Source: Opitutaceae bacterium (GTDB taxonomy: Bacteria > Verrucomicrobiota > Verrucomicrobiia > Opitutales > Opitutaceae). From it: DNA of 64,000 nucleotides. Shown here piece by piece: positions 1-64,000 of this stretch. The notes below the pieces were generated by a model. It worked only from the letters and a program-made list of their open reading frames with translations, was not told the DNA's origin and searched no databases. Location of the stretch: contig JAUSID010000123.1 of NCBI GenBank assembly GCA_030648295.1, positions 1-64,000 of the forward strand. The letters are read 5' to 3'. The translations under genes were made by a program, and so were the position numbers. How positions within the stretch are numbered: position 1 is the stretch's first letter; every line of letters begins with the position of its first letter.

Positions 1-288
1 GCACGTGTCGCTCATCATCTCCTTCCCGGAAGATACCAGCCTTCCCCCTATTTCAACGGGGTCGGCGTCCGCATTGCCCTTTTCGAAGCTTGCTCGGTGT
101 TCATTCATATTATGGCCTGCGCGCTTCCTGACCCCCTGACGAGGCCTTTTCCCGGAGTGCTTGAACGGCTTTGTTGCCTCCACCGTCCCTCCAGGCGGTA
201 CCGGGTGGAGCGACCTTTCCCGGGAGGGCTTGTTCTAACTTCCCCACTGAAGTCCCATGGCTTTTCACGGCGCACTGAAAAATGCGGG
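1..288. other. left edge, no gene recognised
   Basis: These bases lie downstream of the last minus-strand gene of the first cluster. I found no open frame with recognisable protein character, no tRNA-like fold and no repeat here. The stretch is GC-rich but does not show the codon pattern of the flanking genes. It may hold the transcript end of the minus-strand operon. Confidence 0.4.
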
Positions 289-495
289 CTAGCCATTCGC
301 TCTGGTTCCTCGGGCGTGTTTGCGCGCGAGTTTCCGCAATGCTGCCAGCTCATCGAGTCGCGCCTTCCGAAACCGCCGCTGGCGTTCCGCATTCGTCCTT
401 CGCTTTTCGTCGTCGGATTTCGCCGGCCGACCCGCTCGCAGCGACAACGGAAGATCGACCGAGGGCGTGCCCCTTGCCCTTTGCCCGGAGATCAC
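289..495 (-). CDS. small basic protein, translationally coupled to GT4
   Basis: A 68-residue frame starts with GTG at 495. Its first bases overlap the stop codon of the glycosyltransferase gene as GTGA, a typical coupling arrangement and the main reason to treat it as real. The product is very basic. Its core, with a GRPAKSDDEK segment followed by NAERQRRFRKAR, looks like one amphipathic helix of the kind seen in small nucleic-acid-associated proteins. I do not recognise a named family and no function is assigned. It could be a chance frame, because high-GC DNA gives many long open frames. Confidence 0.45.
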   Translation of the reverse strand: MISGQRARGTPSVDLPLSLRAGRPAKSDDEKRRTNAERQRRFRKARLDELAALRKLARKHARGTRANG

Positions 496-1769
496 CGGCC
501 TCCGACCGCACCCGCAACGGACTGCGTCTTGCCGACGAGCATGTTCCACTCGACGGCGACGCGTTCGATCATCTTGCCCCAGGGGCTGCGATCGACGAGC
601 AGTCGCTCACGGCGGGTCGCATGCCGCACGTCGGCGTAAAAAGAGAGCGCCAGGTCCGCGCAATGCTCGCGCGCAAACCGCTTCGCCGTGCGCCGGGCCT
701 CCCGGCCAAACGCGGCGCGCCGGGTCCGGTCGCGGTGCAACCGCGCGAGTTGCGTGGCGAAGTCTTGTGGCGATGCATTCTTCGGCAGCATGAAACCGTT
801 CCGCCCGTCCCGCATGACTTCGCGGACACCGGCCGCATCGAGCGCGACCACCGGCAGTCCCGCGGCCATGGCCTCGGCGAGCACCATGCCCTGGGTCTCG
901 CTGAACGAGGCGAAAGCGAACACGTCCATCGCGCAATAGGCATCGGCCAGCGCGCGACCAGTGTGTTTGCCCGCGAGGATCAGCTGATCGGCGATGCCAT
1001 GACGGGCGAAAGTCTCACGCAATTTCTCCTCCGACGGCCCGCCGCCCACGACGAGGAATCGGGCCTCGGGCGTGCGCTTCACGAAACGCGCCACCGACTC
1101 GGCGAGATACTCGAGGTTTTTTTCCGGCGCGAGCCGGCCGACGTGGCCGACGACAAAGGCGGCGGCCGGCAGCTTGAACTTGCGCCGGAATCGCGCGCCG
1201 TCGCCGCTGGCGAAGGCCTCGACATCGATGCCGGTTGGCACGACGCGGATCGGCACCTCGACCCCGCGGCGCTTGATCAAGCGCGCGAGGCTCTCGCTCG
1301 GCGCAATCACCCCGTCGCAGAGATTCGCGAAATGCGTCGAGAGGCCAATCGCCACTTCCTTCAGCGTCGGCGAATCGAACGGTACATAATGGGTGTAGTC
1401 CTCGTAGCGCGTGTGATGCGTGAAGATGATCGGGACGTTTTTCTTCGTCGCGATCCGCAGCGCCGTGTCCCCGAGCAGGAAAGGATGGTGGGCGTGGATG
1501 ACGTCGGCCGCAAACGACTCGATCCGGTGCGAGAGGCCGCCGGTCAGGGGGAGCTTCACGGAAAAATCGCTGCCGTTGAACTTCTGGATCGCGGGCACCC
1601 GCTCGACCATCGCCGCCGCCCGGGCCGGAAGCGGCGGTCCGTCAAAGTCGGGCGCGATCACAAGCACCCCGTGTTTTCGTTTCCGGAATTCCTCGGCAAA
1701 CGTACTCACCGAGCGAGCCACCCCGCCGACATGCGGCAGGTAGGTATTGGTCATCATGCAAACATTCAT
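492..1769 (-). CDS. glycosyltransferase family 4
   Basis: The product, about 425 residues, is a GT-B fold retaining glycosyltransferase that moves a sugar from an activated donor to an acceptor in the cytoplasm. The N-terminus has the usual NTYLPHVGG acceptor-side glycine loop. A GRLAPEKN segment opens the donor domain, and SETQGMVLAE supplies the E-x7-E motif of GT4 enzymes. The start is set at ATG 1769 because homology-like sequence begins there; upstream in-frame codons run into the gap before the next gene. It lies 46 bases behind the CBM48-like gene, probably in one operon, which hints at alpha-glucan metabolism. The true donor and acceptor are unknown. Confidence 0.88.
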   Translation of the reverse strand: MNVCMMTNTYLPHVGGVARSVSTFAEEFRKRKHGVLVIAPDFDGPPLPARAAAMVERVPAIQKFNGSDFSVKLPLTGGLSHRIESFAADVIHAHHPFLLGDTALRIATKKNVPIIFTHHTRYEDYTHYVPFDSPTLKEVAIGLSTHFANLCDGVIAPSESLARLIKRRGVEVPIRVVPTGIDVEAFASGDGARFRRKFKLPAAAFVVGHVGRLAPEKNLEYLAESVARFVKRTPEARFLVVGGGPSEEKLRETFARHGIADQLILAGKHTGRALADAYCAMDVFAFASFSETQGMVLAEAMAAGLPVVALDAAGVREVMRDGRNGFMLPKNASPQDFATQLARLHRDRTRRAAFGREARRTAKRFAREHCADLALSFYADVRHATRRERLLVDRSPWGKMIERVAVEWNMLVGKTQSVAGAVGGR

Positions 1770-1815
1770 GGTGGGAAAGGGAGCAGGCAGGGGAATAACC
1801 GTGTGACTCGCGAAC

Positions 1816-2313
1816 CTAGGCCGCAGATTTGCCCGCCGCGTCATCGGGCGCCGGAATGACGCTTCGTGCCGGTCGTGGCCGCACTGCCTCGTGATCGACG
1901 CACGACTCAACGCGGCGCGCAGAGCTGAAATCCCCGTCGCCGTCCGGACATTTTTCGAGCGCATTCGGATCGAGCACCCACACGCCGTCGACGAGAAACA
2001 TGTACTCGCACCAGCCCGGGTGGAGTGAAACTTCGCCGCTCCAGACCGCCGGCGTCAGTTCGCGCAAGCGCACGAGTGTCCTCACCAGCGATGGTGCCCG
2101 GGCTCCGCGCCCACTCCAGGGCAAATGCGAACCGCGGGCCAACTCCGGGGGCCAATCGCTGAAAAATACGGCCAGCCAGACGCTGCGCGCGCCGGGAATG
2201 GCCAGCGAGAAGGAGACCTCTGACGCGGCCTCGGCGGCCGCAGGAGCGTGCTTGTTCAACGTGTCAGGCGACACGACCGGGCCCGGCATGGCCAGTGGAA
2301 TGTTTTTCGGCAA
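1816..2313 (-). CDS. CBM48 / glycogen-binding (AMPK-beta-like) domain protein
   Basis: A 165-residue protein made mostly of one early-set beta-sandwich domain of the CBM48/isoamylase-N type. Characteristic parts are FSLAIPGARSVWLAV, a Trp in the SDWPP turn, and the closing EYMFLVDGVWVLDPN strand pair followed by an acidic turn. Such stand-alone domains bind alpha-glucans and often sit beside glycogen enzymes; here the neighbour is a GT4 transferase. The loop after SDWPPE is longer than usual. The frame opens with TTG at 2313, and ATG 2289 is an equally plausible start. Substrate binding is inferred from fold resemblance only. Confidence 0.72.
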   Translation of the reverse strand: MPKNIPLAMPGPVVSPDTLNKHAPAAAEAASEVSFSLAIPGARSVWLAVFFSDWPPELARGSHLPWSGRGARAPSLVRTLVRLRELTPAVWSGEVSLHPGWCEYMFLVDGVWVLDPNALEKCPDGDGDFSSARRVESCVDHEAVRPRPARSVIPAPDDAAGKSAA

Positions 2314-2534
2314 AGAAATGGCCTGGGGGTGTTTTTAGAGCAGCGAAGCGAAAGGGCCAGGGATCGTACGCTGATTTGCCCCCCGGGCCGGCGGTCATGA
2401 TACGCCGCCACTCGAGCCGAACGTATGGGGTGTTTCCCATCCGCCCGATTTTCCATGGCGATGGTTCTCCCGCCACGTTGTGCGACGACGCCAGGCAGTT
2501 CGGCGGAACGATGAGCCGTCCCCCGGACCGAGGT

Positions 2535-4940
2535 TCATGCCGGTCTCCCGGCTTTCGTCGCGCCCCATTTCCAGTTGCGAATCTCCGGCAGGTCCTCGCC
2601 GTGTTTGGAAATGTAGCGTTTGTGTTGGATGAGCTTGTCCCGGATCACCCGCCTGGCGGCGGCGGCGCGCGGCCCAAGGGCGGGCACGCGATCGATCACG
2701 TCGGCGGCAAGATGAAAGCGATCGAGATCGTTCATCACCACCATGTCGAATGGCGTTGAGGTCGTGCCCTCTTCCTTGAAGCCGCGGACGTGCAGGTTCC
2801 CGTGGTTGGGGCGCCGATACGTGAGCCGGTGAATCAGCATCGGGTAGCCGTGATATGCGAAGATGACGGGCTTGTCGGTCGTGAAGAGCCCGTCGAATTC
2901 CCGGTCGCTCAGCCCGTGCGGATGCTCGCTCTGCGGCTGGAGCTTCATCAGGTCCACCACGTTGATGACCCGAATCTTCAACGCGGGAAAATACCCGCGC
3001 AACAGCTCGACCGCGGCCAGGGTTTCCAGCGTGGGCACGTCGCCGCAGCAGGCCATGACGACGTCGGGCTCGCCGCCCTGGTCCTTCGCGAGCTCAGGAC
3101 TGCCCGCCCACGGCCAGATGCCGATGCCGGCCGTGCAGTGTTTGACGGCCGCCTCCATCCCGAGCCACTGCGGCGAGGGTTGTTTGCCGGCGACGATCAC
3201 GTTCACGTAGTTGCGGCTGCGCAGGCAGTGATCCGTCACGGAGCGCAGCGTGTTCGCATCGGGCGGCAGATAGACGCGAATGATCTCCGCCTTCTTGTTC
3301 ACGACGTGGTCGATGAACCCCGGGTCCTGATGGCTGAAGCCGTTGTGATCCTGCCGCCAGACGTGCGACGAGAGCAGGTAGTTCAGCGAGGCGATGGGGC
3401 GGCGCCACGTAATCCCGTTCGCCACCTTCAGCCACTTGGCGTGCTGGTTGAACATCGAGTCGACGATGTGGATGAACGCCTCGTAGCAGGAAAAGAACCC
3501 GTGCCGGCCGGTGAGCAGGTAACCCTCCAGCCAGCCTTCGCACTGATGCTCGCTCAACACTTCCATGACGCGGCCGTCGGGCGCGACATGGTCGTCGCCG
3601 GCGGTGATTTCCGCGGTGGAGCAGCGATTCGTCACCTCGAACACCGCGCCCCACCGGTTCGAGGTCGTCTCGTCGGGGCTGAACACGCGGAAGTTGTCCG
3701 GATTCAGCGCGAGCACGTCGCGTATGAACTGACCTTGGACGCGCGTGGCTTCGGCCGCGACGCCACCCGGTCGCGGCACCTTCACTGCGTAGCCGCGAAA
3801 ATCCGGCAGCCGGAGATCCTGCAGCAGGAGGCCGCCGTTCGCGTGGGGGTTGGCGCTCATGCGGCGCGCGCCTTTTGGTGCGAGAGCCGCGATTTCCGCT
3901 CGCAGCCTGCCCCTCGGGTCGAACAGCTCCCGCGGGCGATAGCTCCTCAGCCACTTTTCCAGTATCTTCACGTGTCCCGGATGGCTCATTTCACCCATCG
4001 GCACCTGATGGGAGCGGAACGTGCCCTCGGCCGGCTTGCCATCGACGACCTTCGGGCCCGTCCAGCCTTTCGGCGAGCGAAGGATGATCATGGGCCAGCG
4101 CGGTCGCTGCTTGAAACCGTGGGCGCGGGCATGGCGCTGGATCCGCCGGATGTCGGCCGTGACCCGATCGAGCGTGGCCGCCATGCGCTGGTGCATCGCC
4201 TTCGGATCAGCGCCCTCGACGAAGTGCGGCGTGTAACCGTAGCCGCGGAAGAGCGCCGCCAGTTCGTGATGCGGAATGCGCGCCAGCACGGTGGGACCGG
4301 CAATCTTGTAGCCGTTCAAATGCAGGATGGGAAGAACGGCGCCATCGCGGACCGGGTGGAGAAACTTGTTCGAGTGCCAGCTCGTGGCGAGCGGACCGGT
4401 CTCCGCCTCGCCGTCGCCGACGACACACGCGACGAGCAGGTCGGGATTGTCGAACGCCGCGCCGAACGCATGCGACAGTGAGTAACCCAGTTCGCCGCCC
4501 TCGTGAATCGAACCCGGCGTCTCCGGGGCAACATGACTCGGGATGCCGCCGGGAAAGGAGAACTGCTTGAACAGCCGCTGCATCCCGTCCGCATCCGGCG
4601 CAATGTTGGGGTAGACCTCGCTGTAGGTTCCTTCCAGATACGCGTTCGCCACCAGCCCGGGGCCGCCGTGACCGGGCCCGGTGATGTAGATCACGTTGAG
4701 GTCGTGCTGCTGAATGACGCGGTTCAGGTGGGCGTAGATGAAATTCAGCCCCGGCGTCGTGCCCCAGTGGCCGAGGAGGCGCGGCTTGATATGCGCGAGC
4801 GTCAGCGGCTGCGTGAGCAGCGGATTGTCGTAGAGATAAATCTGCCCGACCGAGAGGTAGTTTGCCGCGCGCCACCAGGCGTCGATTCGACGGAGCACTT
4901 CCGGAGTGATCGCCTTTGGATTTCTCATTTCGTTACGCAT
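2535..4940 (-). CDS. xfp: xylulose-5-phosphate/fructose-6-phosphate phosphoketolase
   Basis: This 801-residue cytoplasmic ThDP enzyme splits xylulose-5-P or fructose-6-P with phosphate to acetyl phosphate plus a triose or tetrose phosphate. Length and layout match the family. An [10 protein letters not shown] loop lies near residues 86-95, the ThDP-pyrophosphate motif [11 protein letters not shown] near 175-185, SPKGWTGPK further on, and the HQDPGF and ANTLRS segments in the C-terminal half. The ATG at 4940 is preceded by AAGGA at good spacing; a second Met four residues later is possible. With the acetate kinase at 24.2 kb it could form a respiration-independent ATP-yielding route. It looks intact. 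Confidence 0.96.
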
Positions 4941-5008
4941 CTGGATTCCTTAAAGCCCGAATGACATCGTGAACAGGTCGGGTTTACCCGCCAGTGGCGT
5001 CGGATTGG

Positions 5009-5032
5009 GCAAAACCGCTGCTGCGGTTTTGC
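5009..5032. repeat. perfect 10-bp hairpin
   Basis: The arms GCAAAACCGC and GCGGTTTTGC pair perfectly around a four-base loop. No thymine run follows on either strand, so it is not a textbook intrinsic terminator. It could still mark the end of the YXWGXW transcript or act in the xfp leader. Confidence 0.55.
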
Positions 5033-5047
5033 TATTAGCATTACTTC

Positions 5048-5140
5048 GTTAAGTTCGGCTGCAAATGCCGGCGATTCTCAGAGGCAATGTCGCGTAATAC
5101 GTGACATTCGAAAATCGCCGTTTTTCGCGAGGAACTTAAC
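5048..5140. repeat. nested imperfect palindrome, about 93 bases
   Basis: Three sets of complementary blocks are nested inside one another. The outer arms are GTTAAGTTC (5048-5056) and GAACTTAAC (5132-5140). The middle arms are CGGCGATT (5069-5076) and AATCGCCG (5113-5120). The inner arms, 5086-5095 and 5099-5108, pair over ten positions with one G-T wobble and a three-base loop. Flanking bases pair in part as well. The order suggests a long cruciform or structured RNA. Function is unknown; candidates are a miniature mobile element, a REP-like sequence or a structured leader. Confidence 0.6.
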
Positions 5141-5251
5141 AGAGTGATATTAGCCCGCATGAGCTTGAAAGCCACGACGGTCGGCATCATGGCCAAAGAC
5201 AAAGGACCACTGAATGGCACGCAGTCTGGAAAAATACGGGCCAGCCGCTGA

Positions 5252-7201
5252 TCATGGCCCACGCCCGGCCTCGGGCGATGACTTCCCCTTACCGGGATTC
5301 TGCTGGCCTTTCCTGGCGGGTTTCGCGGTGTCTTTTTCATCCGCGGCGGGCGCTCCTTTGGCCGGGGGTGGAGGCTCTTCTTGGGCGTTCTCCTCCAACT
5401 CCTTCGCTTTTCGCTGCGCTTCTTCCTGGGCCTTCACCGCCGCGACCTTCGCGCTTTGCTCCGATTGCTTCTGCGTCTTCTTGTCCATTCCCCGCGCGTT
5501 CGGTTTTGAATCTTCCGCGGTTCTCCCCGTCGGCTCGGCCCGGCGTTCAGACTCCTGCTGCGCCTTCTGCGCCATCCCTCTCGCGTTCCGCTGCGCTTCT
5601 TCCTGGGCCTTCACCGCCGATTCCTTCGCGCGTCGTTCCGATTCCTGTTGGGCCTGTCTCTCGCGCGGGGCCGCCACGCCTCGCACTGGCGCGGACTTCT
5701 TTTCCGGCCCGAGCTGGCGCGGTTCAGGCTGAGGATTGCTCCGGTCCGCGCTCGTCTGGCGGGCCGGTGGCTCAAATCGGGGCCCGACCTTCAGATCGGG
5801 TTTGGGTGGTTGCGGCGCCGCGGGCGGAGCCTGGTTTCTTCGCAATTGACTGGCCGGCTTGGCCACAATCGGAGAGCGGGGAAGCGGCACTTTCACCGGC
5901 TCCATGATCGCGCCCGGGCTTCGGACTTTCGTGTCCTCCGCCCTGGCCTCCAGGGCGCTCCGCTGGACGCGAGAGGTCTGTACTTCCTGCCGGCGCTGGA
6001 CCAGCTGCTGCCTTTCCTCCCTGGCCACCGGTTGAAATCGCACCGGACTGTCTTTGCTCCTGGCCAGTTGCTCGATGGATATGGCCACCTGCACGCGGTT
6101 CTCCAGTGACGCGGCCGCGGTCGGATTGATGTTTCTCTGGGCGGCCCAGGTGCGCGGCGGCCGCGCGGCTACATTATCGCGGCGATACTGGTAGGCCACT
6201 TCCACGCGATGCTCCCACTCCCGGTCCTGACGATGCACCCAGCGCTGGCGGGAAAAAAACGGGTCGTAACCATACCGGCTGGATTGAAACGAATACGACG
6301 CGTAGTAGCCGTCCTGGTTGTAGCTCGAGGCATAATAGTCACCGAAGTAGTAGTGTTGGTAGCGGGGCCGCAGGAAAAGATGGTCACCGAACACGGCCAG
6401 ATTGATCACAATCATCGGCGAGTAATAGTAGCCACGCCGCGAATACACGCCCGCATCGAAATAAACCGGCGCGAAGAGAATGCCGCGCCGTTCAACGGGG
6501 TAATCCCAGAAGCCTTCGACGAAGAGGTATCCCCGCGGGGTCCAGATGTAGTGGGCCGGAATCCAATCCCAATCGGCCTGGCTTTGCGCCCAATAACCCG
6601 GGCGCCACGCGTAACGCCCTTGATACCAGATCCAGCTGCCGGGCGTCCAACCGTAGTCGAATGACGGCGCGGCAATATTCGGTCCCGCTTCCACCGTCGC
6701 GGGCGGCGGTGGCAGATAGGTCGCCTCCCGCACCGTGGCGTCAGCCCAATAACCCGAAATCCACTGGTGGCCTTGTCTGGTTTGCCCCCAATAGCCGGCC
6801 ATCCATTCCCGGCCGGGCGGCAAGGCGCGCCAGGTGCCGCTGACCCAAAGGAAGTCGCTCCGTTCGTCATCCCAAGCCCAGTATCCAGGAATCCAGGCGA
6901 CGTTGTCTCCCTCCGGCCTCTCGGCTGGAGGAACTTCTTCGATGAGGCCGGGCGGGCTCTTTGGCACCACGATGCCCGGTTCGGGATTGAAGGTGATCAT
7001 CCCGGCAAAAGCCTCGTGCACGGGTCCGCGCGTGAGCACCTGGGCCCCCTGGACGTCGACGTTTGGCGGCTGGGCCCGGCAGATGGCGACGCCCCAACCG
7101 AGACCAATGAGAACGGCCAGCACCGCGGCCGCATGGCGTTGGGAGGCGTGGCGCGCGGGGCCGGGCTTTTCTGAGTCCAAGAAAATTCTGGAAGCTTTCA
7201 T
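5252..7201 (-). CDS. YXWGXW-repeat exported protein
   Basis: The product, about 649 residues, has an N-terminal hydrophobic signal segment ending near ICRAQ. Repeats built on Trp, Gly and Tyr follow (WIPGYWAWDD, WMAGYWGQ, WISGYWAD, WRPGYWAQ and others), the hallmark of YXWGXW-repeat proteins. A Tyr-rich stretch comes next. The last 250 residues are charged, rich in Gln, Arg, Glu, Ala and Lys with several AQEEAQR-type coiled segments, and end in a Pro/Lys-rich tail. ATG 7201 is preferred over the upstream Met because the signal peptide then begins MKASRIF. Such proteins are exported and often large in planctomycetes and verrucomicrobia; their role is unknown. Confidence 0.8.
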   Translation of the reverse strand: MKASRIFLDSEKPGPARHASQRHAAAVLAVLIGLGWGVAICRAQPPNVDVQGAQVLTRGPVHEAFAGMITFNPEPGIVVPKSPPGLIEEVPPAERPEGDNVAWIPGYWAWDDERSDFLWVSGTWRALPPGREWMAGYWGQTRQGHQWISGYWADATVREATYLPPPPATVEAGPNIAAPSFDYGWTPGSWIWYQGRYAWRPGYWAQSQADWDWIPAHYIWTPRGYLFVEGFWDYPVERRGILFAPVYFDAGVYSRRGYYYSPMIVINLAVFGDHLFLRPRYQHYYFGDYYASSYNQDGYYASYSFQSSRYGYDPFFSRQRWVHRQDREWEHRVEVAYQYRRDNVAARPPRTWAAQRNINPTAAASLENRVQVAISIEQLARSKDSPVRFQPVAREERQQLVQRRQEVQTSRVQRSALEARAEDTKVRSPGAIMEPVKVPLPRSPIVAKPASQLRRNQAPPAAPQPPKPDLKVGPRFEPPARQTSADRSNPQPEPRQLGPEKKSAPVRGVAAPRERQAQQESERRAKESAVKAQEEAQRNARGMAQKAQQESERRAEPTGRTAEDSKPNARGMDKKTQKQSEQSAKVAAVKAQEEAQRKAKELEENAQEEPPPPAKGAPAADEKDTAKPARKGQQNPGKGKSSPEAGRGP

Positions 7202-7340
7202 AATGTGATAATTTTCCCCTGAAACCACCCGCGCTGATCAAAGCAGGGAGGTTCGCCCGCGCGGGCTGCGCCTCCTGTGGCCCGACTGAGACTCCGCGGC
7301 GCCGGCCAGCGGCAGGGGGTGTTACCCGCACACGACGGCT

Positions 7341-7445
7341 TGGGCTGTGGCGAATCAAATCGCAGGTGCGGGCGGCGGTGACCCGCGCGGCCGCACCCTT
7401 GTCGGCGAAAAAATTCAGCACCTCAACCAAGACCCAGTCAGTCGT
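7341..7445 (-). pseudogene. PIN-toxin gene fragment (duplicate of 8418-8522)
   Basis: Read on the minus strand this encodes a 35-residue piece running TTDWVLVEVLNFF to IRHSP. It matches the central part of the PIN gene at 8226-8633 with three residue changes. It has no start and no catalytic N-terminus, so it is a gene scrap. The two copies are in direct orientation about 1.08 kb apart and flank the DUF433 gene. Confidence 0.85.
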
Positions 7446-7502
7446 CCTTCCTTGCGTCACGTCGCAAGGTCTTGCACTTTCCGAATCATGGAGCCGCGCA
7501 CG

Positions 7503-8168
7503 ATGCCCGCCTACAGCCTGACCGATGCTGCCCGCTGCATTGGCGCGCATCCGGCCACCCTGCGCTCATGGTTCAAAGGCCGCTCCTATCCCACCAAGGG
7601 CGGACCACGGCGCTCGCCGAATCTCCTCGTTCCGGCGGCGACGGACGCACTTTCGTTCCAAAATCTAATCCAGGCCCACGTCGTTCAAGGCATTCGAAAG
7701 CGCTACCACATTCCCATGCATCGGGTCCGCGATGCGCTGGCTTATCTGCGAGAGTCCGTCGGACATCTGGATCTCCTCGCCTCGGAGAAATTTTATCACG
7801 ACACCGAGCACCTGCTCCTGAAGGTCGAGGACCGGCTGATTTCGCTTTCGGAACGCGGACAGACGGTCAGCGAGACGGTGCTCCAGCAATACCTCCATCG
7901 CATCGACTACGGTCAGGACGGTTTCGCAGCGCGGCTCCATCCGTTCCTCTACACGGCCACCGGACAGCTTTACGAACCGCGGCACATCATGATTGATCCG
8001 ACGATTGCGTTCGGGAAACCGTGCATCGAGCGGTTGGGGGTCAAGACGGACATCATTGCGGAACGCTTTCTCGCCGGAGAACCCATCGAGGATCTCACGA
8101 CGGACTATGGCGCCAAGACCGAGGAAATCCAGGAAGCCATCCGCTGGTCCACCCGCAAGGCCGCCTGA
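7503..8168 (+). CDS. DUF433 antitoxin-like protein with MerR-like HTH
   Basis: A 221-residue protein. The N-terminus (YSLTDAARCIGAHPATLRSWFKG) is a MerR/HTH-17-type DNA-binding helix pair. The C-terminus (IDPTIAFGKPCIERLGVKTDIIAERF ... GEPIEDLTTDYG) is a DUF433 domain. Proteins of this layout are antitoxin-like and normally precede a DUF5615-type PIN-like toxin. ATG 7503 is chosen because GGAG lies nine bases upstream; ATG 7488 is an alternative. No intact partner follows on this strand, only a short frame beginning PPVFFIDR. The convergent neighbour is a different PIN gene. It may be an orphan antitoxin. Confidence 0.75.
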   Translation: MPAYSLTDAARCIGAHPATLRSWFKGRSYPTKGGPRRSPNLLVPAATDALSFQNLIQAHVVQGIRKRYHIPMHRVRDALAYLRESVGHLDLLASEKFYHDTEHLLLKVEDRLISLSERGQTVSETVLQQYLHRIDYGQDGFAARLHPFLYTATGQLYEPRHIMIDPTIAFGKPCIERLGVKTDIIAERFLAGEPIEDLTTDYGAKTEEIQEAIRWSTRKAA

Positions 8169-8261
8169 GCCTCCGGTTTTCTTCATCGACCGCGGGGAGC
8201 GTGAACCGGGCAGGCGCTGCGCTTGTCACCGAAGCAAGGCTTTGAAGCCCATCTGCTCGAA
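8169..8261 (+). pseudogene. possible remnant of the DUF433 partner toxin
   Basis: Immediately after the DUF433 stop, one frame reads PPVFFIDRGERE and then loses any family character within about a dozen residues, ending at a stop near 8261. Toxins paired with DUF433 proteins commonly begin with a short strand carrying FFxDR or FFxDE. This may be the first few codons of such a gene, cut off when the neighbouring PIN cassette arrived. The match is short and could be chance. Confidence 0.25.
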
Positions 8262-8633
8262 ATGGTGATCGTGCGTGAACACCTCGGTGAGCTGACGCTC
8301 GCGCATGATTTTGAGCGAATGGCAATCGACCGCGCTCCACTCTTTGTCGGCGTGCTGGCGGTAAAGACCGGTTGCCGCTTCGAGATCGCTACGGAGCGCT
8401 GGCACGACCTCGACGTTCGGGCTGTTGCGAATCGAATCGCAGGTGCGGGCGGCGGTGACCCGCACCGCCGCACCTTTGTCGGCGAAAAAATTCAGCACCT
8501 CAACCAAGACCCAGTCCGTGGTGACAAGTTGCAATCCGCCCTGTGCGGTCGCCGCCATGGCCAAGGCGTGAAGATCGTCGCGAGGATTGATCAGCGCGAT
8601 CCAGTAGTTCGCATCGGCAAACACCGTCTTCAT
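8226..8633 (-). CDS. PIN-domain ribonuclease, VapC-like toxin
   Basis: A 135-residue PIN domain. The expected acidic residues are present: Asp7 in FADANYWIAL, Glu in WVLVEVLN, Asp in WSAVDCHSL and Asp in FTHDHHF. PIN toxins cut RNA using metal held by these residues. The start codon overlaps the stop of the upstream 315-residue gene (ATGA), so the two are translated together and that partner is the natural antitoxin candidate. A 105-base part of this gene is duplicated at 7341-7445. Confidence 0.88.
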   Translation of the reverse strand: MKTVFADANYWIALINPRDDLHALAMAATAQGGLQLVTTDWVLVEVLNFFADKGAAVRVTAARTCDSIRNSPNVEVVPALRSDLEAATGLYRQHADKEWSAVDCHSLKIMRERQLTEVFTHDHHFEQMGFKALLR

Positions 8634-9577
8634 TCTTCCGCCACTTTCGAATGGCCGTAGAGGTAGTGGTCGAGATTGCGCGCTCCGTCAGTGGGAACCT
8701 TGGCCCACTCCGCTGCCGGCACCGCGCGACCGATCTCCTCGACAACCTCCCAAATGGGTTTCGCGGTCGGGTCGAAAACGGGTTGGCCGCGGGCGACGAT
8801 TTCCACCTGCGCGCCGGGTTTGATGCGACGCAACGTGCCATCGGCATCGAACTGCCCGGTGCCTCGAACCCGGAGTTGCAGCGTGCGGTGTTCGTGCAGC
8901 GCTTGCGTGACGCAGGCTTCGTGTTCCGGCGAAAAAACGCCATCGGCCTTGCCACCGCGTTCGAGCGAAAGCGTGAATTCGCCGCCGCCCGCCGGCCGGA
9001 GGCTGGCGGCGCGCACCTCTCCGGTCACGTCAACTGCGTCCTCATAGCCGCCGCGCACGCGGGCGAGCAGCACGTCGCGCGTGCGCGGGTTGTAATCGAC
9101 CGCGCGGCTGCGTCCCGTAGCGCGCGACTCCACGCCCTCATCGAGGCGCAGTGTCCGGCCAAAATCCTCGAACAGCACCAGGGCGCTTCGGGGAAACCGT
9201 TCCGGCAACGGTGCGTCCGTGGGGGCGTTTCCGGCCTCGATGCAGTCGTCGATCAGGCCGACGGCGGCTGCAACGTCGTCCTCGGGATCGAGACCAAGTT
9301 CATCCGCTTCGAACACGGGATAGGAGCGTTCGATCGGCACGCAGGCGGAGCCCTTCCCGACTTCGCGAAAGAACAGTTGGATGCCATCCTCGAAATACCG
9401 CGGCAGGCGCTCGCGCTGCGGGTGGCGGGCGCGCCACAGCGCCTTGGCCGTCTCGACGAGCAGCCGCTTGTAGGCGAGCAACTCGGGCAGGGTGTCGATT
9501 TCCAAAAACCCGGCGGCGGCTTCAAAACGTCCGCCATGGAAACGGAGCGTCGTGAGCGGTTTGACAGGCGTGTTCAT
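8630..9577 (-). CDS. uncharacterised 315-residue protein coupled to PIN toxin
   Basis: I do not recognise the family. The protein begins MNTPVKPLTTLRFHGG. Early helices are rich in Arg and Glu, a middle stretch carries DPEDDVAAAVGLIDD, and the C-terminal half is beta-rich and charged with a LQLRVRGTGQFDADG strand pair. The last residues (LDHYLYGHSKVAEE) overlap the PIN start by four bases. ATG 9577 is preferred over an upstream codon because the sequence before it is low-quality. It is far longer than a normal VapB antitoxin, so either it is a large antitoxin or the pair has another job. It lies 75 bases after the Trp-repeat gene on the same strand. Confidence 0.75.
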   Translation of the reverse strand: MNTPVKPLTTLRFHGGRFEAAAGFLEIDTLPELLAYKRLLVETAKALWRARHPQRERLPRYFEDGIQLFFREVGKGSACVPIERSYPVFEADELGLDPEDDVAAAVGLIDDCIEAGNAPTDAPLPERFPRSALVLFEDFGRTLRLDEGVESRATGRSRAVDYNPRTRDVLLARVRGGYEDAVDVTGEVRAASLRPAGGGEFTLSLERGGKADGVFSPEHEACVTQALHEHRTLQLRVRGTGQFDADGTLRRIKPGAQVEIVARGQPVFDPTAKPIWEVVEEIGRAVPAAEWAKVPTDGARNLDHYLYGHSKVAEE

Positions 9578-9652
9578 GGCGCGGCGGGGATGCGGACAGC
9601 GATAACAGGCCACCCATCGATGCCGAGTGCAAATTCGGCGCGTGGTCGTGGC

Positions 9653-10897
9653 TCACGCGGGCGGCTGGAGGAAGTCGGGCCAGCTGATCCAGCCTTTGCC
9701 TTTGTAGTAGGTTGCCGGACTTCCGGGTATGTCCGGCGGGCGGTTTCCGGGGTGCTTGCTCCAAGCGATCCAATCCTTTCCGTTCCGGAAACCTTGCGCC
9801 CGGGCGAAAGCTCGCGCGGCTTCAAACGATCGGAATTTTCGGTCCGATGGCGCGAGAGTGCCGGTGCCAAGCCAGTCGCCCCAACCGCGCCATTGCTCGC
9901 GATAATAATCTTTTGGATTGCGCGGTATATCCGATGGAAATGTCGGTTTATCGGGGAAGTCGCCGTTGAGGTAGCGCGGCCACGCCAGCGAGCCGGGGAG
10001 ACGCAACGCGTGAACGAACGCACGTGCGGAATCAAAGTCCCTGAAGACGAAAGCACGCTTGCGAGTTCGTTTCACTTCGCGCACTTCCATGCCGAGCCAG
10101 TCCGTCCAGTTGATCCAACCTTTTTCGGCGTAGGTGCGTTCGGGAGAACGAGGGACTCGCTCAGGTTGTCGATTCGAGGCAGTCAGCGCATTCCATGCGG
10201 TGCGCGATGGAAGGTGAAGGGCACGCACTACGTCACGCGCTTCCGTATAGGAGAAATAATTGCGCACGGTCGTGCCCACCATGCCGTGGCCCAGCCAGTC
10301 GCCCCAACTGGTCCAGCCGGCTCCCTCGTATGATTTCCAAGGAGCCGCTGGAATATCATCGGGCTTGGCTGGAAGCTCGGGACGTTTGCCGGAACAGTAG
10401 GCCTTCCAATGCTGCTGACCACGGAGATTCAGCCGACGAGCAAACTCCCGAGCTTGATCGAAGGCGCACCAGGGCGCGCGGACATCTTCGTAGCCGAGCC
10501 AATCCGCCCAACCGGCCCATTTTTCAGCATAGGCTCTGCACTTTTCGGGTGTAGATGGAATGTCGAACGGTAACTTTGGCTTTCCGAGAAGCCTTCCGGT
10601 GCAATACGGGTGCCATTCATCCGAGCTTTTCAGCTGCAAACTTCGAATGAACTCACGTGCTTCGTCAAAAGGTCGGAAGCGTTTGAGCTTTGAGCCAAAG
10701 GCCCCGGTGCCGAAAAACGTTCCCCAATTCGTCCATCCGTTTCTCGCATATGATTTGTCAGGGGATTTCGGAATGTCAGCAGGCCATTTTGATCCGAGGT
10801 TATCGATGAGTGCGCGCCATTGACTTTGGCTTTTCGCGTTGTGCGAACGTGCAAACGCAGCGGCTTCCTCATAGCTTCTATACGACAGCTTCGCCAC
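9653..10897 (-). CDS. six-fold Trp-rich (GWxxWxDWLG) repeat protein
   Basis: A 414-residue protein built almost wholly of six tandem units of roughly 55-70 residues. Each unit has a helix like SFxEARxFxRxLxL, a W followed by a small loop, a DIPxxPxxxY segment and a closing GWxxWxDWLG. The units resemble the Trp-rich repeats sometimes called integrase repeats and, in spirit, helicase-associated repeats. It has no catalytic motif. The GTG start at 10897 sits behind an AGGAG that overlaps the stop of the helicase gene, so the two are certainly co-expressed. I infer a DNA- or protein-binding accessory subunit of the helicase. Confidence 0.8.
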   Translation of the reverse strand: MAKLSYRSYEEAAAFARSHNAKSQSQWRALIDNLGSKWPADIPKSPDKSYARNGWTNWGTFFGTGAFGSKLKRFRPFDEAREFIRSLQLKSSDEWHPYCTGRLLGKPKLPFDIPSTPEKCRAYAEKWAGWADWLGYEDVRAPWCAFDQAREFARRLNLRGQQHWKAYCSGKRPELPAKPDDIPAAPWKSYEGAGWTSWGDWLGHGMVGTTVRNYFSYTEARDVVRALHLPSRTAWNALTASNRQPERVPRSPERTYAEKGWINWTDWLGMEVREVKRTRKRAFVFRDFDSARAFVHALRLPGSLAWPRYLNGDFPDKPTFPSDIPRNPKDYYREQWRGWGDWLGTGTLAPSDRKFRSFEAARAFARAQGFRNGKDWIAWSKHPGNRPPDIPGSPATYYKGKGWISWPDFLQPPA

Positions 10898-10903
10898 GCT
10901 CTC

Positions 10904-12904
10904 CTAACAGCGCACTTCGATCTGGCTCGCGAACTCCGCGGCGTTCACCCCGAGCGGGATGACGACGTTGGCGAAGTCGAAATCGATTAGGCCGCCGACT
11001 TCCGGGGTGCGGCCCTCGGCCGTGGCGCGGAACCATTCGATGATGCGTTCGTCGTGGGCCGCCAACGCTCGCAGGACCAGGAGCACGAATTTGAAGGCGC
11101 TCATCGCGGTGACTTCGTCGAGCGTCGCGCCGTCGGGAACGACGAGCGGCAGCAGGATGTAGCCGCGCGTTTTTCCCGGCGCGAGGCGGAGGGCGCGGCC
11201 GGCAGCTTGCACGATTTCAATGGTGCTGCCTTTTGGGTCGGCGAAGAAAACGCAGTCGATGCTTGGAATGTCTACGCCTTCGGTGAGGCAGCGGGCGTTG
11301 GTGATGAGTGAGGGCCCGGCGGCAAGGAAGCGTTTGATTTCGCGCTGGCGGGCAGCGCTGCCGAGTTTCCCGGAGACGTGGTGGGCGGGGATAGGCGGCT
11401 CGGTGGTGAGGTGCGCGTTGAGGCGGTTGCAGAGGGTTTGGAAATCGCGCGCGCGGGCGATGCTGCTGTGGAAGGAGACCGTGTGGCGCACGCCGTGGAC
11501 GGCGGCGGCGCGGCGGAGGGCGATGAGGCTGGCGAGGGCGAGCGCGGTGACTTCGTCGGGGCCGTCGGGGCCGAGGTCGAGCCAGCGGTTGGCGGCGACG
11601 AGCGCGGCGACGTCGGACTGGCGCACGCCGATGGTGAGGATGTGGTAGTCGCAGAGGATGGCGGGCTCGGCGGCGATGGCGGCTTTGAAGGTGAGGAGCG
11701 AAAATGTTTCCCCGTAGAGCGCGGGGTCGTCCATCGATACGATGTCGTCGGAGGTGCCGGCGAAACGGCGCTCAGTGGCCGTCATGAAGAGGCGGCGCGG
11801 GAGCGGGAGGTGGGCGTCGTCGAGCAGGTGAGCGAAGACGCCGGCGGCCTTGCCGGTAGTCTTGTGGGCTTCGTCGAGGACGGCGAAATCGAAGGCGAAG
11901 CCGGCGGTGCGCGCGGCGGCGGCGAGGACGGGCGAGCTTTGATACGTCGTGAGCACGACCAGCAGTCCGGCGCGGTCCCGCGCGGCGGTGAGTGTGGCGG
12001 TGAGCTCTTCGGGCTGCGTGCACGGGATGCCAAGTTCGTGCATGTGCGCCGTCAACGTATCGTCATCGAAGTCCGCGACTTGCTCGTCACTGCACACGCA
12101 GAGCCAGTCGACCGGCTCGCGCCGTGCCAGTGCCTCGCGCATCCACGTCTCCAGCGTCTGCCGGACAAGCGCGAGGCTCGGCACGGCGACGAGCACGCGT
12201 TTCGCGCCGAACGCCTGCGCGATCCAGCAGGCCGTGAGACTCTTCCCGGAACCGCAGGGGCTGATCAGCTTGCCTCGGCTCTGTCCACGATGGCCGAAGT
12301 AATCAATCCCTGCCGCAATCGCCCGATCCTGGTGCGGCTTGGGAATGAGCGGCGGGGGCGGCACGGCGGCCGTTCCGGTGCCCAACGTTTCCCGGAGCGA
12401 AGCAAAAAAGCCCTCGTCAAGGCTCGACCACGTTTCGCTCGTCAGATCGCCCAGGCGGGGAAGGCCCGTCAGTATTCCGGGAATGCGGGTCGTCGTCGTG
12501 CAGACGAGCGCGTAACTGAAGCCACGGCACACTGTGAACGCGAGCGATGCGAACGTGGAGAGCTCGGCGAACGTCAGCGATCCGTCGGCATCGGCGCGAT
12601 ATTTTGCCTGCACCGCCCAGAACTCGCCCGCGTGCGTTTCCGCCACGAGATCGATTCCCATATCGCGCAACGGCAGGTTCAGTCGCGATTGGACTTCCGG
12701 TGGCACATCCGCACGCAACCAGACGCGCGCGAGCTTAGCGCAATAGATGGGATCGGTGGTGAGGTAGTGGCGCACGACCAGCTCGAACATGCTTCCGCGT
12801 ATGCCTTCATTCTGCGCGGCCGCTCCGCCGCAGAAATCCGACCACGAGGCGATGCTGGAGAAAAATTCGCCGGGACGCATACGAACGGCGTGATTCAGCC
12901 GCAT
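10904..12904 (-). CDS. restriction nuclease-like/SF2 helicase fusion
   Basis: About 666 residues. Residues ~80-105 hold a PD-(D/E)xK-like core (GIDLVAE ... FWAVQAKY) as in Mrr-type nucleases. A superfamily 2 helicase follows, with Walker A CGSGKSLTA near 218, DEAH in VLDEAHKT near 345, MTATERR, and motif VI in VQAAGRALRLAPG. The fusion suggests an enzyme that moves along DNA and cuts it, as in restriction or other defence systems. No methyltransferase gene is adjacent. ATG 12904 is chosen; TTG 12922 and ATG 12880 are options. The Trp-repeat protein follows after six bases. Confidence 0.85.
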   Translation of the reverse strand: MRLNHAVRMRPGEFFSSIASWSDFCGGAAAQNEGIRGSMFELVVRHYLTTDPIYCAKLARVWLRADVPPEVQSRLNLPLRDMGIDLVAETHAGEFWAVQAKYRADADGSLTFAELSTFASLAFTVCRGFSYALVCTTTTRIPGILTGLPRLGDLTSETWSSLDEGFFASLRETLGTGTAAVPPPPLIPKPHQDRAIAAGIDYFGHRGQSRGKLISPCGSGKSLTACWIAQAFGAKRVLVAVPSLALVRQTLETWMREALARREPVDWLCVCSDEQVADFDDDTLTAHMHELGIPCTQPEELTATLTAARDRAGLLVVLTTYQSSPVLAAAARTAGFAFDFAVLDEAHKTTGKAAGVFAHLLDDAHLPLPRRLFMTATERRFAGTSDDIVSMDDPALYGETFSLLTFKAAIAAEPAILCDYHILTIGVRQSDVAALVAANRWLDLGPDGPDEVTALALASLIALRRAAAVHGVRHTVSFHSSIARARDFQTLCNRLNAHLTTEPPIPAHHVSGKLGSAARQREIKRFLAAGPSLITNARCLTEGVDIPSIDCVFFADPKGSTIEIVQAAGRALRLAPGKTRGYILLPLVVPDGATLDEVTAMSAFKFVLLVLRALAAHDERIIEWFRATAEGRTPEVGGLIDFDFANVVIPLGVNAAEFASQIEVRC

Positions 12905-13048
12905 GAGAGCCGCCCCGGTCAAATCTCGCGCGTGACATCACTCGACCGGATGGGGAGTCGCCCGGCGTGGTCGAAGGCACGCGAGGAGGCAATTCGGGCG
13001 CCGAACGCGTGTCTTGCGCAAAGTCGGTGTTGTCTTACAGTGCTGTCC
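12905..13048. promoter_or_regulatory. divergent intergenic region
   Basis: This gap lies between the divergent nuclease-helicase operon and the VapBC pair and must contain both promoters. No clear operator palindrome could be picked out by eye. Confidence 0.35.
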
Positions 13049-13258
13049 ATGAGTAACACGATCACCATTCGATTGCCGGAGGAGTTGGACCAGTGGCTGG
13101 AGAAGGAATCGAAACGGACCGGTCTGCCCAAGGGCCAGATTGTGCGGGAGCAACTCGAACTCTCGCGCACGCGGAAGGCGCGTCAGCCTTTTCTCGACCT
13201 GGCCGGGAGCGTCGAAGGTGCGCCCGGCTTGAGCCGCAAGCGGGGGTTCGAGGCGTGA
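13049..13258 (+). CDS. ribbon-helix-helix antitoxin, VapB/CopG-like
   Basis: A 69-residue protein with a typical ribbon-helix-helix start (NTITIRLPEELDQWLEKES) followed by a helix with GLPKGQIVREQLE, and a short tail expected to block the toxin. RHH antitoxins dimerise, bind their own promoter and neutralise the co-encoded PIN toxin. The ATG at 13049 gives exactly the family length. The stop overlaps the toxin start as GTGA. Autoregulation is expected from the family. Confidence 0.88.
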   Translation: MSNTITIRLPEELDQWLEKESKRTGLPKGQIVREQLELSRTRKARQPFLDLAGSVEGAPGLSRKRGFEA

Positions 13259-13671
13259 ACGGTATTGCCGACACCGGTTTTCTGGTCGCCTTCGCCAACC
13301 GCCGGGATGCCTATTTCCCGTGGGCCCACGCACTGGCCGGGAACATCCACGAGCCCCTGCTCACCTGTGAGGCGGTGCTGGCCGAGACGGCGTTTCATCT
13401 CAAGAATAGCGCGCTGGTGCTGCGCTTCCTGGAAACCGGACTGGTGCGGCTGGCCTTCGACCTGGAGAGCCATCGTCCGGAGCTCGCGGGCCTGGCGCAG
13501 CGCTATGCCGACCGCCAGCCCGACCTGGCCGACCTGTGTCTCATCCGCCTGAGCGAGCTGAATCCCAAGCTGCCGGTGATCACGGTGGATGGCGACTTCA
13601 GGCTCTATCGCCGCAACCGGAGGGAGATTATCCCCGTGGTCATGCCCCCGGACGTCGAACCTGCTTCGTGA
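13255..13671 (+). CDS. PIN-domain toxin, VapC-like
   Basis: A 138-residue PIN domain. Acidic residues expected at the active site are Asp in IADTGFLVAF, Glu in AVLAETAF, Asp in PDLADLCLIRL and Asp in ITVDGDFRLYRR. The GTG at 13255 overlaps the antitoxin stop, giving coupled translation. It is a likely RNase toxin. Its 3' end overlaps the convergent SWIM gene by about 30 bases. Confidence 0.88.
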   Translation: MNGIADTGFLVAFANRRDAYFPWAHALAGNIHEPLLTCEAVLAETAFHLKNSALVLRFLETGLVRLAFDLESHRPELAGLAQRYADRQPDLADLCLIRLSELNPKLPVITVDGDFRLYRRNRREIIPVVMPPDVEPAS

Positions 13672-14635
13672 ATGCCTCGACGCCCGCTCGAAGCAGCGGT
13701 TCCTTCTTCGCTTTCGTTTTCGCCGCCGCCGGTTTGAGCGGTTCGCGGGTGCCGGATCCGGCCCCCGTCTTTTTCACCTCGCGGGCGGGGCGCGGCTTCA
13801 GAGCGGGTTTGGGAGCCGGCTGGGCAGCGGGTTTCGGGGCCCGGAGGATGCGTGCTCGCGATCCGGTCTTGCCCGTCGCGGTCGAATTCGCCGGCGCGGG
13901 TGCCGCGCCCGCGGGGTCGAGCTCGACGCCAAAGAGCGCCGCGAGATCGGCGCCCACCAGCGCGGTTTCCGACGGCCCGGCGCCGGTCAGGTCGGTCGTC
14001 GCCGCCACGCTCGCGGCGGTAATGAGCTCCTGCATGTCGACGCCCCGCAAGGTGAAGAAGAGCGCCGGTTCGCGGTCGAGCCGCGCGCCCACGCCGTAGA
14101 GGACCGCGGCGACGTGCTTGCACATGTCGGCCCAGTCGGGACACGAGCATCCGAGATCGATCTCCCCGGGCGCGGGAAAGAGACCGGTGTCGTGAGCCGT
14201 CAGGTCGGCGAGGATCTCCTTCGACAGTCGACCTTGCAGCAGATCGAGCAGGCTGGTGACGCGGCCGGCGCTGCGTGCCTTGAACGTGCGCCAGCGTTTC
14301 GCCTCGAGCGGGCGGATCTTGATCGTGATCGTGTAGAGCGAGGAACCCTGCACGAGCGCCGTGATGACGCCGGCGGCGATCTGCAGGTCGATCACCGAGC
14401 CGTTGCGCACATAGGTGCGCCCGCGCGGCAGGCGGTTGGCATAGTCGCTGTAGGATTCGAGGTTCTTGCACCAGGCCTGGCCCCAGAAGGTCGTGGCGAT
14501 GGCGCGGCCTTCGATCTGGACGGGGGCCAGCTTTCGCCCCTTGCCGGCCAGCTTCTTCGCGGTCTTTTGCGCCTGAAGGCGGCGCTGCGCAACGGGGACG
14601 TAGGGTCGGAATCCAAAATACGATCGAAAGGCCAT
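13640..14635 (-). CDS. SWIM zinc-finger protein
   Basis: A 331-residue protein. The SWIM motif CxC...CxH is seen in GCSCPDWADMCKHVAAVLY near residues 162-180. The first half has a FWGQAWCKNLE segment and a beta-rich middle, as in proteins always found beside SNF2-type ATPases. The last ~80 residues are low-complexity, rich in Ala, Pro, Lys and Arg, and probably bind nucleic acid. It starts 60 bases after the SNF2 gene, in the same operon. Its role is probably to help the ATPase bind DNA or a protein partner. Confidence 0.88.
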   Translation of the reverse strand: MAFRSYFGFRPYVPVAQRRLQAQKTAKKLAGKGRKLAPVQIEGRAIATTFWGQAWCKNLESYSDYANRLPRGRTYVRNGSVIDLQIAAGVITALVQGSSLYTITIKIRPLEAKRWRTFKARSAGRVTSLLDLLQGRLSKEILADLTAHDTGLFPAPGEIDLGCSCPDWADMCKHVAAVLYGVGARLDREPALFFTLRGVDMQELITAASVAATTDLTGAGPSETALVGADLAALFGVELDPAGAAPAPANSTATGKTGSRARILRAPKPAAQPAPKPALKPRPAREVKKTGAGSGTREPLKPAAAKTKAKKEPLLRAGVEAFTKQVRRPGA

Positions 14636-14695
14636 GGCGGTGCTGGCTTGTTGGGAACGATCCAGGTTGGAGTCGACGAAAAAGTCGACGGACGC

Positions 14696-17452
14696 TCACC
14701 CCGCGTCTCCGCCGACCGCTTTCAGGTCGAGCGCAACGAAACGCAGCAGCTCGTCGTTGGACATTTCAGTGAGCAGCTTTTCCGCGCCACCGTCGGCGCC
14801 GAGGACAGAATCGGCCAGCGCCTGCTTCTGCGCGATGAGCGCGTCGATGCGCTCCTCGATCGTGCCGCGGCAGACGAATTTGTGCACGAGCACGTTGCGC
14901 TTCTGTCCGATGCGGAAGGCGCGGTCCGTGGCCTGGTTTTCCACCGCGGGATTCCACCAGCGGTCGAAATGAATGACGTGGCTCGCCGCCGTGAGGTTGA
15001 GCCCCGTGCCGCCCGCCTTGAGCGAAAGCACGAAAAACGGCGGGCCATCGTCGCGCTGGAACGCCTCGACCAGCTTCGCGCGTTCCTTCACGGCGGTGGA
15101 GCCGTGCAGCACGAGCCCCGGCCGGCCGAAGACCTCGCGCAGCCGCTCGGCGAGCGGAACCGTCATCTCGCGAAACTGGGTGAAGACGAGCGCCTTCTCC
15201 TGGCGCGAGGCGATCTCCTCCGCGAGCTCGGCGAGGCGCTGAAACTTGCCGCTGTCCTCCGGGGCGAAGGCGCCGTCGCCCTGCCAGTGGCTCGGGTGGT
15301 TGCAGATTTGCTTGAACCGCATCAAGAACGCGAGGACGAGGCCGCGTCGCTGAATGCCGTCGTCCTCGACCGTCTCGAGGTGCCGCGCCAGCTCGCGCAC
15401 GCTTTGTTCGTAGAGGGCGGCCTGTTTTTTCGCGAGCGGGCACCACGCGGTCAGCTCCGTCTTGTCGGGCAGGTCGGCGATGATGGTGCGGTCGGTTTTG
15501 AGGCGGCGCAGGAGGTAGGGTTGCACGAGCCGGCGCAGCGGGGCGAAGTCGGGCGGCGTGGCGGCCTGCAGACGCTTGATGTAGTTGGCAAACTGTGACG
15601 CGCCGCCGAGCAGGCCCGGATTGAGAAAATCGTAGAGCGACCACAGATCGCCGAGCCGGTTCTCGACCGGCGTGCCGCTGAGCGCGATGCGGGCGTGGGC
15701 GCGCAGGCGCTTGACGGCGCGCGTCTGGCGGGCGCCGGGGTTCTTGATCGCCTGCGCCTCGTCCAGCACGAGCAGCCGCCACGTGCGCGCGGCCAGCCAA
15801 TCGAGCCGGGCGGCCTGGCCGTAGGTGGTGAGGACGACGTCCTTGCCGGCGAGAAACGTCCCGGCCACGGCGGCCTCGCGCCATTCGCCGGCGGGCGTCT
15901 CCGAGGGATGCAGAAAACCCGCGCGCAGGTCCGGGGCGAAGCGGGCCAGCTCGCCCTTCCAGTTGGCGAGCAGCGAGGCCGGGACAACGAGCAGCGACGG
16001 CGGTGCGGGCTGGCCGGTCGCCTCGTGTTTCAGGCGGACCAACAGGGCGAGGACCTGGATGGTCTTGCCGAGACCCATGTCGTCGGCGAGACACGCACCG
16101 AAGCCGAGGCTCTGCAAAAACCAGAGCCATTTGACACCATGTTCCTGATACGGCCGGAGCCGGGCGGCGAGGTGCCGGTTGGGATCGAAGGCCGCCGCCG
16201 TTTCCGGCCGGCGCAGCCGTTCCAGCGTCTCCCGCAGCCAGCCACCGGCGTGGACCTCGCTCCACGCCGGCGTTTCGGGCGCCCCCGCCTCGCCGGCTTC
16301 GGCGCCGATCCGCGCGCCGGCGAGCAGCCGCATGCCTTCGAGAAACGAGAGCCCGTCGCCGGCCGCGCCGGCCGCCACGCGTTTCCAGTGCTCGAGGACG
16401 CCGGCGAGCTTCTCGCGATCGACCTCGACCCATTTCCCGCGCAGGGAAACCAGGCCCGCTCCCGCGGCCATCAGCGTTTCCCATTCTTCCGGCGTGAGCG
16501 GCTCACCGTCGAGCGTGGTCGCGACGGAAAAACTCAGCAGGCTGTCGAGCCCGAGCCCCGCCGTCCGCGCTTCGCCCACGCGCACGCTCACCTGCGGGCG
16601 GGAGCCGCGGCCGTTTTTCCACCAGTCGGGAATGCGGGTGACGATGCCGGCGGCCTCGAGCGCCGGGACCTCCCGGAGAAAGGCATAGGCCTGCGGCGGA
16701 GTCCACGCCTGCGGCTGAAAGACGCGGCGCGACTCGAGCAGCGCGCGGGTCCACGCGCTCCGCTCGGCGGCCTGCTGCACGGGTTCAAGCAGCGAGCGGA
16801 GCGCAGCCTGATTTTTCGCGCCGGCGTAGTCCTGCAACGCGCGCGCGAGCGGCAGGTGCAGCGGCTTTTCCTGCGCGGAGAGGCGATGGGTGTAGGTCGC
16901 CATGAACGCGAAGGGCGTGGCCGGCGAGCGCTTGTTCTCGGCCAGATGAAACGTCACCTTGCCGAGCAGGTGCAACGCGGGGTTGACGCGCCCGAGCCAT
17001 GCGCGCACCCCGCCTGCCGCCGCCGACTCGGTGCGCGCGAGCGCCTGCAACTCCCGCCACAGCGCGGCGAAGATCTCGGGCGTGGCATACTCGGCGCCGC
17101 GCATCGCCGGAATGCGCAGCGTGAGTTCGAAGCCGAGATCGGGTGGCATGGAGGCCTCGGCCACCCCGGTACCGTCGTCTCGCGGGGCTTCCGGCGTGTG
17201 TGCCAGCGCGGTGAGGAAGGTGTCGGCGAAGTCGCGCCAGAAAAGCGATTCGGCTGGCCTTTGCGTCGACTCGCCGCGTCGTGCCGCCAGCGCGAGCAGC
17301 CCGCGAACGGAACTTTCGGCAAAGGCCGCGAGCGTGGCCTCGTCGAAATGGCACGTCCCGGACGCCGGAGCATTCGCCGCCGGCCCTTCCGGTCCGGCGG
17401 TTTCCTCGATGAACAGGCGCCCGTGCGGGCTGAGGGCGAGACGATGCGACAT
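14696..17452 (-). CDS. SNF2-family DNA-dependent ATPase/helicase
   Basis: A 918-residue protein with an N-terminal SNF2-associated region (roughly residues 1-430) and a RecA-like ATPase pair. Walker A is DDMGLGKTIQ near 459, motif II is LDEAQAIK near 564, LSGTPVENRLGDLWS follows, and the C-terminal lobe carries FTQFREM, LKAGGTGLNLT and DRAFRIGQ. This is the RapA/HepA-like bacterial SNF2 type, which remodels DNA-protein complexes. It is paired with the SWIM protein downstream. The length and motifs are complete. Confidence 0.94.
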   Translation of the reverse strand: MSHRLALSPHGRLFIEETAGPEGPAANAPASGTCHFDEATLAAFAESSVRGLLALAARRGESTQRPAESLFWRDFADTFLTALAHTPEAPRDDGTGVAEASMPPDLGFELTLRIPAMRGAEYATPEIFAALWRELQALARTESAAAGGVRAWLGRVNPALHLLGKVTFHLAENKRSPATPFAFMATYTHRLSAQEKPLHLPLARALQDYAGAKNQAALRSLLEPVQQAAERSAWTRALLESRRVFQPQAWTPPQAYAFLREVPALEAAGIVTRIPDWWKNGRGSRPQVSVRVGEARTAGLGLDSLLSFSVATTLDGEPLTPEEWETLMAAGAGLVSLRGKWVEVDREKLAGVLEHWKRVAAGAAGDGLSFLEGMRLLAGARIGAEAGEAGAPETPAWSEVHAGGWLRETLERLRRPETAAAFDPNRHLAARLRPYQEHGVKWLWFLQSLGFGACLADDMGLGKTIQVLALLVRLKHEATGQPAPPSLLVVPASLLANWKGELARFAPDLRAGFLHPSETPAGEWREAAVAGTFLAGKDVVLTTYGQAARLDWLAARTWRLLVLDEAQAIKNPGARQTRAVKRLRAHARIALSGTPVENRLGDLWSLYDFLNPGLLGGASQFANYIKRLQAATPPDFAPLRRLVQPYLLRRLKTDRTIIADLPDKTELTAWCPLAKKQAALYEQSVRELARHLETVEDDGIQRRGLVLAFLMRFKQICNHPSHWQGDGAFAPEDSGKFQRLAELAEEIASRQEKALVFTQFREMTVPLAERLREVFGRPGLVLHGSTAVKERAKLVEAFQRDDGPPFFVLSLKAGGTGLNLTAASHVIHFDRWWNPAVENQATDRAFRIGQKRNVLVHKFVCRGTIEERIDALIAQKQALADSVLGADGGAEKLLTEMSNDELLRFVALDLKAVGGDAG

Positions 17453-17550
17453 CGCTCTACCGTCAAGCCGCCCCGCGGTCCGACGGCGAGAGATTTCTTG
17501 TTGCGAATGCGCAGGTCCGCTGGGCGCTCAGAACCGCGGTCGCGAGTGTC

Positions 17551-20298
17551 TTAGGTTGCCACCACGTGATCGGTGTTTCGATTCCGCCGGGCGCGCCGTA
17601 CCACCTTCACCAATTCCAGAATCACCAGCGGGATGGAGCCCAGCGCGAGAAGCAGGAGGCCATCGGCGAAGGGCATGGATGACGTTTTCAGAAAGCGGCC
17701 CAGCGTCGCGTTGTGCTGGCTCCACACTTGGAGGCCGAAAGAAATCGCCACCACGACAACGAGGCTGACGTTCGTGAAAAGGGGGATGCGCCACACGGGC
17801 TTCGTCTCGCTGCGGGCGCCAAACGCACGGAGCAACTCGGCGAACACCAGCACGGCGAAGGCGTAGGTGCGGGCGGTTTCCGGAGTCTGCGTTTTCAACA
17901 CGTGGAGATAGACCGCAAATGAGACCCCCGCCGTGAGGCAGCCGGTGAGCAACATCGAGCCGAGGAAACGCCGGTCAGTGATGCGCTCAGACCGCCGGCG
18001 CGGCCGGCGTTTCATCACGTCGGAGTCGATGGGGTCGGTGGCCAGGCAGAGCGCGGGCAGACCGTCGGTAACGAGGTTGATCCACAACAGGTGAATCGGC
18101 AGCAGCGGCGCCGGCAGGCCGAGGATCACGCAGACGGTCATCAACAGCAGTTCCCCGGTGTTGCCGGCGAGCAGGTATTGGAGCGTCTTGCGGATGTTGT
18201 CGTAGATGCCGCGCCCCTCTTCCACGGCGGCGACGATCGACGCGAAGTTGTCGTCGGTGACGATCATGTCCGACGCCTGCTTCGTGACTTCCGTGCCTGC
18301 CTTCCCCATGGCGATGCCGATGTCGGCACCCTTGATGGCGGGGGCGTCGTTGACGCCGTCGCCGGTCATCGCGACCACCGCGTCGTTCGCTTTCCACGCG
18401 CGGATGATGCGCAACTTGTGCTCGGCGGTGACGCGGGCGTAAACGGCGATCCGGGGAGCACGCTGGCGGAGTTCATCGTCGGACATCTTGTCCAACTCGA
18501 TCCCCGCGACGGCCGCGTCGTCGGCTGAGGCGATCCCGATTCCCCGCGCAATGGCCGTTGCGGTATGCGGATGGTCACCGGTGATCATCACCACGCGGAT
18601 GCCGGCGGCGCGACATCTCGCGACGGCCTCTTTCGCCTCGGGCCGGGGCGGGTCATGCATCCCCGTCAAACCGGCGAACACCAGATCGTGCTCCACCGCG
18701 TCCGCGGTGAGGTCGGCGGGTGACGCGTTGTCCAGGTCGCGCCAGGCCGAGCCGAGCACGCGCAGGGCTTGCTGCGCCATCGCGGTGTTTTGCGCCACGA
18801 TATGTTTGCGGTCCTCGTCCGTGAGCGGCCGGATCCCGGTACTGGTGTAGAGGTTGGTGCAGCGCGCCAGGAGCACGTCGGGCGCGCCGTTGATGAAGGC
18901 GCGGAGCGTCCCGTCCTTCATCCGGCGGATGACCGCGCTCAGTTTACGATCCGAGTCGAAGGGGATTTCGTGATGTTTCGGCCACTCGTTCTCGATGCGC
19001 TCGCGGTCGCCGCCGGCTTTGCGACCGGCGGCAAGCAGTGCGCCCTCGGTGGGATCGCCGACGGTTTTCCAGGCCCCGCCTTCCTGGACGAGATGGGCGT
19101 TGTTGCAGCCGAGGAGGACGGTCGCGAGTTCGAGCAACGGTGCCACGTCCGGCGCTTCCAGCTTCCTGCCCTCAAAGCGGACTTCGCCATCCGGCCCGTA
19201 GCCTTCGCCGGTGACCTCGTAGGTCCGGCCGGCGACGTGAAGCGCGCGCACCGTCATTTCGCCGACCGTCAGCGTGCCGGTCTTGTCGGTGCAGATGACT
19301 GTCGTCGAGCCGAGCGTCTCGACGGCGGCCAGTTTACGGACAAGCGCACGGCGGCGCGCCATGCGCAGCACGCCCAGTGAAAGCGCCACCGTCACGACGG
19401 CCGGCAATCCTTCCGGCACGGCCGCCACGGCGAGACTGACCGAGGTCATGAACAACTCGAAGGGGGGTGTTCCGCGCAGCAGCCCCAGCCCGAACAGCAG
19501 CGCAACGATGCCCAGCGCCGCCCACACGAGCACCCGCCCGAACGACTCCAGCTTTTTCTCCAGCGGCGTGCGCTCCTCCGCCCCCGCCTCTTCAATCAGG
19601 GTGGCGATCCGCCCCAGCTCCGTCTGCATCGCCGTGGCCACGACGACGGCCTGGCCGGTTCCCGCCGCCACGCTCGTGCCCATGAACACCATGTTTTCGC
19701 GATCGCCGAGCGCGACGTCGGCCGGGGCCAAAGTCGCGGGCCGCTTCGTCTCCGCCTCCGACTCGCCGGTCAGGGCGGACTCGATGCACTTGAGCGACGC
19801 GGCGGCCAGAAGCCGGGCGTCGGCTGCGACCAGATCGCCGGCCTCCAACGCCAGGATGTCACCGACAACGATGCCGGAGGCAGGAATCGAAGCGACCTGT
19901 CCGTCGCGTCGCACGTTCGCTTGCGGCGCGGTCATCTTCTTGAGGGCCGCGATGGACTTCTCCGCATTGAACTCCTGGTAGAAGCCGATGACCGCGTTGA
20001 GGACGACGATCGCGAGGATGGCGATGGCATCGATCCGTTCGCCGAGCACGCCGGAGATCACGCCCGCACCGATGAGGATCCAGATGATGAGGCTCTTGAA
20101 CTGGCCAAGAAGAATCTGCCACGGGCTGATGCGCCTGCCCTCTTTCAGCTCGTTCGGGCCGTCCGCCGAGAGACGCCGGGCGGCTTCTTCCGCAGACAGT
20201 CCGGCCGCGGAGGAGCCGAGTTTTGCCAGCACGTCGTCGGCGGACTGGCTGTGCCAGACTTCACCCTTTGTTTGCGGGTCTGCCGGCGACACTGTCAT
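17551..20298 (-). CDS. cation-transporting P-type ATPase (Ca2+-type, P2A)
   Basis: A 915-residue membrane pump. Seen are an N-terminal cation-ATPase domain, TGES near 177, PEGLP in M4 near 295, the phosphorylation site DKTGTLTVGE near 338, and TGDGVNDAPAIKGADIG in the hinge. About ten membrane segments are present, with a long hydrophobic C-terminal set. PEGLP with this hinge fits SERCA/PMCA-like calcium ATPases, although Na+ or Mn2+ pumps look alike. It would export the cation at the cost of ATP. The ATG at 20298 is used. The AI-2E-type gene lies 68 bases upstream on the same strand. Confidence 0.92.
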   Translation of the reverse strand: MTVSPADPQTKGEVWHSQSADDVLAKLGSSAAGLSAEEAARRLSADGPNELKEGRRISPWQILLGQFKSLIIWILIGAGVISGVLGERIDAIAILAIVVLNAVIGFYQEFNAEKSIAALKKMTAPQANVRRDGQVASIPASGIVVGDILALEAGDLVAADARLLAAASLKCIESALTGESEAETKRPATLAPADVALGDRENMVFMGTSVAAGTGQAVVVATAMQTELGRIATLIEEAGAEERTPLEKKLESFGRVLVWAALGIVALLFGLGLLRGTPPFELFMTSVSLAVAAVPEGLPAVVTVALSLGVLRMARRRALVRKLAAVETLGSTTVICTDKTGTLTVGEMTVRALHVAGRTYEVTGEGYGPDGEVRFEGRKLEAPDVAPLLELATVLLGCNNAHLVQEGGAWKTVGDPTEGALLAAGRKAGGDRERIENEWPKHHEIPFDSDRKLSAVIRRMKDGTLRAFINGAPDVLLARCTNLYTSTGIRPLTDEDRKHIVAQNTAMAQQALRVLGSAWRDLDNASPADLTADAVEHDLVFAGLTGMHDPPRPEAKEAVARCRAAGIRVVMITGDHPHTATAIARGIGIASADDAAVAGIELDKMSDDELRQRAPRIAVYARVTAEHKLRIIRAWKANDAVVAMTGDGVNDAPAIKGADIGIAMGKAGTEVTKQASDMIVTDDNFASIVAAVEEGRGIYDNIRKTLQYLLAGNTGELLLMTVCVILGLPAPLLPIHLLWINLVTDGLPALCLATDPIDSDVMKRRPRRRSERITDRRFLGSMLLTGCLTAGVSFAVYLHVLKTQTPETARTYAFAVLVFAELLRAFGARSETKPVWRIPLFTNVSLVVVVAISFGLQVWSQHNATLGRFLKTSSMPFADGLLLLALGSIPLVILELVKVVRRARRNRNTDHVVAT

Positions 20299-20366
20299 GC
20301 GGGGGGCAGAGCCACGCGGGCCGTCTTCAAAGTGCCGTCAGAGATCATGAATCACCTTGGTGAGTG

Positions 20367-21431
20367 TCACGAGGATTCGTTCCGGCCATCGGCCATGGCG
20401 CGACTTGGCCAGACTTCCAGCAACACGATGGTGACCGTGACGGCCACGGGACCGAGTATGAGACCGGCCGAGCCAAACAGAATCAGGCCACCGACCACTG
20501 ACATGAAGGCGAGAAGGGTGTGAAGCTTGAGCCGTTTGCCCACCAGGATCGGACGAAGCAGGTTGTCGATGGTGCCGACGACAAGCATGCCCCAGAGGAT
20601 GAGAATCAGTGCCTTTCCCCAACTGCCTTCCACGGCCAGATAGAAGGCGGCCGGGATCCAAACGACAAACGCTCCCAACACTGGCACCACGGCCAGCAAA
20701 GCCATCACCATTCCCCAGAGCAGCGGCGCCGTCAGACCCAGCCACCAGAACATCAGTCCGCCCAACACGCCCTGCATCGCGGACACCGCCAGTGTTCCGT
20801 AAACCGTGGCGTAGATGGTATCGCCAACCCGGTCGAACAGCCGGTCCATCTCTGCGTCCGAAAGGGGCGACAGTGACCGGAGCGACTGGAGGGCCGCGCG
20901 TCGATCGCGGAGAAAAAAGAACAGCAGATAGAAGGTCAGGCCGAAGCCGATCAACTGATACACGGAGCCCTTGACGATGGAACCGGCGGTGGTGCTCAGC
21001 CACGTGGCGAGAGTCTTGACGGTTCCGGGCAGATCAATCTGCCGCTCGATCGCGTCGGCAAGAGGCGCCAGACGCGGCTGGGCCTCGAGGGCGCGCCGCC
21101 ACTCGCCGGACTTGACCTTCGTCTCGATGAGCTCCGCGCCTTTCACGGCCTGAACCACCAGCCGCTGCCCGACGAACGTCGCCGCGACGACCACGAACAG
21201 GCCGATCACGACGACCGAGAGTGCCGCCGCCAGGCTGGGACGCTTGAGCTTTGACTCGAGCCACCGTTGGCACGGGGCGAACAGGACCGCGAGGGCCAGA
21301 GCCCAGGCAATCGCGGGCAGGAACGGCAGGGCCAGCCGGTAGCAGAGATAGATTCCGCCGGCGGTCGCCCCGATCAGGAGAAGGGTCCCGACGCGGCTTC
21401 GTGCCCACAAGCTGGAGGTTTCTTTCTTCAT
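20367..21431 (-). CDS. AI-2E family (TqsA/PerM-like) transporter
   Basis: A 354-residue integral membrane protein with about eight hydrophobic segments. The diagnostic C-terminal part contains GTIDNLLRPILVGKR and a GGLILFGSAGLILGP loop. Family members export AI-2 signal or act as Na+/H+ antiporters, and substrate cannot be told from sequence. The ATG at 21431 gives a MKKETSS start before the first membrane segment. It probably shares a transcript with the P-type ATPase, so an ion-linked role is plausible. Confidence 0.88.
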   Translation of the reverse strand: MKKETSSLWARSRVGTLLLIGATAGGIYLCYRLALPFLPAIAWALALAVLFAPCQRWLESKLKRPSLAAALSVVVIGLFVVVAATFVGQRLVVQAVKGAELIETKVKSGEWRRALEAQPRLAPLADAIERQIDLPGTVKTLATWLSTTAGSIVKGSVYQLIGFGLTFYLLFFFLRDRRAALQSLRSLSPLSDAEMDRLFDRVGDTIYATVYGTLAVSAMQGVLGGLMFWWLGLTAPLLWGMVMALLAVVPVLGAFVVWIPAAFYLAVEGSWGKALILILWGMLVVGTIDNLLRPILVGKRLKLHTLLAFMSVVGGLILFGSAGLILGPVAVTVTIVLLEVWPSRAMADGRNESS

Positions 21432-21492
21432 TGGCTATGCCCTGGGATCGCGGTCTGGCCGGTTCAGGCACTCCGTGGTGGTGACGCGCGCG

Positions 21493-22740
21493 TCAAACAC
21501 CCCAGAGCCTTCCCGTTGCCATGGTTTCGTCCATTTCCTCATATTTTTCCAACACCTCGGTGCGATACGCGGGCGAGATCGAAACGGCCTGCGCGGCAAT
21601 CCGCTCGCAATAGCCGCACGCCTGGCAGTCCGTGGAGGCGCAGTCACGGTCGCGAAAGCCGTCCAGGAAATCCCCCGGGATCTTCCGCGTATCCACCCGG
21701 ATCGGACACTCCGGCAGCGGGGACTGCCAGCCTTGCAGGCGCGCCAGGTCGCGCATCGGTTTCAGCCGGAGCGGATTTACCTGCCGCGGCTTCCAGAAGT
21801 GACGCAGACCCCAGAGGGATTCCTGGCGGACCGGCTGCTTGAAGCCATACGACAGCAGCAGTTCCGCCAGATTGCCATCGAACCGCCGTTCGCTGTAGGC
21901 TTTGACGCGTCGCAGCAGTTCCGCCGATGGAATTCCCCGTTCGAGCAGCTTGAAGGTCGTGTAGCCCATTGCTTCATAGACGGCGAGGTCCTCCGGCCGG
22001 ATCCAGGCCGACTTGATGAACTGCGACGGATCCTTCAATCGCGTCCGCGAACAGCGCAGGAAGCAGTAATCGATGAACAGCGTGCCGGTGTCGTCCGACG
22101 CATGGGCGAAACCGTTCTGATGATACGACTGCATCGGACAGTTCATGAGGCAGACGTGGTTCGCGATCAGTTCCAGATCGCAACGGACCGCCCGGCGGAT
22201 TGACGCCAGCCGGTGAAAGTTCCGGTTGATCGAGAAGCTCTCCAGCACGATCGCATCCGCCCCGAGATCTTCCCAGAAGCGGGCGCGCCGGGCCGTGTCC
22301 ACCTGGGCATAGATCCCGACTCTGACCTTGAACTCGGGAAAACGGCGCTTGACCAGTTCCAGCAGAAAAGGGGTGGAGACGGTGACCCGGCGCACGCCCA
22401 TGTCGCCCAGTTTGGCCAGCAGGGCCGTCACCCGTTTCTGCCACGGGCGGGTCCATTCGCGGTTGCCGAAACAGGCGCCGTTCAGGAGATAATTAAACGC
22501 GATGCCGTGACGGTCGAGCAGGCGAATATAACGCCCCAGATCTTCCTCCGAGAGCGGTGTCGCCAGATAGCGGGGACGGCCACTGCTGATACCGTCGGTG
22601 GGAAACTTGCCGTAAACTTCATCCACCGGGTAGGCGGCGAGCGCTGGTACCAGATCCGGATCGTAGTTTGCCGCCAGTGAGAATCTGGTCGGCCGGGGTG
22701 GGGCGCGCGCGGCGGCCGGGTCCGAGTCGATGGTCTTCAT
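21493..22740 (-). CDS. U32-peptidase-like, Cys-rich protein
   Basis: A 415-residue TIM-barrel-like protein resembling the peptidase U32/UbiU-V group. The barrel part includes LAANYDPDLVPALAAYPVDEVY, GVRRVTVSTPFLLELV and VGIYAQVD. The Cys clusters ANHVCLMNCPMQSYH, FIDYCFLRCS and the C-terminal CASTDCQACGYC could bind an Fe-S cluster. U32 relatives take part in tRNA or ubiquinone hydroxylation or in collagenase-like activity; which applies here is unknown. It follows the alpha/beta hydrolase by a few bases. A deleted second copy is at 42405-42949. Confidence 0.72.
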   Translation of the reverse strand: MKTIDSDPAAARAPPRPTRFSLAANYDPDLVPALAAYPVDEVYGKFPTDGISSGRPRYLATPLSEEDLGRYIRLLDRHGIAFNYLLNGACFGNREWTRPWQKRVTALLAKLGDMGVRRVTVSTPFLLELVKRRFPEFKVRVGIYAQVDTARRARFWEDLGADAIVLESFSINRNFHRLASIRRAVRCDLELIANHVCLMNCPMQSYHQNGFAHASDDTGTLFIDYCFLRCSRTRLKDPSQFIKSAWIRPEDLAVYEAMGYTTFKLLERGIPSAELLRRVKAYSERRFDGNLAELLLSYGFKQPVRQESLWGLRHFWKPRQVNPLRLKPMRDLARLQGWQSPLPECPIRVDTRKIPGDFLDGFRDRDCASTDCQACGYCERIAAQAVSISPAYRTEVLEKYEEMDETMATGRLWGV

Positions 22741-22744
22741 GAGC

Positions 22745-23569
22745 TCAGGTCTTGAGGAATGCCAGCAGGTCGGCGTTGAGCTGGTCTTTGTGCGTGGCCG
22801 CTACGCCGTGGGGTGCGCCCGCGTAGATTTTCAGATTCGCTTTCCTGACCAGTTTCGCGGATCGGTGCGCTGCGGCGCCGATCGGCACGATCTGGTCGTC
22901 GTCGCCGTGAACGATCAGCGTCGGCACGTCGAATTTCTTGAGGTCTTCGGTGAAATCCGTTTCGGAAAACGCCTTGATGCAGTCGAACGTGTTCTTGTGA
23001 CCAGCCTGCATCCCCTGAAGCCAGAACGAGTCGATCATTCCCTGCGAAACCTTGGCGCCGGGCCGGTTCGCACCGAAGAAAGGGCCGCGGGCGAGATCCT
23101 GGTAGAACTGCGAGCGGTCCGCGATGGAGGCGAGTCGGATCGCGTCGAACTTCTCCATCGGCAAACCACCGGGATTGGCGGCCGTTTTCAACATCAGCGG
23201 CGGAACGGCGGAGATCAGCGCGGTCTTGGCCACCCGTTTCGTGCCATGGCGGCCGACATAGCGGGCAACTTCGCCACCGCCAGCGGAGAATCCGATTAAG
23301 ACGGCGCCCTTCAGGTCGAGCGTTTCGATGAGCTCCGAGAGGTCATCGGCATAGGTGTCCATGTCATTGCCGCTCGACGGCTGGCTCGATCGGCCATGAC
23401 CACGACGGTCATGCGCAATGCAGCGATAACCATTGGCGGCCAGGAACATCATCTGAGCTTCCCAGCTATCCGCGTTGAGGGGCCAACCGTGGCTGAACAC
23501 CACCGGCGGTCCGGCGCCCCAGTCCTTATAATAGATCTGCGTTCCGTCTTTTGTCGTAATCGTGCTCAT
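22745..23569 (-). CDS. alpha/beta hydrolase (arylesterase/chloroperoxidase-like), copy 1
   Basis: A 274-residue alpha/beta hydrolase. The oxyanion-side motif is FSHGWP, the nucleophile elbow is GFSAGGG (Ser95), an acidic residue sits in HGDDDQIVP and the catalytic His in GAPHG. This resembles cofactor-free haloperoxidase/arylesterase enzymes, so a small ester or peracid chemistry is likely. Translation is coupled to the upstream DUF6448 gene (ATGA). A near-identical copy lies at 41568-42392; I count about 31 differences in 274 residues. Confidence 0.93.
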
Positions 23570-23955
23570 AGTTTACTGCGTGTGCGGGTGAGGAGATGCC
23601 GGAGTTCCTTCGGTTTCGGAGGACTGGCCGTGAGCCGCGCTGGCCGCCGCGTCATGCAGCCCTTCGACGCGAGGGTCTCGAAGAAATACCGGTCGGCCAG
23701 CTCGCGCGCTTCGGCGTTGAGCTTGCGCACCGCAAGCGTCCTTTCGAAAGTGTGTTTGATTTCGGCTTCGTCCGCCTTCTGCACCCAGATCACGACGAGA
23801 TTGACATTGTCTTCCGTCAGCGCCGCCCGCGCGGCTTTGACGACCGGGCCATCCAGACTATCGCAATGTGCTCGGGCGGCGTGAGGCGCCAGAAGCGCCG
23901 CCGCTGTCAGCATGGTTAAAGTCGTCAATGCCTGTTTCAGGTTCGTGTTCTTCAT
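23566..23955 (-). CDS. DUF6448-like exported protein, C-terminally truncated
   Basis: A 129-residue frame from ATG 23955 with a signal peptide (ending near [11 protein letters not shown]) and the conserved part of DUF6448 proteins: [20 protein letters not shown] and a [24 protein letters not shown]-like block. After YFFETL the usual continuation is missing and an Arg/Lys-rich tail of ~25 residues follows instead, apparently read from other sequence. The frame then overlaps the hydrolase start. It may be a degraded family member. Function of the family is unknown. Confidence 0.7.
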
Positions 23956-24162
23956 CGGTTTCGTGGTTTGCGGTTTCACGTTCACGACCGCGGCGAACGG
24001 GCCGGCCGCCGCACAATCTCCAGGCCATGTCGTGCAGTCGGGATTCTTCACCATCAGCGGCGCGGAAGCCAAAACCGATGTTGCACCGGAGGGCGGGGTC
24101 AGCGCCATGGGGTAAAACGTTACCATGGCTTGTCCGGGGCACGCCGGCCGCCCAGGAACGAT

Positions 24163-25401
24163 TCAGCCGCCAGCAGGTGTGGGTTGCCGTCCGTTCCTTT
24201 TCACTCGGGCCGGGTCGAGCCCAAGGGTGCGGCAGACGGAGCGCGCAATCATCAGTTCCTCGTCGGTGCGAATGACGCGCACCCTCACGCGGGCGGAGTC
24301 CGGCGAGATCAACGCCGCATTCTCCGCGTTGCGCTGCGGGTCCACGGCGAGGCCGAGAAAATCGAGACCGGCGCAGATCCGCTCGCGGATGGGCGGCGCA
24401 TTCTCGCCGATGCCACCGGCAAACACGAGCGCGTCCAATCCGCCGAGCGCGGCGGCGTAGGCGCCGATCCACTTTTTGGCCTGATAACAGAACAGCGCGA
24501 TGGCTTCCGCCGCGCGCACATCTCCAGTCTCGTGCGCGAGCAGTTCGCGCATGTCCGAACTGGTTTCGGAAATGCCGAGCAGGCCGGAACGGCGGCTGGT
24601 CAGCTCGTGAAACTCCCGCGGCGTCATCTGCTCGGTGAGCGCCAGATACGAGACCAATCCCGGATCCAAATCGCCCGAGCGCGTGCCCATCACCAGACCC
24701 GCCGCCGGCGTGAACCCCATGCTGGTATCGATGCTTTTCCCCCGACACACGGCGGCCAGGCTCGCGCCGTTGCCGAGATGGGCCAGGATCACGCGACCCT
24801 TCGTTGCCGCCGAGTCGCCGAGGCGGGCGAGTTCCTCCATCAGAAATTCAAAAGACAAACCGTGAAAGCCATAACGGCGAACGCCCGCCGCATCGTAGCT
24901 CCGCGGAATCGCCAGGAGACTCGCCACCCTCGGCATGGTGCGGTGAAACGCGGTGTCGAAACACGCCACCTGGGGCAGTGCAGGGTGGCGCTTGCGGAGT
25001 GCCTTCATCAACGCGATCGCCAACGGCAGATGCTCGGGGTCATTCGGGGTGATGCGGTGCAACTCATCGAGCAACTCCGGCGTGACCCGCTCCGGTTCGG
25101 TGTGCGTCATTCCATGCACCACCCGGTGCCCCACGGCTTTGATCGAAGCGAACACCGGCTGCTCCTCGAGCCAGTCGAGGAGAAGAGCGACCACCGCATT
25201 GGGATCAGCGGAGTCGATGGCGCCGCCATCGTGCGATTGTCCGGTCGAGTCCTTGAAGGTCAGTTTCGTGCCGGGTAAACCAATGCGATCCACTTTCCCG
25301 TCCAGCAGCCGCCGGAGCGGTTCGCCCTGCTCATACACGGCAAACCGGATGCTCGAGGAGCCGCCGTTAATCGTGAGGACGGATGAATCGGCTGGCTTCA
25401 C
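24163..25401 (-). CDS. ackA: acetate kinase
   Basis: A 412-residue ASKHA-fold kinase that interconverts acetyl phosphate + ADP and acetate + ATP. Seen are LTINGGSSSIRF at the N-terminus, GHRVVHG, AFHRTMP, GFHGLSFEF, the ILAHLGNGASLAAV phosphate loop, [24 protein letters not shown] and [10 protein letters not shown]. The GTG start at 25401 overlaps the aldolase stop (GTGA), so it is preferred over upstream frames. It is expected to take acetyl phosphate from phosphoketolase. A broken second copy is at 41043-41516. Confidence 0.95.
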   Translation of the reverse strand: MKPADSSVLTINGGSSSIRFAVYEQGEPLRRLLDGKVDRIGLPGTKLTFKDSTGQSHDGGAIDSADPNAVVALLLDWLEEQPVFASIKAVGHRVVHGMTHTEPERVTPELLDELHRITPNDPEHLPLAIALMKALRKRHPALPQVACFDTAFHRTMPRVASLLAIPRSYDAAGVRRYGFHGLSFEFLMEELARLGDSAATKGRVILAHLGNGASLAAVCRGKSIDTSMGFTPAAGLVMGTRSGDLDPGLVSYLALTEQMTPREFHELTSRRSGLLGISETSSDMRELLAHETGDVRAAEAIALFCYQAKKWIGAYAAALGGLDALVFAGGIGENAPPIRERICAGLDFLGLAVDPQRNAENAALISPDSARVRVRVIRTDEELMIARSVCRTLGLDPARVKRNGRQPTPAGG

Positions 25402-26447
25402 GGATGATGTTTCTCGCGCACCGGGCTCTCGCGTTCCGCCTGTTCCGAATATTTTCCCTGCACCGCGAGACCGTTGCAGCGGGCGCGATGGTGTAGTGCC
25501 GCCTGCGCAGCAGCCACGTTCGCAGGAGAGCCCTTCCACGTTTTTAGCGCGGCGTCTTGAAGGGCGCGGCCGTAGGAGAAACTCAATTTCCACGGGACGC
25601 CGCCCGCCCGACAGATGGCGTTCAACCGCTCCGTCGCCGCCACGTCGGTTTGCCCGCCCGAAAGGAATACGATGCCCGGAACCGCGGCCGGCACCGCACG
25701 CCGCAGACAGCGGAGCGTGGCCACCGCCGTATCGTCGGCTTCCGCCTGTCGCGCACAGTCATTTCCTGATAGCACCATGCCCGTCTTGAGCAATATGACT
25801 TCCAGAGTGACGCGATGCGCCAAGAGGCCCGCAAACATCGCTTGCAGCGTGAGGCCCACGACTTCCTCGCAACGTGCGAGCGTGTGGGGACCGTCCATCA
25901 AGACTTCCGGCTCCACTATTGGCACCAGCCCAGCTTCCTGACTCAACGCCGCGAACTGGGCGAGCGGCCATGCATTGGCCGCAATGCAGGCCGCCGTCGG
26001 CAGTCGGTCGCCAATGGCAATCACTGCGCGCCATTTCGTGAAGCGCGCGCCGAGTTTCCGATACTCCGCGAGTCTGTCGCGGAGCCCATCGAGGCCTTGG
26101 GTAATCTTTTCGCCCGGAAAATTGGCCAGAGGGATGGTCCCCTGGTCGACCTTGATACCGGGAATGATGCCCTGCCCGGCGAGAAGTTCCGGCAGGGTCG
26201 CGCCGCCGTCTCCCGTGCGCTGGCGGAGTGTTTCGTCGAAGAGGATTGCGCCGCTGATGAAATCGCTCAGGCCGGGAGTCGTGAACAGCGCCTCCCGATA
26301 GGCCCGGCGATTTTCGTCGGTCGACGGAATCGCGAGGGGCGCGAATCTCTTTCCGATGGTCGGAATGCTTTCGTCCGCGGCAAGGATGCCTTTGCCAAAA
26401 ACCAAAAGTGCTTGCGCTGTCGATTCCAATGCGGTCGGGAAATTCAC
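25398..26447 (-). CDS. fructose-bisphosphate aldolase class I
   Basis: A 349-residue class I (Schiff-base) aldolase that cleaves fructose-1,6-bisphosphate to two triose phosphates. Family marks are GKGILAADES, FTKWRAVI (Lys near 138), PIVEPEVL, EVILLKTGMVL with the Schiff-base Lys near 221, and LSFSYGRALQ for phosphate binding. The TGM after the active Lys replaces the usual PNM, a mild change. Translation starts at GTG 26447 and is coupled to ackA downstream, linking lower glycolysis to acetate kinase. Confidence 0.93.
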   Translation of the reverse strand: MNFPTALESTAQALLVFGKGILAADESIPTIGKRFAPLAIPSTDENRRAYREALFTTPGLSDFISGAILFDETLRQRTGDGGATLPELLAGQGIIPGIKVDQGTIPLANFPGEKITQGLDGLRDRLAEYRKLGARFTKWRAVIAIGDRLPTAACIAANAWPLAQFAALSQEAGLVPIVEPEVLMDGPHTLARCEEVVGLTLQAMFAGLLAHRVTLEVILLKTGMVLSGNDCARQAEADDTAVATLRCLRRAVPAAVPGIVFLSGGQTDVAATERLNAICRAGGVPWKLSFSYGRALQDAALKTWKGSPANVAAAQAALHHRARCNGLAVQGKYSEQAERESPVREKHHP

Positions 26448-26592
26448 GGTTCGCGTCGGTCCCTTTTCCCGGCTGCCCGGGCGGCCTGGAGCTTTGATCG
26501 TGCTCGGCTTGCCTCCACCGTTTTGACGTGTGTGGTCAACTCCACTGGGGTGGCTGAACCTCCCACCTGATGTTTGATGGACATGTCGGGAT

Positions 26593-28029
26593 TTATTTTA
26601 AGCTCTGCCCTCCAATAATCCCAAAAACCAGAAAGAGTATCGCCGTTAACACCAGGGCCGTAAAATTATAGGGGTTGGCATATTTCAAGTATTTCACCTG
26701 ATCAGCATCGACTGCATTCGACGACATATTCGTCATTCCAGCGACCGGGGACGTAACATCGCCAAATGTTCCGCCAGTGATTACCGCGGCCACGCAGATT
26801 GGAATGCCTGAACCACCGGACACTGCCAGGGAAATTGCAAAAGGCATAATTAAGGCAGAGGCAGCCCAGCCTGACCCTAAAAAGTAGGTGACCGCAGACG
26901 CTGTGATGAAAAGCGATACCGGAATGCTCCACCCCGGCAGGGAATTTCCAATCTGCTGCTGAATGAAATCACTTAGCTTTAACTCCTGTGAAACAGCACC
27001 CAAAGACCATGCCAACACAAGAATGGCCAAAATTTCCATGAGTCTATTCCCGCCAGAAATCAGGTCTGCGGTCATTGTTTTTACAGGATACTTTTGCAGA
27101 CAATAAACGAGGCCGGTAATGAACATCGAAACAAACAAGGCCACTAACATCGCTTTGTTGGGGTCGGTGGCGGCAATGACAGATGAAATCGTTCCGCCCG
27201 CTCCGTCCTTTGATTTCCCAAAATACCAGAAGAAAAAGAAGCTGGAAAAGATTACCGCCAGCATCGGAGTGGCCAGATTGATCATCCGTGGTTTTATTTC
27301 TGGCTTGTCGTCTTCCATGTCCATTCCTTTCGAAGCTTCCGTTTTTGCGGCTTGCTTCTGTTTTTCTGCGGAAGGTTTTTTCCACTGAAGAAATATGGAG
27401 AAGAAAGTGATGAACAGGACCACGATGCTGAAAAATTGAAAAGGAATGGAATGCAGCAAAATGCTGTAGGCAGATTGTTCTTTAACACCTCCCGCAGCTT
27501 TCAGGCCCTGACTGATATTGGCTATGTTGAATCCCACGAAAGTGGTGGCAATTGGAATCATCTCAACAATCGGACTGGCGGTATTGTTGAGCATGAAAGC
27601 CAGGCGTTCCTTCGCAATTTTATGTTTGTCGGCCAGCGGACGTATAATGGAGCCTGCGCCGATAATCCTGAAGGCACAGTCGATAAATGTAACCGGGATC
27701 AATGCCCACAAAGTGAAAAAGACCCCTTTTTCACTCTTAACGAACTTACCGACCCACGTAGAAAACGCAGTGATGCCGCCGGCTTTTCTTACCAGCGCAA
27801 TTAAACCGCTGAACAGATACAGAAAAAGCAGCACCTGCAAATTACCTTTATCTGATATTATGCTCACCGCATTGGCGATGGCGGTTTCCAACCCTCCGAT
27901 GACCGAAGGGTTCAGCAGGTAGCTGCCAACCAGCAAGCCCAAGAGCAGCGAAGGCAAAACCTTCTTTGACCAAATCGCGACCGCAATGGTGATGGTGGCA
28001 GGTAGAATCGAAAGCCAGGTGTTATCCAT
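26593..28029 (-). CDS. nhaC: NhaC-type Na+/H+ antiporter
   Basis: A 478-residue membrane protein with about 11-12 hydrophobic segments. Features of the NhaC/ArsB-like fold include an FIDCAFR segment, PLADKHKIAKERLAFMLNNTASP, and FGDVTSPVAGMTNMSSNAVDADQV near the end. It should exchange Na+ for H+ at the inner membrane. The gene is clearly lower in GC than its neighbours (28 G+C in the 60 bases from 27541) and uses AT-ending codons freely, a sign of recent transfer, perhaps from Bacteroidota. A strong GAGGAG lies just upstream of ATG 28029. It may be controlled separately from copB. Confidence 0.88.
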   Translation of the reverse strand: MDNTWLSILPATITIAVAIWSKKVLPSLLLGLLVGSYLLNPSVIGGLETAIANAVSIISDKGNLQVLLFLYLFSGLIALVRKAGGITAFSTWVGKFVKSEKGVFFTLWALIPVTFIDCAFRIIGAGSIIRPLADKHKIAKERLAFMLNNTASPIVEMIPIATTFVGFNIANISQGLKAAGGVKEQSAYSILLHSIPFQFFSIVVLFITFFSIFLQWKKPSAEKQKQAAKTEASKGMDMEDDKPEIKPRMINLATPMLAVIFSSFFFFWYFGKSKDGAGGTISSVIAATDPNKAMLVALFVSMFITGLVYCLQKYPVKTMTADLISGGNRLMEILAILVLAWSLGAVSQELKLSDFIQQQIGNSLPGWSIPVSLFITASAVTYFLGSGWAASALIMPFAISLAVSGGSGIPICVAAVITGGTFGDVTSPVAGMTNMSSNAVDADQVKYLKYANPYNFTALVLTAILFLVFGIIGGQSLK

Positions 28030-28033
28030 TTTT

Positions 28034-28040
28034 ACTCCTC
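28034..28040 (-). promoter_or_regulatory. strong ribosome binding site of nhaC
   Basis: On the minus strand GAGGAGT lies four bases before the ATG at 28029. It is the clearest Shine-Dalgarno in the window; most neighbours have weak ones, in line with the foreign look of this gene. Confidence 0.6.
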
Positions 28041-28095
28041 ATCTTCATGGCCGGGTTCATGGCCATACTGAGTTCAGTCGGGATCTTCATTTAGC

Positions 28096-30318
28096 TCATT
28101 TGTTGGCTTTAGGCTTGGGCTCAGCTTCGGCTTCAGGCTTGGATTCGGTTTTGGTGTCAGACTTGGGCTGAGCCTTCAGTCTGAGCAGTCGCGCGTTAAT
28201 GGCCACAATCACGGTGCTCGCGGACATCAGCACGGCGCCAAGCGCGGGAGTGAGCAGCACGCCCCACGTATAGAGCGCTCCGGCGGCCAGCGGAATGGCG
28301 ACGACGTTATAGCCCGTGGCCCAGAGAAGATTCTGAATCATCTTGCGATACGTCGCGCGCGAAAGCTGCACGATGGCCACGACATCGAGCGGATTGCTCC
28401 GCACGAGAATCACGTCGGCGGTTTCCACCGCGACATCGGAACCGGCTCCGATGGCGATGCCCACATCGGCCTGCGCCAGCGCCGGGGCATCGTTCACGCC
28501 GTCGCCCGTCATGGCCACTCGCACGCCGCGGGCTTGGACTTCTTTCACTTTGGCCGCTTTGTCCTGCGGCAGGACTTCGGCGAAGTATTCATCGAGCCCG
28601 ACCTGATCCGAAACCCATTTGGCCGTGGCCTTGTTGTCGCCGGTAAGCATCAGGCAGCGGATGTCGAGTGCTTTGAGGGCCGCGATCGCCTGCTTCGCCT
28701 CGGGTCGGACAAGGTCGGCGAGGGCGAGCGCACCTTTCAACTTTCCGTCGACCAGAATGAACACGACCGTCTTGCCCTGGGCTTGCAGCGGCTCGACGCG
28801 ATTGTCGGATAGCGTGATGTTCTGGTCGCGCAGGTAACCGGGGCTGACCACCTTGATGTCTTTGCCCTCGACCCGTCCCTCCGCGCCTTTGCCCGTAAGA
28901 CTTTTGAAGTTTTCGACGGGCAGTTTCTTTTCCGAGGCGGCGGCGATCGCCTTCGCAATGGGGTGCGCGGAATTCGCATCCACGGAAGCGGCGTAAGTGC
29001 GCAGCGTCTCCTCGTTGATGTCCGACGCGAGTATCAGGGTATCGGTGACGCCAAAGCGACCCTCGGTCAGCGTGCCGGTCTTGTCGAAAATGATGGCCCG
29101 CACTTTTCGGGCGCCTTCGAAAGCCACACGATTGCGAATGAGCAGACCGCTTTTCGCGGCGAGGGCCGTGGAAACGGCCACGACCAACGGCACGGCGAGG
29201 CCGAGCGCATGCGGGCACGCGATGACCATGACGGTGACCGTGCGCTCGATCGCGAACGCGAAATCCTGGCCCACGATTGCCCGCCAGATGAAGAACGTGA
29301 GCACGCCACCGCCCAGCGCGACAATCGTGAGCCACAGCGCTGCGGTGTTCGCGAGATCCTGGGTCTTCGATTTGCTCTCCTGCGCCTGCTTCACCAAGTC
29401 GATGACCTGCGACAAAAACGAGTCCTTGCCCGTGCCCTTGACCTCGATGGTCAGCGAACCCTCGCCGTTGATCGCTCCACCGATGACCTTTTCGCCCGTC
29501 TTTTTGGTCACGGGCGTCGATTCGCCGGTGAGCATGGCCTCATCGACCGAACTCTCGCCGGACACGATGACACCATCCGCGGGAATTTTCTCGCCGGGCT
29601 TGATCAGCACTTTGTCATTCACCGCGAGTTCGCTCAGCGGCACGTCCTTCACGTTGCCGTCGGGCATGAGCTTGTGCGCATCGGACGGCATGAGTTTGGC
29701 CAGCTCCTCCAAAGCGCGCGAAGCACCCATCACGGACTTCATTTCGATCCAGTGCCCGAGCAGCATGATGTCGACGAGCGTGGCCAGCTCCCAGAAGAAC
29801 ATCTTGCCGGTCAGGCCGAACACCACCGCGCTGCTGTAAATATACGCCGTGGCGATCGCCACGGAGATGAGCGTCATCATCCCCGGCCGGCGCGATTTTA
29901 TCTCTTCGAGAAATCCTCGGAGGAATGGCCAGCCGCCAAACCAGAAGACCGCGGAAGAAAAACCGAACAACACGTAGACATCACCGGGAAAACGAATGGC
30001 TTCGCGCAGTCCCACCAACGACTGCAGCATCGGCGAGAGGACGAGAATCGGCAGGGTGAGGATCAGCGAAATCCAGAATCGCTTCCGGAAGTCCGCCGCC
30101 ATGTGGGCATGGTGATCGTTGTGATCATGGCTGCCATGCTCGCGCGGCTGATCAGAGCCGGCGTGCTGCAATTGCGCTTCCGCCTCCAACCAATCCTGCT
30201 CGGCACGCCCCGGCGGATGACCTTCCTGCTTGGAAATGGCGTAAGCTCTCTTCGCCACCTCGTCGTGGGCCGGCTTGGTTTCGGGCCTATTCTTGTCCGC
30301 GTGTTGGTGCTCTTTCAT
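28096..30318 (-). CDS. copB: copper-translocating P-type ATPase, CopB-like, with DUF2934
   Basis: A 740-residue P1B pump. The intramembrane CPH motif (IACPHALGLAVP, near 368) marks the CopB/P1B-3 class for Cu. Other marks are TGES near 264, DKTGTLTEGRFG near 412, TGDNKATA, and GDGVNDAPALAQADVGIA. The N-terminus has no CxxC metal domain; instead it has a DUF2934 module (EVAKRAYAISKQEG ... EQDWLEAEAQL, ~18-50) and a His-rich stretch (~56-72). The C-terminus has an unusual acidic/Lys/Pro repeat tail. ATG 30318 is chosen. It follows the M48 gene by about 30 bases. Confidence 0.94.
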   Translation of the reverse strand: MKEHQHADKNRPETKPAHDEVAKRAYAISKQEGHPPGRAEQDWLEAEAQLQHAGSDQPREHGSHDHNDHHAHMAADFRKRFWISLILTLPILVLSPMLQSLVGLREAIRFPGDVYVLFGFSSAVFWFGGWPFLRGFLEEIKSRRPGMMTLISVAIATAYIYSSAVVFGLTGKMFFWELATLVDIMLLGHWIEMKSVMGASRALEELAKLMPSDAHKLMPDGNVKDVPLSELAVNDKVLIKPGEKIPADGVIVSGESSVDEAMLTGESTPVTKKTGEKVIGGAINGEGSLTIEVKGTGKDSFLSQVIDLVKQAQESKSKTQDLANTAALWLTIVALGGGVLTFFIWRAIVGQDFAFAIERTVTVMVIACPHALGLAVPLVVAVSTALAAKSGLLIRNRVAFEGARKVRAIIFDKTGTLTEGRFGVTDTLILASDINEETLRTYAASVDANSAHPIAKAIAAASEKKLPVENFKSLTGKGAEGRVEGKDIKVVSPGYLRDQNITLSDNRVEPLQAQGKTVVFILVDGKLKGALALADLVRPEAKQAIAALKALDIRCLMLTGDNKATAKWVSDQVGLDEYFAEVLPQDKAAKVKEVQARGVRVAMTGDGVNDAPALAQADVGIAIGAGSDVAVETADVILVRSNPLDVVAIVQLSRATYRKMIQNLLWATGYNVVAIPLAAGALYTWGVLLTPALGAVLMSASTVIVAINARLLRLKAQPKSDTKTESKPEAEAEPKPKANK

Positions 30319-30347
30319 AGCGGGATCCTGACATTTTCTTGACATGG

Positions 30348-32309
30348 TCAGTTTACGCCTGTCTCCACAAACGGCGGGATCGGGCAATCCAGCGTATCGG
30401 CGATGGCGCGGAGCAATTCGGCCTCGCGTGTCTGGATCACGCCGTCCGCACCGACCACCTGCACGCAGGCTTCGAGCAAGTGCTTCTTGATTTGCGGTGC
30501 GGCCAACGCGAGGCGATCGAGCGCGGTATCCAGCTGCTCCAGGCCGGATTCCTTGCGCGACAGGAACTGCAACTCATCGGTCTTCCCCTGCAAATGAGAC
30601 GCGCCCGCCTGGAACGCTTTTTCGCGGTCGGCAGCGTTGCTGCTGCCGGTGTTCGCCAGCGCCGAGAGGACAACGGCGCAATCGCGCGCGAGCGGTGCGA
30701 GCGTTTGGAAGCGAACGGAAGCCGGGCGGGTTTCGCCCCACTGCGATGCGAGGTGGCGACGAACGATTTTTTGCAGGACGAACTCGAACAGCTCGATCTT
30801 GTCGTCGCTTGCGATGAGCCATTGCAAAGCCTGGCTGAATTGCTCGAATTCGTCGGGCCGAAGCTGCCGCAACGCAGGCAACGCCAGGTTCACGAGCGGC
30901 AGCCGCGCGCGCGCGATGACGGACGCGACCTCAGGCCAAAGCGCGGCGCTTTTTTCGCCCATTCCCGGCGCGGCACGCCGGGCAAGTTCCGCGAGCTCCT
31001 TCGCGCGCAACGTATCGTCCGGGCTGAGGAGCATCGCGTAAACGAGCGCGGTGGCATCGAGCGGTTCGCGAGCGGCCGACTGGAGCTTTTCGGAATATGA
31101 ATTCCGCAGCGCCTCGGCATAGCGAAGGTGCAGCGGCGTGGGGTTGCCGAGGTTCGGCAGCATGGCGCCGATCAGTACGGCGTTGGCCGCGATGCCGGCG
31201 GCGCCAGCCCGCCCGCCGGGCATCCCAGGAACCGGCGGAAACGGGAATCGCGACACAGGCGGCTTCGCCGCCCCACGACGTGGCGATTCTGCCTCAACCA
31301 TTGGGGCGCTGGCTTTCTTGAACTTTCCGTCCCAGCCCGGATCGATGGCGCGGATACGGGCGTCGAGCGGCGGGTGGGTGGCCAGCGCACCGAGGAACGG
31401 CCGGCCCATGCCGTTGCCGAAAAACATGTGACTGGCTTCGCCGGCGTGAGCGGATTCGATCTTCGACCCGGCGCCGCCGATTTTTTGCAACGCACCGGAA
31501 AGCCCCGCCGGATTGCGGGTGAATTGAACCGCGGAGGCATCGGCCAGAAACTCCCGCTGCCGACTGAGCGCGGCTTGGATCAGCCGGCCGAAGAATACGC
31601 CAATTGCGCCGATGACGATCAGCGCAAGCCCCAGGAACATCAGCGGATTTTTCTCCTGGCGGCTGCGGCCGCGCGAGAAGAGCAGAATCCGGCCAATCAC
31701 CGCGAGGCACACAATGCCGAAGATGACGCCCATGATCCGCAGATTCAGGCGCATGTCGCCATTGAGAATATGGCTGAACTCATGGCCGATGACGCCCTGC
31801 AATTCGTCGCGGCTGAGCAAGGTCATGCAACCGCGCGTGACGCCGATGGCGGCATCGCCCGGCGTGTGGCCGGCGGCAAAGGCGTTGATGCCTTTCTCGT
31901 CGTCGAGCACATAGACTTTCGGGACGGGCACCCCGGAGGCGATGGCCATTTCCTCGATGACGTTCCGGAGTTTCCGCTCTTCGGGATGGCTTGTATTGGG
32001 GCTGATGAGCCGGCCGCCGAGCGCTTCCGCGACGGCACTTCCTCCCTTGGACAGCGCGGCGGTTTTGTAGAGGCTGCCGATGATGACGACCCCGAGCGTG
32101 CCGAGCACGACGTAGAGGAAGAGCTGCGCATCCCACAGCACCAGCTCGGGCAGAGGCTCGCCCGGCTGACGCTCGCTCCCGGTGCCGTAGAATATCAGCA
32201 GGCTGGCGACGTAGACCGACGCGATGATGCACGCGACGGCGATTGCGAAGTAGACCACCAGCACCTTCGTGTTCTTTCTGGCCCGGTCCTGATGTTCGAA
32301 GAAATCCAT
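30348..32309 (-). CDS. M48-family membrane metalloprotease (HtpX-like)
   Basis: A 653-residue protein. Two N-terminal membrane segments, then the zinc motif GHEFSHILNGD (HEFSH near 176-180), two more hydrophobic segments, and the SRQREFLADASAV third-ligand helix. About 330 further residues extend past the HtpX core, with a FGNGM/ATHPPLDARI part and a helical region carrying a final ADGVIQTREAELLRAIADTL segment (TerB-like). HtpX proteases remove damaged membrane proteins. Pairing with LemA, 13 bases upstream, is common for this type. Confidence 0.92.
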   Translation of the reverse strand: MDFFEHQDRARKNTKVLVVYFAIAVACIIASVYVASLLIFYGTGSERQPGEPLPELVLWDAQLFLYVVLGTLGVVIIGSLYKTAALSKGGSAVAEALGGRLISPNTSHPEERKLRNVIEEMAIASGVPVPKVYVLDDEKGINAFAAGHTPGDAAIGVTRGCMTLLSRDELQGVIGHEFSHILNGDMRLNLRIMGVIFGIVCLAVIGRILLFSRGRSRQEKNPLMFLGLALIVIGAIGVFFGRLIQAALSRQREFLADASAVQFTRNPAGLSGALQKIGGAGSKIESAHAGEASHMFFGNGMGRPFLGALATHPPLDARIRAIDPGWDGKFKKASAPMVEAESPRRGAAKPPVSRFPFPPVPGMPGGRAGAAGIAANAVLIGAMLPNLGNPTPLHLRYAEALRNSYSEKLQSAAREPLDATALVYAMLLSPDDTLRAKELAELARRAAPGMGEKSAALWPEVASVIARARLPLVNLALPALRQLRPDEFEQFSQALQWLIASDDKIELFEFVLQKIVRRHLASQWGETRPASVRFQTLAPLARDCAVVLSALANTGSSNAADREKAFQAGASHLQGKTDELQFLSRKESGLEQLDTALDRLALAAPQIKKHLLEACVQVVGADGVIQTREAELLRAIADTLDCPIPPFVETGVN

Positions 32310-32322
32310 GGGAGGATGTGCT

Positions 32323-32925
32323 TCAAGTGAACGAAACCTTCGTCGCTTCCCGTTGCACCGGGTCCTCGATGACGAACAACTCGGCGGCCGTGAAACTGAA
32401 CGGGCCGGCGACGAGGTTGCTGGGGAAAACTTCCCGCTGCGTGTTATAGGCCATCACCGCGTCGTTATACGACTGCCGGGCGAAGGAGACTTTGTTCTCC
32501 GTCGAGGTCAGCTCCTCGGTGAGCTGCATCATGTTCTGACTGGCCTTGAGGTCGGGATATTGCTCGACGACGACCATGAGGCGCGACATGGCGCCGGCCA
32601 GTCCGCCCTCGGCGCCGACGAGTCCCTTCATCGCACCGGCGTCGGCGGGGTTGGCGGCCGCGGCCTTGGCGGCGGCGAGGGCGGTGTTGCGGGCGGCAAC
32701 GACGGCCTCGAGGGTTTCGCGCTCGTGCTTGAGGTAACCCTTCGCGATCTCGACGAGATTCGGGATCAGGTCGTAGCGCCGCTTGAGATGGACGTCGATT
32801 TGGGCAAAGGCGGTTTTGAAACGGTTGCGCAGTGCGACGAGTTTGTTGTAGATGCCGACGACGAAAAGCGCGGCAAACAATGCCAGCGCTGCCAGCACGA
32901 TGATGATAATCAATGAAGGGCTCAT
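32323..32925 (-). CDS. lemA: LemA family protein
   Basis: A 200-residue protein with an N-terminal membrane anchor (SLIIIIVLAALALFAA) and a helical LemA domain. Typical segments are YNKLVALRNRFKTAFAQIDVHLKRRYDLIPNL, VEQYPDLKASQNM, LTEELTSTENKVSFARQSYNDAV and YNTQREVFPSN. The start is ATG 32925; no good Shine-Dalgarno is visible. It sits directly before the M48 protease in one operon; the pair is common, and LemA is thought to assist or regulate the membrane protease. Confidence 0.94.
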   Translation of the reverse strand: MSPSLIIIIVLAALALFAALFVVGIYNKLVALRNRFKTAFAQIDVHLKRRYDLIPNLVEIAKGYLKHERETLEAVVAARNTALAAAKAAAANPADAGAMKGLVGAEGGLAGAMSRLMVVVEQYPDLKASQNMMQLTEELTSTENKVSFARQSYNDAVMAYNTQREVFPSNLVAGPFSFTAAELFVIEDPVQREATKVSFT

Positions 32926-33093
32926 GATATTGTATAGGCGGAAAGTGATTTGATTCCTGGGGCGGCTGCGGTCTCGTTTCGAATAATGCCGCTCTTTGAG
33001 CGGCAGCGTTTCGACGTGCAGCAATGCACGGACGCGGAGAGGGGCGACTTGAAGCAAGCGTGAGCGAGCGCGCTGGCTCACCCGCCGTTCAAA

Positions 33094-33627
33094 TCAAACC
33101 GAGACGGGCGGAGCGTGACTGCGGAACGCGGCGCCAAGGCACACCTCCGGCGTAAACACCCAATGATGAGGTCTCGTCGGACGAACCGGGTCGCATCTGC
33201 CTGCGGCAAATGCGTATGCACGCGTGACGCTCGAGCATGAAAAGGTGAGCACCGGTTGTGAAACCGGTTTCAGAATGACGAAGGGCGTTATCGTCGTGCT
33301 CGACGGCTGGATGGTCGATTCACACCGGCACTTCTCTTCGCAGCCGTTCCGGTCGCAGTGGTCCCGCTGCGCTGCGCCGTCGTCGTGATGGGAAACCGAG
33401 TGGAGCTGGTGTGCCTCGATCGCGTGCGTCTGCCCCGGCTCACGCGCGTAGACGTTGTCGTGCGCGAAGACCATCCTCGCTTGGGCGTTGCAGGCTCCTT
33501 CGTGACCCACGCAGTCGCAAACGTGCTCCATGCCCTGGACACCGATACCAACGAGCCAGAGCGAGGCGCACGCCCCCGCGGAAATGCGGCGCAAGACACT
33601 AACCTTGCGTTGCCGCGTCGAATTCAC
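33094..33627 (-). CDS. Cys/His-rich exported protein, possible metal binder
   Basis: A 177-residue frame from GTG 33627. After a basic start (VNSTRQRKVSVLRR) comes a hydrophobic signal segment (ISAGACASLWLVGIGVQGM), then a Cys- and His-rich stretch (HVCDCVGHEGAC, HQLHSVSHHDDG, DHCDRNGCEEKCRCE) and a less conserved tail ending APPVSV. I do not recognise a named family. Its composition resembles small periplasmic proteins near heavy-metal efflux genes. The next upstream gene is a tiny membrane protein of a type often found by copper pumps. A copper role is an inference. Confidence 0.6.
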   Translation of the reverse strand: MNSTRQRKVSVLRRISAGACASLWLVGIGVQGMEHVCDCVGHEGACNAQARMVFAHDNVYAREPGQTHAIEAHQLHSVSHHDDGAAQRDHCDRNGCEEKCRCESTIQPSSTTITPFVILKPVSQPVLTFSCSSVTRAYAFAAGRCDPVRPTRPHHWVFTPEVCLGAAFRSHAPPVSV

Positions 33628-33653
33628 CTTGAGCGCGGGTCCGGAACGAACGG

Positions 33654-33776
33654 TCACTTCCTGGACAGCTTGGTGATCGCGACGACGAGCAGGACGACCA
33701 CCAGGACGCCGGCCAGCGCCCAGATCGACATCCCTCCGTCCGCCCATCCGTTCATCCATCCGTCTGTATGGTTCAT
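33654..33776 (-). CDS. 40-residue single-pass membrane protein
   Basis: The frame from ATG 33776 begins MNHTDGWMNGWADGGMSIW, followed by one membrane helix (ALAGVLVVVLLVVAI) and a short basic end TKLSRK. Met/Trp/Gly-rich small membrane proteins of this kind are commonly seen beside copper and silver resistance genes. It lies 26 bases before the Cys/His-rich gene. Function is unknown. Confidence 0.65.
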   Translation of the reverse strand: MNHTDGWMNGWADGGMSIWALAGVLVVVLLVVAITKLSRK

Positions 33777-34075
33777 GGCTAAATTCCTTCTGTTGCGCTG
33801 CGACCTGCCGGGAACTGGCCGGCTCAAGGCGGGCCCAAGAAATCGGACTTCCACGATTTGCAGCGGGACCAAGGTCACGTTACGCCAACGAGGGGGGCTT
33901 GGCTATGGGGTGTAATAAGGCGGCCCCCCGATCGGACAGCGGGGAGCCACGGGCGTGATCCCGGACTCTTCTGCCGTTGTCTTCCAAAACACCGAGCCGC
34001 CCGGACTCGTGTCTCACCCTCCGCTCAGGTCCGTGTTCTCCCGCAGTTCCGCCCGCGATGGCGGCGCCCCCCCCT
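33777..34075. other. intergenic, nothing recognised
   Basis: About 300 bases between two minus-strand genes. It must contain the promoter of the small membrane protein and the end of the S2P transcript. No further coding frame, repeat or RNA gene stood out. Confidence 0.4.
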
Positions 34076-35170
34076 TCAGCGACTGGCCCGGGCCGAGCGA
34101 TCCATGGCGGCGTTGACCATGATCAGCTCGCTGATGTTTTCGAGGGTCAGCAGGCCGACGACGCGCCCGGCCTGCATCACCGGCATGGTCGTGCACCGCT
34201 TCGTCTGCATCGTTTCCACCGCGAGACTCAACGGATCCGTCGCGTCCACGGACTCACAGTCGCGGCACATGAATTCGCTGACGAGCGCATCACGCCGGTT
34301 ATGGGCCAGCGCCTTGACGAGATCGTTGCGCCGCAGAATGCCGACCGGTTGCTCGTCCTCCAGCACCGGAAAATCCGGCTGGGAGCCGGCCAGAAGTTCG
34401 TCGACCGCCTTTCCCAGCGAGTCGTTCGGCGCGAGGCTGCGAAAGCGCGTCATCATCGCGTCACGCACGCGCAACGTCCCCAGCGCCGTCTGCATTTCCA
34501 CCAGCCCGGCTTCCGCCTGCGCCCCGAGAAAAACAAAGATGGCGATGAAAACGAGAAATGGGCTGTAGAAAATTCCGGCGATGCCGAAGAGGATCGCCAT
34601 GCCCTGGCCGACATTGGCCGCAATGGCCGTCGCGCGCGGGCGGCCGAGCCGCGTCGACAGCAACGCGCGCAGGACGCGGCCACCGTCCATCGGAAAGGCC
34701 GGGAGCAGATTGAAGCCCGCCAGAAAGAGATTGACCGTCATCAGTCGTTGCCCGAGCGAACCGCCGAGCAGCGTCATTTCGCCGGGGGCGGCAAAACCAT
34801 GGGTAACGGACAGCCAGACAAAGAGCGCCGACGCGATGGCGACGTTTACCGCCGGGCCGGCCACGGCGACCCAGAATTCCTGCGCCGGATTGTCCGGCAT
34901 TTTCTCGAGCCGCGCGACGCCACCGATGGGCAGCAGCGTGATGTCGCTCGTCGTGATGCCGTATTTGCGCGCCATCAGCGCGTGCCCCAGCTCGTGCAAC
35001 AGCACACAACCGAAAAGCGCGCCGATGAAGGCGACCCCACCCACGGCGGCGTCGATGCGCCCGGTGGTTCGCCACGTGACGACGCCGAGGAAAACGAGCA
35101 GCAACAGGAACGTGAAGTGCAGATAGACGTCGATGCCGAGAATCTTCCCGACCTTGATGGACCATTTCAT
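34076..35170 (-). CDS. site-2 protease family (M50) with CBS domains
   Basis: A 364-residue membrane protein. The zinc motif HELGH lies near residues 59-63 and the second ligand in FPMDGGRVLRAL near 162. About six membrane segments make up the M50 core. Residues ~225-355 form a CBS pair (RVRDAMMTRFRSL, FPVLEDEQPVGILRRNDLV, FMCRDCESVDA, MPVMQAGRVVGLLT) that may sense adenosine nucleotides. S2Ps cut membrane-bound regulators. The CBS tail suggests energy-state control, which fits this cluster. ATG 35170 is the first good start. Confidence 0.92.
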   Translation of the reverse strand: MKWSIKVGKILGIDVYLHFTFLLLLVFLGVVTWRTTGRIDAAVGGVAFIGALFGCVLLHELGHALMARKYGITTSDITLLPIGGVARLEKMPDNPAQEFWVAVAGPAVNVAIASALFVWLSVTHGFAAPGEMTLLGGSLGQRLMTVNLFLAGFNLLPAFPMDGGRVLRALLSTRLGRPRATAIAANVGQGMAILFGIAGIFYSPFLVFIAIFVFLGAQAEAGLVEMQTALGTLRVRDAMMTRFRSLAPNDSLGKAVDELLAGSQPDFPVLEDEQPVGILRRNDLVKALAHNRRDALVSEFMCRDCESVDATDPLSLAVETMQTKRCTTMPVMQAGRVVGLLTLENISELIMVNAAMDRSARASR

Positions 35171-35340
35171 GAGGATTGACTGACCGTTCGCGACGACGGA
35201 AGTGCGAGACGCTGCCGCGTCCGAGCGCCGCGAAGCGTGCTCCTCCTCGAGTTCGAAGGCGATCGAGAGTATGTCCGCCGGGTCGTGGCGGCTATGGAGT
35301 GTTACCCGGCGGCCTTGAGCCGCGGTGCGAAATATCCGCC

Positions 35341-36270
35341 CTAACCGACCCGCAGCACAATCTTGCCGCGCCTGTGGCCGCGTTCGCTCAGTTCGTGGCC
35401 GCGGGTTGCCTCGGAAAGCGGCAGGACCGTTTCCACGATCGCCTGGAGTTTCCCGGCATCGACCAGTTTGGCGATCTCGGCCAATTGCGCCGCGTTGGGC
35501 TGAGTAGACACCGACGTGTGTCGGACGCCGTGCCTGGCCGCGATTTCGGCCGAGGGAGGTGTGACGAGGGAAACCAGGATTCCACCCCGCCTGAGCACCT
35601 TCCACGAGCGGTCCTGAATTTCTCCCCCCATCGTGTCCAGCACCACATCGACCGGCTCCACCACATTTTCGAATCGCGCCGTTTGGTAGTCGACCACCTG
35701 GTCGACCCCGAGCTGGCGGAGAAAATCGTGGTTGCGGGCCGACGACGTGCCGACGACGTGCGCGCCTTTTTGTTTCGCCAGTTGCACGGCGAGGGTGCCG
35801 ACCCCTCCGGCGGCGGCGTGAATCAGCACCCGCTGGCCGGCGGCAAGCTTGGCCGCGTCGAAGAGGGATTGCCACGCCGTCAGCCCGGCGAGAGGCAGCG
35901 CGGCCGCGTGAACATGATCGATGGATTTGGGCTTCAGGGCCACTTCGGCTTCCCGAATGACGACGAACTCCGCATACGCTCCGTCGCGTGAAATGTCGGA
36001 ATGGCTGAAAACCTCATCACCGACCCGCGTCCGGAGGACCCCGGCGCCCAGGACTTCCACCACGCCGGACACATCCCAGCCGAGAATGAGCGGCAGGGTG
36101 TGATGGAGCATTTCCTTCAGATGCCCTTCGCGAATCTTCCAATCCACCGGATTGATCCCCGCGGCGTAAACCCGGATCAGCACCTCCCCGGAACCGGGGC
36201 GCGGGCGTGGCACATCTTCGTAGACGAGGACGCCCGGGCCGCCGTACGAATAGATGCACACTGCCTTCAT
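35341..36270 (-). CDS. NADP-dependent quinone-oxidoreductase-like enzyme
   Basis: A 309-residue zinc-free MDR-superfamily reductase. The N-terminal GroES-like part contains GEVLIRVYAAGINPVDWKIREG and LGWDVSGVVEVLG. The Rossmann part has HAAAGGVGTLAVQLAKQKGAHVVGT, the AxxGGVG NADPH-binding motif, and ends at RGKIVLRVG. It should reduce quinones or enones with NADPH. ATG 36270 gives a normal MKAVCIYSYGGPG start; an upstream Met three codons earlier is possible. Confidence 0.92.
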   Translation of the reverse strand: MKAVCIYSYGGPGVLVYEDVPRPRPGSGEVLIRVYAAGINPVDWKIREGHLKEMLHHTLPLILGWDVSGVVEVLGAGVLRTRVGDEVFSHSDISRDGAYAEFVVIREAEVALKPKSIDHVHAAALPLAGLTAWQSLFDAAKLAAGQRVLIHAAAGGVGTLAVQLAKQKGAHVVGTSSARNHDFLRQLGVDQVVDYQTARFENVVEPVDVVLDTMGGEIQDRSWKVLRRGGILVSLVTPPSAEIAARHGVRHTSVSTQPNAAQLAEIAKLVDAGKLQAIVETVLPLSEATRGHELSERGHRRGKIVLRVG

Positions 36271-36747
36271 CGTTCTCATGCGGGTGTCGTTGGGATCGCC
36301 GCACAAAAACCCTGCGCGGGCGCAAATGTCCGGGCGGAAATCCCCCAAAGCATTGTATCCGATCGGGCTATACGGTTGCTCGCGTCCCCGGCGGCAAACC
36401 GCCCCACCCACCCGGCGTCAGGCGCCGTTTTCGGGTTGGCGGTGACAATTCCACCCGCGCCACGAGCAACGCGGGATGACGACTCCGCAAGGCCGGAAAA
36501 GGAGATCATCCACGCAATATTATCCGGGAAATGTCCGGGAAAAGATGGGGTGTTGTACTGATGGGCGGCAGCCGCGGGCGGGTTTCCCGGGGCCTGCCCG
36601 GCGGCGGTTCATCGGCCCGGCCGTTGCGGTTGTCGGATGCACGCGTGCCGGACCGACAATTTCCGGCGCACCCGTAACTGAGATGCGCCGCGCGCCGCGC
36701 GTGATTTGACGGTTGCCAGCGGACCGGACCGGGGGCATTTCGGAGGG
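36271..36747. promoter_or_regulatory. divergent intergenic region
   Basis: This ~480-base gap separates the minus-strand quinone reductase gene from the plus-strand glycogen phosphorylase and should carry both promoters. An AT-richer patch near 36505-36525 is the best visible candidate for a promoter. No gene was recognised. Confidence 0.4.
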
Positions 36748-38523
36748 GTGGATAGGGGTTGGGCACAGTTGTCTGCATCCGCTTCAGCGTCGAGTCTCCC
36801 TCTGAGCCAGGCGGGTCTGGACAGCGTGGTGCATGCCGCCCGCATCGCCTATTTCTCGATGGAGATTGCGCTGCACCCGGCGATCCCGACCTACAGCGGC
36901 GGATTGGGAATTCTGGCGGGCGACATGATCCGCGCGGCGGCCGATCGCGAGCTGCCGATGGTGGCGGTCACGCTGCTGCACCACAAAGGTTACTTTTACC
37001 AGAAACTCGACGTCGGCGGCCGGCAGACGGAAGATGCCGTCGAATGGATCGTGGAGGATTTTCTCCAGGAGCTGCCGCCGCGGCCCACCGTGACAATCGA
37101 GGGCCGGACGGTTCATCTGCGCGCCTGGTGTTACTACGTTCGCGGCTGCACCGGCGCGGTGGTGCCGGTCTATCTGCTCGACAGTGACCTCCCGGAAAAC
37201 GCCGGCTACGATCGCACCCTGACGGATTGGCTCTACGGCGGCGATTTGCTCTACCGGCTTTGCCAGGAAGTCGTCCTCGGGATGGGCGGTGTGAATATGC
37301 TGCGCGCCCTCGGTCACGACCGGATCGAGCGGTTCCACATGAACGAAGGCCACGCCAGCCTTCTGCCGATCGCCCTGCTCGACGAACAAGCCAGACGAGC
37401 CGGTCATCCCCGCTTCACGCACAAGGACGTCGAGGAGGTCCGCCGGCAATGTGTGTTCACCACGCACACGCCGGTGCCCGCCGGTCACGACCGGTTCCCC
37501 ACTGAACTCATCAACCGGGTATTGGGCCGCGCCGAGACCGAAGCGATGAAGGAGGTACTGCTCTGGGATGACTACCTCAACATGACCTTCCTGGCGCTCA
37601 ACCTGAGTTACTACGTGAACGGCGTCGCCAAGAAACACGCCGAGGTGTTGCGGCAGATGTTTACCCAATACCGCATCGACGCGATCACCAACGGCGTGCA
37701 TGCGGCGACCTGGGCCAGCCCGCCGTTCCAGGCCCTGTTCGATCAGCACGTCCCCGGCTGGCGCGAGGACAACTTCACCCTCCGTTATGTCTTGAGCATT
37801 CCGTCGCAGGAGGTCTGGCGCGCGCACGACCAGGCCAAGCGGCAACTCCTCGACCACGTCAACCGCGTGACGAACGTTGGGATGGATGTCCGCGACCTGA
37901 CCATCGGGTTCGCGCGCCGTGACGCGACCTACAAGCGTGGCGATCTGATTTTCCGCGACCTCGAGCGGTTGAAAAAAATCTCCGCCGAAGTCGGGCATTT
38001 CCAGTTGGTCTATGCGGGCAAAGCCCACCCCCAGGACCAGGAGGGAAAGGAACTGATCCAGCGAATTTTTCAGGCGCGGGATGCGCTCAAGACGCAGGTG
38101 AAGATTGCCTACCTGACCAATTACGACTGGCCGCTGGCGCAGTTGATGACCGCGGGCGTAGATGTCTGGCTCAACACCCCGCAGCCCCCGCTCGAGGCGT
38201 CAGGCACGAGCGGCATGAAAGCCGCCCTCAACGGCGTGCCCAGCCTCAGCATCCTCGATGGTTGGTGGATCGAAGGCTGCATCGAGGGCGTGACCGGCTG
38301 GGCCATTGGCAACCTGCCGGGCCCCGAGGACGCGGGCGAGGAGCGTTCACTCCGCGACGCCGCGTCGTTCTACGACAAGCTGGAGCGCGTGGTCGTCCCC
38401 CTGTTCTACCGCGACCGCGAACGGTTCATCGACATCATGCGGCATGCGATCGCGCTCAACGGTTCTTTTTTCAATACCCAGCGCATGGTGCTGCAATACG
38501 TCACAAGGGCGTATTTTCGCTGA
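36748..38523 (+). CDS. glgP: alpha-glucan (glycogen) phosphorylase, short type
   Basis: About 590 residues of a GT35 phosphorylase that releases glucose-1-P from alpha-glucan. Family marks are [62 protein letters not shown], and near the end [33 protein letters not shown], which includes the region near the PLP lysine. The start is unclear. TTG 36706, GTG 36748 and GTG 36826 are all in frame; 36748 is chosen, although its GGAGG is very close. It is followed closely by cydAB. Confidence 0.93.
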
Positions 38524-38570
38524 GGACCAAACCCCGAAACAGGGAGAGCACCCGGATTCAAGATATTCGC

Positions 38571-39890
38571 ATGAGTGATTTTCTCTTCGCCCGCTCACTG
38601 ATGGCGATGTCGCTGGCCTTTCACATCGTCTTCGCGGCCCTCGGCATCGGGATGCCGTTGCTCATGGTCCTGGCGGAGGGTGCCTGGCTGCGCACGCGGC
38701 AGCCGGTTTATCTCGAGCTCAGCCAACGATGGGCAAATGGCACCGCGATCCTTTTCGCCGTGGGTGCAGTCACCGGCACCGTGCTGTCATTCGAACTCGG
38801 TCTCCTCTGGCCGGGGTTCATGGCCCAGGCCGGGCCGATCATCGGCATGCCGTTTTCGCTCGAGGGCTTCGCCTTTTTCACCGAGGCGATTTTCATCGGC
38901 GTCTATCTTTACGGCCGGAACCGGCTGTCTCCGTTGCTGCACTGGCTGGCGGGCGTGGTGGTCGCCGTCAGTGGAATTTTTTCGGGCATCTTCGTCGTGA
39001 CGGCCAACGCGTGGATGAACGCGCCGGCCGGTTTCATCCTTCTCGACGGCCGGTTCACCGCGATCGATCCAATTGCGGCCATGTTGAACCCTGCGAGCCT
39101 GCATGAAGTCCTGCATATGATCCTGGCGTCATTCGTGGCGACGGGCTTCGCGGTGGCGGCGGTTCATGCGTTCTTCCTGCGGCGCAATCCTACCAGTCTC
39201 TTTCATGGCCGGGCACTGGGCCTGGCACTCGCGATGGCGTGCATCAGCATCCCGCTGCAAATCGCGAGTGGCGATCTCAGCGCCCGCGCCGTGGGCCGGC
39301 TGCAGCCGGCCAAACTCGCGGCGATGGAGGCGCATTACCGGACGCAGGCGGGAGCACCATTGCTCCTCGGCGGAATTCCCAACGACGCGACGCGCACGAC
39401 CGATTATGCGCTCCGCATTCCGGGCGGCTTGAGTCTGCTGCTCAATGGCCGCCCGGACTCCACCGTCATCGGGCTCGAGGAATTCCCGCGGTCCGACTGG
39501 CCCAACGTGCGGATCGTTCATGGGGCCTTTGACCTGATGGTGCTCTCCGGCTTCGCGATGCTGACGGTAGCCGGGTGGTCGGGCTGGATTTGGTGGCGGC
39601 GCCGGCGGCTCGCGGATCATCCGTCCCTGTTGCGCGCGGTCGTCATCGCGGGGCCGCTGGGGTTTGTCGCCATCGAAGCCGGCTGGGTCGTGACCGAAGT
39701 CGGCCGGCAACCATGGATCATCTACAACGTGATGCGTACGGCGGACGCCGTCACCCCGATGCCCGGGATCGCGGTCCCGTTCGTCGCCTTCACCGTCTTG
39801 TACGTCGTCCTCGCCTTCGTCGTCGTCACCCTCCTGCGACGCCAGTTTCTGGAGACGGACGCGTCGAATACTCCTTCGTCGCCCGCCTGA
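38571..39890 (+). CDS. cydA: cytochrome bd oxidase subunit I
   Basis: A 439-residue integral membrane protein. FHIVFAALGIGMP carries the early haem-ligand His, and the Q-loop region is short, as in cyanide-insensitive (CIO) forms. Other marks are GFMAQAGPIIGMPFSLEGFAFFTEAIFIGVYLYG, MNAPAGF and GRQPWIIYNVMRT. The enzyme oxidises quinol and reduces oxygen with high affinity, useful at low oxygen. ATG 38571 follows AGGGAGAG at a longer distance. cydB starts four bases after the stop. Confidence 0.95.
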   Translation: MSDFLFARSLMAMSLAFHIVFAALGIGMPLLMVLAEGAWLRTRQPVYLELSQRWANGTAILFAVGAVTGTVLSFELGLLWPGFMAQAGPIIGMPFSLEGFAFFTEAIFIGVYLYGRNRLSPLLHWLAGVVVAVSGIFSGIFVVTANAWMNAPAGFILLDGRFTAIDPIAAMLNPASLHEVLHMILASFVATGFAVAAVHAFFLRRNPTSLFHGRALGLALAMACISIPLQIASGDLSARAVGRLQPAKLAAMEAHYRTQAGAPLLLGGIPNDATRTTDYALRIPGGLSLLLNGRPDSTVIGLEEFPRSDWPNVRIVHGAFDLMVLSGFAMLTVAGWSGWIWWRRRRLADHPSLLRAVVIAGPLGFVAIEAGWVVTEVGRQPWIIYNVMRTADAVTPMPGIAVPFVAFTVLYVVLAFVVVTLLRRQFLETDASNTPSSPA

Positions 39891-39894
39891 CGTC

Positions 39895-40893
39895 ATGCTG
39901 CCGCAAGTTGTCGCCGTTTCCCTTTTGCTGTCGCTGATCCTGTATGCGCTCATGGGCGGCGCTGATTTTGGCGGCGGCATGTGGGACTTGCTGGCGGTCG
40001 GGCCCCGCGCCGCCCGGCAGCGCGAGCTGATCTCGAAAGCCATTGCACCCATCTGGGAGGCCAACCACGTCTGGCTCATCCTGGCCGTGGTCGTGCTGTT
40101 CACCGGATTTCCGGCCGGCTTCGCGGCGATGATGACCGCGCTGTTTATTCCCGTCATGCTGATGGTCATCGGGATCGTGCTGCGCGGCTCGGCGTTCATT
40201 TTCCGCAACTACGATTCGCGGGCGGGCGCGGGGCCGCACCGCTGGGGCACGGCGTTCGGCATGGCCAGTTTCCTCACGCCGTTTTTCCAGGGTGTGATTC
40301 TCGGCGCGATGGCCACGGGACGGATCCGCGTCGCCGACAGTCACGTGACCACGGGATACCTGGCGGGCTGGCTGACGCCCTTCGCGCTCGCGTGTGGCGC
40401 GTTCGCCCTGGGGTTGTTTGCCTTTCTGGCGGCCACCTACCTCACGCTCGACGCGAAGGAGCAGCCGGAATTGCAGGACGATTTTCGGCGGCGGGCGATC
40501 GGGTCCGGCCTGGCGCTTGGGCCGGTGGCCGGCGTGGTTTTTCTCACCGCCCGCCAGGGTGCACCGTTGTTGTTTCAAGGATTGACGAACTGGTGGGCGC
40601 CCTGGCTCCTGGGCGCGACGAGCCTCTGTGCCGTGGGCGCGTTCGGCGCCCTGTGGTGGCGGCGGTTTGCAGTGGCGCGAGTGGCGGCCGTCGGCCAGGT
40701 GACGCTCATCCTCGCCGGGTGGAGTCTGGCGCAATATCCGAATCTCATCACGCCGGACGTGACCGTCGCGAGCGCCGCCGCGCCCGACGCGACCTTGCGC
40801 CTGCTGGTCGTGGCGTTGGCGGCCGGCGCCGTCATTTTACTGCCGTCACTGTTTTTCCTGTTCCGTCTTTTCAAAGGCGGCGAGCGCCGTTGA
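39895..40893 (+). CDS. cydB: cytochrome bd oxidase subunit II
   Basis: A 332-residue partner of CydA with about eight membrane helices. Family marks are [59 protein letters not shown] and [15 protein letters not shown]. The ATG at 39895 follows the cydA stop by four bases. The length fits. It completes the high-affinity oxidase with no CydX-like small subunit visible. Confidence 0.95.
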
Positions 40894-40904
40894 CGGAGAA
40901 TTCC

Positions 40905-41042
40905 ATGGCCACGCCACTGTACCTCTTTCGGCACGGCGAAACCTCGTGGTCGCTCACGGGCCGGCACACCGGCCGTACCGATCTGCCCCTGGCCGCCAAC
41001 GGCGAACGTCGCGCAACGGGTCTGCGCGAGCGGTTGCTGTCG
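40905..41042 (+). pseudogene. histidine phosphatase N-terminal fragment
   Basis: A frame from ATG 40905 encodes [15 protein letters not shown] and a further ~30 residues ([24 protein letters not shown]) of a phosphoglycerate-mutase-like histidine phosphatase. The RHGE motif carries the catalytic His. After about 46 residues the sequence changes without a break into an acetate kinase remnant, so the phosphatase has lost most of its domain. It lies 11 bases after cydB, so the gene once belonged to that operon. Confidence 0.8.
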
Positions 41043-41516
41043 TATGCCTGTTTGATAGAGGAACTCGGTCGCATCGATCCAACCGCGGCGAAGGGCCGGG
41101 TGATCCTCGCGCACCTTGGCGACGGCGCGAGTCTCGCCGCGGTACACCACGGTATTAGCATCGACACGAGCATGGGGTTCACCCCCGCGGCCGGTCTCGT
41201 CATGAGCACCCGTTCCGGCGGCCTCGATCCGGGATTGCTTTCATTCCCCGCCCGCCGCGAGCAGATGACGCCGGCGCAGTTCGACCGGATGGTGAATCAC
41301 GAGTCCGGACTCCTGGGCGTCTCCGGCACGAGTTCCGACACGCCGCGGCGCTCGGCGGATTGGACACCCTCGTCTTTGCCGGCGGCATCGGCGAGAACGC
41401 GCCCCTCATCCGCGAGCGGATCTGCCATGGGCTCGGTTTTTCTTGGCTTGGAGCTGGACCGGAAGCGCAAACCCGCACTCAACCGGACGCCAACCCCCGA
41501 ACGAAAACGAAAGTAA
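41043..41516 (+). pseudogene. acetate kinase remnant (copy 2)
   Basis: In frame with the phosphatase fragment, this reads [30 protein letters not shown], then [14 protein letters not shown] and the [12 protein letters not shown] block, matching ackA at 24163-25401. About 35 codons are then missing and the frame shifts; [19 protein letters not shown] continues in another frame from about 41360, and the C-terminal part is degraded. The N-terminal half is absent. It cannot make an active kinase. Confidence 0.88.
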
Positions 41517-41567
41517 GGCGTACCCGCGCTTCGGGCCGTTCGCCCAAGAGGCATCCAAGAGAAAACC

Positions 41568-42392
41568 ATGAGCACGATTACGACCAAGGATGGAACCCAG
41601 ATCTTCTACAAAGACTGGGGCACGGGACAACCGGTGGTATTCAGCCACGGCTGGCCCCTCAACGCGGACAGTTGGGAGGCTCAGATGATGTTTCTGGCCT
41701 CCCATGGTTGTCGCTGCATTGCCCATGACCGTCGCGGCCACGGCCGCTCGAGCCAGCCGTGGACCGGCAATGACATGGACACCTATGCCGACGACCTAGC
41801 GGAACTCATCGCAACGCTCGACTTGAAGGGCGCGGCCCTGATCGGGTTCTCCGCGGGCGGCGGCGAAGTTGCCCGCTATATTGGCCGCCACGGCACGAAA
41901 CGGGTGGCCAAGGCCGCGCTGATCTCCGCCGTTCCGCCACTAATGTTGAAAACGAAGGCCAATCCGGGCGGCTTGCCGATGGAGAAGTTTGACGAGATCC
42001 GTCTCGGCGCCACCGCCGACCGCTCGCAGCTCTACCGGAATCTCGCCAGCGGCCCGTTCTTCGGGGCCAACCGGCCGGGGGCCAAAGTTTCGCAGGGCAT
42101 GATCGATTCGTTCTGGCTCCAGGGAATGCAGGCCGGGCACAAGAACACCTTCGAATGCATCAAGGCATTTTCCGAAACGGATTTCACCGAAGATCTGAAA
42201 AGATTCGATGTGCCGACGCTGATCGTTCACGGCGACGACGATCAGATCGTGCCGATCGGCGCCGCGGCTCTCCGCTCCGCGAAGCTGGTCAGGAACGCGA
42301 CCCTGAAGATCTACGCGGGCGCACCCCACGGCCTCGCGGTCACGCACCAGGACAAGCTCAACGCCGATCTGCTCGCCTTCCTGAAGACCTGA
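41568..42392 (+). CDS. alpha/beta hydrolase (arylesterase/chloroperoxidase-like), copy 2
   Basis: A 274-residue intact paralogue of the hydrolase at 22745-23569. The FSHGWP motif, GFSAGGG nucleophile elbow, HGDDDQIVP acid and GAPHG histidine are all kept. Changes are scattered, with a cluster around residues 150-170. It sits between two decayed genes that correspond to the neighbours of copy 1, so it alone has stayed under selection or the decay is recent. Confidence 0.93.
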
Positions 42393-42404
42393 AGTCGCTT
42401 CGCC

Positions 42405-42949
42405 GTGAAAACAACCGGCTCCGATCCAGCCGACGCGCGGGCCATACCCCGCGTGACGAAGTTCTCACTGGCGGCGAACTACGATCCGGAACTGGTTTCG
42501 GCGCTCGCCGCCTACCCGGTGGATGAGGTTTATGGCAAGCTTCCCAACGACGATGTCAGCAGTGGCCGTCCCCGCTATCTGGCGACACCGCTTTCGGAAG
42601 ACGATCTGCGCAACTACATCCGTCTGCTCGACCGTCATGGCATCGCCTTCAACTATCTCCTGAACGGCGCCTGTTTCGGCAACCGCGAATGGACGCGCCG
42701 GTGGCAGAAACGGATCACGGCCCTGCTGGCCAAACTGGGCGACATGCCTCGGATGACACCAGCACGCTCTTCATCGACTACTGCTTCCTGCGCTGTTCGC
42801 AGATGCGCATTCAGGATCCATCGCAGTTGATCAAGTCGGCTTGGATCCGGCCGGAGGATCTCGCCGTCTATGAGGCGATGGGCTACACGACCTTCAAGAT
42901 ATTCGCGCCGGCCCTCCCCGGCACAATTTTCATGTCTGGGCCGTGGTGA
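42405..42949 (+). pseudogene. U32-like gene, broken second copy
   Basis: From GTG 42405 the frame follows the U32-like protein closely (FSLAANYDPELVSALAAYPVDEVYG ... ALLAKLGDM) for about 115 residues. Then roughly 105 codons, including the first Cys cluster, are missing. The similarity resumes in another frame near 42752 (SDDTSTLFIDYCFLRCSQM ... AMGYTTFK) and ends near 42900, where the C-terminal ~130 residues are gone. Internal deletion, frameshift and truncation make it a pseudogene. Confidence 0.9.
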
Positions 42950-43054
42950 CGCGTCCACGCGCGGCTATTCAGTTTCTGGTTCCACCCCATTGGATGCGGG
43001 CGGTTCTTGGTTTAGATTCAGTCTTCAACCGCCCTCGCAATCTCCCGACAAAAA

Positions 43055-43234
43055 ATGAAACCAAGCACTCACGACCAGACCGCCGGCACCGCCAAATCGA
43101 TCGCCGGCAAAGCCAAGGCCGCCACCGGGAAGCTGGTCGGGAATCCCCGTCTGGAAGCCGCGGGCAAAGCGGATCAGATCGCCGGCAAGGCGCAGAAGAA
43201 GATCGGGGAAATTGAGAAAGTGTTCGGCAACTAA
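43055..43234 (+). CDS. CsbD family stress protein
   Basis: A 59-residue hydrophilic protein: MKPSTHDQTAGTAKSIAGK followed by AATGKLVGNPRLEAAGKADQIAGKAQKKIGEIEK. The KxxxG/NxxLEAxGKADQxxGK pattern is that of CsbD-type small general-stress proteins. Their molecular role is unknown. A GGGCGGTT/AACCGCCC inverted repeat (42998-43005 and 43027-43034) lies upstream and may be regulatory. Confidence 0.85.
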   Translation: MKPSTHDQTAGTAKSIAGKAKAATGKLVGNPRLEAAGKADQIAGKAQKKIGEIEKVFGN

Positions 43235-43248
43235 AAGCCAATCCTTCA

Positions 43249-43270
43249 CACAATCGACGGAACGATTGTG
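43249..43270. terminator. candidate bidirectional hairpin
   Basis: The arms CACAATCG and CGATTGTG pair perfectly around a six-base loop in the short gap between the convergent CsbD and PIN genes. Location suits a shared transcription stop, but no T-run follows on either side. Confidence 0.4.
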
Positions 43271-43278
43271 GGGCGGCG

Positions 43279-43734
43279 TCAGATTTTCCCGGCGCGAAGC
43301 CCGGCCGCCCGTGCCAGAGCCAACTGACGGCTGTCACAGGTGAGAAACCGGCCGGCGCCGACGGAGATTGCGGCGGCGACGTGCAGGAGATCCAGCGCGC
43401 GGACCCCGAGCTGCATGGCGTGCCTGGCGCTGAGCGCCTCCGCTTTGTCCAAGACCACCGGCCAGACGAGCGGCGTGTCGGCGAGGTCTCCTTGCGCGAC
43501 ATCAATGTCGATTCGTTGCAGCGCTGCCGTCGCGGTCTGGTTGTCGTGATTACCCCGAAACACCGACAGCCGAATCGCATTGCGCAACTCGCATCTCTGC
43601 CACGCCGTGAACACGAGTGGCGTCGGGTGAGTTTTCAAAAATCGAATCGCGCCGGCCGTGTTCGTGTCCGGCAGAAAAAGCGAGAACAGGAAAGACGTGT
43701 CGGCGTAGATCGGAAACTTTGCTGTTCGCGGCAT
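43279..43734 (-). CDS. PIN-domain toxin, VapC-like
   Basis: A 151-residue PIN domain. Likely acidic site residues are Asp in IYADTSFLFSLF, Glu in RCELRNAIRL, Asp in ALDLLHVAAA and Asp in FLTCDSRQ. The start lies three bases after the stop of the Phd-like gene, as in a toxin-antitoxin operon. It should be an RNase whose target is unknown. Confidence 0.88.
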   Translation of the reverse strand: MPRTAKFPIYADTSFLFSLFLPDTNTAGAIRFLKTHPTPLVFTAWQRCELRNAIRLSVFRGNHDNQTATAALQRIDIDVAQGDLADTPLVWPVVLDKAEALSARHAMQLGVRALDLLHVAAAISVGAGRFLTCDSRQLALARAAGLRAGKI

Positions 43735-43737
43735 GGC

Positions 43738-43992
43738 TCAGTATCGGTCGCGGTCTGGCGACAGAAGCTCGGCGCCCGAGACCTTGGCCATCGGCTGCGC
43801 CTTCAACTCGGCCAGGCGCTGGTCCAGATTAGCCCAGGGCCGACGCCGCGCCTTGGTTTGCACCGGCGGCGGCGGACTCAGGGTGGCAACCACCTTGCGT
43901 CGCGACGTGATCGCGACCGGCTCGCCATTTTGAACAAGGCGCAGGACCGACGGAAAAGCGTGGCGAACCTGGCGAACCGAGACAGTCTTCAT
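43738..43992 (-). CDS. Phd/YefM-like antitoxin
   Basis: An 84-residue protein. MKTVSVRQVRHAFPSVLRLVQNGEPVAITSRRKVVATL is the DNA-binding Phd/YefM fold, and the tail, rich in Pro and Arg with a final LLSPDRDRY, should wrap the PIN toxin. It is expected to repress its own promoter just upstream. Confidence 0.85.
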   Translation of the reverse strand: MKTVSVRQVRHAFPSVLRLVQNGEPVAITSRRKVVATLSPPPPVQTKARRRPWANLDQRLAELKAQPMAKVSGAELLSPDRDRY

Positions 43993-44234
43993 GTATCACC
44001 AACATGTGTCACGAACCACGAGTGTCAACGCTGGCCCCGCCATGCCGCTCCGGCGGTGCGCCCGCATCGATGACGCCAGGCACGGAATCCACGTCGTCGT
44101 TGCGACCCGAGGTCGCAACCTGCCACCGGACACGGCTACGACAAACAGGTCGGTGTCTTCGTTCGCGGTAGTCGGTCGGCGGAAATGGCGATGATCAAAT
44201 GGGTGCGTCGCCGACGGCCCGCTCCCAGCGAGAG

Positions 44235-45053
44235 TCAGCCGTTCAGCGGAACCCTGCCATTCGCGACATCGCGAAATGAAACCACGCGAATGTCCGGCCG
44301 GCTCGCCAGCCATTCCGCCACCTCGTGCAGCACGCCGATTAATTTTTCATCGGCCGTGCCGTCACGAAAATATTCCCACCAATGCGTGACCAGCACCGTC
44401 AGCGACCGGCTCTCCACACTGCGGCGAACGGAGGCGAACATCTCCGGCAGCGGCCGTTGATATGAAAGCAGGCAGCCGGGATGACTGAGCAGAGCGGTCG
44501 GGCCGGTCTGCCAGTGCGGAACGCGCCTTATTTTCTTCACGACGTAACCCGGCCACCACCGCAGCGGAATGCGGCCGGCTTCGAACCAGCCGGTGGAAAT
44601 CACCTCGAATCGCTCCGCGATTTCCAGGTAGGCCGCGCGCGACATCCGATCATACGGCGCGACGAATGTGGCCGGCCGGCCGAAACCCGCGTCGCGCAGG
44701 CATCGCGCGCCCTGGTCGAGCCGTCGCGCGAGGTCAGCGCGGTCGCTGCCGCCAAATTCGAAGGTGTCGTGGTGACATCCGTGTTGGAGAACCTGATACC
44801 CTTGCTCCCCGTGCAGGTACTCCACGAGTTCGCGGTTGCCGGCGATCGGCGCCAGCGGTCCGCGCGGCCCGACTCCCGCGGTGAGGAACCCCTCGCGGTG
44901 GCCATCGGGTGAACGCGCATCGGTTCGCACCTCGGGGATGACCGCGAGGTTGACGGGAAATCCCCGCTCGAGGAACGGCCGGTAGAGTTTTTCCAGGCAG
45001 GCGCGCGGCGTGAACGCGCACGTGTCATCGTCGCGCAGAATGACCGTGTGCAT
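44235..45053 (-). CDS. polysaccharide deacetylase-like (DUF2334) protein
   Basis: A 272-residue protein of the NodB/DUF2334 group. HTVILRDDDTCAFT carries the metal-binding Asp, LQHGCHHDTFEF the His pair, VAPYDRMS a following strand, and LVTHWWEY the late His. Such enzymes remove acetyl groups from surface glycans. It is the last gene of the operon and overlaps the GT4 stop by 29 bases. Confidence 0.82.
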   Translation of the reverse strand: MHTVILRDDDTCAFTPRACLEKLYRPFLERGFPVNLAVIPEVRTDARSPDGHREGFLTAGVGPRGPLAPIAGNRELVEYLHGEQGYQVLQHGCHHDTFEFGGSDRADLARRLDQGARCLRDAGFGRPATFVAPYDRMSRAAYLEIAERFEVISTGWFEAGRIPLRWWPGYVVKKIRRVPHWQTGPTALLSHPGCLLSYQRPLPEMFASVRRSVESRSLTVLVTHWWEYFRDGTADEKLIGVLHEVAEWLASRPDIRVVSFRDVANGRVPLNG

Positions 45054-46293
45054 GGCGTTCGTCGATCAGCGTCTCGTAGATGCGCTTCATCCGTTCCGCG
45101 AGGACCATGGTGTCGTACTCGGCGGCGACCGTGGCGCGCCCCGCGGCACCCCACTCCACGGCGAGTTCCGGTTGCATCAACAGCCGATTGACCGCGGCGT
45201 GGAAGGAAGCAGGCCGCCCGAGGTCGAAGAGAAATCCGTTCATGCCGTCCTTCACCAGCGCCGTCGCGCCGGAGGTGCGGCTCGAAATCACGGGCGTGCC
45301 CGCCGCCCAGGCTTCGAGGATGACCAGCCCGAACGTTTCGGACAGCGAAGGCAGAACCACCGCGCGCGCCTCCTGGAAAAGCCCGATCAGCCGGGGATCG
45401 CCCGGCGGCAGCTTGCCGGCCAGAAGCACGCCATCATGCAATCCTTCGCGGGCGATCCGCGCCTGGAGCGCATCGCCGTACTCGCGATGGGTACATGCGC
45501 CGACCAGCACCACCAGGATCCGCGGATGCCGCTGCACCAGTTCCGCGGCCTGCGCGACCAGCCAGTCCTGGTTCTTCACCGGATCGATCCGTCCTGGCAC
45601 CAGCAATACGGGCCGATCGACAATCGCAGGGAATGCCGCCCGCGCCGCCGGCCGGTGGTCCGGCGCAAACAGAGCGACGGGCACGCCATGCGGCTGCACA
45701 AAAACGTGGCGCCCCGGGTGACGCTCACGGATCAGCTCCGCCTCGCGCGGATTGCAGGTGACGATCGCGTCGGCGTCCTTGAAGAGGTGGCGGGTGCGAA
45801 GCAAGAGTCCGAGCGGTTTGCCCCAGTCCCATCCGCCCGCGGCCGGCCGCTGAAGTTCCTGCCGTACCGCGGCCGGCAGATCATAGGCGCCGCCATGGAT
45901 GCTGAGTACGTACGGCAGGTGACGCGCGCGCGCCACCGTACGGGCGATCGCGCCCAGCCGGCCGAGCGCGTGCGAGTGAATCACATCGAGCCCGGGTTCG
46001 CGCGCGAGGGATCCAATCAGGTCGAAGGACATCACGTTTCCGCCCACCGCGATCATCTGCCGTTCACGTTCGGCCGGGATTCCCCACAGGGAAAGGAAGG
46101 CGTGAAATCGCCGCACGGCGCAACCGGCCGCGAGCAACGGATCCACCGCCGTCGACATCTGCAGCAGCCGTGGAGCATATGCGATGGAGGCGACCCCGTG
46201 CTGCGCGAGACCCCGCGTCAGCCGTTCGATCGCGGTCTCGGTACCGCCCCACTCGGCGGGATCGTATTTGCGGAGCAGATGGGCGACGCGCAT
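45025..46293 (-). CDS. glycosyltransferase family 4
   Basis: A 422-residue GT-B transferase. Marks are MRVAHLLRKYDPAEWGGTE at the acceptor loop, SHALGRLGAIART, VPGRIDPVKNQDWL opening the donor domain and SETFGLVILEAWAAGTPV with the E-x7-E motif. The ATG at 46293 overlaps the stop of the O-antigen ligase-like gene by one base. Its place in the operon implies a role in making an exported glycan. Confidence 0.92.
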   Translation of the reverse strand: MRVAHLLRKYDPAEWGGTETAIERLTRGLAQHGVASIAYAPRLLQMSTAVDPLLAAGCAVRRFHAFLSLWGIPAERERQMIAVGGNVMSFDLIGSLAREPGLDVIHSHALGRLGAIARTVARARHLPYVLSIHGGAYDLPAAVRQELQRPAAGGWDWGKPLGLLLRTRHLFKDADAIVTCNPREAELIRERHPGRHVFVQPHGVPVALFAPDHRPAARAAFPAIVDRPVLLVPGRIDPVKNQDWLVAQAAELVQRHPRILVVLVGACTHREYGDALQARIAREGLHDGVLLAGKLPPGDPRLIGLFQEARAVVLPSLSETFGLVILEAWAAGTPVISSRTSGATALVKDGMNGFLFDLGRPASFHAAVNRLLMQPELAVEWGAAGRATVAAEYDTMVLAERMKRIYETLIDERHAHGHSARR

Positions 46294-47924
46294 TAGGATC
46301 CTGTCGCGCTTGGGCACCGGATGTTCATCTTCAGCCCTCTTGCCTTGGCGGCATCGAATGGGCGTCCTCCGACAGGATCCTTGGGCAGCGCTGCGCGCTG
46401 CGCGTGCCAACTCGTCTGGAGTATTCCGGCACGCAGTGCCGGCATAGCCGCCGGTCGGGAACCGCCCTCCACGATTGCATCGCAGGGTAAAGTCATGCCC
46501 GAGCCGTCGCCCACGGAAGCCGACCGGCGGCTGCGGCGTCGTCGTCGCACTTCGGTCAAACCCGCGAGGGCGCCGAGCAGGATGTGGAAGGTGAACAGAA
46601 TCGGCGTCTGCCGGTATACCCACTCGGTCAGGCTCTGGCCGAAAATGCCGGCGATCGCGAAAAAGATGCCGACGCCGAGCACGCGCATTGGATCGACCCG
46701 GGGCAGCCGCAGAAACGCCGCGCCCATCAGGAACCAGCGCCCCCACAATATGGCGAACAGCACCAGCCCGGGCACGCCCAGTTCACCGAGGGTCAAGGCT
46801 GCAAGGTTGTGTGCCGGCGCGGCGAGATTGGCGTCGGCATAGAGCCCCGCGTCATCGGTGCCATAGACGGAACCGAGGTACCCGTAATCGACAAATTTGA
46901 AGCCGAGTCGTGGACCATAGGTCTGGCTGACGTGATACGACCAGTTGTTGAGACCGACGCCGAAGAAGTGGTCCGTCGCGATCATGCTCGCCAGCCGCAG
47001 GTAAATCCCGCGCCCGTCGACCGTCGGATCAAAATATTCCTCCTGGAACGTCGCTTCACCGTAGCGCTGCTCGATTTTCGGCCAGGCGGCCGCCAGCACC
47101 GCCATGGCGCAGACGACGAGCGCGCCGCGAACGATCAGCCGTGGGCCCGTCAGCCGCCACGAGGCGCACGTGGCAATCGTGCCCAAGACCACCACCGCCA
47201 GGATCGGAATGCCGGCGCGTGAATATGTCAGCAACACGCCGAGCGCCCCGAGCGCCGCGGCGAGCGCGCAAAACCAGCGCAATGGCCGCGACCAGCCCGC
47301 GAACGCCGCCGCGACGAGTGGCGGCACGGTCAGGCAGAGGTACATCGACAGACTGTTCGCGTGATCGAGGGTACCGGCCACGCGGTCGAGCCGGGAGATG
47401 AAAAGCTGTTTCATGGCCCAGAGGCCCTCGAAGCCGACCACGCACCCCAGCGCGACCAGCAGCAGCGTCCACTCGCGTTTCGTGCGGACATATGCGGCGG
47501 CGGCGACGAAAACCAGGATGCCGCCGAGCATCTTCGAGATTTCGAAGATCCCGTAGATTTTCGGCTCCGATGCCGCGACGCACACGATCGCATAGAGCAG
47601 GTAAAGCAGCATCACGCCCAGGCTCGCCGGCCAGAACCATCGGCGTTCCTCCGTCTCCCGCTCGTCCCGGCTCGGCCCAAGCCAGCAGCCGATCAGCAGC
47701 GCGAAGGCGAGGATCTCGAGCAGCGTCACCTGGATGCCACGCGTCGTGCCCCGATACCACGCCTGGCTGAAAAAATTCACGTCGGTCCGCTCGGCAAACA
47801 CCGCCAGCGTCACCATCGCGAAAAAGAACAGGTCGCGTACACGTTGGAACCAGGTCGCCGCGGCGCAGGCCACGACGGTCAGGACGGGGATGACGATCAG
47901 CGCGATCGCATGCTCCGGTTTCAT
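46293..47924 (-). CDS. O-antigen ligase/polymerase-like membrane protein
   Basis: A 543-residue protein with about twelve membrane helices. The Wzy/WaaL signature region is LLTYSRAGIPILAVVV, a large loop with GVGLNNWSYHVSQTYGP, and HNLAALTLGELGVPGLVLF. It should join or polymerise glycan units outside the inner membrane. The C-terminal ~90 residues are basic and soluble and go beyond the normal domain. The start ATG 47924 lies two bases after the methyltransferase gene. Confidence 0.87.
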   Translation of the reverse strand: MKPEHAIALIVIPVLTVVACAAATWFQRVRDLFFFAMVTLAVFAERTDVNFFSQAWYRGTTRGIQVTLLEILAFALLIGCWLGPSRDERETEERRWFWPASLGVMLLYLLYAIVCVAASEPKIYGIFEISKMLGGILVFVAAAAYVRTKREWTLLLVALGCVVGFEGLWAMKQLFISRLDRVAGTLDHANSLSMYLCLTVPPLVAAAFAGWSRPLRWFCALAAALGALGVLLTYSRAGIPILAVVVLGTIATCASWRLTGPRLIVRGALVVCAMAVLAAAWPKIEQRYGEATFQEEYFDPTVDGRGIYLRLASMIATDHFFGVGLNNWSYHVSQTYGPRLGFKFVDYGYLGSVYGTDDAGLYADANLAAPAHNLAALTLGELGVPGLVLFAILWGRWFLMGAAFLRLPRVDPMRVLGVGIFFAIAGIFGQSLTEWVYRQTPILFTFHILLGALAGLTEVRRRRRSRRSASVGDGSGMTLPCDAIVEGGSRPAAMPALRAGILQTSWHAQRAALPKDPVGGRPFDAAKARGLKMNIRCPSATGS

Positions 47925-47926
47925 TT

Positions 47927-48601
47927 CTACTTCGCCACCGTTCCTCGTCTGGCCGAGAGCAGGATGTTGGTCGGCACGAACAGATCGCGCAGCGGCCGGC
48001 CCATGCCGCACGTCTTGATCTTGATCGACTGCAGCCCCGCCGCGCTCACGATCCGGGAAAGCGATCGGTTCGTGTAGAACCGGATGTGCGGGTTGGACGG
48101 CACGAAGTGCTCGTCCCAGTTGAACAACGCGATGAGGACATTCTTGAACCGGCCGTGATACGGCACCGTGACGAGCAGCCGCCCGCCCGGCCGCAGGATC
48201 CGGCGGATTTCGCGCAGCGCGAACGCGGGATCAAAGAGATGCTCGAGCACCTCCGAGCACCACACCACCCCAAACGAACTGTCCTCGAAGGGAAAGGTCT
48301 CGGAAACATCGTGCTGGCGAAAGGTGATGGTGGGGAGACGCACCGCGTTCTCGGCGATTTGGCCGGACGAGATGTCGATCGCGGTGACGGACGAAAATTT
48401 TCGCGCCAAATCGGTGGTGAAAGAGCCGTCTCCGCATCCCACCTCGATGACGGGCACCGTGGGCGCGAGGTCGCGCAGTTCGTCCATCATCCAGCGGCGG
48501 AGATTCGGGGCATAACCCTGGTTCGATCCGGAGAAGGTTTTCCGGTTCGTGGACCAGTAGGCATCGTAGAACTTTTTGTTCTGGGTCAGGGTTTCGCTCA
48601 T
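47927..48601 (-). CDS. class I SAM-dependent methyltransferase
   Basis: A 224-residue methyltransferase. VIEVGCGDGSFTTDLA is the SAM-binding motif I, VTAIDISSGQIA follows, then FPFEDSSFGVVWCSEVLEHL and LRPGGRLLVTVPYHG. Methyltransferase-11-type enzymes in such clusters often cap or decorate glycans. ATG 48601 is used. Confidence 0.92.
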   Translation of the reverse strand: MSETLTQNKKFYDAYWSTNRKTFSGSNQGYAPNLRRWMMDELRDLAPTVPVIEVGCGDGSFTTDLARKFSSVTAIDISSGQIAENAVRLPTITFRQHDVSETFPFEDSSFGVVWCSEVLEHLFDPAFALREIRRILRPGGRLLVTVPYHGRFKNVLIALFNWDEHFVPSNPHIRFYTNRSLSRIVSAAGLQSIKIKTCGMGRPLRDLFVPTNILLSARRGTVAK

Positions 48602-48618
48602 GGAGAATTCGCCTGGAT

Positions 48619-49785
48619 TTATTTTGCGCTGAGCACCGGCGCGGTCGCCGCGGCCTGGCGGGCCGCCTTCGGCCAGTAATTGGAAACGCCGCGGCGGAGG
48701 AATCGTGCGGCTTGAAAACACGCGATGAGCGTCACGGCGAAACCCGCGATCGTCGCGGGCAGATGCGTCAGCCGCCGGCCGGGCGGCATCTGCGCGAGCC
48801 GCCGCCAGCGGAAACCAAGGAGGCCGGGAAAAAGCCGCCAGAACCGGCGCGTGCGGGCGACGTGCGCCGCAATCAATTTCTTCAGCCAGTCGGGATCGCG
48901 CGCCTCGAGCCGCCGGAGCGTCGCGGCAAGTTGCGCGCGGTCGCCCTCGGGCAGCGTCAGCAGGTACTCGATGATCACGTGCACCGTCGCCTGGCCGATC
49001 ATCTGGCGCTTCTGGTTGTTGAGGACGTCCCGCACCGCGAGATACGGCTCGTAGAGGTGCGTCGCCTCGCGCACTGACACGACCTTGCTGGGATCGAGCG
49101 GCGCCCGGAAAAAATCGGTGCAGATGGCGGCCTTGAAAAAGCCGTCGTCGTTGGCGAGCACGTCGCGCGGCAGGTACAGGTTGCGCGCAATATCGGTCCG
49201 CAGGCAGTACAGCATCCCGTTCAAGCGGCCTTCGATCGTTCCCGTCAGGTCGGACGTCGCGAGCGAGACGCGCTCACGCCACGACGGAGCCGCCTTGCCG
49301 GCGATGTTCTTGACCGGCGAGTCCGACGCGCCGCCCAGCCGCGGATTCCGCTCCATCGTCTGGACGACCAGGTGCAGCGTATCGACGCGATTGAAGACAA
49401 TGTCCGCATCCATGAGGCAGATTCGATGCGTGCCGGGCGCGGAGAATTCATGGACGAATCGATTCCACGCGTTGTTCCGGCCGGGCTTGGCGATGTTCTC
49501 CACGCGCAGCGCCATTCCCGCGCGGGCGGGATGCTCGCGGCTCGCGCGGGCAAAAATTTCCTCCGTGACCACAACGGTTCGATCGGTGCAGCCGTTGGCG
49601 AGGCAGATGACTTCACCGCGCTGGCCTCTCGCCGCGAGGTTGGCAAAGATCGATTGGTCGAGGAGCGAAGCCAGCATTGGCACGATCGAGACCTCCTCGT
49701 TCCACGCCATGATCCCGATCGACAAGACGATCGGAACATCGACCGGCGGGCGGCACAGAGGCTGGTCAGCGGTGGCGTTGAGCAT
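48619..49785 (-). CDS. glycosyltransferase family 2
   Basis: A 388-residue GT-A transferase. It starts IVLSIGIMAWNEEVSIVPMLASLL, the nucleotide-binding part of GT2; CLMDADIVF is the DxD-type metal site, and NDDGFFKAAICTDFF lies in the acceptor half. A C-terminal hydrophobic segment (ATIAGFAVTLIACFQAARF) anchors it in the membrane. It is the first gene of the five-gene operon; start ATG 49785. Confidence 0.9.
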   Translation of the reverse strand: MLNATADQPLCRPPVDVPIVLSIGIMAWNEEVSIVPMLASLLDQSIFANLAARGQRGEVICLANGCTDRTVVVTEEIFARASREHPARAGMALRVENIAKPGRNNAWNRFVHEFSAPGTHRICLMDADIVFNRVDTLHLVVQTMERNPRLGGASDSPVKNIAGKAAPSWRERVSLATSDLTGTIEGRLNGMLYCLRTDIARNLYLPRDVLANDDGFFKAAICTDFFRAPLDPSKVVSVREATHLYEPYLAVRDVLNNQKRQMIGQATVHVIIEYLLTLPEGDRAQLAATLRRLEARDPDWLKKLIAAHVARTRRFWRLFPGLLGFRWRRLAQMPPGRRLTHLPATIAGFAVTLIACFQAARFLRRGVSNYWPKAARQAAATAPVLSAK

Positions 49786-49865
49786 CGGGGTTAAACCTGA
49801 CCGGCACGTGGAGGCAACCTGCAGGGGGTGTTCACCTCCCTGGCACCCGGTCACCGCACAATCCG

Positions 49866-49931
49866 AATCTTTCTCTTTCTCTTCCTCTTTATCTTTCTCC
49901 CTCAAATTCCAATCGAGAGAACGAGAAAGAT
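49866..49931. repeat. pyrimidine tract with inverted purine arm
   Basis: A run of CTTTCTC-type units on the plus strand is followed by a purine-rich part. The arms ATCTTTCTC (49891-49899) and GAGAAAGAT (49923-49931) pair exactly. It lies in the divergent gap of two GT2 genes and could form a hairpin in either transcript. Function is unknown. Confidence 0.5.
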
Positions 49932-50017
49932 GCCCGATTTCAAGATTCCGACCATCGCCGGCTGACCACGTTTCACCCCATATCTGAACCCGGAGCCGTA
50001 CCCTATATTCACCGCGC

Positions 50018-50896
50018 ATGGTCCAACCACCGGTCAGCATTGTCCTGCGCTCCTTCAACGAGGCGTGGGCGTTGCGAGACACTCTGCCGGCGCTGGCCGC
50101 GCAGAACCACCGCGACTGGGAGTTGATCGTCTTCGACTCGGGCTCCTCCGATGGTTCCGTGGAACTGATCCGCGCGGCCAGACCGCGCGAGTTCGTGCAG
50201 ATGCTGCCGCACGAGTATCGGCCGGGTCGCGTCCTGAACCAGGGCATGGCGCTCGCCCGCGGCGAGCGCGTCATTTTCCTGAACGCCGATGCGACACCCC
50301 AGAGCGCGGACTGGCTGGGCCCGCTCGTGGCGGCGCTGGCCGACCCGGAAGTCGCGGCCGTGTTTGGCCGGCAGATTCCCCGACCTGATTGCGCGGCCGC
50401 GTTCGCGCACGACTACGAGCGCTGCTTCGGCGAACCCCGCGAGTCGGCGCTGTGGGATCACTTTTTCAGCATGGTCAGCAGCGGGCTCCGGCGCGACGCC
50501 TGGAGCCGGCGCGGCTTCCGTGAATCGATGCAGTATTCAGAGGACGACGAGTACACGCGCTGGTGCCGCGCCGAGGGTTATCGCATCGCCTATTGCCCGG
50601 ACTCGGTGGTGATGCACTCGCATAACTACACTCCACATCAAGCCTACAAGCGCAGCTTTGGCGAGGCGTGGGCGCTTGCCGATGTGTGGCCCGGCGGGGC
50701 GAAGGATTTCAACGTGCCCCGCTCGCTGCTGCTGGGATGGCTGCGGGACGTCAGCGCAGACCTGCGTTACTGTCGCCGCACCCGCCGGCTCGCCCAATGG
50801 CCCGCGTCGCTCGCCCTTCGCTGGCAACAACGGCTCGGGCGGCTGCACGGCTTTCACGCCGGCTGGCAAATGCACCGCGTCGACCACGCCTTGTGA
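50018..50896 (+). CDS. glycosyltransferase family 2
   Basis: A 292-residue GT-A transferase. PPVSIVLRSFNEAWALRDTLPAL opens the domain, IVFDSGSSDGS the sugar-nucleotide loop, FLNADATPQ the metal site and SMQYSEDDEYTRWC the acidic catalytic region. It is rhamnosyltransferase-like. Start ATG 50018. Its stop overlaps the next start as GTGA. Confidence 0.9.
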   Translation: MVQPPVSIVLRSFNEAWALRDTLPALAAQNHRDWELIVFDSGSSDGSVELIRAARPREFVQMLPHEYRPGRVLNQGMALARGERVIFLNADATPQSADWLGPLVAALADPEVAAVFGRQIPRPDCAAAFAHDYERCFGEPRESALWDHFFSMVSSGLRRDAWSRRGFRESMQYSEDDEYTRWCRAEGYRIAYCPDSVVMHSHNYTPHQAYKRSFGEAWALADVWPGGAKDFNVPRSLLLGWLRDVSADLRYCRRTRRLAQWPASLALRWQQRLGRLHGFHAGWQMHRVDHAL

Positions 50897-52113
50897 TCAC
50901 CGCCGATATCGAAGTGGCGCCGCCGCCGGCGACCGCCGTACCCGCAACTCTCCGCCTGGGGCGTTTCACGCTCGACGGCGACGACGCGCTCGAGCGGCAC
51001 CTCGCGCAAACCTGCACGCGCGTGCTCAGCGGAATCCGGGGGCTCATTCCCGCGGCGAAACTCGAGGCCGTGCTGCTCGGCGGCGGTTATGGCCGCGGCG
51101 AAGGCGGCGTGTTGCGCAGCGCCGCGGGCGATCGGCCGTATAACGATCTCGAGTTCTACGTCGGGCTCGAGGGCAACCGCCACGTGAACGAATTCCGGTT
51201 TCGGCGCCGGCTCGGGGTGCTGGGTGAAATTCTCACTCACCTCGCCGACGCGGAAATCGAATTCAAAATCTCCTCCCTCGCCGAGCTGCGCGCCCAACCC
51301 GTCAGCATGTTTTCGTATGATTTGGTGGCGGGTCATCGCGTCCTCTGGTGTAACGCGCTCGCGGCTGGGCTGCCCGGTTGCGATCACCATCGCTTCGCCG
51401 CCAGCGTGCCGGAGGCGGAAGGCACGCGGCTCCTGATGAATCGCTGCTCCGGCCTGCTGTTCGCGCGGGTGGAACTGGACCGGGGCCCGAAGGCATTGAC
51501 GCCGGAGAAGGCCGATTTCATCCGCCGCAATATCGCGAAGGTCCAGCTTGCGTGCGGCGATGCCCTGCTCACTTCGTTCGGCCGCTATCACTGGAGCTGC
51601 CGCGAGCGTCACCACCGGCTCGAGCAGCTCGCCTCGAGCGAGCCGTGGCCCTGGCTCGATGCGGTGATTCGGCATCATCGGGTCGGCGTCGACTTCAAGC
51701 TTCACCCCGTGTCGTCCGTTGCTGCGCACACCGTGCTCGCCGAGCTTCACCGCGAGGTCACGGCGCTGGCCCTGCAATGCTGGCTGGCGGTCGAATCGCG
51801 GCGGCTCGGCCGCGCGTTTCCGTCCGCGGCCGCCTATGCCGCCGATCCCGTCAACAAGTGTCCGGGCTCTCCTCCGCTCCGGAACTTCCTCCTGAACCTG
51901 CGGGTGCAGCGCTTTCGCTTTCGATCGCGTCCCAATCCCTGGCGCCATCCGCGGCAGAGAATTTTCCATGCGCTCGCCCTGCGGTTGTGGGAACCGGGCA
52001 CCCTCACCGACGTCACGCTGCGCCACCAGTTCGAAAGGGAACTGGCGATGGAAGCCGGTCGAGGCGCTGAGTGGCTGCCCGCCTACCGGGCGCTCTGGTC
52101 GCGCGTGCAGTGA
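50893..52113 (+). CDS. nucleotidyltransferase-like protein
   Basis: A 406-residue protein. The stretch LLGGGYGRGEGG followed ~20 residues later by YNDLEFYV fits the GG ... Dx(D/E) pattern of the nucleotidyltransferase (Pol-beta) superfamily. The rest is helical and unlike known members I can name. The substrate is unknown; coupling to a GT2 gene suggests glycan or lipid modification. GTG 50893 is chosen because of its overlap with the GT2 stop. Confidence 0.65.
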   Translation: MITADIEVAPPPATAVPATLRLGRFTLDGDDALERHLAQTCTRVLSGIRGLIPAAKLEAVLLGGGYGRGEGGVLRSAAGDRPYNDLEFYVGLEGNRHVNEFRFRRRLGVLGEILTHLADAEIEFKISSLAELRAQPVSMFSYDLVAGHRVLWCNALAAGLPGCDHHRFAASVPEAEGTRLLMNRCSGLLFARVELDRGPKALTPEKADFIRRNIAKVQLACGDALLTSFGRYHWSCRERHHRLEQLASSEPWPWLDAVIRHHRVGVDFKLHPVSSVAAHTVLAELHREVTALALQCWLAVESRRLGRAFPSAAAYAADPVNKCPGSPPLRNFLLNLRVQRFRFRSRPNPWRHPRQRIFHALALRLWEPGTLTDVTLRHQFERELAMEAGRGAEWLPAYRALWSRVQ

Positions 52114-52325
52114 CGTGTGGTCCGCCAAAGCCGTATCGATTCAGAGGACAACCGCGAATGAACGCGAATGGACGAGCGGCCAGGGAGGTGAACACCGTAT
52201 CCCCAATGGGCGGATACGCCTTGGGATGACGGAGTTCCTGGGTTCGACTATTCCCTGAAGCCCGGCGGTTGCGCCCCCTTCCCGCCGGCATCACCGGGTC
52301 GGCGGCGTCTTCGTCCGATTTCCTC

Positions 52326-55235
52326 GTGATCAGGTTGCTCTGCTCCCGCATTCCCTCGTTCGCGGCCCTTGCGCTCGCCCTGCTCGCGCCGGCGGTCGTC
52401 CACGCCATCGAGCTCGGCGATCGTCTCGCCAATCTCGCCACCCGCGCGCAGGTCGGCACGGCCGACAACGTCATGATCGCCGGTTTCGTCGTCAGCGACG
52501 GCGCCCCAAAGCGAATCCTCATCCGCGCGATCGGCCCCGCGCTCACCGGCTTCGCCGTGACCGGCGCGCTGGCCAATCCCGCGCTCAGCCTTTACGACGC
52601 GAAGGGCGTTCTGCTGGGCACGAACGACGACTGGACCGGCGCCGATGCGTTGGCGATGGCCGGCGCCGGCGCGTTTGCCCTGGCCCCCGGCAGCCGCGAC
52701 GCGGCGCTGCTGGTCACGCTCGGACCCGGAGCCTACACCGCCCAGGTGAGCGGCACCGGCGGCACGCTGGGGGTCGCATTGCTCGAAATCTACGACGTCA
52801 GCGGCGGAGCGCGCCTGATCAATCTTTCCACCCGCGCGTTGGTCGGCGCCGGAGACAACACCCTGATTGCCGGCCTCGTCATCGCCCCCGGCGGCGGAGC
52901 CCGGCACCTGCTCCTCCGCGCCGCGGGCCCGAGCCTCGGCCGGTTCAACGTCCCGGGCGCCAATGCCGACCCGTCGCTCGCCGTATTCGATGGACAAGGA
53001 CGCCAGCTCGCGGTGAACGACAACTGGGACGCGGCCGACGCCGGCATCCAGCTATCGAGCGCGTTTACGCTGGGCGGCGCTTTCCCCTTTGCCGCGGGCA
53101 GCAAGGACGCCGCCCTCGAGGTCGATCTGCCGCCGGGCAGCTTCACCATCCAGGTCAGCGGCACCGGCACCGCCGGCGTCGCCCTGATCGAGGTTTACGA
53201 TCTGACGCCCCGGCCACCGATTGGGAACGAGGGCACCTTCTACGTCGCAAGCCTTCGTCCGGCTGCGGCCTCCAGCTCGACCGCCTACGGCACCGCGACG
53301 CTTCAACTTTCCGCCGACGAGCGCTCGGCGTTCGTCAATGTCAACTTCTCGAATCTCACGTCGACGGAGGTCGTCGCCCATCTGGCCATCGACGGCGTAT
53401 TTGTCTTCGGCCTGCCGCGCGGCCAGGTCAGCCAGGCCTACTGGACCTTTCGGCCCGCGGGCATCCATGATTCGGCGGACCTGATCACGGCGCTGAAGCA
53501 GGGCCGCGTCACCGTCTCGATCGACACGACGAAATATCCCGCCGGTGAACTCGCCGGCGGCTTCGTGCGCAATCTCGGGGCGATCGTTTTCATTCCGCCG
53601 GTCGCGGCGCCCGCGATCGACCTGGCCACCCTTTCACCGCGCGACGCCGCGCGGTTCCTTACCCAGGCGACCTTCGGCCCGACCGCGGCCGGCATCGCTG
53701 ATCTGGTCAGGAAGGGTTATGCCGGCTGGTTCAGCGAACAACTCGCGTATCCACCCACGCCCCACCGCAACGCGACGATGGACGACTTCGCCGCGTCGAA
53801 CAGCGGCGGCCAGGGGATGCCGGTGAACGGCGTGTATCCGTATCCCGGCGGGACTCATCGGCAGGCCGCGTGGTGGAAAATCGCCCTGACCGAACCCGAT
53901 CAGCTGCGACAGCGGGTGGCTTTCGCCCTGAGCCAGATCTTCGTCGTCTCCGATCAGGATCCCACGATCAACACGTGGCAGGAGGGTGCGGCCAGCTACC
54001 AGGATGTGCTGGTCGCAAATGCCTTCGGCAACTTCCGGGTCCTGCTCGAGCAGGTGACGCTCCATCCGATCATGGGCGTCTACCTCAGCACGATTCGAAA
54101 CGCGAAGGCCACTTTTGATGCGCAGGGCGCGCAGCTGAGCTCGGCCAATGAGAACTTCGCCCGTGAAATCATGCAGCTCTTCACCATCGGGCTCAACGAG
54201 CTGAACCCCGACGGCACGCTGCGGCTCGACGCCACCGGCCAGCCGATTCCGACCTACGATCAAGAGACCATCGTCGAAACCTCGAAGGTGTTCACGGGTT
54301 GGGGATTCTTCTCGAACGACGTCAGCCGCAGCTTCCGCACCACCGGCGGCGACAGCCCGCAGGACTGGACCCGGGACATGATCCTATATCCAGATTTTCA
54401 TGACGACCGGGAGAAGACCATCATCGGCGGCCGGGTCCTCCCGGCGGCACAGGGAGGGACCCAGGATCTGAAGGACACACTCGACGCGCTGTTCAACCAC
54501 GCGAACACCGGCCCGTTCATCGTCCGCCAGCTGATCCAGCGGCTCGTGGCCAGCAACCCAAGCCCGGGGTACGTCCACCGCGTCGCCCGGGTCTTTGCCG
54601 ACAACGGCGCCGGCGTCCGCGGTGATCTCGGCGCGGTCGTGCGCGCGATTCTCCTGGATTACGAGGCTCGCTCGCCCGCCCTGCTGGCGGGCGTGGGCCA
54701 CGGCAAGCTGAAGGAACCGCTGCTGCGCGCGACCGCATTCATGCGGGCGTTCGGCGCCGCGTCGGATTCCGGCCGGTTCAACATCGACGCCTACCCCGGG
54801 CTGGTGCAGGCGCCGCTGCGCGCACCGACGGTATTCAATTTCTTCCCACCGGACTACGCCCGCCCCGGCGTGCTGGCCGCCGCCGGACTCGCCTCGCCGG
54901 AGTTTCAAATCATGACCGACACCAGTGGCATCACGATGCCGAACTTTTTCCACTTCTACATCTACAACCCGAAGCCCGCCCTGCCCACGGCGGACAATCG
55001 CGAATCGATCTATTTGCAGCCCGACTCGCTCGTGACGCTCGCCCGCACGCCGCAGCCGCTGCTCGATCAACTCAACCTGCTGTTCTGCGCCGGCGCGATG
55101 TCGGCGGCCACGAACAACCGCATCGTCACCGCGCTGGAGGCGATGCCCGCCACGAGCATGGCGGACGATATCGAGCGCGTCCACGCCGCCATCTACCTCG
55201 TCGTCAATTCACCCGACGGCGCGATCCAGCAGTAG
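52326..55235 (+). CDS. secreted DUF1800 protein with CHRD domain
   Basis: About 969 residues from GTG 52326. A signal peptide ends near VVHAIELGD. Two ~130-residue beta-rich repeats follow (LANLATRAQVGTADNVMIAGFVV and its partner LINLSTRALVGAGDNTLIAGLVI). A CHRD domain comes next (FYVASLRPAAASSSTAYGTATLQL), then a DUF1800 domain from residue ~430 (DAARFLTQATFGPTAAGIADLV ... NENFAREIMQLFTIGLNEL). DUF1800 proteins are exported and usually encoded just before a DUF1501 protein, as here. The pair's role is unknown. Confidence 0.9.
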   Translation: MIRLLCSRIPSFAALALALLAPAVVHAIELGDRLANLATRAQVGTADNVMIAGFVVSDGAPKRILIRAIGPALTGFAVTGALANPALSLYDAKGVLLGTNDDWTGADALAMAGAGAFALAPGSRDAALLVTLGPGAYTAQVSGTGGTLGVALLEIYDVSGGARLINLSTRALVGAGDNTLIAGLVIAPGGGARHLLLRAAGPSLGRFNVPGANADPSLAVFDGQGRQLAVNDNWDAADAGIQLSSAFTLGGAFPFAAGSKDAALEVDLPPGSFTIQVSGTGTAGVALIEVYDLTPRPPIGNEGTFYVASLRPAAASSSTAYGTATLQLSADERSAFVNVNFSNLTSTEVVAHLAIDGVFVFGLPRGQVSQAYWTFRPAGIHDSADLITALKQGRVTVSIDTTKYPAGELAGGFVRNLGAIVFIPPVAAPAIDLATLSPRDAARFLTQATFGPTAAGIADLVRKGYAGWFSEQLAYPPTPHRNATMDDFAASNSGGQGMPVNGVYPYPGGTHRQAAWWKIALTEPDQLRQRVAFALSQIFVVSDQDPTINTWQEGAASYQDVLVANAFGNFRVLLEQVTLHPIMGVYLSTIRNAKATFDAQGAQLSSANENFAREIMQLFTIGLNELNPDGTLRLDATGQPIPTYDQETIVETSKVFTGWGFFSNDVSRSFRTTGGDSPQDWTRDMILYPDFHDDREKTIIGGRVLPAAQGGTQDLKDTLDALFNHANTGPFIVRQLIQRLVASNPSPGYVHRVARVFADNGAGVRGDLGAVVRAILLDYEARSPALLAGVGHGKLKEPLLRATAFMRAFGAASDSGRFNIDAYPGLVQAPLRAPTVFNFFPPDYARPGVLAAAGLASPEFQIMTDTSGITMPNFFHFYIYNPKPALPTADNRESIYLQPDSLVTLARTPQPLLDQLNLLFCAGAMSAATNNRIVTALEAMPATSMADDIERVHAAIYLVVNSPDGAIQQ

Positions 55236-55241
55236 CGAAAC

Positions 55242-55345
55242 GGTTTTGGGTCTTGGGTTTTGAGTTTTGAGTTCCAAGCCCATCCCAAGAAACCCCGGCG
55301 GGGCGCCGCACCGAACCCAAAACCCAAAACGCAAAACCCAAAACC
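55242..55345. repeat. inverted repeat with 33-base arms
   Basis: The left arm (55242-55274) and right arm (55313-55345) are reverse complements at 29 of 33 positions, made of TTTTGGG/CCCAAAA-type words, with a 38-base loop. It fills the gap between the DUF1800 and DUF1501 genes and ends eight bases before the DUF1501 start. In RNA it would be a very stable hairpin. Confidence 0.75.
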
Positions 55346-55353
55346 TTTCTCTC

Positions 55354-56763
55354 ATGATTAATTCCCGCCGCAAATTCCTCGGCCAATGCTGCGCCGCCGT
55401 CGGCACCACCGGCATGCTGTCCGCGCTGGCCCAACTGCGGCTGCTCGGCGCGATGGCGAGCCCCGCCAATGGCCCGCTTGTGCCCGCGACGGCCGGTGCG
55501 CTTCCCGACGACTTCAAGGCGCTGGTGTGTCTCTTTCTCGCCGGGGGCAACGATGCCAACAACATTGTCATCCCGATCGACCCCACGGGCTACCGCGCCT
55601 ACACGACCGGCCGCGGCGCCCTCGCGCTCCCGTTGAGCCGTGCGCTCACCATCAGCCCACGGACTTCCGACGGCCACGCCTACGGCCTCCATCCCGCGAT
55701 GCCGGAACTGCAGTCGCTGTTCGGCGAGGGAAAATTCGCCGTGCTCGCCAATGTCGGGACGCTCGTCGCCCCGACGACCAAGGCCCAGTACACCGCCCGT
55801 TCGGTTCCACTGCCGCCGCAGCTTTTCTCCCACAGCGACCAGCAGGTCCAATGGCAAAGCAGCGTGCCGGACCAGATCTTCTCGACCGGCTGGGGCGGCC
55901 GGCTCGCCGATCTCACGAACGCGTTCAACGCGAACAACGCCGTTTCGATGTCAATGACGCTGGACGGCGACAACTCGTTCCAAGTGGGCCAGGAGGTCGT
56001 CCAGTTCGCGGTGAACCCGGGCGGCGCCATCGTACTGACCGGCACCGCCACGGCGTCCAATCACATCCGCACCCAGGCGCTGAACGATCTCATGACGGCG
56101 GCGAACGACAATCTCTTCAAGACGGCCTTCGGCGGCCTCACCCGCGCGGCGATCACCAACAGCGAATCGATTTCCAGCTTTCTCACCGGTGCGCCCCCAT
56201 TCAACACCGCCTTTCCCGCGACGAACCTGGGCCAGCAACTGCGCACGATTGCGCGCCTGATCGCCGCCGCCCCGCAGCTGAATCTCAAGCGGCAGGTTTT
56301 CTTCGCCCGCATGGGCGGCTACGATCTCCACAACGGACAAATCGACGCGTCGAACTCCACCATCGGCGCGCACACCAATCTCCTCACCGACGTCAGCCAG
56401 TCGCTCAGCGCTTTCTATCGCGCCACGGTCGAGCTCGGTTGTGCCGAAAAGGTGACGACGTTCACCGCGTCGGATTTCGGCCGGGCCTTCAGCACGAACG
56501 GCGACGGCTCCGATCACGGCTGGGGCAGCCATCACTTCATCGTCGGCGGCGCGGTCCGCGGCGGCGACATCTACGGCCGGATGCCGGAGTGGGCCATCGA
56601 CGGCCCGGACGACACGGGCCATGGCCGCTGGATCCCGACGTCCAGCGTTGATGAATACAGCGCCACGCTCGCGAGCTGGTTCGGTGTCAGCGCGACGAAC
56701 CTGCCGCTCGTACTCCCGAACATCGGCCGCTTCGCCCGGGCCAATCTTGGTTTCCTCGGCTGA
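55354..56763 (+). CDS. Tat-exported DUF1501 protein
   Basis: A 469-residue protein with a twin-arginine signal (NSRRKFLGQCCAAVGTTGM). The DUF1501 domain, sulfatase-like, contains KALVCLFLAGGNDANNIVIP, a YGLHPAMPELQSLF segment and TASDFGRAFSTNGDGSDHGWGSHHFIVGG. DUF1501 proteins are exported folded and pair with DUF1800. ATG 55354 fixes the RR motif near the start. Confidence 0.93.
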   Translation: MINSRRKFLGQCCAAVGTTGMLSALAQLRLLGAMASPANGPLVPATAGALPDDFKALVCLFLAGGNDANNIVIPIDPTGYRAYTTGRGALALPLSRALTISPRTSDGHAYGLHPAMPELQSLFGEGKFAVLANVGTLVAPTTKAQYTARSVPLPPQLFSHSDQQVQWQSSVPDQIFSTGWGGRLADLTNAFNANNAVSMSMTLDGDNSFQVGQEVVQFAVNPGGAIVLTGTATASNHIRTQALNDLMTAANDNLFKTAFGGLTRAAITNSESISSFLTGAPPFNTAFPATNLGQQLRTIARLIAAAPQLNLKRQVFFARMGGYDLHNGQIDASNSTIGAHTNLLTDVSQSLSAFYRATVELGCAEKVTTFTASDFGRAFSTNGDGSDHGWGSHHFIVGGAVRGGDIYGRMPEWAIDGPDDTGHGRWIPTSSVDEYSATLASWFGVSATNLPLVLPNIGRFARANLGFLG

Positions 56764-56861
56764 GCACCACCCACGCTTCAGATGGCACCAATCGGCAAAA
56801 GTGCGGGAGCGGTGAAATCGCCTGCCCGCAGGCTCCTGCCAGAACACACGTTCAGCTGCTC

Positions 56862-59800
56862 GTGAATTCGGACCGATACCAACGCGCGCTCCTCGCCCCG
56901 CTACTGCTCGCGCTCTGCCTCGCCCGCGCCAGCGAGATCGACTATCTCAATCTCACGCTGCCCCTGGTGGGCGACCACGTGCTGCACGTGATCAGCCCGA
57001 CCTGTCTCGAGTTGAAACGGATCAACTCGAAACCCTCCACGGTGTCGCCGGTGGATAGTTGGGATTTCGTGGATGCCGACAGCGTCTTTCACGCTCCGCC
57101 GTTGTCGCAGTTCGCCGTCACCGTCGATGGCATTTCGGCCACGGTCACCGCCGTCGGCTTCAAACGCCGCCCCTTTTACGCGCCGATGTTGATTCGCGAC
57201 CTGCGGATCGAAAACAGCCTCTATCTGCAGCTCTCCGCTCCGATCGCCGACGGACAGGTCGTGGTGGTGACAAATCCAGACGCCCAGCTTTGGGCGGCGA
57301 CTGACAGCTATACGGCGACGACCGACCCGCTGCGCTACAGCCCGGCGATTCACGTGAATCAGGAAGGCTATGTCCCCGGTCTGCCGAAGAAGGCCATGAT
57401 CGGTTACTACCTCGGCGATCTCGGCGAGCTGAACGTCTCCGCATCGCTCCGCTTCACGATCGTCACGGCGGGCACCGGCGCGCTCGTCTATGACGGGGCG
57501 CTCACCCTGCGGCCGGACATCGGCTATCTCTCCCTGCCCACGCCCTACCAAAAAGTCGTCGAGGCCGATTTCACCAGCGTCACTGCGCCCGGCGACTACC
57601 AGCTCGTCGTGCCCGGCCTCGGCGCCTCGCTGCCATTCGCGATCGCCGAGGGCGTGGCGATGAGTTTCCTGCGCACCTACGCGCTCGGACTTTATCAGCA
57701 GCGCTGCGGCACGGACAATGTCATGCCGTTCACGCGCTTCGTGCATGGCGCGTGTCATGTCGTCGCCGCGCAGGTGCCGTCGCCTCAGGCCGACTTTCTG
57801 TTCACGTGGTCCACGATCTCGGGCAAGAATGGAGATTTCGCGACCAATCCGCGACACACCGCGCCGCAGCTCGCTGGCGAGGCCGCCCAGCTCTATCCGT
57901 TCGTGAACAAGGGCGCGATCGACGTGTCGGGCGGTCATCACGACGCCGGCGATTACAGCAAATACACGATCAACAGCGCCGCGCTGGCGCATCTGTTGAT
58001 GTTTACCGCCGATGCGATCCCTGGGGCGGGCGCGCTGGACAACCTCGGCCTGCCGCAAAGCGGCGATGGCATCAGCGACATCCTGCAGGAGGCAAAACAG
58101 GAGGCGGACTATATCGCGAAGCTGCAGGATGCCGACGGCGGCTTCTACTTCATCGTTTACCCAAAGACGCGCGAATATGAGTCCAACGTCCTGCCGGAGA
58201 ACGGCGACGCCCAGGTCGTCTGGCCGAAAAACACCGCCGCCACCGCCGCCGCCGTCGCGACGCTCGCGCAAGTCGCCTCCTCGCCGGGATTCAAAGCCGC
58301 CTATCCCACGGTCGCGGCGCTTTACCTGAAAAAGGCGAAACTCGGCTGGCAGTTTCTGGTCAACGCCATCGCGGCCCGCGGCAAGGACGGCTCGTACCAG
58401 AAGATCACCTTTTACGGCGACAACTACATGCACGACGACGAGCTCGCCTGGGCGGCGTGCGAGATGTTTGTCGCGACGGGCGAAGCCCAGTATCGGGATA
58501 AGCTGTTCGCGTGGTTTCCGGATCCCGGCGCCACCACCACGTTTCGCTGGGGCTGGTGGCGGATGTCCGAATCGTGGGGCAACGCGATCCGCAGCTACGC
58601 CTTCGCCGTCCGCACCGGCCGGCTCCAGGCCAGCCAGCTCGACCCCGCCTATCTGGCCAAGTGCGAAGCGCAAATCGTCGCCGCCGGCAATGACGCCCTG
58701 CGCTGGTCGGGCCAGAATTCCTACGCGAGCAGTTTCCCCGAGGAGACGAAGCGTGTCCTTTCCGCCGGTTGGTATTTCTCGCTCGATCAGGCTTCGGACA
58801 TGGCGACCGCCCACCAGATCGCTCCGCAGGCGACCTACCTCGACGCCCTGGTCGGCAACATGAATTACGAAGGCGGCACGAATCCGGTCAACGTCACCTA
58901 CCTCACCGGCCTCGGCCGGAAACGACAGCGCGAAATCGTGAGCCAGTATGCGCTGAATGACCGCCGCGTGCTGCCGCCCACGGGCATCCCGCTCGGCAAT
59001 ATCCAGACCACGTTCGCGTTCCTCGACCCCTACGGCAGCGAGCTCGGGGCCCTCGTGTTCCCTTCGGACGGCGCGTCGGTCGCGCCGTATGAATTCTACG
59101 ACCGCTGGGCGGACAGCTTCAATGTCACGACCGAATATATCGCGGTGAACCAGGCGCGGAGCCTCCTCGCGCTCAGCGTGCTCGCGACGCGGACGACCAC
59201 GACGTCGCAGGTCTGGCGTTCCGGCGTCGCGCAGATTACGGCGCCGGCGACCGTCGCGCTGTTGGACGCGCCAGTCACGCTCACCGTGCAGGCGCCGGGT
59301 TTCGATCTCACGGACGCGCGCATCGTGTGGGAGGCGCGCGACCAGGAACCGGCGTTCGGATCGACTTACACCATCTCGCCGAAGAACAACGGCCCGCAGT
59401 GGGTAGAAGCTGAAATCGCCCTGGCCGACGGCCGGCGCGTGTTCGCCCTGAATTCCTTCAACGCGAACAGCACGGTCGTGAACTGGGTCGATGGCGCCGT
59501 GCCGGCCGGCGGAGGGCTGAACGCTTCGGGCGGCGATGCCTGGACCTGGGTCACGCCCAGCCCCGCGGCGCCTTCCGGCCACCTCACGCATCAATCCAAT
59601 ATCGCGACCGTTGATGTCCCTGAACATGCGCACTGGTTCACCGGTGCCACCGCGACGCTCCACGTCGGCCTCGGCGACGAGATGTTCGCGTGGGTTTATC
59701 TTGATCCGCGCAACCCGCCCACGGAAGTGATGCTCACGTGGAATGACGGTTCCGAGGAACACCGCGCTTACTGGGGCGCCAACAGTATCTTGTGGGGCAC

Positions 59801-62216
59801 CAACAACTCCCCCGGTCGCTACTACGTGGGTGCGCTGCCGGCCACCGGACAATGGCTGCGCCTGAGCGTGCCGGCGAGTGCGGTCGGGCTCGAAGGGAGC
59901 ACGGTGACGGGCATGGGTTTCGCCCTCTACGGCGGTCGCGCCACCTGGGACACCGCCGGCATCGCGACCGCGGTCGAGCCCGCGACCGCGCCGGCGATCA
60001 CGACCCAGCCGCAGCCGCAGGTCACCACCATCGGGGCGGGCGCCACCTTCAGCGTTGTCGCGACCGGCACGGCGCCGTTGGCGTATCAATGGTCGAGATA
60101 CGCCACGACGCTGGCGGGCGCGACCGGCGCATCGCTGGCGCTGACGAACGTGCAGGCCACGGATGCCGGCAGCTACAGCGTCGTGGTGGCCAATGCCGTC
60201 GGTGCCGCGTCGTCGGAAGCCGCCATCCTGACGGTGAATCCAGGGGCGGGCGCGCCAACCATCTCGGTGCAGCCGCAGTCACAGGCGGTGACTGCCGGTG
60301 CGAGTGCGACGTTCACCGTGTCCGCGAGCGGCACGGCTCCCCTCGGCTACCAGTGGAAACGGAACGGCTTCGCCATCTCGGGTGCGACTTCCGCCAGTTA
60401 CACGTTCACGCTGGCCGCACCCGGGCGTGACAACGGCTGGTATCAGGCCGTCGTCACCAACAGCAGCGGCACGGCCACGAGCGCTGCCGCGTTCATCAAC
60501 ATTTCGATCGTAACGACGCAAATCGTCGGCTGGGGGCGAAACGCCGAAGGCGAAGCCACCGTGCCGGCCGGCTTGAACGATGCCGTGGCCGTCGCCGCGG
60601 GCGGCGCGCACGCGGTGGCATTGAAGGCGAATGGCACCGTCGTCGCCTGGGGCCGGAACACCGAGGGCCAAGCCACGGTGCCCACGGGCTTGAACAACGT
60701 GGTCGGCCTCGCCGCCGGGCTCGCGCACACTGTCGGGTTGAAGAGCGACGGCACCGTGGTGGCGTGGGGTGCAAACGCCCAGGGCCAGTCAACGGTGCCC
60801 GGCGGATTGGGAAACGTCGTGAGTGTGGCCGCGGGAAATTATCACAGCATCGCGCTCCGGGGCGACGGCACCGTCGTCGCCTGGGGCGACAATCGCTCCG
60901 GCGCGATCGCGCTCCCCGCGGCCCTGGCCGGCGTCATCGGCATCGCCGCGGGCGGCGCGCACACGGTCGCGTTGAAGAGTGGTGGCACGGTGATCGCCTG
61001 GGGCTACAATGGGTCCGGACAGACCACCGTGCCGAGCGCATTGACGAATGTCCTCAGCATCGCCGCTGGTTATTACCACACCGTGGCGTTGAAGTCCGAC
61101 GGCACCGTTGTAGCGTGGGGCTGGAACGGATACGGCCAGACGACCGTGCCCGCCGGCTTGGGCGCGGTCGCCGGCATCGCCGCGGGCGGCAGCCACTCCG
61201 CCGCACTGAAAAGCAACGGCACCGTCGTCGCGTGGGGCGACAATACTTTCGGCCAGGCCGCCGTGCCGACCGGCCTGACCCAGGTTTTCCGCGTCGCCGC
61301 GGGCGGCGATCACACGCTTGCCCTGCGTGACGCGCGCGTGCTGCCGGCATTCTCCACGCCACCTGCAACTCAGTCCGTTCTTGCCGGGGAGCCGGTGACG
61401 TTTTCGGCCATCGCCACCGGCACACCCGCGCCGACCTTGCAGTGGCGCAAGGGCGGCGTCGCGATCGGCGGCGCGACGAACACGAGCTACGCCATCGCGG
61501 TCACCGTGGTGGCCGACTCGGGCAGCTACGATGTGGTCGCGACGAATTCGGCCGGCACCGGCAACAGCGCGGTCGCGACGCTGACGGTTGGGAAGATCAC
61601 GTCGACCGTCGCGTGGACGGCGCCGGCGGCGATCGTCTATGGCGTGGCGCTTTCCGCGACGCAGCTCAACGCCACGGCCACCGTGCCCGGCACGTTTGTC
61701 TACAATCCGGTTGCCGGCACCGTGCTCGGCGCGGGCGCGGGCCAGGCACTCGCGGTGACGTTTACTCCAACCGATGCCGCGAACTACAGCACGGCGACGG
61801 GCGCGACCACCATCTCCGTGTCGCCTAATTTCGCCTCGTGGAAGCTGGGGAAGTTCACCAGCGCGGAACTCTCCGATGCAACGAAGAGCGGGCCCGACGC
61901 CGTGTACGGGCTCGATGGCGTCACCAATCGAACCAAATACGCGCTCGGCCTGGAGCCGAACGTCAACTCGGAGTCCGGGCTGCCGCAGTTGTCCGTGGCC
62001 GGTGCCGAGTTCGTCTACACCTACAACCGGCTGGCCGTTTGCCCGGATGTCACCTACACGGTGCAGGTCTCCACCGACCTCGTCACGTGGACGACCTCCG
62101 GCGTGACGCATGAACTGGTTCAGGTCGTTGGTGCCACGCAGACGTGGCGAGGGCGCTACACCATCGGGGTGAACGCCAAGCTATTTCTCCGCCTCTCGCT
62201 CGCATTCACCCCCTGA
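56862..62216 (+). CDS. GH9 glycosidase with Ig-like and RCC1-repeat modules
   Basis: A 1784-residue secreted protein from GTG 56862. After a signal peptide and a cellulase N-terminal Ig domain (residues ~160-250: IHVNQEGYVPGLPKKAMI), a GH9 barrel carries GGHHDAGDYSKYT near 360 and a late YDRWADSFNVTTEYI with the likely acid near 757. Ig-like domains follow (~1045-1125, 1131-1215), then six RCC1-type repeats (~1222-1490, units ending VVAWG), another Ig-like domain and an MBG-like module (~1580-1655), and a C-terminal domain. It should hydrolyse beta-glucans outside the cell. The RCC1 propeller is unusual in a GH9 enzyme. Confidence 0.9.
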   Translation: MNSDRYQRALLAPLLLALCLARASEIDYLNLTLPLVGDHVLHVISPTCLELKRINSKPSTVSPVDSWDFVDADSVFHAPPLSQFAVTVDGISATVTAVGFKRRPFYAPMLIRDLRIENSLYLQLSAPIADGQVVVVTNPDAQLWAATDSYTATTDPLRYSPAIHVNQEGYVPGLPKKAMIGYYLGDLGELNVSASLRFTIVTAGTGALVYDGALTLRPDIGYLSLPTPYQKVVEADFTSVTAPGDYQLVVPGLGASLPFAIAEGVAMSFLRTYALGLYQQRCGTDNVMPFTRFVHGACHVVAAQVPSPQADFLFTWSTISGKNGDFATNPRHTAPQLAGEAAQLYPFVNKGAIDVSGGHHDAGDYSKYTINSAALAHLLMFTADAIPGAGALDNLGLPQSGDGISDILQEAKQEADYIAKLQDADGGFYFIVYPKTREYESNVLPENGDAQVVWPKNTAATAAAVATLAQVASSPGFKAAYPTVAALYLKKAKLGWQFLVNAIAARGKDGSYQKITFYGDNYMHDDELAWAACEMFVATGEAQYRDKLFAWFPDPGATTTFRWGWWRMSESWGNAIRSYAFAVRTGRLQASQLDPAYLAKCEAQIVAAGNDALRWSGQNSYASSFPEETKRVLSAGWYFSLDQASDMATAHQIAPQATYLDALVGNMNYEGGTNPVNVTYLTGLGRKRQREIVSQYALNDRRVLPPTGIPLGNIQTTFAFLDPYGSELGALVFPSDGASVAPYEFYDRWADSFNVTTEYIAVNQARSLLALSVLATRTTTTSQVWRSGVAQITAPATVALLDAPVTLTVQAPGFDLTDARIVWEARDQEPAFGSTYTISPKNNGPQWVEAEIALADGRRVFALNSFNANSTVVNWVDGAVPAGGGLNASGGDAWTWVTPSPAAPSGHLTHQSNIATVDVPEHAHWFTGATATLHVGLGDEMFAWVYLDPRNPPTEVMLTWNDGSEEHRAYWGANSILWGTNNSPGRYYVGALPATGQWLRLSVPASAVGLEGSTVTGMGFALYGGRATWDTAGIATAVEPATAPAITTQPQPQVTTIGAGATFSVVATGTAPLAYQWSRYATTLAGATGASLALTNVQATDAGSYSVVVANAVGAASSEAAILTVNPGAGAPTISVQPQSQAVTAGASATFTVSASGTAPLGYQWKRNGFAISGATSASYTFTLAAPGRDNGWYQAVVTNSSGTATSAAAFINISIVTTQIVGWGRNAEGEATVPAGLNDAVAVAAGGAHAVALKANGTVVAWGRNTEGQATVPTGLNNVVGLAAGLAHTVGLKSDGTVVAWGANAQGQSTVPGGLGNVVSVAAGNYHSIALRGDGTVVAWGDNRSGAIALPAALAGVIGIAAGGAHTVALKSGGTVIAWGYNGSGQTTVPSALTNVLSIAAGYYHTVALKSDGTVVAWGWNGYGQTTVPAGLGAVAGIAAGGSHSAALKSNGTVVAWGDNTFGQAAVPTGLTQVFRVAAGGDHTLALRDARVLPAFSTPPATQSVLAGEPVTFSAIATGTPAPTLQWRKGGVAIGGATNTSYAIAVTVVADSGSYDVVATNSAGTGNSAVATLTVGKITSTVAWTAPAAIVYGVALSATQLNATATVPGTFVYNPVAGTVLGAGAGQALAVTFTPTDAANYSTATGATTISVSPNFASWKLGKFTSAELSDATKSGPDAVYGLDGVTNRTKYALGLEPNVNSESGLPQLSVAGAEFVYTYNRLAVCPDVTYTVQVSTDLVTWTTSGVTHELVQVVGATQTWRGRYTIGVNAKLFLRLSLAFTP

Positions 62217-62222
62217 CCATGA

Positions 62223-63260
62223 ATGACCATGTATAGTCGCAACCACACCCTGACGCACCTTGCCCTGTGCTGCGGTCTGCTCGGGGCCCCCGTCCCGGCG
62301 AGTGCGCAACCGGTCAACCTCGTCCCGACCGGAGCCCTTCGGTTCACGATCAATGCCGGCAGTGCGATCGCTCCGGTGACCACTTCGTTTGCCATCTCGC
62401 TGCTGGATACGCCACAGGCCGCCGGCGCCACGGTCGCCCGGATAAACGCGATGACCGCGACGACGCTGACGGTCACGGGCGCAAACTGGATCGCGGGCGC
62501 GCTGGCCACGCCGTCTTTTCCTTATGCGATCCGGATTATCACGGGTGCGGCCGTTGGGGCCACGTTTCCCATTGGCGCCAACACGACCGACACGCTCACC
62601 TTCTTCAGCGTGGATCTCACCACGTTCGGGCTGGTGACCGGCACGGCGGGCGATTCGATGCGAATCATTCCGGTGGATACGCTCAACAGCCTGTTTGGCG
62701 CGACCACTTTTCTGGGCGGCACCAATCCCACCGAGGCGGACATGATCACGCTGAGCAGCAGCGGGACCCAGCTGTCGTATTATTACCACACGACGCTTTC
62801 GCGGTGGGTTCGCACGACGGGTCCAACCACGGATCGCGGCAACATCCCGATTCCTCTCGATGGGGCCATCAGCGTCACGCGCAAGTCGGCCGCCATGACG
62901 CTGACATTTGTCGGCCGGGTGCCGGACATGAGATTCAGCGTGGCGGTACCCAACTCCGGTCCCACCTATACCCACACGGGTTTTCCCGTGGACGTTTCCC
63001 TGGGCGTGATGAGCCTGCAAACCGCACTGCCCGGTTGGCTTTCGGCCTCCACCCCCGGCACGGCCGACACCCTTTCGGTCAGCATCGGCGCCGGCTGGCT
63101 GAGTTATTTCCATAACGGCGCCTTCTGGCAGAGAACCACCGGCCCGGCCACCAACCGGGACGCCATCGTGATCGTCGCCGGAACGCCGATCCTTATTTTC
63201 AAACGAGGCACCGCGGCCGGCGCCTCTTACTTCAACCGCGCTCTGCCGTATTCGTTCTGA
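62223..63260 (+). CDS. TIGR02597-family secreted protein
   Basis: A 345-residue protein with a signal peptide (ending near PASAQPVN). Beta-rich throughout, with ISLLDTPQAAGATVARI and LSYYYHTTLSRWVRTTG repeated in variant form (LSYFHNGAFWQRTTG). This matches the Verrucomicrobia-specific family TIGR02597, of unknown role. ATG 62223 or 62229 is the start. It follows the GH9 gene by a few bases. Confidence 0.85.
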   Translation: MTMYSRNHTLTHLALCCGLLGAPVPASAQPVNLVPTGALRFTINAGSAIAPVTTSFAISLLDTPQAAGATVARINAMTATTLTVTGANWIAGALATPSFPYAIRIITGAAVGATFPIGANTTDTLTFFSVDLTTFGLVTGTAGDSMRIIPVDTLNSLFGATTFLGGTNPTEADMITLSSSGTQLSYYYHTTLSRWVRTTGPTTDRGNIPIPLDGAISVTRKSAAMTLTFVGRVPDMRFSVAVPNSGPTYTHTGFPVDVSLGVMSLQTALPGWLSASTPGTADTLSVSIGAGWLSYFHNGAFWQRTTGPATNRDAIVIVAGTPILIFKRGTAAGASYFNRALPYSF

Positions 63261-63269
63261 ACTCGTCCT

Positions 63270-63938
63270 ATGAAAACGCTCCCAACTCTCCTCGTCCTGG
63301 CGTCGACGCTATTGCTCTCGTCCGCGCGCGCGCAGGTCGTCCTGCAGAACTTCTCCAGCACCGTTGGTACCACAACGTTCTTCCACGGTACTTGGGAAGC
63401 CTCGGGCGACCCTTTCGGCACGAACAGTCCGAACATCAATTTTGTTCAGGGCGCCGGGGTGTACGATTTCACCGGCACGACCGGACTGGTGCCGACAAAT
63501 GATGCCAACTCCAAAGTCGAGTTTTTCAACGGGACGGCCGTTAGCATCGGAACCAACACCTTTCTGTCCGTATCGGCCCAAATGCTCGCCACCAACGCTG
63601 CGACTTCGTTTGCCGTGACATTGGTCGATACCGGTGGAAAAACCGCCTTCTCGACGTTTTCCGCGGTGGATTTCGTGACCGGCAGTTACACCACGATTAC
63701 CGGAGCGCTCACTTTTCAGGCCGGCTTCGTGCCCGCGAGCATCAACTCGATGATAATTTCGGGAAACCAGTCGGGCGGCAGCGCCCAGTTCAACATCAGC
63801 TTCGACAACATTGCCGCGACCTCCGCCATTCCCGAGCCCGGCACCTACGCCGCACTCGCAGGCGCCGTTGCCCTTGGTTTCGCGGCTTGGCGCCGCCGTC
63901 GCGCCCCGCGAAATCCAGCCAGGCCGAATGTCACGTGA
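63270..63938 (+). CDS. PEP-CTERM sorting-domain protein
   Basis: A 222-residue exported protein with a signal peptide (LLSSARAQ), a beta-rich body and a C-terminal PEP-CTERM tail: AIPEPGTYAALAGAVALGF followed by AAWRRRR. The tail is cut and the protein sorted by an exosortase, which is not in this window. PEP-CTERM proteins often belong to an exopolysaccharide-linked surface layer, in line with the glycan cluster upstream. Confidence 0.93.
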   Translation: MKTLPTLLVLASTLLLSSARAQVVLQNFSSTVGTTTFFHGTWEASGDPFGTNSPNINFVQGAGVYDFTGTTGLVPTNDANSKVEFFNGTAVSIGTNTFLSVSAQMLATNAATSFAVTLVDTGGKTAFSTFSAVDFVTGSYTTITGALTFQAGFVPASINSMIISGNQSGGSAQFNISFDNIAATSAIPEPGTYAALAGAVALGFAAWRRRRAPRNPARPNVT

Positions 63939-63954
63939 TACCCCGCGCGGCGCA

Positions 63955-63991
63955 GCCGGACCGGACGACTTTCCGGAAACCGGCGATTTTT
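63955..63991 (+). terminator. candidate intrinsic terminator
   Basis: GCCGG (63955-63959) pairs with CCGGC (63980-63984), and inside it CGGA pairs with TCCG around a short loop. Five thymines follow at 63987-63991. It lies 16 bases after the PEP-CTERM stop and would end the plus-strand transcript. Confidence 0.5.
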
Positions 63992-64000
63992 GGTTTTAAC

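Follow-up and report, generated by a model that had tools for sequence, protein, structure and literature searches.

The gene at positions 9653–12904 of the window (64,000 nucleotides of contig JAUSID010000123.1, Opitutaceae bacterium, assembly GCA_030648295.1) belongs to a family that is a variant of the Type ISP restriction enzymes, in which 4–10 INT_rpt-like repeats replace the coupler, the methyltransferase and the TRD. Judged from its sequence, the window locus itself is almost certainly one gene split by a stop codon. The family, which carries a nuclease-motor and a tryptophan-rich repeat chain, is little known; no description of a methyltransferase-less nuclease-helicase-repeat architecture was found by title and abstract start in the open-licence PMC literature.

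Domain organization of the gene

The positions of the domains and repeats are listed in Table 1. A sequence-only reading had proposed an Mrr-like nuclease core fused to an SF2 helicase. Pfam matches to Mrr_cat_2, ResIII and Helicase_C supported this fusion, and the GSGKS, DEAH and GIDLVAE...AVQAKY motifs were all found in the nuclease-helicase ORF. Six WxxWxDWLG repeats were counted in the 414-aa repeat ORF, as had been proposed, using a profile seeded from that ORF; the number of repeats varies from 4 to 10 in relatives. No methyltransferase was detected by Pfam in the two ORFs and seven scanned neighbours, in agreement with the same reading. The nuclease core residues were conserved among homologues, D...QxK being present in all but one of 18 aligned sequences (17 of 18, window copy counted); the exception was L031, a homologue that has lost the nuclease.

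Table 1. Positions of the gene, its domains and repeats, and two nearby genes in the window
Feature	Position	Strand	Evidence
Whole gene, one frame: nuclease, SF2 motor and six repeats, with one TAG inside	9653..12904	-	
Mrr-like nuclease domain with D...QxK (GIDLVAETHAGEFWAVQAK)	12482..12757	-	Mrr_cat_2, E 7.6e-14
First RecA-like lobe of SF2 motor (Walker A CGSGKS, DEAH)	11774..12343	-	ResIII, E 2.9e-11
Second RecA-like lobe of SF2 motor	11183..11431	-	Helicase_C, E 8.4e-10
In-frame TAG; Trp in 17/17 other aligned homologues	10904..10906	-	
Array of six INT_rpt-like repeats; earlier read as a separate gene from GTG 10897	9653..10897	-	
Repeat 1	10709..10876	-	Profile seeded from array itself
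Repeat 2	10493..10672	-	Profile seeded from array itself
Repeat 3	10289..10462	-	Profile seeded from array itself
Repeat 4	10091..10252	-	Profile seeded from array itself
Repeat 5	9866..10039	-	Profile seeded from array itself
Repeat 6	9665..9829	-	Profile seeded from array itself
PDC-M32A-like gene (PADLOC candidate), downstream neighbour	8630..9613	-	PADLOC 1.9e-39
PIN-domain gene, four-base overlap with PDC-M32A-like gene	8226..8633	-	Pfam PIN 5.3e-8

Interruption of the reading frame

The two halves of the gene had been described as a two-gene operon, with a repeat gene starting six bases after the helicase stop and a Shine-Dalgarno sequence overlapping that stop. The six-base gap between TAG and GTG and the AGGAG overlapping the stop were confirmed, whereas a Shine-Dalgarno sequence belonging to a second gene was not; the AGGAG and GTG of the window align with Trp-Glu-Ser-Val codons of the closest relatives. 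Both ORFs lie in the same reading frame and are separated by the single TAG. A paralogue in the same genome (L006/L002, 75%/81% identical) is a single ORF of 1100 aa that continues over the junction, and in the alignment of relatives that hold the junction, this paralogue and 16 other homologues are all continuous there, with Trp in place of the stop. Because the ORFs share a frame and the relatives are unbroken at this point, the two-gene reading is unsupported and was rejected.

A true operon, in which the repeat protein is reinitiated at GTG 10897 and forms a complex with the helicase, is thus considered very improbable. The succession of AGGAG and GTG at the stop would fit such an arrangement, as would the absence of any further stop in either half; however, the spacer between AGGAG and GTG is just three bases, and the GTG position is occupied by Val, Ile or Leu in the 17 other homologues, and therefore a start function is not needed there. 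Either the window copy is nonsense-split or its TAG arose in assembly (the genome is in 294 contigs). With regard to a suppressor tRNA for UAG, 0 tRNA genes were found within the 64-kb window. The joined function has probably been lost in the window copy, which in its split form could give no more than a nuclease-motor without targeting, possibly accompanied by free repeat protein. The locus exemplifies how a single gene with an internal stop can pass for a new system of two genes.

Relationship to Type ISP enzymes

There is little doubt that the nuclease-motor is a Type-ISP-like chassis. A profile of nine family sequences matched LlaBIII (4xqk) with an E of 1.5e-109 over positions 11–628 of 1084, and in a fold search with the full-length L028 model 4xqk ranked first (E 6e-29). 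The N-terminal Mrr-family nuclease joined to an SF2 ATPase, a feature of Type ISP, is present in the window family. The window protein also matched PADLOC REase_MTase_IIG (9e-87) over positions 16–643 of 1646; the match ends there, and the coupler-methyltransferase-TRD part is absent. The unbroken relatives carry repeats in that place, and no methyltransferase family. A truncated Type ISP gene that has lost its methyltransferase half was ruled out because repeats close the unbroken relatives; in G285 they are followed by a short tail with weak NUMOD1/I-TevI-like matches, below cut-offs. Two scans of viral contigs returned no relatives, and 712 plasmid records matched the chassis, 0 of them covering more than 80% of the query.

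Within one order, the same chassis profile was found with window-type repeats, with HA repeats (L047, L048, L049, L050 and L052/L064) or with NPPY methyltransferase motifs (L051, L060, L065 and L066) as tails. A branch (100/99) in a 26-row tree separated the 17 repeat-bearing rows from all others. No HA (PF03457) match was found in the window protein, and the idea that the window repeats are HA repeats renamed was discarded on the lack of an hhalign match (E 0.4).

Identity of the repeats and their occurrence in other proteins

PF14882 (INT_rpt) scored 23.6 bits against the window, under the curated cut-off of 26.5, and 30.3 bits against the relative G227, above it; L028 and L032 were unreported at E 0.01. 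Profile-profile comparison of the INT_rpt repeats of G569 with the verrucomicrobial repeats gave a probability of 97.9% (E 3.6e-13). When PF14882 was searched over 387 genomes of the phylum at E 0.001, 1 match was obtained (G569), with 0 of 14 control genomes matched. PF14882 is a poor probe for the window family because it matched 1 of 387 genomes and missed the window's own. Among solved structures, no credible counterpart of the repeats emerged from Foldseek (best E 5.1), from sequence comparison (best E 0.13) or from 43 chains (0 at Z 2), and their AF2 model had a pTM of 0.28. A fold search of BFVD gave an unnamed protein as the top match (4.7e-6) and also giant-virus SF2 helicases (best of these 1.4e-3), from which no shared fold is claimed.

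Like repeats were observed in other kinds of protein. L091 is a GmtZ-like Integrase_2 protein that contains six stretches of INT_rpt; its NCBIfam GmtZ score, 182.5 bits, does not reach the cut-off of 600. The huge-phage protein LR745208 combines like repeats, which reached just E 0.087 against PF14882, with an N-terminal part that matches endonuclease VII/HNH (best 2.6e-18). One locus encodes an SF2 helicase with INT_rpt followed by INT_rpt with an HNH-like domain.

Probable exchange of repeat arrays

Amino acid identities for nuclease, motor and repeats were 82, 86 and 38% between L030 and L032, 82, 88 and 50% between the paralogue and G048, and 56, 83 and 81% between the window gene and the paralogue. 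In three of five pairs, two of which share G048, synonymous divergence (dS) jumped at the motor/repeat border: from 0.40 to 2.06 (paralogue and G048), from 0.42 to 2.2 (window and G048), values of about 2 lying close to saturation, and from 0.42 to saturated (L030 and L032). No clear jump was seen between the window gene and the paralogue (0.53 in the motor, 0.81 in the repeats) or between L028 and G387 (1.52 in the motor, not computable in the repeats). We read the leap in dS at this border as a sign that arrays are exchanged wholesale between otherwise similar motors, as happens in the evolution of restriction specificity modules. The dN/dS of the repeats was 0.16–0.22 in the three pairs where it was computable, and therefore their function appears to be kept. 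Substitutions in two pairs of close arrays were spread over many columns, with no single "code" position.

Distribution and genomic neighbourhood

The repeat-only query matched 11 of 286 genomes of the class. The helicase and the repeats had been expected to occur together across genomes, and this was the case in 7 of the 11, each with one long ORF holding both parts; the other 4 had short repeat ORFs or fragments only.

The gene had been placed in an island with three PIN genes and a SWIM/SNF2 pair. SWIM and SNF2 genes were confirmed by Pfam. Two PIN genes passed the Pfam cut-off, the one in Table 1 and another at 13093–13671, whereas the third was seen only as a 43-aa remnant near 7317–7445 (the PIN scan took in part of the window). 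The PDC-M32A-like and PIN genes, which had been suggested as possible further members, did not hold up as constant partners, since the paralogue and L028 have two others in that place; no constant partner gene was found among the loci compared. The G048 homologue also adjoins a PDC-M32A-like gene (L079 6570–7514, 2.1e-42). Clear defence neighbours were observed at one homologue only, G312, which adjoins a BREX cluster (BrxL/PglZ/PglX) and an AbiO/Nhi-like gene. The proposal of a defence-type system is weakly borne out by BREX at G312 and PDC-M32A at the window and G048, whereas no PADLOC family was assigned to 10 of the 14 neighbours selected at other homologues. A role in defence against mobile elements seems somewhat likely.

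Proposed mechanism

The repeat array is likely to be a DNA-targeting module, and the intact family would fairly likely act as a nuclease that translocates and that an exchangeable array directs against foreign DNA, the window copy being inactivated. In binding its target on DNA, the array would act as a string of small helical units, and the length of the target would increase with their number. Binding would load the motor, which by homology to LlaGI and LlaBIII would translocate on DNA, and the nuclease may cut when two motors collide or one stalls. As the protein lacks a methyltransferase, the host might be spared through rarity or absence of the target in its genome, or through an array that reads a foreign modification. 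LlaGI and LlaBIII have been described as translocating in an ATP-driven manner and cleaving when two enzymes collide (PMC4666363).

It is unlikely that the repeats, instead of choosing DNA targets, serve as a tether to RNA or to a protein partner in a nuclease-helicase of repair or surveillance. The SF2 matches do include RadD, and neither a solved structure for the repeats nor, in the open-licence PMC literature, an assay of INT_rpt repeats was found; however, the closest chassis is Type ISP rather than RadD, arrays differ strongly among similar motors, presence is patchy, and like repeats also occur on HNH-like nuclease and integrase proteins. A Type IV-like restriction enzyme, whose array recognizes DNA structure or a modified base instead of sequence, would make a methyltransferase unnecessary, consistent with its absence from the polypeptide. 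The fold matches of the motor include SauUSI (7clg, rank 7), which is modification-dependent. It is an ATP-dependent SF2 enzyme (PMC7913695). This alternative is nonetheless quite doubtful: array length (4–10) and array exchange fit sequence reading better than the sensing of one modified base, and no SRA-like domain was found by Pfam in the relatives scanned.

If the family works as an array-aimed nuclease, an exchangeable tandem-repeat array could aim a restriction motor in place of the methyltransferase-TRD, the sparing of the host without a methyltransferase would become a clean question, and the family would provide a first functional lead for INT_rpt repeats. As a speculative extension, to which we give a low probability, INT_rpt arrays might be a modular DNA-reading code, TALE-like in use, that bacteria and phages plug into enzymes as unrelated as Mrr-motor nucleases, HNH nucleases and integrases; the verrucomicrobial enzymes would then be methyltransferase-free, array-addressed translocating nucleases whose specificity is altered by swapping or lengthening the array.

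Comparison with known systems

The VPA1269/GmtZ-like integrases, found beside gmtY and gmtX, share the same repeat kind by profile, although there the repeats precede Integrase_2, whereas in the window family they follow the nuclease-motor. LR745208 likewise joins an array of repeats to a nuclease-like domain, but its nuclease is of another type and it has no motor. The HA-repeat helicases (PF03457; L037, L047 and L049, with five HA stretches each) have the same chassis followed by tandem repeats of about 60 aa, whereas HA and window-type repeats share no detectable common profile (hhalign probability 0.1). Like LlaGI and LlaBIII of Type ISP, the window family has an Mrr-family nuclease and an SF2 helicase-like ATPase in one chain and in the same order, homologous throughout both; in contrast to these enzymes, it carries a repeat array in place of the coupler-methyltransferase-TRD, and its members are about 950–1380 aa long, compared to 1578 for LlaBIII.

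A single reading frame interrupted by a stop codon

The window gene occupies one reading frame with a single internal stop, TAG (see table). Ahead of the stop the gene encodes an SF2 motor preceded by an Mrr-like nuclease (together called the chassis), and beyond it an array of six tandem repeats. The gene contains the nuclease and helicase signatures GID...QAK, CGSGKS, DEAH, and QAAGRALR. The sequence-only reading had proposed two genes, the second a Trp-repeat protein with its own Shine-Dalgarno and GTG start; this was not borne out. The paralogue on another contig of the same genome is a single 1100-aa ORF, 75% and 81% identical to the window gene in its two halves. In an alignment of 18 homologues, Trp was present at the position of the TAG in all 17 other sequences (G-numbers denote compared genomes and L-numbers loci read from them; L036, broken elsewhere and outside the alignment, has the Trp too, and the junction is missing in G020, L035, and L038). 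The junction codons were TAG-GAG-AGC-GTG in the window, TGG-GAG-AGC-GTG in the paralogue and G048, and TGG-GAG-AAA-ATT in G060. Because relatives read Trp through this position, the supposed Shine-Dalgarno and GTG start correspond to coding sequence: in the closest relatives these bases spell Trp-Glu-Ser-Val, and the stop falls within the Trp codon. Shine-Dalgarno spacers are five to nine bases as a rule.

Judged from these sequences, the plainest reading of the TAG is a nonsense mutation. It may instead be an assembly error, and gene breakage among the close loci may be partly technical because most of them are metagenome assemblies. Among 13 close loci (window, paralogue, L028, L030, L031, L032, L035, L036, L038, G048=L033, G060=L029, G020=L034, and G387=L042), six were unbroken, six, including the window with its putative nonsense mutation, were broken, and one (L035) was ended by the contig edge. 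The unbroken paralogue has CASGKS instead of CGSGKS in Walker A. G020 and the genome that carries the window are assigned to one genus. If real, the breakage fits a costly nuclease that is frequently lost.

Features of the window, broken loci, and related loci
Sequence	Position	Strand	Feature
Window	9653-12904	minus	Window gene
Window	10904-10906	minus	Broken: TAG, codon 667 from ATG at 12904
L031			Broken: nuclease lost
G060			Broken: array tail ~1.5 kb off; intervening ORF transposase-like by eye
G020			Broken: internal deletion and frame change
L036			Broken: frame change; also cut by contig end
L038			Broken: match stops after 229 query residues
Window	5252-7228	minus	658-aa ORF; repeated WxxGxW-like motifs by eye (WIPGYW, WVSGTW, WMAGYW); charged, low-complexity tail
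Window	7317-7445		43-aa remnant, 81% identical to PIN gene 8226-8633; adjoins DUF433 gene 7347-8168
Window	7342-7445, 8419-8522		DNA 93% identical, local duplication
Window	13049-13671	plus	Short CopG-like gene (by eye) running into PIN-domain gene, immediately upstream of window gene and on the opposite strand; probably a VapBC-type toxin-antitoxin pair
Window	22399-23577, 41560-42746		Inverted 1.19 kb pair, 86% identical; more matching pieces nearby
Window	60523-61307		Internal repeats within plus-strand ORF 56862-62216 (1784 aa)
L078 (paralogue); L028	7684-9101; 5343-6734		Shared pair of downstream genes (identities 75% and 82%); no family for one, the other weakly SocA/Panacea-like (23.6 bits; cut-off 25.7)
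L092, huge phage LR745208 (485 kb)	2215-3993		HNH/endonuclease VII-like N-terminus, ~five like repeats (by eye)
L088, G569 (distant Verrucomicrobiota)	6858-9062		SF2 helicase with terminal INT_rpt repeats
L088, G569	9059-10681		Seven INT_rpt repeats and HNH-like C-terminus; four-base overlap with helicase gene

Probable exchange and nature of the repeat array

Nuclease, motor, and repeat identities were 82%, 86%, and 38% between L030 and L032, and 82%, 88%, and 50% between the paralogue and G048. In three pairs, dS jumped at the motor-repeat border, from motor values of 0.40-0.42 to 2.06, 2.2, or saturated in the repeats; G048 is common to two of these pairs, and dS near 2 is close to saturation. 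Such a jump suggests module replacement, since relaxed protein constraint would leave dS unraised. The repeat dN/dS of 0.16-0.22 (three pairs) points to purifying selection on the repeats. A clear jump was absent in two of the five pairs (window-paralogue, 0.53 to 0.81; L028-G387, not computable). Between window and paralogue, dS was 1.42 in the nuclease and 0.53 in the motor, which suggests that the nuclease also differs between these two copies by exchange.

The repeat unit is ~58 residues, with the rough consensus PFeEAReFar.L.L.s...W..Y.......P.DIP.sP...Y...GW..WgDWLG. By profile, the window array counts 6 units, and those of homologues range from 4 to 10. AF2 modelled the repeats as beads of short helices (pLDDT 81, pTM 0.28), to which nothing credible matched in the PDB. 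Against INT_rpt (PF14882), the window repeats scored 23.6 bits (cut-off 26.5) and those of G227 30.3 bits; L028 and L032 gave no reported INT_rpt match at E 0.01. The probability against the INT_rpt repeats of G569 was 97.9%. These scores would place the window-type repeats within or next to INT_rpt; HA repeats (PF03457) did not match them. PHINT_rpt/PF14882 appears as a row in a table of PMC8078820.

Similar repeats occur on other enzymes. A GmtZ-like integrase that carries them adjoins gmtY and gmtX; its NCBIfam GmtZ match is under the model cut-off. The G569 pair is, by its predicted domains, a second helicase-repeat-nuclease arrangement with a different nuclease (HNH match 0.00085, 19.9 bits vs 21.4). 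G285 showed weak NUMOD1 and I-TevI-type matches after the repeats, under cut-offs. The apparent exchange, the enzymes that carry similar repeats, and the position in the chain indicate that the array is probably a targeting module. TALE arrays recognise DNA repeat by repeat.

Co-occurrence and genomic neighbours

The repeats-only query (A2) matched 11 of 286 class genomes. One long ORF held both parts in seven (own genome, G858, G515, G888, G871, G864, and G884); G059, G248, G760, and G800 had only short repeat ORFs or fragments, and a nuclease-helicase was absent from the surrounding 8-19 kb read. The full profile (A1) matched 19 of 372 genomes of the order at 1e-20. By our reading of the loci, which places G387 in two classes, these comprised seven with repeat-type chassis (G000, G020 (broken), G060, G387, G227, G285, and G312), five HA-type (G374, G391, G307, G186, and G398), four methyltransferase-type by the NPPY motif (G028, G387, G198, and G146), and four with repeats only (G059, G356, G087, and G248). 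The G356 chassis may be missing because its ORF begins at the contig's edge.

The G312 gene is flanked on one side by BrxL, PglZ, and PglX pieces and on the other by an AbiO/Nhi-like gene; a partial TmtA-like match lies farther out. Next to both the window gene and its G048 homologue is a PDC-M32A-like gene. Among 14 genes selected at other homologues, without background control, PADLOC gave one PDC-M32A (G048), one partial DrmA (6.3e-12, L030), and weak matches in two L080 genes that better fit regulator/kinase domains; the other ten had no PADLOC family (three each at L078 and L082, and one each at L028, L032, L079 4912-5889, and L080 6365-7900). Matches of the window SNF2 gene reached 4.6e-117 and included ZorD, DpdE, and further models of SNF2 type; they are taken as generic SNF2 similarity. 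The window SWIM gene had a weak PDC-S62 match.

Kinship with Type ISP enzymes

Profile A3, built from nine sequences (seven repeat-type, two HA-type), matched the Type ISP restriction enzymes LlaBIII (4xqk, 1.5e-109) and LlaGI (5ffj, 4.1e-86). The top fold match of the L028 model (mean pLDDT 73, pTM 0.50) was also 4xqk, and PADLOC REase_MTase_IIG matched across positions 16-643 of 1646. In a chassis tree of 26 rows (17 repeat-type, 6 HA, and 3 methyltransferase-type), a branch supported at 100/99 set all repeat-type rows apart from the rest; HA-type L037 was their neighbour, with a long-branch warning for HA_L037 and HA_L039. L031 was omitted from the tree for lack of a nuclease, and L052/L064 and L066 are likewise not among its rows. 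The mechanism of Type ISP enzymes is among the matters described in PMC4666363. These enzymes carry a methyltransferase and TRD at the place that is held by the repeat array in the repeat-type chassis.
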